A stretch of 44,235 nt of DNA from Sulfurimonas sp. (lineage in GTDB: Bacteria > Campylobacterota > Campylobacteria > Campylobacterales > Sulfurimonadaceae), in NCBI RefSeq assembly GCF_014859695.1, contig NZ_JACUTS010000008.1, forward strand, positions 1-44,235, read 5' to 3'. The notes beneath the pieces are model-generated. The model was not told the DNA's origin, did no database searches, and saw only the letters and a program-made list of their open reading frames with translations. Positions 1 to 44,235 of this stretch are shown one piece after another (position 1 is the first letter of the stretch; every line of letters starts with the position of its first letter). The translations under genes were made by a program, and so were the position numbers.

Positions 1-35
1 TGTTTTCATGCTTTAGATTAAGCAACTTTGATTCC

Positions 36-1148
36 TTGGTGCGTAAGGTCAGTAAGCAAAATAAAAAAGACTGTGCTATATACATGTATAGTAATCCCGA
101 TAATATTGGTATATATAATAATATAAAATGTGGTGTGTCAAGTTCAAAAAGGATGTTAGGAATAATGGAGCATTTATCTACTACTGGAAAATTCATATCT
201 TTTGAGAAGAGCTATGGGGAACTACAAAATGACGACTTATTAAATTTTCTACAAAATAATATGAAAAAAGTTTCTACTCTAAGAGCTAGACCGGTGCTAG
301 CATATTTATCAGCTGTAAATAAAAATGTATCTTCAAATTTAATCAATATCTCCAATGAAGATATAAAACATTTTGTTAATTTAATTAATGATGTGCCGGA
401 AAACATCCAAGAAATAGATATTATCCTTCACAGCAGAGGTGGATATATGATAGTTGCAAGACAGCTAGTTGAAATCATTCGAAAACGCTTTAAAAAAGTA
501 ACATATATAATACCTTATATAGCACATTCTGCGGCAGCAATGATGACTATGTCGGGGGATGAAATAATAATGACACCAGAGAGTTCAATGAGCCCATTTG
601 ATGTTCAAATGCCATCACCAGCAAGCAACGAATATTACCCTGCGGCAGAACTAAAAAAAATTGCAAATGAAGCCAGACATGCTCACAATCCATTTAACCC
701 ATTTATATCAAAAGCACTTTACAAAGATTGGGATAGCAGAACAATCAGAAAAATAATTTTTGATTGTAGTATTTCAATATCAATGACAAAGAACTATACT
801 ATATACTGGCTTATGAAATATATGTTCAATAATTTTAAGGCTGTTAATTATAAATTTAGCTATTATTTAGTGCTTCCATGGTGGATAAGACTTACAAAAA
901 ACGGAAGGACTGCTCATAAAATAGCATCTTTTTTTACAAACCCTAAAATACATATAGCGCACAATAATCCTGTTATGTTTAATGATATTAGTGATATAGG
1001 ACTGAATATTCAATGTGCAGACAGTGAACTATTGTCAATATTAAGGGAAACATATATTCTTACAGATGAACTGTTTGACAGAAGTATTTTTACAAAACTA
1101 TATATTAATGATAAGCAACATGTGTATACGCATAAAAAAGAGATATAG
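36..1148 (+). CDS. SDH-type (ClpP-fold) serine protease, possibly 5' partial
   Basis: This resembles the serine dehydrogenase proteinase (SDH_sah) branch of the ClpP/SppA fold. A LHSRGG motif near residue 132 matches the oxyanion-hole region. The segment IPYIAHSAAAMM carries the candidate nucleophile Ser165, and ESSMSPFDVQ matches the family's conserved S-x-G-P-x-D stretch. No signal peptide is seen, so a cytoplasmic or membrane-associated peptidase is likely. The start is uncertain: a TTG at 36 begins the listed frame, but the frame stays open to the window edge, and an ATG at 84 is another option. It converges on the CBASS pair, with 33 bp between the stop codons, so it is not in that operon. 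Substrate and role are unknown; a defence role is inferred from the neighbourhood only. Confidence 0.7.
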   Translation: MVRKVSKQNKKDCAIYMYSNPDNIGIYNNIKCGVSSSKRMLGIMEHLSTTGKFISFEKSYGELQNDDLLNFLQNNMKKVSTLRARPVLAYLSAVNKNVSSNLINISNEDIKHFVNLINDVPENIQEIDIILHSRGGYMIVARQLVEIIRKRFKKVTYIIPYIAHSAAAMMTMSGDEIIMTPESSMSPFDVQMPSPASNEYYPAAELKKIANEARHAHNPFNPFISKALYKDWDSRTIRKIIFDCSISISMTKNYTIYWLMKYMFNNFKAVNYKFSYYLVLPWWIRLTKNGRTAHKIASFFTNPKIHIAHNNPVMFNDISDIGLNIQCADSELLSILRETYILTDELFDRSIFTKLYINDKQHVYTHKKEI

Positions 1149-1181
1149 ATTGTCTCTGACACGAAATTTTTAACGCTCCGC

Positions 1182-2189
1182 CTAATAAGAAAAAACAGAT
1201 GTATCGTAAACTTCTATCTCTTCATTTTTAATTTTTACAGCCCAATTGTGCTGTAGAATATCACGGTCAAAGTTATACACGATTAATTGCCCATGAGCAT
1301 TGTCCATATAATTAACACCAAGATTCAGACACATAGAAGCTTGAGCAGCAACAAATAAATGGATATTCCTACCTGGTTTAGCAAGCGTCCGTAAGTAATA
1401 TGAAATATCTTTTAAAAGCTCTGTTTGTATCTCTTCACTTGCAACATTATCATGACGAGGTTCTACCGATAATCTAAGGTAGAGAGTATTATTTCTAAGT
1501 TCAATAGGTATTGTGGTCTTTTCCATTAAAAATGTATAAGATAGTGCTATGCCAATATCTTCATTGTTTTGGTTAAATCTATAAATTTCAGCATCAATTG
1601 TGTTAGCACCATAATGTAACATATGCACTATCTTTTCTGCATTTGTTGACATAGGCGGAAGGACATACCATTTTCCACCATCTTTATATCTATTAAAATC
1701 CATTATTTTAGTATTAGAGTAAGCGTTCCTTACTAATGTTCCTAATAAAAACAAGTATGGGAAACTACCTAAAGCTGCTAAATATGCTCTTGATGATTCT
1801 TTATTCTCAATCCTTTCTTGAATGAGTTCTCGATTAAAATAATAGTTCTTTTTTACTTCATTAACATCATAAGAATCAATCCGTTTTAAGTCAACAGGAT
1901 TTATTTTACTTTTTTCTCTTCTGGGCACAATATCTTTAGGAGATTTTATATTTCTTTTCCAACTTGGTTTTTTAATATGAGTTAGCGATAGAAGTTTTCC
2001 TGCAATTCTATTAATAATCCCACCTTTTACACCATCAACATCAAAAGCTTTATTAATCGGTGTGCTTCCAAAAGCATTTTCTAGTAAAAGCTTATTATTA
2101 AACGCATGATCACTTAATAAAAAAAACATATCGCTTCTCGTTTTTTTCACCCACTCAAAATATTTTATTCGCTTAGTAGGTTCTCCCAT
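1182..2189 (-). CDS. SAVED-domain CBASS effector
   Basis: This is a 335-residue protein whose C-terminal two thirds resembles a SAVED domain, the CARF-like sensor of cyclic oligonucleotides in CBASS. It contains two similar half-motifs: AYLAALGSFPYLFLLGTL (about residues 134-151) and HLFVAAQASMCLNLGVNY (about 278-295), the latter followed by VYNFD. The N-terminal roughly 120 residues should be the effector part but match no toxin domain I recognise: no HNH, no DUF4297-type nuclease and no clear paired membrane helices. The gene starts inside the 3' end of the CD-NTase gene (25-nt overlap), which points to coupled translation. Binding of a nucleotide made by the upstream enzyme is inferred from this pairing. 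Because the synthase is frameshifted, the effector may no longer be activated. Confidence 0.7.
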   Translation of the reverse strand: MGEPTKRIKYFEWVKKTRSDMFFLLSDHAFNNKLLLENAFGSTPINKAFDVDGVKGGIINRIAGKLLSLTHIKKPSWKRNIKSPKDIVPRREKSKINPVDLKRIDSYDVNEVKKNYYFNRELIQERIENKESSRAYLAALGSFPYLFLLGTLVRNAYSNTKIMDFNRYKDGGKWYVLPPMSTNAEKIVHMLHYGANTIDAEIYRFNQNNEDIGIALSYTFLMEKTTIPIELRNNTLYLRLSVEPRHDNVASEEIQTELLKDISYYLRTLAKPGRNIHLFVAAQASMCLNLGVNYMDNAHGQLIVYNFDRDILQHNWAVKIKNEEIEVYDTSVFSY

Positions 2190-3114
2190 TTATCAGCAAA
2201 ATTTTCAAGAGGATTTACCGGATTAGTCACATAGTGCATTCCATCTTTTGTAGGAATATTATCTAGTTCAGACAGTATTGTAATCAATGCATCATGTATA
2301 TTATCCTCTCCCTGATAAGCTGTTGCTGCTAATGTTGTTATTATAATAGATATTGGTTTATCCTCTTTATCATCTTGAAACAATATATCTCTATGTCTTT
2401 TTAGTATCATTATCGCTTTTTGCAAAGGAGAGGTAATTGAATTGTCTGGGATGTCTTCTACATGCTCAAATGCCATCTTTAGTCTTTCATCATATGCAGT
2501 TTTTTTGACAATCAGACGTTTTTTAAACCATTCGTGAAAGCCTTTCGGGTTGCTTCTTGGCCAGTTTGTATCAACAATAGGATAATTCCCATTTGTATTA
2601 TCAGTAATTGCTAGAGCATACTTCATATATGGATCACTAGAATCGAAGGCTACTTTTCTTTCTTCAAGGAGTCTTACAAAACCAATCTTATCTGGTATTG
2701 CAGGAAGAATATCCATATGAAACTGTGCAGATTCTGCATACTCCATAGTCCAACATCTTTTGCCTTCAGTTGCTTCTTTTTTGAAGTTATGTTTTTTTAC
2801 ATATTTATTGATTTCATAACCAACCATCTCTTTAGCTGATTTTTGAGAAAATTTATGGATATCAAATTTATTTAACACGCATACCGCATCTAAATCAAAG
2901 TCATCTTTTTCATTCAAAGGTTTTATTGCAGTTCCGAGCCTAATAGAACCTTGAGAATAAAGCTTAGGAGAATAATTTTAAGTGTTGATTCATCTCTGTC
3001 AAACCAGTCTCCTACGCTTAAATATCTATTTTCTGCCGATTTCATAACATCGCCAGAAATTTTTAAAGATTCAACCATTGCTTCTAACATTTTATTTTTT
3101 ATAGCAACATCCAT
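2165..3114 (-). pseudogene. CBASS CD-NTase (cGAS/DncV-like), frameshifted
   Basis: This is a cyclic-oligonucleotide synthase of the SMODS/CD-NTase family, split over two frames. The upstream frame (from 3114) runs to ...ESTLKII and then stops at 2923. The downstream frame continues with SPKLYSQGSIRLGTAIKP, then DDFDLDAV (first metal-binding Asp pair) and HMDILP (third Asp). Together they give about 315 residues, the usual size. Adding one A to the AAAA run (T run at 2976-2979 on the + strand) would restore ...LKNYSPKLYSQGS..., which looks native, so a one-base deletion is the simplest explanation. I chose ATG 3114 because an AAAAGG ribosome-binding site lies 8 nt upstream; the ATG at 3120 is too close to it. 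The product would be dead unless the reading is a sequencing error or slippage occurs. Confidence 0.8.
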
Positions 3115-3240
3115 TAGCATAACCTTTTGTGAGAGTACCAGAAGTATAACTAAATATGTTTTTTTATGTATTATATTTCAGGTAACGTCTTGATTCTGAT
3201 AAACTTAAAATCTAAAGATTACTAGAATGAAAAATTATAT

Positions 3241-3269
3241 TTGACAATTTACAAACTTTGCAGTAATCT
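3241..3269 (+). promoter_or_regulatory. candidate sigma-70 promoter of the tnsABC-tniQ operon
   Basis: A perfect TTGACA (3241-3246), a 17-bp spacer and TAATCT (3264-3269) precede the tnsA start codon by about 30 bp. AAAAGGA just upstream of ATG 3299 serves as ribosome-binding site. The assignment rests on sequence only. I looked in 3121-3298 for copies of the comM-side terminal repeat (AATGCGACTT) and saw none, so this stretch does not look like the second transposon end. Confidence 0.45.
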
Positions 3270-3298
3270 ATTTCATTAAAATTAAAAGGAATGATTCA

Positions 3299-3949
3299 AT
3301 GCCTGTCCGCAAAATAAAAATGAATCACTTCTCTGTAACCGGAGTATTCTATAGCTTCAAGAATGATAGGCATATAGAATTTGAATCATCCCTAGAACGT
3401 GACTTCTTTTTACTTCTTGAGATGGATGAGAGTGTAGAGTCTTACGAAGAGCAACCTGTAACTCTTTATTACACATACCTAAATCGAAGAACCCCTTATA
3501 CTCCGGACTGCATTATTCACTATTTTGATGATGACAAACTTTCATGTATCGTAGAAGTAAAACCCTCAAAAGTTATTAAAGATAAAAAGGTGTTCCTAAA
3601 GCAAAAATTTGAACAAATTGAACAATACCTCTATGAAAATGATATGGATTTTAAACTAATTACAGAATTTGATATACGAACACAAAGATTAGAAAACTGT
3701 AAATATTTATATGGCTTTGCAGATGTGCCAAGCAATCCAGAGTACGCAGATACGATCACTAATATTGTTCAAAAGGCTAAAGAAATAAGTTTTTCAAACC
3801 TTCAAAATCTTTGCTCTGAGGATAAATATATTCAAGCATCATACACTCCATATATCTGGCATCTTATTTACAAAAGACATTTATATATAGATATGGACCA
3901 AGCCATATCCAACAACTCTATCATAAGGCTTTCTCATGGAAATGTATGA
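3299..3949 (+). CDS. tnsA: TnsA-like transposon endonuclease
   Basis: This is the endonuclease subunit of a heteromeric Tn7-like transposase. TnsA cuts the 5' ends of the element while TnsB cuts the 3' ends, giving cut-and-paste transposition. The restriction-like catalytic set is visible: Glu33 in FESSLERDF, Asp70 in YTPDCIIHY, and Glu86/Lys88 in VEVK. These correspond to the E-D-K residues of Tn7 TnsA. EEQPVTLYY between them is also typical. Length (216 residues) is a little below Tn7 TnsA (273). It overlaps tnsB by 14 nt and begins a four-gene operon. A complete catalytic set suggests the protein is functional. Confidence 0.9.
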   Translation: MPVRKIKMNHFSVTGVFYSFKNDRHIEFESSLERDFFLLLEMDESVESYEEQPVTLYYTYLNRRTPYTPDCIIHYFDDDKLSCIVEVKPSKVIKDKKVFLKQKFEQIEQYLYENDMDFKLITEFDIRTQRLENCKYLYGFADVPSNPEYADTITNIVQKAKEISFSNLQNLCSEDKYIQASYTPYIWHLIYKRHLYIDMDQAISNNSIIRLSHGNV

Positions 3950-5810
3950 ATTTAAAAAAGGTACTGTTTTTACATACCAAGGTAAAGAATATGAGATTGA
4001 TAAGCATGTGGATATGGATTATATACTCGCAAAGGATTTAGTCACTCACAAGAATGAATTACTTGCTATATCAGACATAACAAATAATACACCAAATAAA
4101 AATCTTGATAGGATTGATGATATAGCTGACGAAGATTGGGAAGTAGCAAAAAATAGGCTAGAAATTATAAGACCTATTATTGAGCAAGGTCTTGGGAAAA
4201 AAGAACTCCTAGCGATAGCTAAACAACACAATATCCATCAAGCGACTATTTATAGATGGAAAGAGAAATATGAAGCGACAGGCTTATTGCAGTCGCTAGT
4301 ACCAAATATAAGGAACAGAGGTCCTAAAGGACATACAAGAATTGAGCAAGCAGCCGAATTAATTATGAATAAAGCAATTGAAACACTATATCTTGATAAA
4401 CAGAAGCTCCCTGTTCGTGCTGTATATAGAGAAGTGCAAAAAAGATGTAGAAATGCAGATGTAACGCCGCCGCATGAAAATACATTCAGAAGACGTGTTA
4501 AAAAACTATCCCAAGAACAAATAGTTGCTAAACGGGAGAGCAGAAAAATAGCTGATAGAAAATATAACAATATGGATGGCATGTTTCCTGATGGATTATT
4601 TCCACTAGAAACTGTACAAATTGACAATACACCAATGGATATTATATTAGTAGATGAAGTAGAAAGAAAACCAATTGGACGACCTTATCTAACAATTGCT
4701 ATTGATATCTACAGCAGAATGATATTTGGTTTCTATATAGCACTTGAAGCACCAAGCTATTATAGTGTGAGTCAATGTTTGGCAAATGGTGTTCTTAGCA
4801 AAGAAAGATATCTTCAACACATTGGTGTAGAAGGAGACTGGAAGATATGGGGCATACCAAAAAATATAAACCTCGATAACGGTCCTGAATTTCAAAACAA
4901 GGAACTTAGAAGATTTTGTGAACAATACGGGATAACCGTTACTTACAGGCTTCCCGGAACCCCAAATCTAGGTGGAAATATTGAAAGAGCCATCGGGACA
5001 TATATGAGGGAAGTTCATACATTACCGGGGGCTACCTTCTCTAATCCAACCCAAAGAGGTCAATACAACTCTGATAAAGAAGCATCGCTCACTCTAAATG
5101 AACTTGAAAAGTGGATAACTGAGTTTATTGTAAATGTCTATCATACAAGAATTCATGAAACTTTGCAAACTACGCCTATTAGTAAATTTGAAGAGGGTGT
5201 CTTCGGAGATGGCAAATACCCAGGTACAGGAATACCGGCTAAAATAGCAGATGAAAATAGATTTAAAATAGACCTATTACCCACTTTTAACAGAACAATA
5301 CAGCAGCCCGGCGTTAAGCTTGATAATATAACTTACTATGCAGATGTATTAAGACGCTGGATTAAAGCAAAAGATGAAAAAACCGGCAAGCCCAGACAAT
5401 TTGTATTTAAACGAAATCCAAGAGATATAAGCACCATCTATTTTTATGATCCTGAAATCAAAGAGTATTTTCCTCTGCCTTACAGAAATGTCAGCTATCC
5501 ACCAATGTCAATGTGGGAACTACATGAAATCACTAGAGAGCTAAAAGAAAAAGGCAGAGAAAATTATGATGAGATGGAAATATTTGCAGCGTACGAGCGT
5601 ATGGATAAAATAAAAGAAGAAGCTAAAAAATCAACTAAAACAAGCAGAAAAATAGAATCATCAAAAAAGACACATAAAAAACGCAATGAAAATCAAAAGA
5701 TTATTCTATCAGATGATAAAAAGCCAATTAATAGTGAATTTGATGCATTGTTTGACAATGTACAGGCATTTGATGATATAGAAGTTTTTGCAAAGGGTGA
5801 CGATGAGTAA
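3936..5810 (+). CDS. tnsB: TnsB-like DDE transposase
   Basis: This is the integrase-fold transposase that binds repeated sites in the element ends and joins 3' ends to the target. The catalytic triad is Asp230 (VQIDNTPMD), Asp314 (NLDNGPEF) and Glu350 (GGNIERAIGTY), giving the classic D-35-E spacing. A helix-turn-helix region at about residues 88-120 (KKELLAIAKQHNIHQATIYR) would bind the ends. A Mu-type C-terminal beta-barrel region follows, and the last roughly 80 residues are lysine-rich and acidic, as expected for a tail contacting TnsC. Length (624) is normal for TnsB/TniA. The likely binding repeats are those at 28624-28660, although that link is inferred. Confidence 0.92.
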   Translation: MEMYEFKKGTVFTYQGKEYEIDKHVDMDYILAKDLVTHKNELLAISDITNNTPNKNLDRIDDIADEDWEVAKNRLEIIRPIIEQGLGKKELLAIAKQHNIHQATIYRWKEKYEATGLLQSLVPNIRNRGPKGHTRIEQAAELIMNKAIETLYLDKQKLPVRAVYREVQKRCRNADVTPPHENTFRRRVKKLSQEQIVAKRESRKIADRKYNNMDGMFPDGLFPLETVQIDNTPMDIILVDEVERKPIGRPYLTIAIDIYSRMIFGFYIALEAPSYYSVSQCLANGVLSKERYLQHIGVEGDWKIWGIPKNINLDNGPEFQNKELRRFCEQYGITVTYRLPGTPNLGGNIERAIGTYMREVHTLPGATFSNPTQRGQYNSDKEASLTLNELEKWITEFIVNVYHTRIHETLQTTPISKFEEGVFGDGKYPGTGIPAKIADENRFKIDLLPTFNRTIQQPGVKLDNITYYADVLRRWIKAKDEKTGKPRQFVFKRNPRDISTIYFYDPEIKEYFPLPYRNVSYPPMSMWELHEITRELKEKGRENYDEMEIFAAYERMDKIKEEAKKSTKTSRKIESSKKTHKKRNENQKIILSDDKKPINSEFDALFDNVQAFDDIEVFAKGDDE

Positions 5811-6684
5811 TGAAGAACATTTAAGTAACCTACATCCGTCAGCTTTAGCTGTTCTTGATAAATCAAAACAAGAGCGTATTAAATTTTTAGATACAGATAA
5901 ATGGATTGGATACCCAAAAGCGCAGGAAGTGCTTCAACAACTAGAACGACTCTATAATATGCCGAAAAAACTTCGTATGCCAAACATGCTTTTATATGGA
6001 GAAACCAATAATGGTAAGAGCTCTATAGTTGATTACTTTTGTAAAAAACATATGACTGAAAACAATGATGAATCAGTCATCATACCAATTGTCAATATCA
6101 TGGCTCCCGAAGGACCTGATTTGAATGCGTTGTATGATGCAATACTCTATGAGATGATGGTGCCTTTTGCGAGTACAGCAAAGAAGAGTAAAAAACTTCA
6201 TCAAATTCAATATTATTTTGAGCAAACAAATGTCAAGATGCTTATTGTAGATGAAATACATAACATTCTCAGCGGGACTATTGGCAAACAAAAAGAGTTT
6301 ATGAACGCACTAAAGAATTTGAATAACACCCTGCAAATTCCTATAGTTTTAGTCGGAATAAAAGACGCGCTTAGGGCTACAAGCACAGATGCCCAGATAA
6401 AGAACAGATTTCCGCCTACGCATCTTCCCCAATGGAAACTAGACCAAGAGTATTTAAGTTTACTTGCCAGTATAGAAAAGTTATTACCTCTTAAAAAACC
6501 CTCTAACCTAGCTAGAACAAAAGAGATAGCTTTAGATATATATAATCAAACTGATGGGTATATAGGGGAGATTATAACGCTCCTTATGCTTGCAACTGAA
6601 AACGCAATTGATACTTCTACCGAATATATATCATTGGATGGATTAAAGAAATGTGGATATAAGAGAGAAACAGGAATGTACTGA
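5803..6684 (+). CDS. tnsC: TnsC/TniB-like AAA+ transposition regulator
   Basis: This is the AAA+ ATPase that links target-site selection to the TnsAB transposase. Walker A is GETNNGKSS (residues 66-74 from this start) and Walker B is LIVDEIHN (Asp150-Glu151). A sensor-like region (IVLVGIKDAL) and an arginine-containing NRFPPTHLP segment follow. I chose ATG 5803, which has AAAGGG upstream, over an in-frame TTG at 5788. The start overlaps the tnsB stop by 8 nt and the stop overlaps the tniQ start by 1 nt, showing tight translational coupling. Length of 293 residues is closer to TniB than to Tn7 TnsC (555). Confidence 0.9.
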   Translation: MSNEEHLSNLHPSALAVLDKSKQERIKFLDTDKWIGYPKAQEVLQQLERLYNMPKKLRMPNMLLYGETNNGKSSIVDYFCKKHMTENNDESVIIPIVNIMAPEGPDLNALYDAILYEMMVPFASTAKKSKKLHQIQYYFEQTNVKMLIVDEIHNILSGTIGKQKEFMNALKNLNNTLQIPIVLVGIKDALRATSTDAQIKNRFPPTHLPQWKLDQEYLSLLASIEKLLPLKKPSNLARTKEIALDIYNQTDGYIGEIITLLMLATENAIDTSTEYISLDGLKKCGYKRETGMY

Positions 6685-7601
6685 TGATATCTTATGTAAC
6701 TGCATTCATAGATTTATCTCAAAAACCTTTTGTGTTGCACCCACATCCTCATGAAGATGAACTTCTTAGTTCTTGGCTAGTTAGAGTCTCCGTGGCTCAC
6801 GACACCATGCCTTGTTCGTTGATGAATATGCACTTTCCTGAATATAAAAATATCATTTTTTCAAGAGATTTGGACGTTTGGGCAAACGATGATTTATTGG
6901 CAAAGCTGTCTATAAAAAGCAATTTGCCAGCGGAAACACTTTTCTCCATGACACTTCAAAGCTATCGTGGTATTTTGCAAAAAAAGATACTTACAAATAC
7001 CGGGAATAATATGCTTTCTCCCATTGTGTCACGTGCCAGAAAAAATCAAAAGCATGGACTAAAATATTGTCCGCTATGCTTGGCAGAAGATTCGGCTCCC
7101 TATTTTAGAAAGATTTGGAGAGTCTCTTTTTACAGCGTTTGTTTAACACATAGAATACTCTTGTTAGACAAATGTTGCAAATGCAAGAAACCTATTTCAT
7201 TTTATAAATTCAAAGATGATGCAGGATTCACAAAATGCTGGTTTTGTGGACAAAAATTATCGTTATGCACGAGTATCCCCGTAGCCGATAATGAATATTT
7301 AGCGATTAAAAAGTTGAGCGATATCATTTTGGATAAAAAATATAAATATGCGAATCAAGAGATTAGTGTGTTGGACTTTTTTACCGTTTACCACCAGATA
7401 GCAAAAATACTGAATCCGCATTCTTCTCCAAGCAATAGGCTAAACCCTTGTGAATCGTTAAAGCTTTCTATTCGATTTTGGGAGGAATTTGACAACCTAC
7501 TGAACGGTAAAAATATTTCTGCTACCACTCAGAAAAGTGTTTTGTCAAAAGATATGACATATATTCCAGCGTTTTATAAAAAAAAATTAGACACTCTGTA
7601 G
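6684..7601 (+). CDS. tniQ: TniQ/TnsD-type target-selection protein
   Basis: A TniQ-family protein recognises the attachment site and recruits TnsC. The family signature HPHEDELLSSWLVRVS is at about residues 21-36. Zinc-ligand motifs follow: YCPLC, then VCLTH, CCKC and CWFC. At 305 residues it is short, TniQ-like rather than full TnsD (508). It ends the tnsABC-tniQ operon. If this operon mobilises the whole island, this protein is the candidate reader of the comM site; that is inference, because the other end of the element is outside the window. The 85 bp to the next gene show no clear terminator. Confidence 0.88.
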   Translation: MISYVTAFIDLSQKPFVLHPHPHEDELLSSWLVRVSVAHDTMPCSLMNMHFPEYKNIIFSRDLDVWANDDLLAKLSIKSNLPAETLFSMTLQSYRGILQKKILTNTGNNMLSPIVSRARKNQKHGLKYCPLCLAEDSAPYFRKIWRVSFYSVCLTHRILLLDKCCKCKKPISFYKFKDDAGFTKCWFCGQKLSLCTSIPVADNEYLAIKKLSDIILDKKYKYANQEISVLDFFTVYHQIAKILNPHSSPSNRLNPCESLKLSIRFWEEFDNLLNGKNISATTQKSVLSKDMTYIPAFYKKKLDTL

Positions 7602-7686
7602 TATGTTAATTATAATAAAGAAGATTCCCTATCTTTACTATTGAGCGCTTTATATCAAAGAGAGAAATTTTAGAAACCTTGTCCCC

Positions 7687-8340
7687 TTATTCTTTTAAAA
7701 ATGCTTTCATAACTGCAGCATTTGAAATCATATTTCTATATGTATCTAAAAACTTCTGAATTTCATCTCTTAACTCTTCTATGGAAAAATCAAGGTTACT
7801 GTAAAAAACTTTATCTCCATGAGCAATCTTATTCCTGAATTTCAATAGTCTGCTATCAATCCAAATTTTATCTGCAGCTAAAGTAGTTATTTCCATCCCT
7901 AAAGATAAACATATTTTTTCGAGCACATCAATATTTAAATTAGATTCAGCGTCAATCATCTTAGCACTCTCACCATAAAATTTTGTTATATTTGAACCAT
8001 TGAGTATAAAATCTATAATTTCTTTTTTATGTTTTATGTTTTTTACAGAAGGTGCATTCTCAAGATGGTTCAGTAACCCTGTAGCTAAAAAATTTGATTT
8101 TAATACATCATATGTAAGTCTTTGACTTATAACATATTCTAAATATGTTTGAGATGCTACTTTAATGTAACCTTCCCAATGGGCATAAATCAATAAAAAC
8201 GCTACTCTTAAGTAATGATCCTTGCTAATTCCTTCTTTGGCAGATGTCAAATTACTAATTACTAATGACATTTCTTTTTTTCTCCATGCCAGTTCAGAAT
8301 CCAATGTGTCTTCTAAGTGGCTAAGTGTTTTGACCTTCAT
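7687..8340 (-). CDS. HEPN-domain protein, MAE_28990/MAE_18760-like
   Basis: This small protein resembles the MAE_28990-type HEPN family of predicted RNases. The N-terminal YAHWEGYIK segment (about residues 52-60) is typical, and the C-terminal RNKIAHG carries the HEPN R-x4-H catalytic motif (Arg169, His174). It is the last gene of a compact minus-strand unit, 2 bp after the DUF262 gene. HEPN proteins of this type are often found beside DUF262 proteins, which suggests the two act together, perhaps as toxin and sensor. Whether it cleaves RNA here is inference. Confidence 0.75.
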   Translation of the reverse strand: MKVKTLSHLEDTLDSELAWRKKEMSLVISNLTSAKEGISKDHYLRVAFLLIYAHWEGYIKVASQTYLEYVISQRLTYDVLKSNFLATGLLNHLENAPSVKNIKHKKEIIDFILNGSNITKFYGESAKMIDAESNLNIDVLEKICLSLGMEITTLAADKIWIDSRLLKFRNKIAHGDKVFYSNLDFSIEELRDEIQKFLDTYRNMISNAAVMKAFLKE

Positions 8341-8342
8341 TG

Positions 8343-9443
8343 CTAGTTAAATTTTTCTTTCCCATATTTTACTAGGACACTAAATCTATTAATTGATCGT
8401 GTTCCATATTTTGTATTATCTATAAAATATTCATCATTTGATAAGTTTTTAGAAGTTTTATTTATTAAATCCTTCAGCTCAGTATCACTTTTATAAGAAT
8501 AGCTCAGCCCAATTGCTATTACTTCAAAAATAGACAAAGAGAACGGTCCAAGATATTTAGCTTTTTCTACGCTATATTTCTTAAAGCTATTGTCTTGCAA
8601 GGTATCATCCAACAACATAAACACTTTATTAAATATCTCTTCTTCGGCATCTTTGTCAAAATTTTCATCTAAAAAAACAGTTTTCATGGCATCTGTTAAT
8701 AACTCCGTTAAATCTGTATATTTTTTTATCTGATCTTGTTTTACATGTCTATAGACAACAAATCTTAAAACAATTTCCATATAGGCTTGCTCTTGTTCCT
8801 GTTTTATTGTTAATGGCAAACAACTTCTAAAATGCTCATTTTCAGATAATTTTTTTATCCAATCATATATTTTATGATCAATCATAATCAGTAAACAATT
8901 GCGAACTTCTTGCTCAGAAAGTCTACTTCCACCAGTGTTTAATCTTTGAAACAACTCATATTTCGCATTCTCATCACTTTCTTTCTTAATAATTTTTACA
9001 TCAATTTTTTCTCTTTTGAAGGCTCTTTTTATTTCTGCAGGTATTTCATTTTCTGGGTTAGAATGACTCCAATAAATACCTTCAAGAGATGGGATATATT
9101 CTGTTCCTATTAACTTTAATGGAGGGACAATTTTTTTATTTTCATCCTCAAATATTCCTAAAAAAGAAAATATTGTTGATAGTCTCTGCAAGCCATCAAC
9201 TACATCCCAGACCCCATCATCTCTTTGAGCAACAAAAATTGATGGCAATGGGATGCCAAGCAAAATCGATTCAATTAATTTACTTTTTTGAGAATCTGTC
9301 CACCGATAAATTCGCTGAAATTCCGGATGGATATCTATTTCTTTATCTCTATAAAGATTAATTATCTCTCCTATCGACATAGGATATGCATCTGTATGAA
9401 TCTTTCGTCTATTCTGATCTATTTCTTTTTCTATTTTTTTCAA
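8343..9443 (-). CDS. DUF262 (GmrSD N-terminal-like / ParB-fold) protein
   Basis: The protein carries the DUF262 signature: HPEFQRIYRWTDSQKSKLIE near residue 38, IPLPSIFV, then WDVVDGLQRLSTI with Asp83-Gly84-x-Gln-Arg-Leu, the DGQQR-type motif of GmrS-like ParB/Srx-fold NTPases. At 366 residues it has only the DUF262 part plus a helical C-terminus. I see no DUF1524 HNH domain, so it is not a full GmrSD type IV enzyme. It sits 15 bp after the restriction endonuclease gene and 2 bp before the HEPN gene in the same operon. A role in sensing modified or foreign DNA and controlling the HEPN partner is plausible but unproven. Confidence 0.82.
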   Translation of the reverse strand: MKKIEKEIDQNRRKIHTDAYPMSIGEIINLYRDKEIDIHPEFQRIYRWTDSQKSKLIESILLGIPLPSIFVAQRDDGVWDVVDGLQRLSTIFSFLGIFEDENKKIVPPLKLIGTEYIPSLEGIYWSHSNPENEIPAEIKRAFKREKIDVKIIKKESDENAKYELFQRLNTGGSRLSEQEVRNCLLIMIDHKIYDWIKKLSENEHFRSCLPLTIKQEQEQAYMEIVLRFVVYRHVKQDQIKKYTDLTELLTDAMKTVFLDENFDKDAEEEIFNKVFMLLDDTLQDNSFKKYSVEKAKYLGPFSLSIFEVIAIGLSYSYKSDTELKDLINKTSKNLSNDEYFIDNTKYGTRSINRFSVLVKYGKEKFN

Positions 9444-9458
9444 TTTAATATCCTTATT

Positions 9459-10442
9459 CTAGTGTGGTCCTAAAAATCTATCACCATTGAAATGAATCAT
9501 ATGATCTGGGTTGTCTGCTATCCAGACTTCAGTTTCCCATGCAATATCTGCAGCATGCTTCCTAAATTCTTTTTGATCTGGGAATGCGGTAACATAAACT
9601 CTACCAACCTTACACTCTTTCAAAGCATCTTCCAACTCAAGCCAACGCTTGGGAGAAACTGGACCTCTGCTTGTTACAGCTTCTATTAAAAAAAGCCATT
9701 TTTTATCTTTATCATATACAACAACATCCGGTAGTTTATCATGAGACATTGGAGGAACTCCCAATTTCAATAAATAATCATCTTCTAAATGCAAAAACTT
9801 TCCGCCTTCCTCTCTGCTACTAGCTGTGTCTCCTATATATAGTACTACACCGGATTTTCCTATAAATCTAGGACAAAACTCATGAACTATATCTGCATGT
9901 AATTCGTTATGTTTTCCAGGCGATAACGTTATCTCTTTCCCACTAGGCAATACAACTGGTATTTTAGTTTTATGAATTTTTTTGGAATACTGTTCTATAA
10001 GCGAAGGCACTTCATCTAGATGTTCTTGCACTTTTAATTTCCATTTGCCATGAGGGTACGCATGTAATATATTAATAACACTACGATTTAAAGAATAATT
10101 ATTTTTACTACTATTTGTAGCCCTTGCTGCGTCATCTCTATTTCTCTCAATTAATCCAGCCTGTTCAAATTGATGTAGTGTCTCTTTTCTGATTGACTCT
10201 CTGCTATTAGTTGCATACTTATGTTTATACTCTTTTTCTATAAATTTCATAATTTGATGCGTTGTTAATAATGGTGCACTCACTTTTTCCCATATATCTG
10301 CAGGTTTTATATTTGCTAATGCTAAGAAAACTCTTTGTGATCTATCGTTTTGCTGAGGCTTTGGCAGCTCTAGTGCGGATAAAATTTTTCCTGCATCTTC
10401 TAGCTTCTTTGCTATCAGCAAATCAACATTCTGTTCCACCAT
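9459..10442 (-). CDS. PstI/BsuBI-family type II restriction endonuclease
   Basis: The C-terminal half (about residues 160-327) matches the BsuBI/PstI endonuclease family: [17 protein letters not shown], then LPDVVVYD (Asp239) and [17 protein letters not shown] (Glu254), with an N-terminal winged-helix-like region before it. Members cut CTGCAG, so this recognition site is expected by family membership. It follows the cognate methyltransferase gene by 3 bp, so methylation can precede cutting during establishment. Length (327) agrees with the family (about 315-330) and no frame damage is seen, so an active enzyme is likely. Confidence 0.88.
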
Positions 10443-10445
10443 TGT

Positions 10446-12011
10446 TTAACCCTTAAATAGATATTTTAAAACTATTCTATCTAACGTTTCTTGAGTTACT
10501 TCTATGTCCACCAATTTCTTACCAATAGATTTTACAATATCTCTAGATGGAAACTTCATTACCCTAATTTCTGTGGCATTAACCTGTGTGTTCCCCGACA
10601 AGCAGCGAAAGTAACTATCCATAAATGTAGAATTAAATACTGCAGCTACTCCTAGTGCTTCTTCAAAATTCATCAAAGAATTTTGAACCCCGATGTAGTT
10701 TAATTTATTTCCAAATCCCACAAGTTCACTTCCATTGTTTGGCTTGTATACACCTGCAGTTAAACGTTTTTTTTCATCTTTGCTTGAAAAACGTTTCAGT
10801 AGAACATAAACATTATTTGTAAGTAAATGCTTACTTGAACCATCTACGACTCTAAACGTAACATCTTTTTTGTGCTTACCAGACCATGAAGCGGTCATTA
10901 ATTGTACATTATGTGGACGTAACAATGGTACAGTGTTATCAATAATACTCTTGCCATCTACGATATATTCTCTTGTTCTATGTTCAACTATTGGACCAGT
11001 TGAAATATAATAACCAGAATTAGAAAAGGTATTTTTTAATTGGTTTGCTTGCTGCATTATATAAGCATCACTCTCAGTTTCAGGAATATGAATTATCATT
11101 AAGTCGTAAGACGTGTCAAATATAAAAGCATTATCATAACTTTTTCCATTTTCATTAGATATATCTTTATTTGAATAACTAGAGGTTATAGATATTTTTT
11201 GCTTTTGCTTGCCTTTAGTCAATTTGCATATTATATTTTCCTGTAGAACGTTTGAGTCCTTAAACACTTTATCTCGTGACTGAAAAATATGTATTCTATC
11301 TAAACTAGAAACTGCAGATAAATATTGTCTAAAACCCTTAAAGTATAGTCCGTTTGTAAAGCTTCTTGGGATAATGGCTACCAATTGTCCATGCTCAGTC
11401 AAGCTAGACAAGCAAATAGCCATAATTGATGCATAAATATTTGGATCACCTTTATATAAGTCAGAAGTTGCCTTACTATATAAAGAATCTTTTACACTAT
11501 ATTTAAAATATGGCGGATTAATTATACATATGTCAAATGGCAATATAGTTTTGTCTTGATCTGGTCTGTTTAATACAAAGTCTTTACAGTGAATTTCAAA
11601 TTCAAGTATTATGTCATTTAACTCTTCAAACTCATATAATTTTTCTATCTGTGTCTGCAGATATTGAACTAACTCTTCATCTATTTCATATGCTGTTAAA
11701 TGTATATTTTTATATCCCATTGAGATGCAGTGTAACACGGCAGCAACCCCTAAAATACCTTCTCCAGCACCAGCATCTAGTATTCTTATCTGATTCCATA
11801 TTTTTTTATTTTCAGGAGGTAAAATCATCTTTGTCATATACTCTGCGATAGTTATGCTGGTAAAATATTGCCCAAGCTTTTTACTTTTTTCTTTGTTAAT
11901 TAATGCTGGATTTAATCTCTTGTCAAATATTTTATTCAATATCATACAAGTCAGATTCAAAATTTCAACATTTTTTTCTAAACTACTAGGGGGATCTTTT
12001 TTTTTATTCAT
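10446..12011 (-). CDS. N6-adenine DNA methyltransferase of the PstI/BsuBI system
   Basis: This is an Eco57I/BsuBI-type adenine methyltransferase that protects the host from the endonuclease encoded next to it. GQYFTSITIAEYM lies at about residues 47-59. The AdoMet-binding motif I is ILDAGAGEG (77-85), and the catalytic motif IV is NPPY (Asn165-Tyr168). A long C-terminal target-recognition region follows. Its start overlaps the stop of the small helix-turn-helix gene by 4 nt. At 521 residues it is in the family range. Expected product is CTGCAG methylated on adenine, based on the PstI-like partner. Confidence 0.88.
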   Translation of the reverse strand: MNKKKDPPSSLEKNVEILNLTCMILNKIFDKRLNPALINKEKSKKLGQYFTSITIAEYMTKMILPPENKKIWNQIRILDAGAGEGILGVAAVLHCISMGYKNIHLTAYEIDEELVQYLQTQIEKLYEFEELNDIILEFEIHCKDFVLNRPDQDKTILPFDICIINPPYFKYSVKDSLYSKATSDLYKGDPNIYASIMAICLSSLTEHGQLVAIIPRSFTNGLYFKGFRQYLSAVSSLDRIHIFQSRDKVFKDSNVLQENIICKLTKGKQKQKISITSSYSNKDISNENGKSYDNAFIFDTSYDLMIIHIPETESDAYIMQQANQLKNTFSNSGYYISTGPIVEHRTREYIVDGKSIIDNTVPLLRPHNVQLMTASWSGKHKKDVTFRVVDGSSKHLLTNNVYVLLKRFSSKDEKKRLTAGVYKPNNGSELVGFGNKLNYIGVQNSLMNFEEALGVAAVFNSTFMDSYFRCLSGNTQVNATEIRVMKFPSRDIVKSIGKKLVDIEVTQETLDRIVLKYLFKG

Positions 12012-12196
12012 TTTAATCCGTATTGTTTTGCTACTTTTAACACATCAAGATAATCTAATACCAGGGACATCCGATTCGGGATTACCCCATCTTTCCATTG
12101 ATTTACTATTTGATAACCAAACCCTATGATGACCAAAAATTCTTTTTGTGTTAATTCTAGCTTATTCAATCTTGCCAAGAAATCCTCCCTTTTCAT
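12008..12196 (-). CDS. small helix-turn-helix regulator of the restriction operon
   Basis: This 62-residue protein consists almost entirely of an XRE/Cro-like helix-turn-helix: LTQKEFLVIIGFGYQIVNQW. It is the first gene of the five-gene unit and overlaps the methyltransferase start by 4 nt. Its place is like that of a controller (C) protein, which times methyltransferase and endonuclease expression, but it is shorter than typical C proteins (about 80 residues) and I cannot point to a clear C-box. The ribosome-binding site is weak (AGAAG), and the predicted promoter would leave a very short leader. Confidence 0.65.
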   Translation of the reverse strand: MKREDFLARLNKLELTQKEFLVIIGFGYQIVNQWKDGVIPNRMSLVLDYLDVLKVAKQYGLK

Positions 12197-12209
12197 TTAC
12201 TTCTGTTAT

Positions 12210-12239
12210 ATTATAAATATATTATCAAAAAAGTCCCAA
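12210..12239 (-). promoter_or_regulatory. candidate promoter of the HTH-methyltransferase-endonuclease operon
   Basis: On the minus strand TTGGGA (12234-12239), an 18-bp spacer and a perfect TATAAT (12210-12215) lie just upstream of the start codon at 12196. Transcription would start about 7 nt before the ATG, giving an almost leaderless mRNA, as seen for several restriction controller genes. This is sequence inference only. The rest of 12197-12368 is AT-rich, with no gene visible. Confidence 0.45.
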
Positions 12240-12368
12240 TTACATACTTTTATTATTTACTATAAAACAATATATCAAGGGGCTTTGTTTTAAATGATTA
12301 TAAGACAGAAGAAGTTATAACAGTCGTAGTTGCCACATAACTAGCTTTTTAACTAAGTCAACAAATAT

Positions 12369-14342
12369 TTATTCCATGCTTTTCTTATAGCTCTCAATGT
12401 TACTATGATTCCAATGCCTATCGTAAAATAGTTTTATAGGAAAGAACCACAATGCTGATACTACCGTTAAAGCCAATGGTATCCACGGTTCTTTTAGTAT
12501 CTCAATGTCATACATAGAAATATAAAAAGCAACCGGCAAATATACAGCAATAAACAAAAGTAATATCAATCGAGAATTTTGTTTCCAGTTTTCAACATTA
12601 TCATCAATTTCTACTTTTTTCAAAGCTTTTTTTGTTGCTTCAAGTTCTGAATTTAAGCCAAGAACTTTATCCTGTGTTTGACCATATTCCTTTTCAAGCT
12701 TTTTAATAAGTTTCTTTTCGTCAGCTCTTTTTTGCTTTGTCTCTTCTATTTTTCCTAATTCATGAGTAAATTTTTCTATTATCGTAGAAAGTGCTTCAAC
12801 TCTCTCTATCTCTAACTGTTCTTGTTTTTTGGCTTCATCTTCCAATCGTTTGACAAATTCTTCCTTATCTTCACTTGCCAACCGATTAAGTTCATCTATA
12901 TTTGTTAATTGTTTATCTGCGATTCTAGTGGCTATTCTTATAATATCTTGTGTTGACACTTCATCTTTTGCATATTTTTCTATGTTGCCCTCAAATTCTT
13001 TAATAATCGAAGTTTGGGGCAAAGAAGCGGTAAACGTCAATGATACTAATGAAGACAACCCGATATCAGCCATTTCACTTGCAGATACAACTTCATTAAC
13101 CTGCGGATTACTCAACCACAGAATGCTCAGAAGATCGTCTGCCTTGATAATTTCTGGTTGATAGGTTTTTTCATACTGTTGCTTAAACCCTCGTGATATA
13201 GCATTATTAACAAACCAACAATTTACATCAGCAAAATCTGAAATCTTTTTGTTTCCTCTTTTTTCTTTTACATAATGAAGGGCAAAAGTATCATGTTGTG
13301 CCGAGATGTCACTAGTTCTCTTCTGCTTGTAGGAAGAATAATCTGGGCTAGCAAGCGCTATTTTTTTAATTTCTTTATCAATTGATACTTTATTTATATT
13401 AAAGCTCAATACTTGTACTTCTATATTATCGATCATTCTTTCGAGATCTGCTTGCGTCAAGTTTCTTCGTTCACATGCATTGTATATGTCTTCCATATAG
13501 ACTTGTTTTACAAAAAAAGACTTATGCAACCCATCGGCTTTTTTCTTCAGTAACGATTTAATTTCTTCGATTGTTTCTTCTAAAATTGTCAATATATAGC
13601 CTTGTTGTTTGGCAATTTTAAGCAGTGTATTGCAGGTATGTGTCGATTCTGGAGTATTTAAATCTAATAAGCTAATTATAAAGTTTGTATCAAAAAGAAG
13701 TTCGATATTCATGCATATATCTGTTGGCTTATATTCAAGATACTCAGAGAGAATAGAACCTAAATATAAACTTTTCAACAAATCATATACCGGAGGAATA
13801 TTACGAAAATAGTTTACAAATTGAACTTCAATTGAATAATCGTGCCCATTTAGTTCTTCTGAATGAGATAAATATTTTGCAAGGGAAAGCTTGTTTTTTT
13901 CTAAAAATGAAAATATCGATTTGCTATCCTCTACTATTAGATTTGATTTTCCGCAAAAATCTTGAAATAGCTGTTCAAGTTTTTTAATTTCTTCTTTTCT
14001 TTTTCTGACACTTTCTTCAAACTCAACAAATGTATAATTTGCGATAGCAAATGAATTGTCATCATTAAGAATAAATGCTCCTGCATTTGTATTTTGCAAT
14101 TCTAATGCAATTACCTCTAATATACTCCTCAATACAGGAACGGGAAATTCAATATCATAAAGTATTTTCGCATAATCAACAATCTCGGTAAGATTTTTAC
14201 CACCATATATTTTATTAGTATTCATTTTTGAAAGCGTTCTTTTGATTAAAGGAACAAAAATATCCAATGGTCCTCTAATCAAAGTAGCATTATTTCTAAT
14301 ATGCGCCAACAAACTATATGTAATCGCTTTATTTATACTCAT
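12369..14342 (-). CDS. PIN-like nuclease with coiled coil and C-terminal membrane anchor
   Basis: No named family is recognised with certainty. A PIN-like domain spans about residues 212-385: FDTNFII (Asp218), ILEETIEEI (Glu near 253), AQHDTFALHYV (Asp351) and ADVNCWFVNN (Asp372) give the four acidic positions of the fold. Residues 1-200 are helical and unassigned. About 475-585 is a charged coiled coil rich in Glu and Lys. Two hydrophobic segments (LILLLFIAVYLPVAFYI and IPLALTVVSALWFF) near 592-640 would anchor the protein in the inner membrane. The gene stands alone, with about 170 bp upstream of the restriction operon. A membrane-tethered RNase acting in defence is inferred from the domains and context. 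Confidence 0.6.
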   Translation of the reverse strand: MSINKAITYSLLAHIRNNATLIRGPLDIFVPLIKRTLSKMNTNKIYGGKNLTEIVDYAKILYDIEFPVPVLRSILEVIALELQNTNAGAFILNDDNSFAIANYTFVEFEESVRKRKEEIKKLEQLFQDFCGKSNLIVEDSKSIFSFLEKNKLSLAKYLSHSEELNGHDYSIEVQFVNYFRNIPPVYDLLKSLYLGSILSEYLEYKPTDICMNIELLFDTNFIISLLDLNTPESTHTCNTLLKIAKQQGYILTILEETIEEIKSLLKKKADGLHKSFFVKQVYMEDIYNACERRNLTQADLERMIDNIEVQVLSFNINKVSIDKEIKKIALASPDYSSYKQKRTSDISAQHDTFALHYVKEKRGNKKISDFADVNCWFVNNAISRGFKQQYEKTYQPEIIKADDLLSILWLSNPQVNEVVSASEMADIGLSSLVSLTFTASLPQTSIIKEFEGNIEKYAKDEVSTQDIIRIATRIADKQLTNIDELNRLASEDKEEFVKRLEDEAKKQEQLEIERVEALSTIIEKFTHELGKIEETKQKRADEKKLIKKLEKEYGQTQDKVLGLNSELEATKKALKKVEIDDNVENWKQNSRLILLLFIAVYLPVAFYISMYDIEILKEPWIPLALTVVSALWFFPIKLFYDRHWNHSNIESYKKSME

Positions 14343-14383
14343 ATTTTAATTCCCCATAACTAACTTTAGATTTTATTATATTT

Positions 14384-15112
14384 TTATTTTAAAATAAAGA
14401 TATTCGAACTCCCTTGAATCTTTGCAATTCGTCCACTTCTCTCAACTTCCCACTCGTTAGACGGGTACATCTTATTCCAAGCTTCATATTTTAGCATCTC
14501 TTGCTTAGATATCTTCATATCGTATTGCTTGTTGAAATAGAGATAGGTTCTTGCAATCACTCCACGAAGCTCTTCTCTCACTCTTGCTCTGTCAGCTTTA
14601 AAATCTACCTCGAATTTACACTCACCATACTGTCCTGTAGTTGGCAATTCAAAATCAAACCTAAAGTTGCTTCTATCTGCGTTTAATTCTCCGATGGCAG
14701 GTTGAAGATTATGTATATCGGCTTCCATAATACGGAACTCTTTGCTCACCTTTTTGCAGCACCTGCGCCCTTTATACGACTTTCCTTTAGTATTTACACA
14801 CTGAGCATCACCGTCTCTCCAGCAGCTAAACTGACGACCGAAATTTTCAGCTGGTATGATATGCTCCCACTCTATGCGTCTGGCACGTTCGTTTTTCTTG
14901 CCTTTTTTTGTATATTCGTTACGAGGAACATAACCACATGAATTTCTGTCAATCATGTTATCTTTATTGGTATAGTTATATTTACAACCGCAATAAAAGG
15001 TAACCTGATGATCTCGATGGATTTTGCGGAGTTCTTTTTTGGACTTGGAAAAGGATTCATTGTCTCCGAAAACGGAAATTATCAAAAATAAAAATGTTAG
15101 AAAAATTTTCAT
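14384..15112 (-). CDS. secreted endonuclease I (Dns/EndA/Vvn family)
   Basis: This is a sequence-nonspecific, exported DNase. A signal peptide is clear when starting at ATG 15112 (KIFLTFLFLIISVFG); an in-frame ATG at 15154 would add 14 residues before it and spoil the N-terminus. The catalytic EWEHIIPAENFG (Glu83-His84) and the later DIHNLQPAIGELNADRSN stretch match the endonuclease I metal-binding site. Eight or more cysteines (YCGC, NSCGY, FSCW, GRRCC) fit a disulphide-bonded periplasmic or secreted enzyme. Length (242) is normal. In Campylobacter, prophage-like islands carry dns genes that block natural transformation; a similar role is likely here and fits with the comM disruption. Confidence 0.88.
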   Translation of the reverse strand: MKIFLTFLFLIISVFGDNESFSKSKKELRKIHRDHQVTFYCGCKYNYTNKDNMIDRNSCGYVPRNEYTKKGKKNERARRIEWEHIIPAENFGRQFSCWRDGDAQCVNTKGKSYKGRRCCKKVSKEFRIMEADIHNLQPAIGELNADRSNFRFDFELPTTGQYGECKFEVDFKADRARVREELRGVIARTYLYFNKQYDMKISKQEMLKYEAWNKMYPSNEWEVERSGRIAKIQGSSNIFILK

Positions 15113-15440
15113 AAAAAGCTCACTTAGTTTTTTTCTAAGCAGTATATCTATCAAGCTCTATTTTTATCATTAATCCAAATAAAATTTATTGATTGAAATA
15201 TAATTTATGATAATATTAAGCTAGTTACTAAAAGATGATCTGGCTACACTTCTTAGGACATAGAAATGGTAGAATTTCTACATAAATAAGTGAGGGGTTA
15301 CAGATTACTTGAAAGGTCACTTTTTTGTTCCATAACCCCTTAAGTTTTGTGGAACTTTGTTGTTTTGACTTTTTGAACACTTTGTGGAACACAGAAAACT
15401 CGTGATAGCTAATATTGTTACAAATATAAGGACTTTAGGA
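15113..15440. other. intergenic region with inverted and direct repeats, no gene seen
   Basis: No coding frame is convincing between the endonuclease I gene and the attC-like site. The region holds a 13-bp perfect palindrome GTAGAATTTCTAC (15269-15281), an inverted pair AGGGGTTA (15293-15300) and TAACCCCT (15333-15340), and a direct repeat TTTGTGGAAC at 15346-15355 and 15381-15390 with an inverted TGTTCCA at 15326-15332. The purpose is unknown. The repeats could be binding sites or debris from cassette insertion. Confidence 0.4.
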
Positions 15441-15511
15441 ATTTAACGTTTAAAATGAGCAATCAAAAATCCGCCTGCGGTTTTTTGATTGGCTCGACTG
15501 TTTTGTTATGT
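15441..15511 (-). repeat. attC-like site (integron cassette recombination site) after the OLD gene
   Basis: Read on the minus strand, directly after the OLD stop codon, the site starts with CATAAC (R''-like) and ends with GTTAAAT, a perfect match to the R' consensus GTTRRRY. Between them lies an imperfect hairpin: AATCAAAAA-T-CCGC (15461-15474) pairs with GCGGTTTTTTGATT (15477-15490), and GAGC pairs with GCTC across a single bulged base at 15491, like the extrahelical base of attC sites. The central hairpin with its T run could also work as a rho-independent terminator, so the attC call leans on the matching site at 17652-17707. Confidence 0.55.
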
Positions 15512-17527
15512 TTACTTCAAAACTTTATTTATATTTTCAATCAAATTTTTCCATTTTTCTTGTTCTGTAGTAGCTAAGTCATTAGCTTCATGAGTTCTAG
15601 TCCATCTAATATAAGCTTTTGCTAATTTATATTTAGAAAAATCATTTATTTCACTTGAGAATAGCTCAATAATTGGTCTGTTTGGTTGCTTACTTGCAAC
15701 TTCTGAAGTGTCAATACCAAATTCTTCATTAGCTACATTGATTAATGTTTCTCTAAGAAGGTCTTCTATCTCTGCCTTTGGTACATCACAGTAGTCTTTA
15801 GTTCGTAAAATATTCTTATTTCCTAGTGTATGTACCAAGCTATCTTGTTGAGCTGCTTGGTCCCCTGCTGAATCAGAATCAAGCAAAGCTGCAACTTTAA
15901 GTTTATGAGCATGTAATATAGTGGCATAATATACGACTTTCCCAGCCGAATTAGCGAAGACTAAAGCAATTTTTTCATTTAAATTAACTATATTTTCTGC
16001 TCTTAACATCTCTGCTGTTGCTTCAATATACCAATAATCTGTAATCCCTTCTAAAACTAAATTTCTTTGTTGTGAAAATAAACTGTTTGCAAGATCATAA
16101 CCTAATGCCTCCTGTAGTGGAAGTAATCCAGCTGGATCTCCTGAGGAAAGAGTAGTATGAACTTTGGTTCCATCAGTTCTATTTTTCATTTCAACCACTC
16201 TCACTATGTCTAATTCATCAGGTCCAACAAGAAAAGGGGAATGAGTACTAAAAAGTGTTTGATTATTCTCAGCAAGTCTAGAAATAGTTTCTCTAAAATC
16301 TCGTTGCTTTAGAGCATGCAAACTCATTCCTGGTTCATCTAATAGTAATATTGCATTTTCGTGTTTATCCATCGCCTCGGAGAAAAATACTACAAAAAAT
16401 GAAACTAGCCACTGAAAACCTTCAGACCTTTGGTCTAACTCAATATCAACTCCAATATCATCTTCAACTACAACTTTCAGATATTGACCGTCTGCTGTGA
16501 CTTTAAGTTTATCCGCTTCTGGTCTATCAGGGTTAGGCATCCAAGCAGAACGAATCTCTTTTGTAAGCCTGACACTAGCAGCATTAAGTTGATAGCTTCT
16601 GTTATCTAGCTTGTCTTTGTATATTTTCAAACCCGCAACATCATTTATAGCTGGGCTAGGAGTGTTACCTAAATCTGCTAACTCTTTGGCAGTAAAACCA
16701 AGAAGTTTAAGCAAACAAAGGTTCCCATAATCATAATATTTATCATCAAGAATATTCTGTGTCACTCTTTGTGAAAGATGTGCTAAATGAATTGAAGGCT
16801 TAACCTTAAAATAGTTATTAAATAAAATAAATACTGGTAACCTAGTATGTAATATCTCTAGTACTTTAGCTTGTATTGAATTTTTTTGAATGTCTTCTTG
16901 TAGTTTATCATATCTTTTCTCTTCATCTGCATTATCTTCTTTGACAAATTTATAATTGTCATCTAGCCATTTTTTTAATGATATTTCAACCTCACCAGAT
17001 ATTAGTTTATGATCAGACCATTCAGCTGTAAGTGTTGTAAATAAAACAGTTGGCTTATTCTTATCATCGGTTGGAGAAGTTTCTAAATATTGTTCATCCA
17101 TATGTGCACACATTCTTGAAAAGCTCTTTTTTATATCTTTAAAATATAATTTTTCTGGATTATCAATTAAAGTATGTGTTGCTTCATTATTAAGTTTTCT
17201 AGAAAATTGATAGGTACAGTTGTGAAACTCTTTTGGAATTAAGGCTTTATCATGCTCGTCTAATTCGAAGTACCCTGTTACAACTATTAGTTTTGTAGGA
17301 TCAACTTTACCTGTTGTAATATCGTTATACATTGAACGAGGATAATCCCGTAATGCATCAAATCCTTCAATATCTTCTGGCTTATTTAATTGCTGTAAAG
17401 CTTTAAGTAAAACAGTTTTACCTGCTTCGTTAGGTCCTACCAAAATAGTTTTAAATTTTTCAACCTCAAATTCACCCGAATCAACAATGCTTCTATAATT
17501 TTGTACTCTTGCTTTTGTTAGTCTCAT
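15512..17527 (-). CDS. OLD-family ATPase/TOPRIM nuclease
   Basis: This is an overcoming-lysogenization-defect nuclease. The N-terminal ABC-type ATPase has Walker A GPNEAGKT (about residues 31-38) and, further on, LLLDEPGMSLH as signature/Walker B region plus FSTHSPFL. The C-terminal TOPRIM nuclease domain shows LVLEGITDYW (Glu493) and LLDSDSAG (Asp550, Asp552). Length (671) is full. No UvrD-like helicase gene is adjacent, so it is not a Gabija pair; it looks like a single-gene class 1 OLD. It is bounded on both sides by attC-like sites in the same orientation, as a gene in an integron cassette of about 2.2 kb. DNA cleavage in phage defence is inferred from the family. Confidence 0.85.
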   Translation of the reverse strand: MRLTKARVQNYRSIVDSGEFEVEKFKTILVGPNEAGKTVLLKALQQLNKPEDIEGFDALRDYPRSMYNDITTGKVDPTKLIVVTGYFELDEHDKALIPKEFHNCTYQFSRKLNNEATHTLIDNPEKLYFKDIKKSFSRMCAHMDEQYLETSPTDDKNKPTVLFTTLTAEWSDHKLISGEVEISLKKWLDDNYKFVKEDNADEEKRYDKLQEDIQKNSIQAKVLEILHTRLPVFILFNNYFKVKPSIHLAHLSQRVTQNILDDKYYDYGNLCLLKLLGFTAKELADLGNTPSPAINDVAGLKIYKDKLDNRSYQLNAASVRLTKEIRSAWMPNPDRPEADKLKVTADGQYLKVVVEDDIGVDIELDQRSEGFQWLVSFFVVFFSEAMDKHENAILLLDEPGMSLHALKQRDFRETISRLAENNQTLFSTHSPFLVGPDELDIVRVVEMKNRTDGTKVHTTLSSGDPAGLLPLQEALGYDLANSLFSQQRNLVLEGITDYWYIEATAEMLRAENIVNLNEKIALVFANSAGKVVYYATILHAHKLKVAALLDSDSAGDQAAQQDSLVHTLGNKNILRTKDYCDVPKAEIEDLLRETLINVANEEFGIDTSEVASKQPNRPIIELFSSEINDFSKYKLAKAYIRWTRTHEANDLATTEQEKWKNLIENINKVLK

Positions 17528-17651
17528 TCGCTATTTCCTCTCAATTTTTTATTATTGGTGATATCGTGCAAACTACATATGTAACTATTCATATAAGGAA
17601 CATTATAACGAAAACATATAAAATATTAAATATTAACGGAATATGATTCAA

Positions 17652-17707
17652 GTTCAACAATCTGTAGGTTTTGGAACTTTCTCTAAGTTTCAAACTAAAT
17701 TGTTAAG
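17652..17707 (-). repeat. attC-like site upstream of the OLD gene
   Basis: On the minus strand this 56-bp imperfect palindrome begins CTTAACAAT (R''-like) and ends ATTGTTGAAC, with GTTGAAC matching R' consensus GTTRRRY exactly. The inner arms GAAACTT and AAGTTCC pair around an AGAG loop. Orientation is the same as in the site at 15441-15511. Cutting after the G of each R' would release bases 15447-17657, about 2211 bp carrying only the OLD gene. No integron integrase gene is present in the window. Confidence 0.5.
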
Positions 17708-17749
17708 ATACGATATAACTTTATAACTATCGGTTACTGACACAAAACT

Positions 17750-17875
17750 CTAAACGGTCTCGTCTAATAAACTTACTTCTCCTCCAAAAACATTACAAAT
17801 AGAATGAAGAAAAGCTTGTGCTAAAATAGAATTTTTTATAGCTTCATATGTCTTTCCTTGGGTATATGTTATTTT
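17750..17875 (-). pseudogene. possible C-terminal gene remnant after the HNH gene
   Basis: An open stretch of about 40 codons, in another frame from the HNH gene and overlapping its stop, reads ...TYTQGKTYEAIKNSILAQAF... and ends with VSLLDETV and a TAG at 17750-17752. It has no start codon of its own and looks like the tail of a lost gene. It may equally be chance. No family is recognised. Confidence 0.25.
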
Positions 17876-19016
17876 ACCCGATTGATACAAAATTATGAAC
17901 GCTCCCAATATGCGTTAAATAAGGTTGCATCCTTTCCATAATTAATTTAGTTAATTTCTGGCTTTGAGCTCCTGTTAGTTGCTCACCTTCTTTTGCACCA
18001 CAGTTTTTAAAAGCATATGTAATTACTTCGTGGATAACTCGTTCTTGCTCTTTTTTTGCAGATACTGACTGATGGAATGAAACTACTTTATTAAAAGCAT
18101 CCTCAATGGCTTGAGATGAGTACATTTCATAGTTATATATAGATTCTATATCAGAATTTGAAATATTTAGCTCTATTTTGATATCTAATATTTCACCTTC
18201 TATAGGATTGATTGCATAGCAGTTTGAAAACTCATCACCATCATATTCACTAGATAGACAAGTAACTATTCTAAATGCCCCAAAGAACTCTATATACCCA
18301 AGCAACTGTCTTGTTTGTGTATTACCTTTAACAAATACACAATGAAGAGGCACCCCCTCTGGGCGATTAAGCAGAGGATCTTTATCATAATAATATCCAA
18401 AGCATGGACTACCATTTTCTTGCAGTAAGTACTCTATTGCATGTTCACAAGATTTTGGGTTAATGCCAGATTCTACGGCTAATGCAAGTGCAGACTTTAC
18501 AATTGAACGACCAGCTTGGTGTCCCCCAATGGACAGTTTCAGCTGTATCGTGTCATTGCAATAACTTGATTTTTCTTGAGCATTTTTCATAAGTTCTTCA
18601 AGATTAAGATTGGGGTATTTTCTTTTTACCCCTTTCAGCATATTTTTTGCTTCTTTAATTGTTCGAGCACTAATACTTATTTCAACTCCATCATCTATTT
18701 TTGTCTCATTATATTTTGGCTCATGAATTTTCATGCTAGCATTTGCATTAAGTTGAAGCTTATCCCCTGCTGTTGTTGTTACGATGTGAGATTGAACATT
18801 TCCCCTATCTCTTTTTATTCCAAAATAAGTGCACAAAAAACTTAATTGTTCTGTTAAATCAGACTCCCATTCATTGCCTGATTTATTATTGCAGTCAACG
18901 CAAATAAAATTTAAAATCTTCTTTTTTCCACCTATCGCATTTGGAATAATATGTTCTTTGGAGTTGTTTTCTTTCGTAATTAAAACATTGCACAATGCGC
19001 AATTGCTATTTATCAT
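17874..19016 (-). CDS. HNH-type endonuclease, promoter and RBS region displaced by IS21
   Basis: The N-terminus has a zinc-bound HNH arrangement: CALCNVLITKENNSKEHIIP (about residues 5-24), then CVDCNNKSGNEWE (about 40-52), giving two CxxC pairs around EHIIPNAIGG. The following roughly 330 residues are unassigned. I place the start at ATG 19016 (MINSN). The frame stays open another 42 codons upstream, but these are encoded by the inverted repeat of the IS, so they are not native. The IS lies only 10 bp upstream of the ATG. The ribosome-binding site now reads TGCAGGATATATCA, against an ancestral AAAAGGATATATCA rebuilt from the far side of the IS. Expression is probably altered, as the native promoter is now 2.66 kb away. 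Confidence 0.75.
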   Translation of the reverse strand: MINSNCALCNVLITKENNSKEHIIPNAIGGKKKILNFICVDCNNKSGNEWESDLTEQLSFLCTYFGIKRDRGNVQSHIVTTTAGDKLQLNANASMKIHEPKYNETKIDDGVEISISARTIKEAKNMLKGVKRKYPNLNLEELMKNAQEKSSYCNDTIQLKLSIGGHQAGRSIVKSALALAVESGINPKSCEHAIEYLLQENGSPCFGYYYDKDPLLNRPEGVPLHCVFVKGNTQTRQLLGYIEFFGAFRIVTCLSSEYDGDEFSNCYAINPIEGEILDIKIELNISNSDIESIYNYEMYSSQAIEDAFNKVVSFHQSVSAKKEQERVIHEVITYAFKNCGAKEGEQLTGAQSQKLTKLIMERMQPYLTHIGSVHNFVSIG

Positions 19017-19019
19017 TGA

Positions 19020-19026
19020 TATATCC
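19020..19026. repeat. target-site duplication, left copy (TATATCC)
   Basis: This TATATCC is repeated directly at 21687-21693 on the other side of the IS21 element. Removing the IS and one copy rebuilds the uninterrupted ribosome-binding region of the HNH gene (minus strand AAAAGGATATATCAATG). Confidence 0.85.
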
Positions 19027-19228
19027 TGCAAAAAACGGTTCAAATCGGACACTAATGTCGGTTGAGTTTGGACAGTGATGTCGGTTCTAGTCGGACAGTG
19101 GTGTCGGAAATGATTCGGACACTTTGGAGTAAAAACCGACACTTAAGTTTAATTTAATTAAACGAAGCTGAAGAGATATTTTCTAAATTTTAATAAACTC
19201 TTTGTAGATTATTTTACAAAGGTTTGAA

Positions 19229-20785
19229 ATGAGGACAATATCAATGAAACAAGTTCGTGATGTGTTAAGACTTCATAGTGTTATGAATCTCTCACTAAGA
19301 AGAATAGAGGGTGCAACAGGAGTGGCTAAAAGCACTATCTCTGATTACATCAAAAGATTCAAGGTATCAGGGTTGCATATTGAACAGATCAATGTGATTG
19401 ATGATGATGTGCTACGCTTAAAGCTTTTTGGAGAACAGATAACGGATGTTGGCTCAAAGAGAGCCATACCCGATATGAGTCTGATTCACAAAGAGATGAA
19501 ACTTCGTAAAAAAACAAAGGTTACACTACAGCTACTTTGGGAAGAGTATAAAGAGTCCAACCCAAATGGCTACAGCTATACTCAATTTCGCTTCTATTAC
19601 CGCAAATACAAACAGATGCTAAATCCATCCATGAGACAGACCCATCTAGCAGGAGAGAAGCTGTTTGTGGACTATAGTGGGCTTACTATGCCTATTTATG
19701 ATCAAAGAACAGGCGAGGCACACAAGGCACAGATATTTGTAGCAGTGCTTGGTGGCAGTGGATATACATTTGTACACGCTACGCACTCTCAAACACAGGA
19801 GGATTTTATCTACTCCCATGTGATGTGCTACAACTTCTTTGGAGGAGTGCCCAGCGTTGTAGTTCCCGACAATCTCAAAAGCGCCATTATCTCTAATAAT
19901 AAAAATGGAATTGTTGTAAATGAGAGCTACGCCGACCTTAATCGTCACTACAGCGTTGCAGTACAACCGGCTCGTCCCTATAAACCTAAGGATAAGTCCA
20001 AAGCTGAACAAGGTGTGCAAGCGATTCAAAGATATATCCTCGCAAGGTTTCGTCATCATAAATTCTTCAGTATGGATGAGCTCAATGACGCTTTGGCAAA
20101 ACTGCTTGATAGATACAACGACAAGATTGTAAAACACTTGCAAAAAAGCAGATCTGAACTCTTTAGAGAGATAGACCAGCCCTATCTAAACCCGCTTCCA
20201 ATGAACAACTATGTTTATAAGCAGTTTAAAATCGCACGAGTAAATCAAGATTATCATGTAACTCTTGAAAAATGCAACTACTCTGTACCATTCAAATACA
20301 TCAAAGAGGAGGTAGAGCTAAGATACTCCACGCAGAGTGTCTCAATCTATCATAAGCATAAACTCATAGCTACTCATCCAAGACTAAGGCACATTGGGGA
20401 TACATCTACACTGTATGAACATATGCCTAATGAACATCAATATGTAAATGAGAAGATGAATCCGGACAGACTACGGTCATGGGCTAAAAATATTGGAGAG
20501 TATAGCTGTGTATTTGTTGAAGATGCGTTTGCAGAGGTAGAACATAATCCACAAGCGTATAGAAAAATATCAGCAGTGCTCTCACTTGCAAAACTCTATG
20601 GAAACACAGAATTGGAGCTGGCACTTATGTATGCAGCCAGGATGAGAACCATTACCACAAGGTCTATCAAATCAATTCTTGATAAAAAACTCTATCTTGC
20701 AAAGAGTGCTAACAATGTACCGCCCGTGCAGCCATCACTTTTTAATACCCATACTAATATCCGCGGTGCGGATGAGTACAAATAA
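19229..20785 (+). CDS. istA: IS21-family transposase IstA
   Basis: This DDE transposase has an N-terminal helix-turn-helix (LRRIEGATGVAKSTISDYIK, about residues 27-46) for binding the terminal repeats and an integrase-fold core with Asp148 (LFVDYSG), Asp214 (VVPDNLKSA) and Glu260 (KSKAEQGVQ). At 518 residues it is full length. The start ATG 19229 was kept although a second ATG follows five codons later. It precedes istB by 23 bp, with AAAAGGA as the istB ribosome-binding site. Confidence 0.95.
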   Translation: MRTISMKQVRDVLRLHSVMNLSLRRIEGATGVAKSTISDYIKRFKVSGLHIEQINVIDDDVLRLKLFGEQITDVGSKRAIPDMSLIHKEMKLRKKTKVTLQLLWEEYKESNPNGYSYTQFRFYYRKYKQMLNPSMRQTHLAGEKLFVDYSGLTMPIYDQRTGEAHKAQIFVAVLGGSGYTFVHATHSQTQEDFIYSHVMCYNFFGGVPSVVVPDNLKSAIISNNKNGIVVNESYADLNRHYSVAVQPARPYKPKDKSKAEQGVQAIQRYILARFRHHKFFSMDELNDALAKLLDRYNDKIVKHLQKSRSELFREIDQPYLNPLPMNNYVYKQFKIARVNQDYHVTLEKCNYSVPFKYIKEEVELRYSTQSVSIYHKHKLIATHPRLRHIGDTSTLYEHMPNEHQYVNEKMNPDRLRSWAKNIGEYSCVFVEDAFAEVEHNPQAYRKISAVLSLAKLYGNTELELALMYAARMRTITTRSIKSILDKKLYLAKSANNVPPVQPSLFNTHTNIRGADEYK

Positions 20786-20808
20786 AAAAACAAAAGGAAT
20801 CCTACAAC

Positions 20809-21582
20809 ATGAATCACACACCAATCATCAATAAACTTACAGAGCTTGGATACAAAGGCTTTAAAGAGGCATATATGCATCAGATAGAAGATGTAAACTA
20901 CGACTCTATGAGCTTTAACGAGAGGCTATACCAACTCCTTGATGCACAAGATATCTCTCTTGCCAATAAGCGAATAACCATGAATCATCGACTCTCAAAA
21001 ATAAAAGACAAACAAGCGTCCCTTGATGCAGTAGATTATGACGCAAGAAGAAAAATAAATAAAACACGGATACTATCCCTGGCATCACTTGGCTTTATCC
21101 ACGCCAAGCAAAATGTCATCATTACGGGGAAAACGGGCACAGGTAAATCATATGTCGCTCAAGCTCTTGCAAATCGTGCCATATATGATAGTTATAGGGT
21201 CTATTATGTAAGAACACCATCGCTACTTGAAGAGATAAGGCTCTCTAGAATAGATGGTACTTACACAAATCTTTTAAAAAAATACTCAAGATTTCAACTG
21301 CTTATTCTTGACGACTTTGGAGTGGCTCCAATGGTAGATGATGATGCTACAAATCTCTTTGAGATTATTGAAGATAGGACGGAGATAAACTCCACAATTA
21401 TCACTTCACAACTACCTGTGAGTGAATGGTATAACTATCTCAACAACAATACAATTGCTGATGCTATTTTAGACAGAATCGTTCACTCTTCTCACAGAGT
21501 TGAACTCAGCGGCCCATCCATGAGAAAAATGAAATCTACTATTGAAAATGGTATATCTTTAGAAAAAATCCAAGAGAAATAA
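20809..21582 (+). CDS. istB: IS21-family helper ATPase IstB
   Basis: This is the AAA+ ATPase (DnaC-like) that assists IstA in target capture. Walker A is GKTGTGKS (residues 107-114) and Walker B is LLILDDFG. An N-terminal IstB-type helical region and the C-terminal HRVELSGPSMRK are typical. At 257 residues it is complete. It lies 23 bp behind istA in the same operon, inside the IS. Confidence 0.95.
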   Translation: MNHTPIINKLTELGYKGFKEAYMHQIEDVNYDSMSFNERLYQLLDAQDISLANKRITMNHRLSKIKDKQASLDAVDYDARRKINKTRILSLASLGFIHAKQNVIITGKTGTGKSYVAQALANRAIYDSYRVYYVRTPSLLEEIRLSRIDGTYTNLLKKYSRFQLLILDDFGVAPMVDDDATNLFEIIEDRTEINSTIITSQLPVSEWYNYLNNNTIADAILDRIVHSSHRVELSGPSMRKMKSTIENGISLEKIQEK

Positions 21583-21800
21583 AAAATCATTCGGACACTT
21601 ATGCTAAAATATCGCCACAGAAAATATCTCTTCTTCAACTGTCCGAATGAAACCGACAGAGGTGTCCGGATAAACCGTTATATGCATATATCCTTTTCTT
21701 GGATGATTTGTTGCTTTATTTAATCAATTCATTTGGATTATTTTAAACCTTGGTAATTTTATTGCTTCTCTCAATTTCCTAAATATTAGGTGAATATTGC

Positions 21801-21938
21801 TTATTCCGAATATTCAATTCTGCACTTTATTTTTTTACCATTTGTTTTAAAATAAAGCGTGTCCTCGTCCACTATCTTTGTAAGTATTCCTACATCAGGG
21901 AGCAGCAACACAGGCAAAAGCAATAGTAAAAATTTCAT
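21801..21938 (-). pseudogene. truncated thermonuclease (SNase-like) N-terminus
   Basis: A signal-peptide-like start (MKFLLLLLPVLLLPDVG) leads into LTKIVDEDTLYFKTNGKKIK and CRIEY, which matches the first strands of staphylococcal-nuclease-type enzymes (V-DGDT, then RLIGIDTPE). The frame then ends after YSE, where IDTPE and the catalytic Arg/Glu residues should follow. So only about 45 of some 150 residues remain. Its ATG is 1 nt after the NERD stop codon, so it was the second gene of that operon. The break lies beside the 107 bp that precede the IS21-split HNH locus, which suggests a deletion or cassette junction there. Confidence 0.55.
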
Positions 21939-21939
21939 T

Positions 21940-22722
21940 TTATATAGTCCTCGTGAATTTACATTTTGGATAACTATAGCATCCATAAAACTCGTTGCCA
22001 ACATTCGCACCTTTTTTAGCAACTCTCAAGACTAAGTTACTGCTACACCTAGGACATATAAGTACATTACTCTGTGTTTTCTTCTCATTCACTCTAGTTT
22101 TAACATTACTTACATGCTCCCTATGTGTCTTAAAACCTTTAGACAACCTACCATCTTCAATATCTTCTACAATGCGCCACATCTCTCTTGGTGTAAACAG
22201 AACCTCATTGTGAGAATCTATAAATCTAAATAGTCCTCTAGGGTATACTACATTCTCAGGCATGTCAGTTTTAAATGTAGCATCACCCACAAACACAACA
22301 ACTGAGAATATTTTAGTGCTATCAAGATCAAGTAGCTTTTCCAGTGTTTTTGTATGCTTATAGTTTTGATAGAGAGGGTTTTGAAAAGTATGTTTTTTCT
22401 TATAAATATTTTGGGTCCAAAACTTTTGGTTTTCACCACCAAAAATCCAACCCTTCATGTTCTTTGTCTCAACCACGAATATTCCATACTGAGAAACGAT
22501 TATATGGTCTATCTGAGTAGTTCCATCTTCTGTATATAGTGTTACATCACGCAGTAGTTGATACTTTTTCTTGTCGAGTTTAATATTTATTACAAGATTT
22601 AAAAATGCCTCACCTATCACACCTTTTCCAAATGAACTTTTTACAAATAAAATTATTGCTGCTATTGGAAGTAGCCACCATAGCTGAAAGAATTGGGCTA
22701 AAATATCTGACACATTTAGCAT
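21940..22722 (-). CDS. membrane-anchored NERD nuclease with topoisomerase-type zinc finger
   Basis: An N-terminal membrane helix (WWLLPIAAIILFV, about residues 14-26) is followed by a NERD (nuclease-related) domain: GVIGEAFLN, then TQIDHIIVSQYGIFVVETKN with the Asp and Glu-x-Lys of the PD-(D/E)XK-like active site. The C-terminus has a topoisomerase-I-like C4 zinc finger (CPRC ... CYSYPKC). Total is 260 residues. The function of NERD proteins is not well established; DNA or RNA processing is suggested by the fold. It follows a 70-residue gene by 1 nt and precedes the thermonuclease remnant. Confidence 0.82.
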   Translation of the reverse strand: MLNVSDILAQFFQLWWLLPIAAIILFVKSSFGKGVIGEAFLNLVINIKLDKKKYQLLRDVTLYTEDGTTQIDHIIVSQYGIFVVETKNMKGWIFGGENQKFWTQNIYKKKHTFQNPLYQNYKHTKTLEKLLDLDSTKIFSVVVFVGDATFKTDMPENVVYPRGLFRFIDSHNEVLFTPREMWRIVEDIEDGRLSKGFKTHREHVSNVKTRVNEKKTQSNVLICPRCSSNLVLRVAKKGANVGNEFYGCYSYPKCKFTRTI

Positions 22723-22723
22723 A

Positions 22724-22936
22724 CTACTTCAATTTAATCTTTATAATATTGTTATTCAAGTACTCAATTTTGTATTTATCATTATCTATTAATTGGCTAA
22801 TTTCCACTTGCTCTTTTATGGAGTCATAGCCTATAAATTGGCTTGCAGATACAATCAGTTCATCATACTTTATTTCAACATTTGTGAAATTTGAAAAATT
22901 GTTATTTTCTATTTTTTTCTTTAGTTTATTTAACAT
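22724..22936 (-). CDS. small hypothetical protein upstream of NERD gene
   Basis: This is a 70-residue acidic/lysine-rich protein with no family I recognise (ELIVSASQFIGYDSIKEQV in the middle). It ends 1 nt before the NERD start codon, which suggests coupled translation and supports it as a real gene. No clear ribosome-binding site precedes its ATG, so the start is uncertain. Confidence 0.45.
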   Translation of the reverse strand: MLNKLKKKIENNNFSNFTNVEIKYDELIVSASQFIGYDSIKEQVEISQLIDNDKYKIEYLNNNIIKIKLK

Positions 22937-23032
22937 ATAACATTGTAGCAGTAAATACTAAATATGCACTAAAGTATATTTGATTATAAAAAATCTTATA
23001 ACAAGTAAGGATTGTCCCCAATAACTAAGCCT

Positions 23033-23070
23033 AGACATATTTTTAGGTCAACAATGCACTACCTACAATG
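23033..23070. repeat. direct repeat DR1 beside the AAA remnant
   Basis: This copy shares the block AGGTCAACAATGCACTACCT exactly with DR2 at 23670-23710, plus a flanking AGACA-TATT and a trailing CAATG, about 37 bp in total. It lies 2 bp downstream of the stop codon of the AAA-ATPase remnant. AGGT/ACCT ends make a short palindrome. It does not fit the attC pattern. Confidence 0.7.
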
Positions 23071-23072
23071 AT

Positions 23073-23615
23073 CTATTGAATTATGCGTGCAAACTTTAAG
23101 AATGGATTATCATGATTCATAAAAATTTTATTGACTTTTTCTTTTGAATCAGATGTAAAGACATAAGCAATATTCTGGTGATGCTGGAATGTTCCTCTTA
23201 GCAATCCAAAAAGCCAACCATGCTCTTGTAGTGAGAAAATATCTGTAAAATTATCCATCCAAATCACAATATTCTCATGCTTATTATCTACTTTTGTAAA
23301 AAGATCTAAAACATCAGCTAGTGCATAATGATCATCTTGAGATAGTTTGAAATCAGTAGCATTGTTAAAAAATTGTTTATACTGTTCCAATAGATGTTCA
23401 GCTAAATCTTTAGCATTACGAATTTTTCGAAAGTCTATATAAGCTACTTTTTCTTTCATGGCAAGTTCAAGTCTATAATTCTTTAGTAAGACATTATTAT
23501 CTATGTTATCTTGAAGCAGAACAATACTTTGTCTGAAATCTACAATATATGAATCTAATAATGGTTGTTGCAGACCTGTGGCAAATTGCTTATACCTTTT
23601 CCCATTATTATGCAT
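23073..23615 (-). CDS. AAA-family ATPase remnant lacking the P-loop
   Basis: The 180 residues match the second half of an archaeal-type/STAND AAA ATPase: VIWMDNFTDIF as Walker B (about residues 116-126), AYVFTSDSKEKVNKIF as the sensor strand and PFLKFARIIQ at the end. The Walker A region is absent, and the protein stops right after the ATPase core, where a winged-helix domain would normally follow. It has its own GGAG ribosome-binding site 8 nt before ATG 23615 and a TATAAT-like box further up, so it may be expressed. It sits exactly between two direct repeats, suggesting a cut-down gene or a mobile cassette. Confidence 0.5.
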   Translation of the reverse strand: MHNNGKRYKQFATGLQQPLLDSYIVDFRQSIVLLQDNIDNNVLLKNYRLELAMKEKVAYIDFRKIRNAKDLAEHLLEQYKQFFNNATDFKLSQDDHYALADVLDLFTKVDNKHENIVIWMDNFTDIFSLQEHGWLFGLLRGTFQHHQNIAYVFTSDSKEKVNKIFMNHDNPFLKFARIIQ

Positions 23616-23669
23616 AAACCGACTCCAAAACTTTTGTAATTTTTAATATTATACCACCCCAATATGTCA

Positions 23670-23710
23670 AGACAACATATTCTTAGGTCAACAATGCACT
23701 ACCTGCAATG
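23670..23710. repeat. direct repeat DR2 upstream of the AAA remnant
   Basis: This is the second copy of the DR1 sequence, about 640 bp away and in the same orientation. The core at 23683-23704 matches DR1 at 23043-23064 without mismatch. No third copy was seen in the window. The roughly 95 bp between DR2 and the next gene (23711-23804) hold no gene I can support. Confidence 0.7.
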
Positions 23711-23804
23711 CTAGCATCTGCATTCCAAGGCGAGTCTGTAAAATTGATCAGGAGAGCATCTGTTAACATTTCTAAAACTTAAATTCTTTGCATGACAGTA
23801 ATAA

Positions 23805-24698
23805 TCAATGTGAGTAAACATATGTGATACGATGCAAGTATTCATTTCCAAATTTAAAAGAAAATTCATATTCATATTTGATTTCTTGATCAATTTTTTT
23901 TGGAACTGGTATTGTGAAATTTGTTTTTGACATAGGAGAGATAGGTATATTTTTAAAGTAACGATAATCCTTTTCCTTTCTAAACTTTCCATTAATTGTA
24001 ATTTCAAAAGGTATGGCTGTTTTATTATAGGCTTCAAACATTAACGCTGATTCTTCTTGGTTAACTTCAAGAAAGTAAACGGGAAACTCTTGCTTAGAAT
24101 AACTTTTTTTTAAATCTGAAGAATAGTAACCTGACAAGTTAGACCAACCTAAATTATAGATTTTTTGTAACTCTGTATTTGCTCGATGGCTTTGATACAG
24201 TTCATAACCTTTTGTCCCATAATGAAGCCCTGGAAAGATAGAGATAAATAGAACAATATATAAAAATAGTTTTGCATAGTTTGGCTGTATATCATTTAAT
24301 GTCTTGAATATTTTTCCAGTTGTGTCTTTTGATGTTAGTCTTAGAAGTTTTGAATAATCTATCACGCCATTTTCAACTAATAATAAAGCAGAAGCTTCTT
24401 CGCCTTTATGTAAACGATTTATAGATAAAGCAGATTTATCAAGTTTGATACCGGAACAACTAGAAGCTAAAAGTTCTAACTTTAGTTCAGAATCAAGATC
24501 AAGATATATTTGTTCTTCAACCTGATTGCCTTTATTAAAAATTATTACTTCACATAGAGAACCTTTCTCAGATATCGGGGTAATCTTGAATAATTTTGGC
24601 GAAACAGCATATAGTTGCCTCATTTTAAATAAGTAAGTAAAAATTGACGTAATTAAGAAAAGTAGAAACCCGATTATTAATTTATCTAAATATTCCAT
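23805..24698 (-). CDS. unknown two-helix membrane protein
   Basis: No family is recognised. A membrane helix at about residues 7-24 (LIIGFLLFLITSIFTYLF) and another near 142-157 (LFLYIVLFISIFPGLHY) enclose a mixed alpha/beta domain of about 115 residues. A further roughly 140 residues of beta-rich sequence follow, ending in EYLHRITYVYSH. It begins 19 bp after the P63C gene, so the two probably share an operon. The pairing suggests joint function, but none is known to me. Confidence 0.6.
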   Translation of the reverse strand: MEYLDKLIIGFLLFLITSIFTYLFKMRQLYAVSPKLFKITPISEKGSLCEVIIFNKGNQVEEQIYLDLDSELKLELLASSCSGIKLDKSALSINRLHKGEEASALLLVENGVIDYSKLLRLTSKDTTGKIFKTLNDIQPNYAKLFLYIVLFISIFPGLHYGTKGYELYQSHRANTELQKIYNLGWSNLSGYYSSDLKKSYSKQEFPVYFLEVNQEESALMFEAYNKTAIPFEITINGKFRKEKDYRYFKNIPISPMSKTNFTIPVPKKIDQEIKYEYEFSFKFGNEYLHRITYVYSH

Positions 24699-24717
24699 AT
24701 AAAAAAACCTATAATTA

Positions 24718-25755
24718 TCAAAACAATTTAGGTCGTATTTTGCCTTGTTTACTTTTACTCATTCTGGCATTCGGAGACTCTTGAAAAATATTATTATTCT
24801 CAGATGATACAACTTGCTTGGCTGGCTCGACAGTGTGCCCTTTTTCATTAAATTGAAAAGGTAGTTCAAACTGACCTTTTTTTCTGTCCTTTAATTTTTC
24901 AAAATTATGCCATACCTCTTTCATGTTGTCAGATAGTCGAAAAAGAGTAAGTATTTGATCAATCTGACTCTTTAAGTGTGGGTTTCCAATTTCCTCTGTT
25001 AAGAATTGATGCATACGTACTGTTTTATTCCCTGCGTCGCTTTTAGGAACTTGCTGCTTGAGTTCTTCTTTAACTCCATTTGGTAACCCGTCATAAACAA
25101 GCCGATTAGTCCATGTTCCAATTACTCCTGGTCTTTTTTTAATTCCATGAACATTAAAATCCCAACCATTTAGCCTGAAAAGTTCTCGATAAAACTCATC
25201 AGGAAATCTTTTTTGCCAAGGCAGAAGTTCTTCGCTTATATAAGCTTTTAATATCTTTTGTAATTCATCTTTTTCTCTATCGTACTGATATCCTGTAGCC
25301 TCATCTATTAATGCCGTAATTCCAAGCTTTGCGAGAGCACGCATAAGAATTTCTGCTTTAAGTGCTTTTGGTAGCTGCGAAGCCTGTAGCATATTATGTT
25401 CTCGTGCTTTTAACCACACTTCACACACTTTTGGAATAATTGTCGCGCTGTATCCCTGAAGTTTGTTTTTACCATCAGTTGTATACTCTATTGGAATCAG
25501 GTCCAATGGCTCAAAAATCCCATCTATAAAGGGTTCTAGCGCTTTTGAAGATATAAATAAAGGTAGAGGTCCTATGTCATGATTTTTGTCATCTTTTGCT
25601 CTTAGCTTATAATTTTTCCCACCAACAGATCCAAGATTTTTTATTATTCCTGCTTCACTTATTACTCTCGTACCATCTTCAAGTACAGCACATGGCATTT
25701 TCATGTCCCCTAATTCTATCTCGCCTCTATATTCAGCTTTCAATATTTTACTCAT
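24718..25755 (-). CDS. P63C-domain protein
   Basis: The middle of this 345-residue protein contains the P63C domain, seen as ISEELLPWQKRFPDEFYREL and FRLNGWDF at about residues 172-199, followed by RPGVIGTWTNRLVYDGLP. The N-terminus (VLEDGTRVISEAGIIKNLG) resembles the start of other P63C proteins, which occur on phages and mobile islands. The biochemical role of this family is not known to me. It is the first gene of a likely two-gene operon with the membrane protein behind it. Confidence 0.75.
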   Translation of the reverse strand: MSKILKAEYRGEIELGDMKMPCAVLEDGTRVISEAGIIKNLGSVGGKNYKLRAKDDKNHDIGPLPLFISSKALEPFIDGIFEPLDLIPIEYTTDGKNKLQGYSATIIPKVCEVWLKAREHNMLQASQLPKALKAEILMRALAKLGITALIDEATGYQYDREKDELQKILKAYISEELLPWQKRFPDEFYRELFRLNGWDFNVHGIKKRPGVIGTWTNRLVYDGLPNGVKEELKQQVPKSDAGNKTVRMHQFLTEEIGNPHLKSQIDQILTLFRLSDNMKEVWHNFEKLKDRKKGQFELPFQFNEKGHTVEPAKQVVSSENNNIFQESPNARMSKSKQGKIRPKLF

Positions 25756-25995
25756 TCATAAACCTTTTTCTACTAAATAATTCCCAACTATCCTCTTCGT
25801 GCTATGTGAAAGAATGTTCTGCTTATCTTATATATTTAAATTCCATTCACTCTTTAAAATTTCTATTCTTCCTTCTATATCATTTAATTTTTTCAAAAAT
25901 ACCATTGTGAAAAATAAAGATACACCAATAGGTAGAAAAGTTGAACCTCTGCTATTGCAAACCTAAAAATATCGTGCAACTAAGAATTATTTGTG

Positions 25996-26026
25996 AACAC
26001 ACTTGCTCAATACTAGCAAGCGTGTT
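25996..26026. terminator. hairpin downstream of the small gene at 26037
   Basis: AACACACTTGCT (25996-26007) pairs with AGCAAGCGTGTT (26015-26026), 11 of 12 bases, with a 7-nt loop. It sits 10 bp after the stop of the minus-strand gene ending at 26037. There is no T run, so termination would be weak; it may be an mRNA-stabilising or recombination hairpin instead. The interval 25756-26036 holds no convincing gene. Confidence 0.45.
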
Positions 26027-26036
26027 TCAATTCATA

Positions 26037-26318
26037 TTAAAGTCTTTTCTCTATGACCTCAATAAGCTTGTCTCTCATAACAACACCTGATAATGCTGGT
26101 TTATGAAGAAGATCTTCTATTTTATAAATGTCTTTCAATGTTGTTAAATTATGCTTATTCATTAAAGCTTGAATAAAATACAAAACCTCATAGCCTTCAT
26201 CTTTATCAACTTTGATGCCATCAAGCTTTCCAGCATACTCACCATCGCCTTTGTCTCTGTCCCAAGTGTAAGAATACTTATCCTGCTGCAAATTAGATTT
26301 TTTAACTTGAATAGCCAT
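26037..26318 (-). CDS. small hypothetical protein
   Basis: This 93-residue protein, from ATG 26318 (MAIQVKKSNL), contains KYSYTWDRDKGDGEYAGKLD and a C-terminal ALSGVVMRDKLIEVIEKRL. No family is recognised. The start is set by GGGAGAAG upstream; an ATG five codons earlier lies inside the preceding gene. It follows that gene by 2 nt, so the pair is translated together. Confidence 0.6.
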   Translation of the reverse strand: MAIQVKKSNLQQDKYSYTWDRDKGDGEYAGKLDGIKVDKDEGYEVLYFIQALMNKHNLTTLKDIYKIEDLLHKPALSGVVMRDKLIEVIEKRL

Positions 26319-26320
26319 AA

Positions 26321-26569
26321 TTACTTCTCCCAAGACTTTTTTGTAGACTGACTCAACACGCTTGCAGCCAATCCTTTAGTCGCTGAGTTGTACTTATCGC
26401 TTTGCATAACCTTGGAAGCTATTGTTTCCATTTTCTCACTCGTAACTTTTTTATTGCCAGTTTGCGAAAGTGCAGAACCTGCAAGCTTACGTTGAATATC
26501 AGATGAGCTTTTATTGCTCATCACCTTTGCTGCTGTTGAGGACATAGCCCCAGATGTTTGTTTTGCCAT
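26321..26569 (-). CDS. small Ser/Lys-rich hypothetical protein
   Basis: This 82-residue protein, rich in Ser, Ala and Lys, has an internal twofold pattern: SSTAAKVMSNKSSSDIQRKLAGSALSQT and later METIASKVMQSD, then KGLAASVLSQSTKK. A(S)KVM and (A/S)LSQ(T/S) elements recur about 36 residues apart, which suggests a duplicated helical unit. A strong ribosome-binding site (AAGGAG, 8 nt spacing) precedes it. It heads a two-gene unit with the 93-residue protein. Function unknown. Confidence 0.6.
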   Translation of the reverse strand: MAKQTSGAMSSTAAKVMSNKSSSDIQRKLAGSALSQTGNKKVTSEKMETIASKVMQSDKYNSATKGLAASVLSQSTKKSWEK

Positions 26570-26876
26570 TTATAGGCTCCTTAATGTTTATTAGGAGACT
26601 AAAAGTAGTCTTGAAATAATATGTCTTAAGCTATTATTTAGATTTAAAATGCAATAATCCCGTGTTTTAAAGAGAATCATCCTATTCTAAATTTACTTTT
26701 AGAAACCTGCGCCAATTATATCTAAACTTTGATTAAAAGTTGGTTGTATCCTATTTTTTTATATTAACAATGCGTAATATCCGCCTCTGTGCCAACATAA
26801 TTAATATAAAAATTTTATAATCAAAAATCTGTTTTATCTAGCTCACATCTTCAATTTTACGAAGCATTTCTTGGAC
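26570..26876. other. intergenic region between tnsE-like gene and small genes
   Basis: No gene is seen. A short hairpin AGACTA-AAAG-TAGTCT lies at 26602-26617. A TATAAT box on the minus strand (26715-26720) could be the -10 of a promoter for the small-gene pair; Campylobacterota promoters often lack a clear -35. Confidence 0.35.
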
Positions 26877-28604
26877 TTATATATCTTTTATAGATTTCAA
26901 TAATCTATCAGCCCACCCATCAATGCCATTCTTACTAATATCCCCTGGATGATTTATATTCTTCTTCTTAAACCTATCAATGCTAATTTTCTGCAACCAC
27001 GAGCCTTTTTCTTGCACAAAATCAAGTAAAATATTCTTGATTAAGCTATCACTAATAGGAGTATTGTTGTTCATAGCTATTATTAAAATAGACAAACCTT
27101 TAACGCGGCTATCTCTCTCTACATCAAATACGCAGACATGCTTACCGCTATATTCTATAAAAGCACAAGAGTATGCTCGTGGTGTTGTATTATCAACGAG
27201 GAGGGATTTTGACCACTGATTGCGACCCTTACTGCTTTTGGGTTTTTGAGGAAGCATTTGTTCATCATTCACGAAATAATTGAATACCATATCTTTCTTC
27301 TCAGCTTTTTCTTGTGCTGTACCTAACATAGATAAAAAGGCTTCAAGTCCAGGTCTTTCTTTTTCATCCCATCCATCTGGTTTAGTAAAGACATCCGTTT
27401 CAATATCTGCTTGTGCAGTATCAATATCGCCAGATGATTCAGACTCAGTGAAACTGACATCCGTTTCATAATCAACTTTATCCGTAGTTTGGATTTCATC
27501 TACTTCTTCTTCAAAATCAAGTATTTCATAGGTAACTTCTTTATCTTTTAAATCTATTCGACCGTCTTCTTTAGGTTCTGAATATATATCAACAGGGGTA
27601 AATATACCACTTGGTACCCTATCATTAATCACGCCTGATATATTGCTATCTAGCGTATTCTCTATGCTTCCAAGTTTTATAGGATTTGCTCCGATTTTTT
27701 TACTTTGTCTATAGATTGTTAATTTTTCAAAAGGATACTTAGAATCTTCAGCTAGTATCTCTAACGCCAATATTCTATCATCTGATAACACAACTCCTCT
27801 GTAACGAATATATGCTAAATCATAAAAAGGAAATAATGCACTGAGTGCAGCAGTATTATGGGTAGGGTTAATCTTTAATTCTTTTAAATCTGCATCAATT
27901 TCTCTTTTACTTTTCGCTAAATCTTTATATACACGATGAAAGTTATAATTAGCATACTCATCAACTGCGAATCTAAATATTTCAGCCCCATCACTAGCAC
28001 ATGCATTTGGTTTTAAAACTATTGATGCATTTCCATCTTCATCCCTACTATAACTTTTATACAAACCCTTTAATGCTGTTTCATTAGTTATATAATGTGC
28101 CATAACTTGTTTAGACATGGACGATGAACGATAATAATAATATTGAGCTATTACATATGATGGAAATAGTATCTTGTTACCATCAATATCAGTATATTCC
28201 AATAATCTTTGCTCTCTACTTCTTTTTAGCAAATTATATGTATGTATTGTAAGGGGGATGTCCTCAGGGAGTGAAAAATATTCTTCATCTTTATAAAAAT
28301 CCAAACTTTCTCGTTTCATAGTAAATAGTGCATCATGTTTGGGTACGTCAATAATTGATATAAATTCTTCGCCAATAGATTTGCTTGTTACGCTTTTATT
28401 ATATATTATAGATCCAAGAGAGATATCAGGTGATTCTTTTATATTCCTGTATATAATTTTAAACTCTTTTGTTTTTAAATTTTTTATAATGAATATTATG
28501 TAAAAATCTTGCGTTTTAATGTTGAAATGGTTAACGTTGTTATACCAAACTACTAAGTGTTCTCCATCCGGCAAGTTATCTATTGTAAAATCTGAAATTC
28601 TCAT
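26877..28604 (-). CDS. tnsE: TnsE-like target-selection protein
   Basis: This 575-residue protein resembles Tn7 TnsE, which directs insertion into replicating or conjugating DNA through the sliding clamp. The C-terminal end NINHPGDISKNGIDGWADRL aligns in pattern with TnsE's NHPKGL...MEGWAERVV, and the central ILFPSYVIAQYYYYRSSSMS corresponds to TnsE's helix before its cysteines. Residues about 355-430 are an acidic low-complexity linker, also as in TnsE. It starts 66 bp inside the transposon end with an AAGGAG ribosome-binding site and is transcribed inward. It is separated from tnsABC-tniQ by 19 kb of cargo, unlike Tn7, where tnsE follows tnsD. Confidence 0.72.
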   Translation of the reverse strand: MRISDFTIDNLPDGEHLVVWYNNVNHFNIKTQDFYIIFIIKNLKTKEFKIIYRNIKESPDISLGSIIYNKSVTSKSIGEEFISIIDVPKHDALFTMKRESLDFYKDEEYFSLPEDIPLTIHTYNLLKRSREQRLLEYTDIDGNKILFPSYVIAQYYYYRSSSMSKQVMAHYITNETALKGLYKSYSRDEDGNASIVLKPNACASDGAEIFRFAVDEYANYNFHRVYKDLAKSKREIDADLKELKINPTHNTAALSALFPFYDLAYIRYRGVVLSDDRILALEILAEDSKYPFEKLTIYRQSKKIGANPIKLGSIENTLDSNISGVINDRVPSGIFTPVDIYSEPKEDGRIDLKDKEVTYEILDFEEEVDEIQTTDKVDYETDVSFTESESSGDIDTAQADIETDVFTKPDGWDEKERPGLEAFLSMLGTAQEKAEKKDMVFNYFVNDEQMLPQKPKSSKGRNQWSKSLLVDNTTPRAYSCAFIEYSGKHVCVFDVERDSRVKGLSILIIAMNNNTPISDSLIKNILLDFVQEKGSWLQKISIDRFKKKNINHPGDISKNGIDGWADRLLKSIKDI

Positions 28605-28670
28605 GTAGCTCTCCTTGTGATTTAAGTCGCATTAGTTATGGTAAAGTCGCATTAATTGTGATAAATGACA
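28605..28670 (-). mobile_element. Tn7-like transposon end inside comM
   Basis: The end reads inward from 28670 as TGTCATTTATCAC... and carries two similar 17-bp repeats: AAGTCGCATTAATTGTG (28644-28660) and AAGTCGCATTAGTTATG (28624-28640) on the + strand, 20 bp apart. A TGT...ACA terminus and repeated subterminal sites are what TnsB-type transposases use. The adjacent chromosomal bases TCCCC (28671-28675) should be the 5-bp target duplication; the partner copy lies outside the window. Confidence 0.85.
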
Positions 28671-29543
28671 TCCCCCTCCAAATATACTTGCCGTAGTTGA
28701 TGAGTGATGAGGAGCACGAAAGCTTCTAAGAGGTCTGAACTCAGGCTCTTTGGCTTCAAGAGCATCAAGTTTTGCAATTTCTAAAATATCATCACTGCTA
28801 AGAGGAGGTAAGATGTATCGCAATCTTTGCGCAATCATACTTTTTCCACAACCGGGACTTCCCTCAAGAAGCAGGTTGTGAAATCCCGCTGCGCTTATAA
28901 GCGCAGCTCTCTTTGCAACTTCTTGCCCCTTAACATCTAAAAAATCCTCTTTATACCCCTCATCAAAATAGTACTCCTCTTCATCAATTACATAACTTGG
29001 ATAATCTATCTTTTTATAAGTGCAATTTGGCAGCGCATTTGCATAGTTTTTAAGAAGTTCTATCGCTTCATCCAATCTTTTAACCCCATAAAACTCTATG
29101 TTTGGTATCTTAGATAGTTTCTCCAAGCTCTCAAAAGGAACAACCGCTTTTTTGATAATTTTTTGATTTGCAAGAGAGAGCATAAGCGGATAGAGCTGGA
29201 TATTCTCTTTTACGGCTCCATCAAGCCCCAATTCTCCAAAAACAAACCACTCGCTCAGATCATCCTCGAGATAATCAAGCGCGATTAAGAGGGCAATGCT
29301 CAAATCAAATTGACTCCCCTCTTTTTTAACATCACTCGGGGCAAGATTTATGGTGATTCTTTTTGGTGGAAAGATAAATTCGTTACTCAGTAGTGCAGAT
29401 TTTACGCGCTCTTTTGCCTCATTTATGGAAGCACTTGCCATCCCAACCACACTAAAAGAGGGAAGTCCCTTTGTGAGCGTAGATTCGACATGTACGACTT
29501 TTGCTTCTATGCCCTCATAGGTGGCGCAGGAAACCATTTTCAT
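28671..29543 (-). pseudogene. comM: comM (yifB) 5' part, interrupted by the island
   Basis: ComM is a Mg-chelatase-like AAA+ branch-migration helicase that aids natural transformation. The first about 290 of some 500 residues are intact: MVSCATYEGIEAKVVHVE start, the FSVVGMASASINEAKERVKS segment, Walker A EGSPGCGKSM and FRAPHHSSTTASIFGGG. Translation then runs into the transposon end and stops at 28632 after a 14-residue foreign tail. The expected downstream Walker B part is missing from the window. AGAGG lies 8 nt before the ATG. It is the last gene of the tig-clpP-def cluster, an order also seen in Helicobacter. Confidence 0.9.
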
Positions 29544-29626
29544 AACATCAACCTCTGTTAAATTGATACCATTGTACTACTAGTATGATTATTCGTTACA
29601 AAATATAGCAGTTTGCAATAAAAAAG

Positions 29627-30154
29627 TTATGATTTAGAGAGCTTTTTCTCTTTTTGTACTCTCTTATACTCTTTTTCAAATTTCTTTCTTCTTGAGTATG
29701 AGAGTTTATCTATAAACAGAACACCCTCTAGATGGTCTATTTCATGTTGGATAGCAATACTTAGCAGTCCATACGCTTCTATTCTTTTTGTATTACCGTC
29801 CCTATCTTGATAATTAACGGTTATGCTCTCATATCTATCAATATCTTCATAAAAACTCGGAACGCTAAGGCATCCCTCCTGATAAGTCGTCACTCCGCTT
29901 GTCTGGGTAATAACGGGGTTTATCATCTCAACAAGCGTATCGATTGATTGTTCATCGTCTTCATCGGGAATATTTAAAATAAGCGCTCTTTTTGCATGGC
30001 CGACCTGGATTGCAGCAAGACCTATTCCGTTGGAGCCTACCATTGTCTTATACATTTCATCCAGGAGTCTGTGGAGCTCTTGGTCAAACTTTACGACACT
30101 TTTAGACTTCTCTTTTAGTCTTTTATCCGGGTATTCTACTATTGTTAACTTCAT
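29627..30154 (-). CDS. def: peptide deformylase
   Basis: This metalloenzyme removes the formyl group from nascent proteins. All three motifs are present: GSNGIGLAAIQVG (motif 1), EGCLS (metal Cys) and QHEIDHLEG (metal His pair with catalytic Glu). Length (175) is normal. It sits 17 bp after the GGDEF-like gene and before comM, in a run with clpP and tig: folding, cleavage and maturation of new proteins. Confidence 0.96.
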   Translation of the reverse strand: MKLTIVEYPDKRLKEKSKSVVKFDQELHRLLDEMYKTMVGSNGIGLAAIQVGHAKRALILNIPDEDDEQSIDTLVEMINPVITQTSGVTTYQEGCLSVPSFYEDIDRYESITVNYQDRDGNTKRIEAYGLLSIAIQHEIDHLEGVLFIDKLSYSRRKKFEKEYKRVQKEKKLSKS

Positions 30155-30171
30155 TTTCTATATAAGTAATA

Positions 30172-31218
30172 CTAGCTGTTTCTAAGCAAAACAGCATAGT
30201 CCAGATTTGGGTTTTCATAAGCCTTTTCAACACCGTCCATCGAGCTTACTATAATCTCCTCCACAGAGTGGTTCTGGGTAACATCAGTAATGCCTATTGA
30301 TATTTTAAGCTGAATTTCGCGGTCTGCTAAAAAGAAGTTAGAGTTTGAGACAAGTTCACACAACCTCTCGCTTGCTTTTTTTGCACTCTCTATATCCGTA
30401 TGCTTTAGAAGCATTGTAAATACACCATTACCGTAGTGAGCCACAGTATCGCTTCTTCTTGAAGTTTTTAAAAGAAGTCTCGCAACCGTTTTTGTCATAA
30501 GCATAATCGCTTTTTCGTTGTTAACGCTTGCTTTTAGGTCACGTGCGAGCTCAATCATAATAAGAGAGCTTTTATGTTTAAACTTTTTAATAAGCTCAAT
30601 CTCTTGTTCGATTTTCGTCATTAGGTAACGTTTGTTATAAACGCCGTACTGATTGTCAAAAATGGTCTCATTCTCAACATTTTTTATTATCTTGGCAGTT
30701 TCGTCATATGTAGTCTTAATTGTGCTGCTCTGTTTTTTTAAAATTGCATTAAGCTTTGATATGTCAGACTCTAGAGATGCCGCAACACCTCTTACGGCTT
30801 GATTTTCAGAACTATCTTCAAGCTCTTGTCTTCTTTTATCCAATATTTTAGTCATTAAAGACATATTTTTATAGAGGTTTGCCGTAACCCCTAAAATATT
30901 TTTTATGGATGAAAAACCCTGCTTGAGACTCTGCTCTAGCATAATGGAGTTCTCATCCTCGTTGCTCTCTTCTAGCTCAAGAACAGAAACTATGTGATTG
31001 CGGGTACTTTGGCTCTTCTCTTCAAGCAGTCTGTCAAAATAGAGAGAGAAGTTGTTTGGAGTTGGCGGCAGACCATCCTTCATTAAGGCATTTAAAACCT
31101 CTTTTGAATAAGCTTCTAGCTCTCCTTCCGGTTCTTCCACTGTCTCTTTATCCGTCACTGCTGCAGTGGGTTTACCATCCGCAACGCTACGACGTCTACT
31201 TCTTAAAGCTCCTGACAT
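30172..31218 (-). CDS. degenerate GGDEF-domain protein
   Basis: This 348-residue protein has a basic/acidic N-terminus, a helical coiled-coil middle (about residues 80-175) and a C-terminal GGDEF-fold domain (from NQYGVYNKRYLMTKIEQEIE to the end). The signature that should be GGDEF reads HYGNGVF, so cyclic di-GMP synthesis is unlikely; no RxxD inhibitory site stands out. It lies between clpP and def, 18 bp from each, and is probably cotranscribed. It may be a structural or GTP-sensing protein; role unknown. Confidence 0.8.
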   Translation of the reverse strand: MSGALRSRRRSVADGKPTAAVTDKETVEEPEGELEAYSKEVLNALMKDGLPPTPNNFSLYFDRLLEEKSQSTRNHIVSVLELEESNEDENSIMLEQSLKQGFSSIKNILGVTANLYKNMSLMTKILDKRRQELEDSSENQAVRGVAASLESDISKLNAILKKQSSTIKTTYDETAKIIKNVENETIFDNQYGVYNKRYLMTKIEQEIELIKKFKHKSSLIMIELARDLKASVNNEKAIMLMTKTVARLLLKTSRRSDTVAHYGNGVFTMLLKHTDIESAKKASERLCELVSNSNFFLADREIQLKISIGITDVTQNHSVEEIIVSSMDGVEKAYENPNLDYAVLLRNS

Positions 31219-31236
31219 ACCAACTCCTTTAGCTAC

Positions 31237-31827
31237 CTAATCTTTACTTTTTTTCAACAACACTTCGTCGATCATTCCGTACACTTTTGACTCTTTGGCA
31301 CTCATAAAGTTATCTCTATCGGTATCTTTTTCGACTTGTTTAATGTCTTGGCCCGTATTTGCTGCCAAAATCTCGTTTAGCTCCTCTTTCATTCTAAGAA
31401 TCTCTTTAGCCTGAATAGCTATATCCGTAGCCTGACCCTGAGCTCCTCCAAGAGGTTGGTGAATCATAATTCTTGCATGAGGGAGTGCATATCTCTTCCC
31501 TTTTGCTCCGCTTGAGAGTAAAAATGCCCCCATTGATGCGGCTTGACCGACACATATAGTTGCTATATCGGGATGGATATAGTTCATAGTATCGTATATT
31601 GCCATTCCTGCTGTTACGACTCCGCCCGGAGAATTTATATAAAAATATATATCCTTCTCAGGATCTTCGGCTTCTAAAAATAGCATCTGTGCTACAATTG
31701 ATGAAGCAACTGCATCATTAACCTCTCCGCTTAGCATTATAATTCTGTCTTTTAAAAGACGTGAATAAATATCATAAGAGCGCTCGCCGCGGGCTGTTTT
31801 TTCAACTACATAAGGAACATAACTCAT
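31237..31827 (-). CDS. clpP: ATP-dependent Clp protease proteolytic subunit
   Basis: This serine protease barrel works with ClpX or ClpA to degrade proteins in the cytoplasm. Catalytic Ser98 is in [11 protein letters not shown] and His123 in [11 protein letters not shown]; the Asp near 172 lies in [17 protein letters not shown] forms the oxyanion region. At 196 residues it is full length. It follows tig by 4 bp, so the two are translationally close. Confidence 0.97.
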
Positions 31828-31831
31828 CTGA

Positions 31832-33136
31832 TTATGCTTCTTTTATCTTTGAGTTAAGGATCTGTGTAAGCACTTTATCCTCAACCATTGACATTTGAAT
31901 AGCAGGTAAATAACCAGCCTCTTTATATTTGTCATATGCCATTCTAGGGTCCTGCCCCATCTGCATTGCTTCATAATAGATAGTCTGCATCACTTCGCTC
32001 TCATCTACTTTAACGCTCTCAGCAGTAGCAAGTGCATCAATAATAAACGTAGCTCTTACGCTTCTCTGTGCGTCTTCACGGAAAGTCTCACGAAGCGCCT
32101 CAAGCTTAGCTGCATCTTCACGAAGCTCATTTATCTCATCTTCGCTCATTGTGCTTGCTTTTTTATTGAGAGAGACATCAATCTCCTGCTCAACCACAAA
32201 CTCAGGAAGATCAAAATCAAACTTAGTTACAAAAGTCTCTAATAGCATAGGTTTCATCTCTTCGTTATATAGTTTTGCAAGTGCTTCATTCTCTAGCTGA
32301 GCTTTTACCTGTTTTTTAAGGTTCTCCAAGCTTTTGTCATCTTGTCCCGCAAGCATTTTTTCAGCAAGTGCATCATCGATTTCTACTTTTGCCTTCTCTT
32401 GAATATTGTGAAGAGTTACTTTAAACTCAGCATCTTTGCCTGCTAGTGTGTCAGAACCGTAACTCTCTGGAAAAGTAACTTTTACGACCTTCTCTTCTCC
32501 GATTTTCATTCCAACTATCTGCTCCTCAAAGCCTGGAATAAATTGACCTGAACCAAGAACCAATGCAAACTCTTGTGCTGCTCCGCCCTCGAATAGCTCC
32601 CCGTCAATCGAGCCCTCAAAATCAATAATAGTGCTGTCACCGTCTTTTGCTGCTCTTTTTTTCTTTAAGTCAACAAACTTTCCTTGAGAATCAGCAATTT
32701 TCTCTAATCTCTCAGTTACCTGCTCATCAGTTATAACAGGCTTCTCAAAACTCTCAACCATATCTCTGTAGCTATCAAGATTGATTTCAGGTCTCATAGC
32801 AACCTTAACAGTTACCTCGATATTGTCCGCATTTTTTACAAATTTTGAGATATTCGGCTCACCGATTAGTGCATCCATAGCTACTTTAAGCTCATCAAGT
32901 CCTCTGTTTAAAACTTCGCGCAGTGCCTCTGCTTCAGCATCTTGAACCAGACGCTCTCCGTATTGCTTTTTCACTACGGCTACAGGAACTTTGCCCTTTC
33001 TAAAACCCTGAACAGAAGCGGTTTTTGTTAAGTTTTTAGCTATTTTCTCTATGTTTGCCTCTATAGTCTCTTTTGGAATTTGGGCTTCTATCTGAGCGTT
33101 TGCACTATTGATTTTGTTCGTTTTGATTTTCATCAA
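31832..33136 (-). CDS. tig: trigger factor
   Basis: This ribosome-bound chaperone and prolyl isomerase has the ribosome-docking signature GFRKGKVP (about residues 41-48), the FKBP-type domain (about 155-240, [16 protein letters not shown]) and the helical C-terminal arms. Length (434) is typical. I kept the first ATG; a second ATG follows at once. AAAGGAAA is the ribosome-binding site. A 175-bp inverted-repeat element ends 14 bp upstream of the start codon and may carry or block its promoter. Confidence 0.97.
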
Positions 33137-33150
33137 TTTCCTTTATTTAT

Positions 33151-33325
33151 CTGATGTTACGCACTAAAACGAACTCGTCCGTTTTAGTGGCAGGGACAGA
33201 TGTCCCTACAACCCCCTTGCCATGGAGTATGCCATTGGTTAGCATACCTAAAAGCTACGAAAAACTTTGTTTTTCGAGAATTTCAAAGTGTTTTACGCAC
33301 CCTTCATAAAAGTGCATAACATCAG
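33151..33325. repeat. MITE-like palindromic element between lspA and tig
   Basis: It is bounded by near-perfect 15-bp inverted repeats, CTGATGTTACGCACT (33151-33165) and AGTGCATAACATCAG (33311-33325), one mismatch. TTAT lies on both outer sides, a possible target duplication. Inside are four hairpins: ACTAAAACG/CGTTTTAGT (33163-33188), AGGGACA/TGTCCCT (33192-33207), GTATGC/GCATAC (33227-33247) and CGAAAAAC/GTTTTTCG (33258-33276). It holds no coding frame. It sits within a 231-bp gap in an otherwise compact stretch. Confidence 0.65.
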
Positions 33326-33367
33326 TTATTGTTTTATAATTTCGGTAATATTACCCTAAATCTGCTT

Positions 33368-33838
33368 TTATCTATCTTTAGAGTCCATTTTGCAAAGTTT
33401 TGGTTTAAAATTGAGCAATAAAATCCAAACTACCGCCACATCTATCATGACGTCTGCGAAATTAAATACCGCAAAGTCAAATCCGCAGTGCCAGTAGACC
33501 ATATCTACGACCCCTTCATGAACAAATCTGTCATATATATTTGAGACCGCTCCACCTAAAAGTAGCCCGGCAGGTATAGCATAACAGAGCTGTTTTAGAT
33601 AAATTATGTATCCAAAAACACCAAAAATAAGCACCAGCTGAATATACTTAAGCGCTCCGTCCAAGAATGCAAACATTGAAAATGCCACACCTTTGTTGTA
33701 GACTAAAATGAGGTCGATACACTCACCGTAATATCTCCATCCATCGATAAAAAGGGACTTTATATTTTGATCTATTATAAAGATACCCGCCATCGTAAAA
33801 AAAAGTATTGCCAGTAGGCGAATTGTTCTCTTATGCAT
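33368..33838 (-). CDS. lspA: lipoprotein signal peptidase
   Basis: This inner-membrane aspartic protease removes signal peptides of prolipoproteins. Four hydrophobic helices and the two catalytic-Asp motifs [13 protein letters not shown] and FNFADVMID are present. Length of 156 residues is normal. Its start overlaps the glmM stop by 8 nt, the usual Campylobacterota arrangement. Confidence 0.96.
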
Positions 33839-35171
33839 TTAAGGCTTTTTGAAAAAATTCTACCATCTCATCCATATAACGGTTCATTTTTTTAGCATCT
33901 TTGCACTCCAGAAGAACCCGCAGTTTATTCTCAGTCCCTGAGTAGCGGATGAGATGATGCAGCCCTTCTCTCTCTAGCTCCTCCAACTTCTGTGCGACTC
34001 CCTCTATCTCGCCGATAGGTTTTTTAACTTTTACATTGATGTTTACCAATTTTTGCGGATAGAGTTTAAACGGTCGAAGTGCTTTTGAAGCCTTCTGCTT
34101 GGTCTCTATAAGAAGTGCAAGAACCTGAAGTGCGCAGACAAGCCCGTCTCCGGTTTTTGCAAAGTCGCTTATTATTACGTGTCCGCTCTGCTCGCCGCCA
34201 AAATTGATTCCCTCTTGTTTCATCAGCTCCAAAACATTTTTATCGCCGACATCAGAGCGCAGAAGCTTTAACCCTTTTTCGCCCATAAAATCATCCAGTG
34301 CTTTATTGCTCATAACGGTTGAGACGATTCCCTTGCCCCTTAGAGTACCTTTGTCGTTCATGTACGCCCCAAGAGCACCCAGTAACTGGTCTCCATCTAC
34401 AACTTCTCCATTTTCATCGACTATCACGACTCTGTCAGCGTCTCCATCAAGCGCGATTCCAAGATCGGCTCTATATTTTACGACGCCCTCGCAGAGATCT
34501 TTTGTGTGAAGCGCACCGCAACCCTCGTTTATATTAAAGCCGTCTGGCTTGTTGTGCAAAAATATAACGTCAGCTCCGAGCTCTTCCAAAACGGTTGGTC
34601 CTACAACATAGCCCGCACCGTTTGCCGTATCAAGAACTATCCTTATGTCTTTTAGGGAGAGATTTCTTGGAAAAGAGTTTTTAAGCTGTACTATATAACG
34701 CCCTACAACATCATCAATTCTCTTTGCCTTGCCTATCTCTTTACCGCGCACATGTGCATCTTGAAGAAGTTCGCTGTTGTGGTAAATTTTCTCTATCTCC
34801 TCTTCAACACTGTGAGAGAGCTTATCTCCGCAGCCGTCAAAAAATTTGATTCCGTTATCTTCAAAAGAGTTGTGTGAAGCACTTATCATGATTCCCGCAT
34901 CACAACGCATATTTTCAGTTATATATGCAATGGCAGGTGTCGGCATAGGACCGATTTGAATCACATCATACCCAATCGCAGTCAGTCCGCTCACAATCGC
35001 ATTCTCTATCATGTAGCCACTTCTGCGTGTATCTTTTCCGACCAATATCTTGTTAGTTTTTGAGTGCGCCTTAAAGTAAATCCCAGCAGCCATAGCTACT
35101 TTCATAGCGAGTTCTGCAGTTAAAAAACTTCCAGCTTCACCTCTTACTCCATCAGTTCCAAATAGTTTCAT
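33831..35171 (-). CDS. glmM: phosphoglucosamine mutase
   Basis: GlmM converts glucosamine-6-phosphate to glucosamine-1-phosphate for peptidoglycan and lipopolysaccharide. All four site motifs are visible: ISASHN with the phosphoserine (about residue 100), DGDADR for the metal, GGEQSGH for sugar binding and RYSGTENK for phosphate. Length (446) is normal. It is divergent from rpsT across 145 bp that hold both promoters. Confidence 0.97.
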
Positions 35172-35277
35172 TGCAATTCCATAATATTTAAGTGCTGTAT
35201 TTTAACATATTTAATCAATAATATTTAAATTGTTCTCATTCACCTTGTCTTTAACTTAATTTTAATTATCTTTAAGC

Positions 35278-35283
35278 TAGAAT
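35278..35283 (+). promoter_or_regulatory. candidate -10 box of rpsT-prfA
   Basis: TAGAAT lies about 34 bp before the rpsT start in an AT-rich tract without a clear -35, the usual form of Campylobacterota sigma-70 promoters. AGAAGGA further down is the ribosome-binding site. Confidence 0.4.
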
Positions 35284-35316
35284 TGCGCACTAAATTTATA
35301 TGAGAAGGACTCATGC

Positions 35317-35577
35317 ATGGCAAATCACAAGTCATCAATTAAGAGAATTCGCCAAACAATCGTTCGTTGCGAGCGTAATCGTTTTTACAGAACTCGTCTT
35401 AAAAACATTGTAAAAGATGTTCGTTCTGCAGTAACTGCAGGTAATAAAGAAGAAGCCGCGTCGGCAATGACAGTAGCAAACAAACAAATTCAAAAATTTG
35501 TAAGCAAGGGTGTCTTAAAAAAAGAGACTGCTGCTAGAAAGATTAGTCGTCTACACAGAGCTGTAAACGCACTATAA
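35317..35577 (+). CDS. rpsT: 30S ribosomal protein S20
   Basis: This 86-residue basic protein begins MANHKSSIKRIRQ and has KGVLKKETAARKISRLHRAV near the C-terminus, as in S20. It binds 16S rRNA early in 30S assembly. It is followed 14 bp later by prfA, a common Campylobacterota pair. Confidence 0.97.
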   Translation: MANHKSSIKRIRQTIVRCERNRFYRTRLKNIVKDVRSAVTAGNKEEAASAMTVANKQIQKFVSKGVLKKETAARKISRLHRAVNAL

Positions 35578-35591
35578 GGTTAACACTATAA

Positions 35592-36659
35592 ATGTTATCC
35601 GATAAACTTACCTCGTTTATCAACCGTTATGAAGAGCTTGGCAAACTGCTAAGCTCTCCTGACATAACCTCTGATATCAAGAGAATGACCGCTCTCTCAA
35701 AAGAACAATCTTCACTTTTACCGATGGTAGAAAAGGCAAGAGAGTATAAAGCCCTGCTTGCAGAAATTGCAGATGCAAAAGCTATGCTTGGCGATTCCGA
35801 CATGTTTGAGATGGCAAAAGAGGAGCTTAAATCACTTGAGCCAAAAGTTCCTCAACTTGAAAACGACATCAAACTCCTGCTGCTTCCAAGAGATCCAAAC
35901 GACGATAGAAATATCATCGTAGAGCTTCGCGCGGGAGCAGGCGGCGATGAAGCTGGAATCTTTGTTGGAAATCTTTTTGAAGCGTATACGCGCTATGCGG
36001 ATATTAAAGGGTGGAAAATTGAGATAATGAGCTCATCTCCTTCAGACTCAGGCGGATACAAAGAGATTATTGCTCTTATTAAAGGCGATCAGGTCTATAG
36101 CAGGCTGAAATATGAAGGCGGAACACACCGTGTTCAGCGTGTTCCCGCAACAGAATCGCAAGGGCGAGTACATACCTCTGCTATTACTGTTGCCGTCATG
36201 GCAGAAGTTGATGATGTTGAGATAGAGATTAATGAAAATGATCTCAAAGTCGACGTTATGCGCTCAAGCGGATGTGGCGGGCAAAGCGTAAACACGACCG
36301 ACTCTGCGGTTAGAATTACGCACTTACCTACCGGCTTAGTCGTAACAAACCAAGACCAAAAATCGCAACACAAAAACAGAGAAAAGGCGATGAAGGTCTT
36401 AAAAGCAAGACTTTATGATCTGGAGATGCAAGAAGCACTTGCAAAAGATACTGCGAACCGTTCTGCACAGGTTGGAACGGGAGATAGAAGCGGAAGAATC
36501 AGAACATACAACTATCCGCAAAATCGTATCTCCGACCACAGAATTGGCTTAACGCTCTATAGACTTGCAGAAATCATGCAAGGCGGGCTTCTAGATGAGA
36601 TAATAGAGCCGTTAATTGCAGACCATCAAGCAAAAATCGTCGAGGCAGCTGGTCTTTAG
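35592..36659 (+). CDS. prfA: peptide chain release factor 1
   Basis: RF1 releases proteins at UAA and UAG codons. The GGQ motif (residues 229-231) acts in the peptidyl-transferase centre, and the RF1-type PAT tripeptide occurs in [14 protein letters not shown] just before. Length (355) is typical. It converges with dapF, the two stops overlapping by 4 bp, and no terminator separates them. Confidence 0.97.
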
Positions 36660-37447
36660 ACCTCTGCCGTAAACACCCTTTTCACTTCTCCCTTAAACGT
36701 AATACTTCTCTCATTTACACCGAGATAAAGGGTATCACCGCTTTTTGGATAAACCTCGATATTGTTTGAGACCAAACCCTCTTTGTATGCTATATAAAAA
36801 GATGCCGCCATTCCCGTTCCACATGCAAGAGTTTCATCCTCCACGCCACGCTCATAGGTTCTAACACGTAAGTTTTTGCCATCAACGAAAACTATATTTA
36901 CATTTGCATTGTGCTTCTGTCTTAGTTCTCTGGCTTCTGCCATATCAAACTCTTCAATATTTTGCGTTACATGCACAAGATGCGGAACTCCCGTATTTAT
37001 CTTAAACCATCTTTTGCCGTTGTGCTCTATATTTGTCTCCAGTATTTGAGGAGGGGTCAGCTCGCTCAAAACCATTCCGCCCTTTGCGTCTGATGCCTCA
37101 ACCTCGGCATTTATAACTCCTGCAATAGTCAAAAAACTCATTTTGCTAGGTGCAAGCTCATTGGCGAAAGCGTAGTGAGCACATGCGCGTGAGCCGTTTC
37201 CGCACATCTCCGCTTCGCTTCCATCAGAGTTGTAAAACTGCCACTCAAAATCAATCTTCGATTGGTTTCCTTGAAAATCATATTCACGCTCTTTGGAATC
37301 TTTTGGAACAAGGACTATCAGACCATCAGCACCCACGCCGTCTTGTCTATGGCAAAGTTTTTTTGCAAGAGAATGTCTATCTTTTTTAACAAAGGTATGA
37401 AAAATTACGAAATCATTTCCGTTTGCGCTATATTTTGAAACTATCAT
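36656..37447 (-). CDS. dapF: diaminopimelate epimerase
   Basis: DapF converts LL- to meso-diaminopimelate for lysine and peptidoglycan. The two catalytic cysteines are in EMCGNGSRA and LACGTGMAA. The N-terminal [13 protein letters not shown] is typical. Length of 263 residues is normal. The start overlaps the coaE stop by 4 nt. Confidence 0.96.
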
Positions 37448-38046
37448 TTTTTCTCCAGATATTTGGCTTTTATCTTATCAACAAACTCTTCGCACTCACG
37501 CTGAAGATGCTTTAAGTCTTTTGAGTTGTCTATTACCCAAGTCGCTCTTTTTCTCTTCTCCTCTATATCCATCTGAGACTCTATTCGTCTAAGCGACTCC
37601 TCTTTAGGGTAGCCGTTTCGCTTCATAAATCTCTCTAGCTGAATATCTTTGGGAACATATACGACAACGCTCTCTTTTATATCGTAAGCACTGTTTTCAA
37701 AAAAGAGCGGAATGTCAATAAGATATGGAAATTTAAAGCTGTCTTGTTTTTTACTTCTTCGCTCTATCTCCGCTCTTATTTTTGGATGCAAAAACTCTTC
37801 AAGCTTCTTTTTCGCCTCACTGTTTGAAAAGATGAGTTGACCGAGCTTTGCTCTGTTTACCTTTGAGCCATCAACAAACTCATCCCCGAAATTCTCTCTA
37901 ACCCACTCACATGAAGCGTCCAAAATCTCATGAGATATGGTGTCGGCATCTATAACTCTCATGCCATTAAGCGCGAGCAGAGAAGCTACAGTACTCTTGC
38001 CCGTAGCGATTCCTCCGGTGAGTGCTATAGCATACTTAAACGCCAT
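37444..38046 (-). CDS. coaE: dephospho-CoA kinase
   Basis: CoaE carries out the last step of coenzyme A synthesis. The P-loop is GGIATGKST (about residues 11-19), followed by DADTISHEIL and later the IDIPLFFE motif. Length is 200 residues. It overlaps speE by 1 nt and dapF by 4 nt, so the three are one transcript, as in Helicobacter for coaE-speE. Confidence 0.95.
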   Translation of the reverse strand: MAFKYAIALTGGIATGKSTVASLLALNGMRVIDADTISHEILDASCEWVRENFGDEFVDGSKVNRAKLGQLIFSNSEAKKKLEEFLHPKIRAEIERRSKKQDSFKFPYLIDIPLFFENSAYDIKESVVVYVPKDIQLERFMKRNGYPKEESLRRIESQMDIEEKRKRATWVIDNSKDLKHLQRECEEFVDKIKAKYLEKK

Positions 38047-38591
38047 TAGTTTTTGATGATCCCTAAATACTCTTTGCGAATATAGTTACCCATCGCAAAT
38101 GCCGCAGGGTGAATATCGCTGTTGTAGTAGCTCAGTCCATCAATCATATCTGCACGCTGAAGATTTATGTCGGCTGTGGGATGGTACTCTTTTGAAGCCA
38201 AAAGCGCCGTTGTTCCATCGCCAATATTGTACGGCATGATGATTTTGAAAAATTTTCCAAGCATACTAATCAAACTCTTGTTCTCCTCTGCGCTGTCAAG
38301 AGAGGGGTGCTTTGTAACAAACACTCCATCTTTTTTCAAAATACGGTTCAGATGAGAAAAAAGTGCGGCATCATTTCCCATTTCAGATATTACTACATCA
38401 TAGCTATCATCGTCTAAAGAACTAATCTCATTAAGAGAACATCCTACAACTTTAACATTTGCCTCTTTGTGTCTTGTGGCTTCTTGGCTCAGTTTTTGCG
38501 CATCATCGCTTATTATTAAAATATCTTTTGCCTCTTTAGATGTACACATTGGTACATGTACCATCATTTCAGTGTAAATAAAATCTCTCAT
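38046..38591 (-). CDS. speE: short spermidine-synthase homologue, probably degenerate
   Basis: The C-terminal 180 residues match Campylobacterota SpeE (for example HPAAFAMGNYIRKEYL at the end), but the N-terminal beta-barrel of about 65-80 residues is missing. The start is well supported by AGGAA before ATG 38591. At the position of the usual catalytic D-x-x-D segment the sequence reads YDVVISEMGND, without the expected Asp pattern. So aminopropyl transfer is doubtful. It is the first gene of the speE-coaE-dapF operon. It may be a pseudoenzyme or a substrate-binding remnant kept for its promoter. Confidence 0.75.
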   Translation of the reverse strand: MRDFIYTEMMVHVPMCTSKEAKDILIISDDAQKLSQEATRHKEANVKVVGCSLNEISSLDDDSYDVVISEMGNDAALFSHLNRILKKDGVFVTKHPSLDSAEENKSLISMLGKFFKIIMPYNIGDGTTALLASKEYHPTADINLQRADMIDGLSYYNSDIHPAAFAMGNYIRKEYLGIIKN

Positions 38592-38749
38592 ATTTAAAAT
38601 TCCTAAATTTGTTTTGCTGCGATTTTAGCATATTTGTTTTAATTTACATAATAATGATTCTACTTCATCTTTTTCCTATGCTAAAAATAAGCTCTCGGTA
38701 AGTCAAAAAATGATAATATCTTCACACTTTTTACACAAGGATTTATTAA

Positions 38750-40087
38750 ATGGCAATTTCAAGAAGAGAAGCATTAGCACTCTCGGGCCTAGCACTTGCT
38801 TCTTCTACGCTTAGCGCTAATCCTGAATCTAAATCAAAAAAAGAGGCAAAGAGCAGTTCACTAACGGACTATAAAGCTCCGCTTCCGGATACTAAAAACC
38901 CTAGAGTCGTTGTTGTAGGCGGCGGATGGTCCGGACTCTCGATTGCAAAATATACAAAATTATTTACTCCAACTGCAGATGTTGTTTTGGTTGAACAAAA
39001 AAATCAGTTTATATCGTGCCCGGTAAGCAATCTATGGCTTGTAGACAAGGTAGAACTTGAATATTTAACGCACGACTATCTTCAGGCGGCAAGAAAAAAC
39101 GACTATACATACTTTCAGGCTACCGCTACAGACCTTGACAAAGAGAACCGGATTTTAAAGACAAGCAACGGCTACATAGAGTACGACTACCTTGTATTTG
39201 CTCCGGGTATTGATTATGACTACTCCCGCTGGACAACGGATATAGCTTTTGAAAACAGACTTCGTCATGAATATCCTGCGGGGTTTATGCCGGGTTCTGA
39301 ACATCTAACCCTAAAAAACAAGATAAAAAACTTCAAGGGCGGTAATTTTATCCTCACAGTTCCGGCAGGAAACTACAGATGTCTTCCGGCACCCTATGAG
39401 AGAGCATGTGTCATAGCCGACTACTTCAAACAGAAAAAACTAAATGCAAAAGTTATCCTGCTTGATGCGAACAACAGCATAACCATTAAAGAAGAGGGGT
39501 TTAAATCAGCTTTTGATGAGCTTTATGCGGACTACCTAGAGTATGTGCCCTCGGCAAAAATTGCAGAGATAGACCTAGACAACAAAGTGGTCTACACCGA
39601 GTTTGAAGAGTTTGAGTTTGAAGATGCCGCTTTTTACCCACAAGTAAGAGGTGCGAAAATTCTTGAACGTGTAGGGCTTGCTAAAGATGCCAAAAACAAA
39701 CTAGAGGCGCACATAAATCAACTTACATACGAAGCGATTGACGCAAAAAATGTCTATATTACTGGAGACTCCCGTCCAATGGGCTTCTCAAAGTCCGGAA
39801 ATACTTCAAATATCGAAGGAAGGTATGTTGCTTCTCTTATAGCCCAAAAGATAAATAAGACAAAGCCACTAAAGTGGCAGACACCTGTCACAAGCTGTTT
39901 TTCTGCCGTCTCAATAGCGCCAGAGAGAGCAATCTATATCTATACGGAGTATGCATACGATAAAAACACAATATTTAGTTTTGCAAATACCATAAGCAGC
40001 GAAGATTGGAAAAAAGATGGAGTTGTAAATGCAGAGTCTATCTACGACTGGGCAGATGCTCTCTACACAGATATGTTTGATAAATAA
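38750..40087 (+). CDS. Tat-exported flavocytochrome c sulfide dehydrogenase-like flavoprotein
   Basis: A FAD-dependent pyridine-nucleotide-disulphide-family protein of 445 residues, close to FccB/SoxF or SQR-type enzymes, which oxidise sulfide. A twin-arginine leader (SRREALALSG, Arg5-Arg6) sends it to the periplasm, folded with FAD. The FAD motif is VVVVGGGWSGLS (Gly57-x-Gly59-x-x-Gly62). Cysteines in FISCPVSN, YRCLPAPYERAC and VTSCFSAVS fit the redox disulphide of the family. No cytochrome c partner gene is adjacent; the gene stands alone, with an AAGGA ribosome-binding site and a terminator behind it. The substrate is inferred from the family. Confidence 0.82.
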   Translation: MAISRREALALSGLALASSTLSANPESKSKKEAKSSSLTDYKAPLPDTKNPRVVVVGGGWSGLSIAKYTKLFTPTADVVLVEQKNQFISCPVSNLWLVDKVELEYLTHDYLQAARKNDYTYFQATATDLDKENRILKTSNGYIEYDYLVFAPGIDYDYSRWTTDIAFENRLRHEYPAGFMPGSEHLTLKNKIKNFKGGNFILTVPAGNYRCLPAPYERACVIADYFKQKKLNAKVILLDANNSITIKEEGFKSAFDELYADYLEYVPSAKIAEIDLDNKVVYTEFEEFEFEDAAFYPQVRGAKILERVGLAKDAKNKLEAHINQLTYEAIDAKNVYITGDSRPMGFSKSGNTSNIEGRYVASLIAQKINKTKPLKWQTPVTSCFSAVSIAPERAIYIYTEYAYDKNTIFSFANTISSEDWKKDGVVNAESIYDWADALYTDMFDK

Positions 40088-40124
40088 TAGAGAGCCAAAG
40101 ATAGAAACTTTGGCTCTCTATTTG
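40087..40124 (+). terminator. rho-independent terminator of the flavoprotein gene
   Basis: A perfect 14-bp stem ATAGAGAGCCAAAG / CTTTGGCTCTCTAT with a 7-nt loop directly follows the stop codon and ends in TTTGTATTT. Confidence 0.88.
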
Positions 40125-40212
40125 TATTTCTAAAATTATCTATTTTTTTTGGGTACAATCACATAACAATTTAAATCATTTTAAGTTATACACCTTACAT
40201 TATGGAATCAAA

Positions 40213-40395
40213 ATGAATTACGACAAAATAAGAAAAAACTGTAGAGTTATCAGAATAGTGGCTGGTTTAGCGCTTGTCGCAACAGGGTTTATTACTGGCA
40301 ACGCTTGGTTTTACCTCGGCGCTCTACCTCTTATAGCAGGCATTGTAAACTTCTGTCCACTCTGCATTATCTCTAAAAAGTGCTCAGTCAAATAG
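40213..40395 (+). CDS. DUF2892 (YgaP-like) inner-membrane protein
   Basis: This 60-residue protein has two membrane helices (VAGLALVATGFITG and YLGALPLIAGIVNF) and the C-terminal CPLCIISKKC motif of the DUF2892 family, like the membrane part of YgaP. A role near sulfur or thiol chemistry is suggested only by YgaP and the neighbouring flavoprotein. It stands alone between a terminator and purM. Confidence 0.82.
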   Translation: MNYDKIRKNCRVIRIVAGLALVATGFITGNAWFYLGALPLIAGIVNFCPLCIISKKCSVK

Positions 40396-40465
40396 GAACT
40401 CCTCTTTAACTCTGGCTTTAACTCTGATGGGGTATAATTTCATACTTTTAATATTGGAGCCTTAA

Positions 40466-41461
40466 ATGAGCCAAATAAGCTACAAAGACGCAGGTGTCGA
40501 CATAGATGCCGGTAATAGTTTTGTCCAAAACATCAAACCTTTAGTAAAATCTACACAAATTCCGGGCGTTCTTGGCGGCATTGGCTCTTTTGCAGGAGCG
40601 TTTGAGCTGCCAAAGGGCTTCAAAGAGCCCGTCATGCTTGCTGCAACCGACGGTGTAGGCACCAAACTCAAACTTGCAATCGACTCAGGCATACACAACA
40701 CCGTAGGCATTGACCTCGTTGCTATGTGCGTAAATGACCTCATATGCAACTTCGGTACTCCCTCTTTTTTCTTAGACTACTATGCTACCGGAAAACTTGA
40801 CGTTGCTACCGCAACAAATGTTGTAGCAGGTATTGCAGAGGGTTGCAGAAGAAGCGAATGTGCGCTTATCGGCGGAGAAACCGCAGAGATGCCGGGAATG
40901 TACTCGCAAGACGACTATGACCTTGCCGGTTTTGCAGTCGGCGTGGCAGAAAAGAGCGAGATGGACAGAGTATCACTTGTGAGAGCGGGAGACAAACTCA
41001 TAGCGCTTCCAAGTTCCGGACTTCACTCAAACGGCTTCTCTTTAGCTAGAAAGGTGCTGTTCGAGAAGATGGGCATGAAGTTTGAAGACGAATTTGATGG
41101 CAAACCTCTTATAGAGACTCTTTTGGAGCCTACACGCATCTATGTAAAAACATTCAAAGAGATAAAAGAGAGCGTAGTCGCACTTGCTCACATCACAGGC
41201 GGCGGAATAGTTGAAAATCTTCCTCGTGTTCTTCCTGAGAATTTAAGAGCTGAGATAAAAAGAGACTCTATCAGAGTGCTTCCAATTTTTGAGCTTATTG
41301 CGCAGCATGTAGAGAGAGATGAGATGTTTAGAGCATTTAACATGGGTGTCGGTATGATTTTGGTTGTAAAAGATGAAAACGTAGAGACTATTCTTTCTAA
41401 AACAGACGGTTACATTATCGGTGAAATCAAAGAGGGGAAAAGAGAAGCGGTTTTAGTTTAA
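40466..41461 (+). CDS. purM: phosphoribosylformylglycinamidine cyclo-ligase
   Basis: AIR synthetase performs the fifth step of purine synthesis. Motifs include GGIGSFAGAF, ATDGVGTKLKLA (ATP/substrate loop), IGGETAEMPGMY and HITGGGIVENLPR. Length (331) is normal. GGAG lies 9 nt before the start. Confidence 0.96.
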   Translation: MSQISYKDAGVDIDAGNSFVQNIKPLVKSTQIPGVLGGIGSFAGAFELPKGFKEPVMLAATDGVGTKLKLAIDSGIHNTVGIDLVAMCVNDLICNFGTPSFFLDYYATGKLDVATATNVVAGIAEGCRRSECALIGGETAEMPGMYSQDDYDLAGFAVGVAEKSEMDRVSLVRAGDKLIALPSSGLHSNGFSLARKVLFEKMGMKFEDEFDGKPLIETLLEPTRIYVKTFKEIKESVVALAHITGGGIVENLPRVLPENLRAEIKRDSIRVLPIFELIAQHVERDEMFRAFNMGVGMILVVKDENVETILSKTDGYIIGEIKEGKREAVLV

Positions 41462-41476
41462 AAAGTTTAGTTTAAA

Positions 41477-41503
41477 AAACAATGGAGAAAGCCTCCATTG
41501 TTT
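41477..41503. terminator. bidirectional terminator between purM and the DUF302 gene
   Basis: AAACAATGGAG (41477-41487) pairs perfectly with CTCCATTGTTT (41493-41503) around a 5-nt loop. A run of A before it on the + strand gives a T tract for the minus-strand DUF302 transcript; it can also end purM. Confidence 0.8.
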
Positions 41504-41518
41504 GAGTAGAGCTTAGAC

Positions 41519-42103
41519 TTAGAAATCGCCTTTTGCAGCTCTCTCAGGAATCTTCTCCATAGCTTCTTTAACTCTTAGCATATCATTGAAAAGATCTTCA
41601 TTAATCGGCTTTTTGTCCGTTCCACCGTAAAGTGCTAGAGTCATATCCATAGTAATAAGGTATCTTTTACCATTTCCATACTCTACAAGCACAATTCTAC
41701 AAGGCATAAATCCGCCGTAGTAGCGTGAGTGATTAAACATCTTTTTAGCAACGCTCAGTGAACAAAGCTCAATGATTCTTGCATGCTTTACCTCGTCAGC
41801 TTTTGCATCTTCTAGGTTGAACATATTTTTCTCGCCTACAACCATCATGTTGTACTCAAGCGCTACTGATTGAATAGACTCTATGACCTCTTCTTCAGTT
41901 ACATCATCAACAACTTTAAACTCAAGCATCATAGCCTGCGCAGGATCTCCGGTCTCACCGATAGTGCCCATCATCTTAGCATACGCCTCTTGAGTCTCAG
42001 ACTCAAAGCCCATAAATGTCGTACCCATTTTCATCATGGTACAGCCGCTAAATAACACAGCCATTAAAGCAGCTGAAATTCCTAGTGATAATCTTTTCAT
42101 CAT
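41519..42103 (-). CDS. DUF302-family lipoprotein
   Basis: This 194-residue protein has a lipoprotein signal (SAALMAVLFSGC, Cys near 21) and a DUF302-like domain with LCSLSVAKKMFNHSRYYGGFMPCRI. It is likely anchored in the envelope. The first two codons are both ATG, and the second may be used. The role of the family is not known to me. It stands alone between two terminator-like hairpins. Confidence 0.8.
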   Translation of the reverse strand: MMKRLSLGISAALMAVLFSGCTMMKMGTTFMGFESETQEAYAKMMGTIGETGDPAQAMMLEFKVVDDVTEEEVIESIQSVALEYNMMVVGEKNMFNLEDAKADEVKHARIIELCSLSVAKKMFNHSRYYGGFMPCRIVLVEYGNGKRYLITMDMTLALYGGTDKKPINEDLFNDMLRVKEAMEKIPERAAKGDF

Positions 42104-42220
42104 ATCTTATTTCCTTTTAAAGTAGCATTTACGTGATACTTTTATCACATAAAGAGTTTAATTATTATATCACACAATTCTGTAAGTTGACTGAAATTTT
42201 TTTGCCGATTTTGTAAAGAG

Positions 42221-42245
42221 AGCGCCGCCGCAAAGGGCGAACGCT
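42221..42245 (-). terminator. possible terminator after the FadL-family gene
   Basis: AGCGCCGCC and GGCGAACGCT form an imperfect GC-rich stem with a 6-nt loop, 23 bp after the stop codon of the minus-strand gene ending at 42268. No strong T run follows, so the call is weak. Confidence 0.4.
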
Positions 42246-42267
42246 ACATGTGTGTGAAGAGAATTTC

Positions 42268-43479
42268 TTAGAACGCGTAGTTAAGTTGAACGCTGTAGCT
42301 TGTTTCAGAGTGTTTTGCTTCTATATCATTTCCCATAAAGTCTTTAAATGTCTCTTTGTTTTCAAGAGCATAAACTGCCGCTAAATCCAATGTTAGTGTC
42401 TCATTAAACGCATAAGTTCCACCTAAAGTAATATGAGACTCTTCTGTTCCAGGAAATCCTAATAAATTAAACATATTTGTCAAACCACCTGGATACATAT
42501 CAGTATCTAGTGTTAAATTTTTTCCTGCATTATCCTGCACCGCACTCTCTGCATATTGGTAACCTGCACGAACAGCCCAGCCCTCAGTAGCATACTCATA
42601 ACCGATAGCGATTACATCTTGATCTTCCCAACCAAAATCTTTGTATGTCTCAGCATCCTCCCATAAAATCATCTTATAGTCAAGTGCTATAGTGTGCTCA
42701 TTCATCTTGTAGCTGATACCGACACCCATCTCAGCTGGAGCTGATATTTTATTATTATCATAAACTACTCCCATCCCGAGTAAGGCATTGCTTAAAACAT
42801 CTTTTATATCACTCTCTACTTCAGATTTGTAAACAGCACCTAGTGTAATTCCCTGTGTCTCATACGCCAATCCAATGTTGTATCCAAGACTTACATCATC
42901 AGCAACACCGGCACCTATTGTATCGCCAGCATTTGAATTTCCACCCAGATTTGGCATAACATAATTAATATCTAATGCTGTATATTGAACTATTGGTGTC
43001 ACACCTATAGCAAAACCATTCGTAGTATATACCAATGGCACACCGAACTGCATATTTTGAAGGGAGGTAACCATATTCATGTGGGTTGCATCATCACGGT
43101 AATCAACACCGAGACCACCTGTTCCCCACATACCGACACCCCAGTAGAAGTTATCATTTACCTTATTTGCAACAGAAACTGATGGAACAACAAAAAAGTC
43201 TGCATCACTCTCCGCACTAGTTCCTGCATAATTTGTGTACTCTACATCCGGCATAAAAACCATACCGCCAAAAGAGATCTCATGGTCAGATTTTATAGTA
43301 GTAATCAAAGCAGGGTTAGATAACGCTGACTCCGCACCATGACCAACACCAATTCCTACTCCACCCATACCGCGAGTTTTTGCGCCCATACCTATTAGTG
43401 CTGAACCGTTTGTTGCAAATGCACTTGTTGCACCTAAAGCTAATGCAGCTACCACTGCAAGTTTAATTGTTCTTTTCAT
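42268..43479 (-). CDS. OmpP1/FadL/TodX-family outer-membrane transporter
   Basis: This outer-membrane beta-barrel for hydrophobic compounds has a signal peptide (KLAVVAALALGATSAFA) and the N-terminal hatch segment with the family NPA motif in ESALSNPALIT. Alternating beta strands run to a terminal aromatic (LNYAF). Length is 403 residues. GGAG precedes the ATG. The substrate (fatty acids, aromatics or other) cannot be told. Confidence 0.88.
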   Translation of the reverse strand: MKRTIKLAVVAALALGATSAFATNGSALIGMGAKTRGMGGVGIGVGHGAESALSNPALITTIKSDHEISFGGMVFMPDVEYTNYAGTSAESDADFFVVPSVSVANKVNDNFYWGVGMWGTGGLGVDYRDDATHMNMVTSLQNMQFGVPLVYTTNGFAIGVTPIVQYTALDINYVMPNLGGNSNAGDTIGAGVADDVSLGYNIGLAYETQGITLGAVYKSEVESDIKDVLSNALLGMGVVYDNNKISAPAEMGVGISYKMNEHTIALDYKMILWEDAETYKDFGWEDQDVIAIGYEYATEGWAVRAGYQYAESAVQDNAGKNLTLDTDMYPGGLTNMFNLLGFPGTEESHITLGGTYAFNETLTLDLAAVYALENKETFKDFMGNDIEAKHSETSYSVQLNYAF

Positions 43480-43844
43480 TTTCTCTCCTACGAGTAATTT
43501 AGAATGTAAGCATTATAGGAGAGTAATTTTTAACCGTTTCTTAAACGAATAGTAAACAAGCATAAAGGAAGCTTAACTATAATCTTTAATTTGCCAGATA
43601 TATAATCTTTGCATATAACTAAAATCAATCTACGCTATAAAAAACGCCCTATTTAGCTTTTATATAAGTTTTTTGTATATTTTAGTATGGTTGATGTTAT
43701 ATGGAGTATCTTTTTTCGATTGTTTGCAAAGCGTGATAAAATTATCATAACGTGTAATTATGTAACACTTATGTAATAATTTAATTATATTACACATGAA
43801 GTAAAATTACCCAAGAGACCGTAAATAGGCGCAAAAGAGTAATA
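43480..43844. other. AT-rich intergenic region upstream of the FadL-family gene
   Basis: No gene is seen. GTGTAAT (about 43750) and ATTACAC (about 43789) form an inverted repeat, with two TTATGTAA direct copies between them, which could be an operator. Evidence is weak. Confidence 0.35.
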
Positions 43845-44235
43845 TTAATGAAAAAGCACTCTCTCTTTTAGTTCTACAATTTTTCGATTGCTGTAGAGTT
43901 TTAGATTTTTTGCGCCTTTTATCTCATAACCTGAGCCGTTTTCTAAAACTCTGCACTCAGGATGCTTCTGCGCATTTCTCTCTTTTGGCATACCTTTTAC
44001 AATATTTTTTTGTGCTTCAAGATTGAGCACGCCTTGGCTAAGTCCGCCATAGAGACGCCCACTGCTCTCCTCTAAGAACGCCTTTGCCTCTTTTGCTTCT
44101 ATGGTATTGCTGATTTTCTGTTTCTTTATCTCTTGCGCTATCTCCTGCGCGTCTTTTGCCTCAAAGATCTTCTCATTGAGCGCATAAGAACTATTGTAAA
44201 GCTCACTATTTGGAAGCTCTACTTTGTTTTGGCTC
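43845..44235 (-). CDS. C-terminal part of an unidentified protein, cut by the window edge
   Basis: The minus-strand frame is open from the window edge to a stop at 43845, about 129 residues. It reads VELPNSELYNSS near the edge, a lysine-rich helical segment (EIAQEIKKQKISNTIEAKE), then SGRLYGGLSQGVLNLEAQK and a C-terminus with YEIKGAKNLKLYSNRKIVEL. The start lies beyond the window; the inner GTG at 44030 is not a real start. No family is recognised. Confidence 0.6.
   Translation of the reverse strand, partial: SQNKVELPNSELYNSSYALNEKIFEAKDAQEIAQEIKKQKISNTIEAKEAKAFLEESSGRLYGGLSQGVLNLEAQKNIVKGMPKERNAQKHPECRVLENGSGYEIKGAKNLKLYSNRKIVELKERVLFH

Follow-up and report, generated by a model that had tools for sequence, protein, structure and literature searches.

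comM is already known as a target of Tn7-like elements and hosts them repeatedly, Tn6022 and Tsy being directed to it by TnsF and type I-B1 CASTs by crRNA. Loss of ComM lowers transformation in Acinetobacter. The backbone of the Tn6022 and AbaR islands in this genus comprises TnsA, TnsB, TnsC, TniQ, TnsF and TnsE, of which TnsF is needed for comM targeting (Faure et al., 2023; PMC10293859), and the target-site duplication published for the Acinetobacter comM site is ACCGC (PMC3691203). TnsE is described as nearly universal in comM-targeting elements, and elsewhere it acts as a plasmid/lagging-strand selector (PMC11406308). A literature search that did not cover the supplementary tables of the large surveys revealed no description of Campylobacterota elements targeting comM, nor of elements that do so without TnsF; those tables may already list TnsF-bearing members, and even the TnsF-less elements designated group A below.

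The island in comM of Sulfurimonas sp.

The window analysed corresponds to the entire contig C98 (44,235 bp) of Sulfurimonas sp. GCF_014859695.1, a genome of 186 contigs and 2.37 Mb. The 5' part of comM (codons 1-291) is located on the minus strand at 28671..29543, matching TIGR00368 over positions 7-284 (E 1.2e-66) as well as PF13541 and PF01078. Its last codons read ...AGT ATA TTT GGA GGG GGA (SIF-GGA-GGG-GGA) and its last base is 28671, while the element starts at base 28670 of the minus strand and reads TGTCATTTATCACAATTAATGCGACTTTACCATAACTAATGCGACTT; the coding break thus lies exactly at the TGTCATTTATCAC terminus, as an earlier note on this DNA had claimed. The left, comM-5'-proximal end (28618..28670, minus strand) is composed of the TGT terminus and two TnsB-type repeats, which the same note had pointed out and which are real: they have a period of 20 bp, are identical at 17/20 positions and share the perfect 11-mer TAATGCGACTT. 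This 11-mer was found genome-wide (2.37 Mb) at these two repeats only, and the 13-bp terminus has a single occurrence in the whole genome.

The 3' half of comM (TIGR00368 positions 286-499) forms the first bases of contig C139 (G000:C139:1-645), which starts with GGGGA|AGTCACAAGGC. The target-site duplication is therefore GGGGA, located at 28671..28675 of the minus strand (TCCCC on the plus strand), with its second copy at bases 1-5 of C139. The expectation that the comM 3' half would be preceded by TCCCC and an inverted transposon end held for the duplication, read as GGGGA on the comM strand; exact and degenerate pattern searches of the assembly revealed no far end of this element, and contig C98 ends inside cargo. 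The first base of C139 is also that of the duplication, which would fit a branch of the assembly graph at this point, and it is possible that the sample mixes occupied and empty comM alleles. Joining of the two flanks with a single GGGGA restored a stop-free comM open reading frame of 503 codons, and comparison with the intact comM of same-genus genomes, which the note had proposed, showed that the rejoined gene is collinear with them, with 70-78% nucleotide identity in full-length alignments. The glycine codons at the insertion point (Gly-Gly-Gly) are conserved and precede the Walker B codons of comM by 57 bp.

The Tn6022-type island of A. baumannii NZ_CP104448 is inserted at the same base as the Sulfurimonas element, with the junction GGG GGC GGT^TGTCAG...AAATGACA^GCGGT and the duplication GCGGT. 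As GCGGT is the reverse complement of ACCGC, this junction agrees with the published duplication. An insertion of Tn6022 about 100 bp away, which is obtained when ACCGC is counted on the forward strand, was refuted by the same junction. The data hence support the note's central claim of a Tn7-like island precisely inserted in the chromosomal comM of a member of the Campylobacterota; the nucleotide is the one used by Tn6022/AbaR in Acinetobacter.

Pfam analyses revealed one operon-like block (3299-7601, plus strand), as found in Tn7-like transposons, which encodes TnsA (3299..3949; PF08722, PF08721), the DDE transposase TnsB (3936..5810; PF00665, PF09299), the TniB-type AAA ATPase TnsC (5788..6684; PF05621, E 1.9e-67) and a short TniQ of 305 amino acids (6684..7601; PF06527). 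In the alignment, this TniQ is without the C-terminal HTH-like region present in other TniQs of the phylum. An HEPN gene on the opposite strand follows tniQ, at the position occupied by tnsF in Tn6022. The tnsE-like gene (26877..28604, minus strand), predicted to encode 575 amino acids with a TnsE_C domain (PF18623, E 3.3e-8), is on the same strand as the truncated comM reading frame and 27 bp behind its end, so that the comM promoter could drive it. A structure model of this TnsE, calculated with AlphaFold from the single sequence, had a mean pLDDT of 33. In several elements tnsE starts at approximately -4 to +27 bp from the truncated comM stop on the same strand (window 28604-28632; L099 976-997; L091 1023-1026; L092 998-1001; L095 8623-8639); in other copies the two genes are 80-390 bp apart or have an open reading frame between them.

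A CBASS-like cargo (1..2917) separates tnsA from the far end missing in the assembly and has a protease-like open reading frame cut by the contig end, a SAVED effector and an oligonucleotide cyclase, as judged from PF01972, PF18145 and the PADLOC matches to Cyclase (E 1.2e-83) and SAVED. The remaining cargo (7687..26569) contains an HEPN/GmrSD pair, a BsuBI/PstI-type restriction-modification pair, endonuclease I, an OLD-family ATPase-TOPRIM protein, HNH, NERD and P63C genes, and a putative IS21-like element at 19229-21582, predicted from its istA/istB-type open reading frames, bordered on the left by a 23-bp repeat in three copies (window 19036-19107). The cargo consists largely of defence genes.

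Recurrence of the insertion in Campylobacterota

A search of 397 genomes of the phylum for TniQ gave, besides Sulfurimonas sp., 43 positive ones, in which comM was then examined; 12 of these had comM split at profile position ~284. Including Sulfurimonas sp. and one Arcobacter MAG, the gene is split at this site in 14 Campylobacterota genomes, and comM targeting in this phylum is therefore real and widespread. The identical base, TGT...ACA ends and matching 5-bp duplications were found in G029, G053, G146, G075, G126, G243, G373, G154, G234 and G305. The break is shifted by 1 bp in G276, with the duplication AGGAA, and the MAG, Arcobacter sp. BM504, has an insertion at the identical base, with TGT...ACA ends and the duplication GAGGT. 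Both ends and the 5-bp duplication were readable in 12 of the 13 relatives; G073 has a 5' junction as in the others and an altered 3' junction, in which a matching duplication was not read.

The junctions follow the pattern GGN GGN GGN^TGT...ACA^, with a 5-bp duplication taken from the host's own codons; those observed, besides AGGAA in G276, were GGGGA, GAGGG, GCGGT, GTGGC, GAGGC, GAGGT, GTGGA and GCGGC. Such ends, together with repeated TnsB-type sites and a 5-bp duplication, are those of a Tn7-like transposon; the left end and both copies of the duplication were read in the Sulfurimonas genome itself, and both ends in its relatives. The chance that 12 further random comM insertions would fall within 1 bp is ~4e-33, a value that serves only as a guide because the elements are related to each other. 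In Campylobacterota, Tn7-like elements have repeatedly inserted in comM, both TnsF-bearing, Tn6022-like ones and TnsF-less ones.

Other breaks of comM were also observed. A second insertion region lies at profile position ~345-364 (L102-L106 in G386, G299 and G315), with elements whose TnsF is shorter (386-431 amino acids), and a third site near codon 44 (L108-L110 and L151 in G182 and G323) is occupied by a separate TnsF-less clade (TnsB 100/100). The comM gene of G370 (L107) is interrupted at profile position ~211-216 by 14 kb of inserted DNA, and Tn7 core genes were not recognised in this DNA. An apparent 1.1-kb "mini-insertion" in comM of G243 was really a scaffold gap of Ns. Searches for TnsB and TnsE in viral contigs, and for TnsE in plasmids and phages, gave no matches.

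TnsF absence and the selection of the target

Three groups of elements were distinguished at the site: group A comprises the Sulfurimonas element, G146, G276, five genomes of the genus g9 and BM504, the named relatives being one Campylobacteraceae MAG and one Arcobacter MAG; group B comprises G029 and G053; and group C, which bears TnsF, comprises G126, G234 and G305. TnsF lies beside tniQ in group C and in the A. baumannii element. A TnsF profile, which recognised true members with E values of 1e-150 or better (3e-55 for a Xanthomonas plasmid copy), gave no convincing match when the Sulfurimonas element as assembled and the complete elements of G146, G075, G276, G029 and G053 were translated in six frames. 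At E<=1 the profile had no match in eleven whole genomes of groups A and B, and the two controls gave 7e-212. As the far end of the Sulfurimonas element is unassembled, TnsF in its missing part is excluded by the whole-assembly search only, which is blind to unassembled DNA.

All complete TnsF-less elements have TnsA, TnsB, TnsC, TniQ and TnsE in common; the TnsE of the Sulfurimonas element is 27-30% identical to those of other group-A comM elements, and the TnsE of group B was recognised and linked to group A by profile comparison only. In the TnsB tree, the TnsF-bearing elements form a closed clade (100/99) that does not include group A. Group A, with the Sulfurimonas TnsB, forms a clade of its own (99/97), weakly joined to the TnsF clade as sister (79/91), and group B a separate clade (100/100). 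In the TniQ tree, group A had little support as a unit (56/0). In G053, one copy of the group-B element occupies comM and a second one is located on a 102-kb plasmid (L063, contig C2, NZ_AP022827), the latter being in line with a plasmid pathway.

Group A is probably a Campylobacterota lineage of TnsF-less, Tn7-like transposons that insert site-specifically in comM by means of a selector other than TnsF. In this model, TnsA and TnsB would act as a cut-and-paste transposase and, with the TnsC ATPase, the short TniQ adaptor and TnsE, would carry out site-specific transposition into the glycine codons of comM, whereby the 5-bp duplication would arise and comM would be inactivated. The recognition of comM, done by TnsF in Tn6022, would come from a different protein. 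The group-A TnsE, together with the short TniQ, is the first candidate for this role, followed by the TniQ core, alone or with a host factor.

The alternative that these elements descend from a Tn6022 relative that has lost TnsF, their comM copies being relics of the TnsF era spread by homologous recombination, agrees with the shared base, with the shared layout, in which tnsE lies towards the comM 5' part and the core genes lie opposite, and with the weak union of group A and the TnsF clade (79/91). We consider it unlikely in view of the genus g9, in which tnsB is 99.3-100% identical among the five genomes, while the comM flanks (300-400 bp on each side) are only 87-94% (5') and 88-96% (3') identical and the duplications differ between genomes (GTGGC, GAGGC or GAGGT), the two copies agreeing within the genome in 4/5 genomes. 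Near-identical elements in diverged comM alleles with different paired duplications are what separate transpositions of mobile elements would leave, since a single old shared insertion would require paired identical mutations in both copies of the duplication. These sequence comparisons strongly suggest that TnsF-less elements reached comM recently. Group B, likewise without TnsF, is moreover placed elsewhere in the tree. A guide RNA, as used at the comM att site by type I-B1 CASTs (PMC11406308), is highly improbable here: no cas-like family was present among the proteins searched, Rfam gave no match, the longest comM-element match was 12-14 nt, the same as in shuffles, and no 20-mer with <=3 mismatches was found near the Sulfurimonas site.

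With respect to the protein that would recognise comM instead, TnsE may well be the selector, an assignment that we make tentatively because, apart from TnsA, TnsB, TnsC and TniQ, it alone is common to every complete group-A element, and some TniQs of the group have only ~193 amino acids. A small TniQ is regarded as a hallmark of elements with an additional selector (Faure et al., PMC10293859), and by this reasoning TnsE is the only conserved candidate. The mini-TniQs of 193-198 amino acids (G276, L136 and L137) end just after the last zinc-finger cysteine pair; that of G276, 193 amino acids long, had been considered a pseudogene, an idea dropped as it recurs in two further genomes. In G276, a gene for a XerC/D-type tyrosine recombinase directly follows the mini-tniQ (L062 10222-11160) and is not conserved in other group-A elements. 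The R end of L136, a group-A relative, is not flanked by comM, and comM is thus not its only destination.

A selector role for the TniQ core (~195 first residues), which would recognise comM perhaps with a host DNA-binding factor and leave to TnsE the plasmid pathway only, is conceivable to a somewhat lesser degree, and solutions other than these two are less likely still. It would explain why the TniQ/TnsB clade predicts comM insertion: comM is split in 8/8 group-A sample genomes, and the sampled genomes having only the long-TniQ "other" clade keep comM intact, except for G370 with its insertion devoid of a Tn7 core. Furthermore, TnsE of the same broad family is present in elements outside comM (G256 and G194, whose genomes keep an intact comM), which speaks against TnsE, as does its plasmid/lagging-strand role elsewhere (PMC11406308). 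On the other hand, residues outside the zinc-finger core are absent or unconserved in group A, and the small TniQ itself is taken as the mark of an additional selector (PMC10293859). That TnsE with a minimal TniQ offers an alternative protein-based way, independent of TnsF, of reaching this comM nucleotide, as a sequence-specific chromosomal selector, is a more doubtful proposal; if true, TnsE, seen so far as a plasmid/replication-fork selector, became or always was a chromosomal one.

A lineage in which neither TnsF nor a guide was detected and whose TniQ can be as small as ~193 amino acids, but which reaches the identical comM base, has a bearing on how target selectors are exchanged among Tn7-like elements, and in a system of five proteins the comM selector could be found by simple drop-out. 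In addition, ComM has been lost repeatedly in Campylobacterota, in the present case through an island rich in defence genes.

Comparison with described Tn7-like systems

The Sulfurimonas element resembles Tn6022/AbaR in its comM target, the identical base, the TGT...ACA ends, the 5-bp duplication and its island-like cargo, and also in having tnsE apart from the core, comM-5'-proximal and on the comM strand (26877-28604), with the core at the opposite side (3299-7601). It differs in that no TnsF, the pseudo-tyrosine-recombinase selector, lies beside tniQ; its TniQ has 305 amino acids (193-325 in the group) versus 369-380; its TnsB is only 35-41% identical and falls outside the Tn6022 clade; and its tnsA is parted from the far end by the CBASS-like cargo. 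As TnsF is the comM selector of Tn6022, its absence means that this element is not Tn6022 proper, which sharpens the alternative of the earlier note, an extended host range or a convergent choice of site.

The TnsF-bearing, Tn6022-like elements of Campylobacterota share with it the phylum, the comM target and the Tns core; those of G126, G234 and G305 occupy the same base and those of G386, G299 and G315 the second comM site. They differ in their TnsF of 386-487 amino acids adjoining tniQ and in their separate TnsB clade. Prototypic Tn7 (TnsA-E, glmS) has likewise a two-subunit transposase, TnsC, a TniQ-domain protein, a 5-bp duplication and a TnsE with the PF18623 C-terminal domain. Its att site is different: the Sulfurimonas element lies in comM instead of glmS, has the 305-aa TniQ in place of a long TnsD bearing a DNA-binding extension, and carries tnsE outside the core operon. 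Type I-B1 CASTs have the comM att site in common with it, but they are targeted there by crRNA, whereas neither CRISPR-Cas genes nor a guide to the target were found in the Sulfurimonas element.
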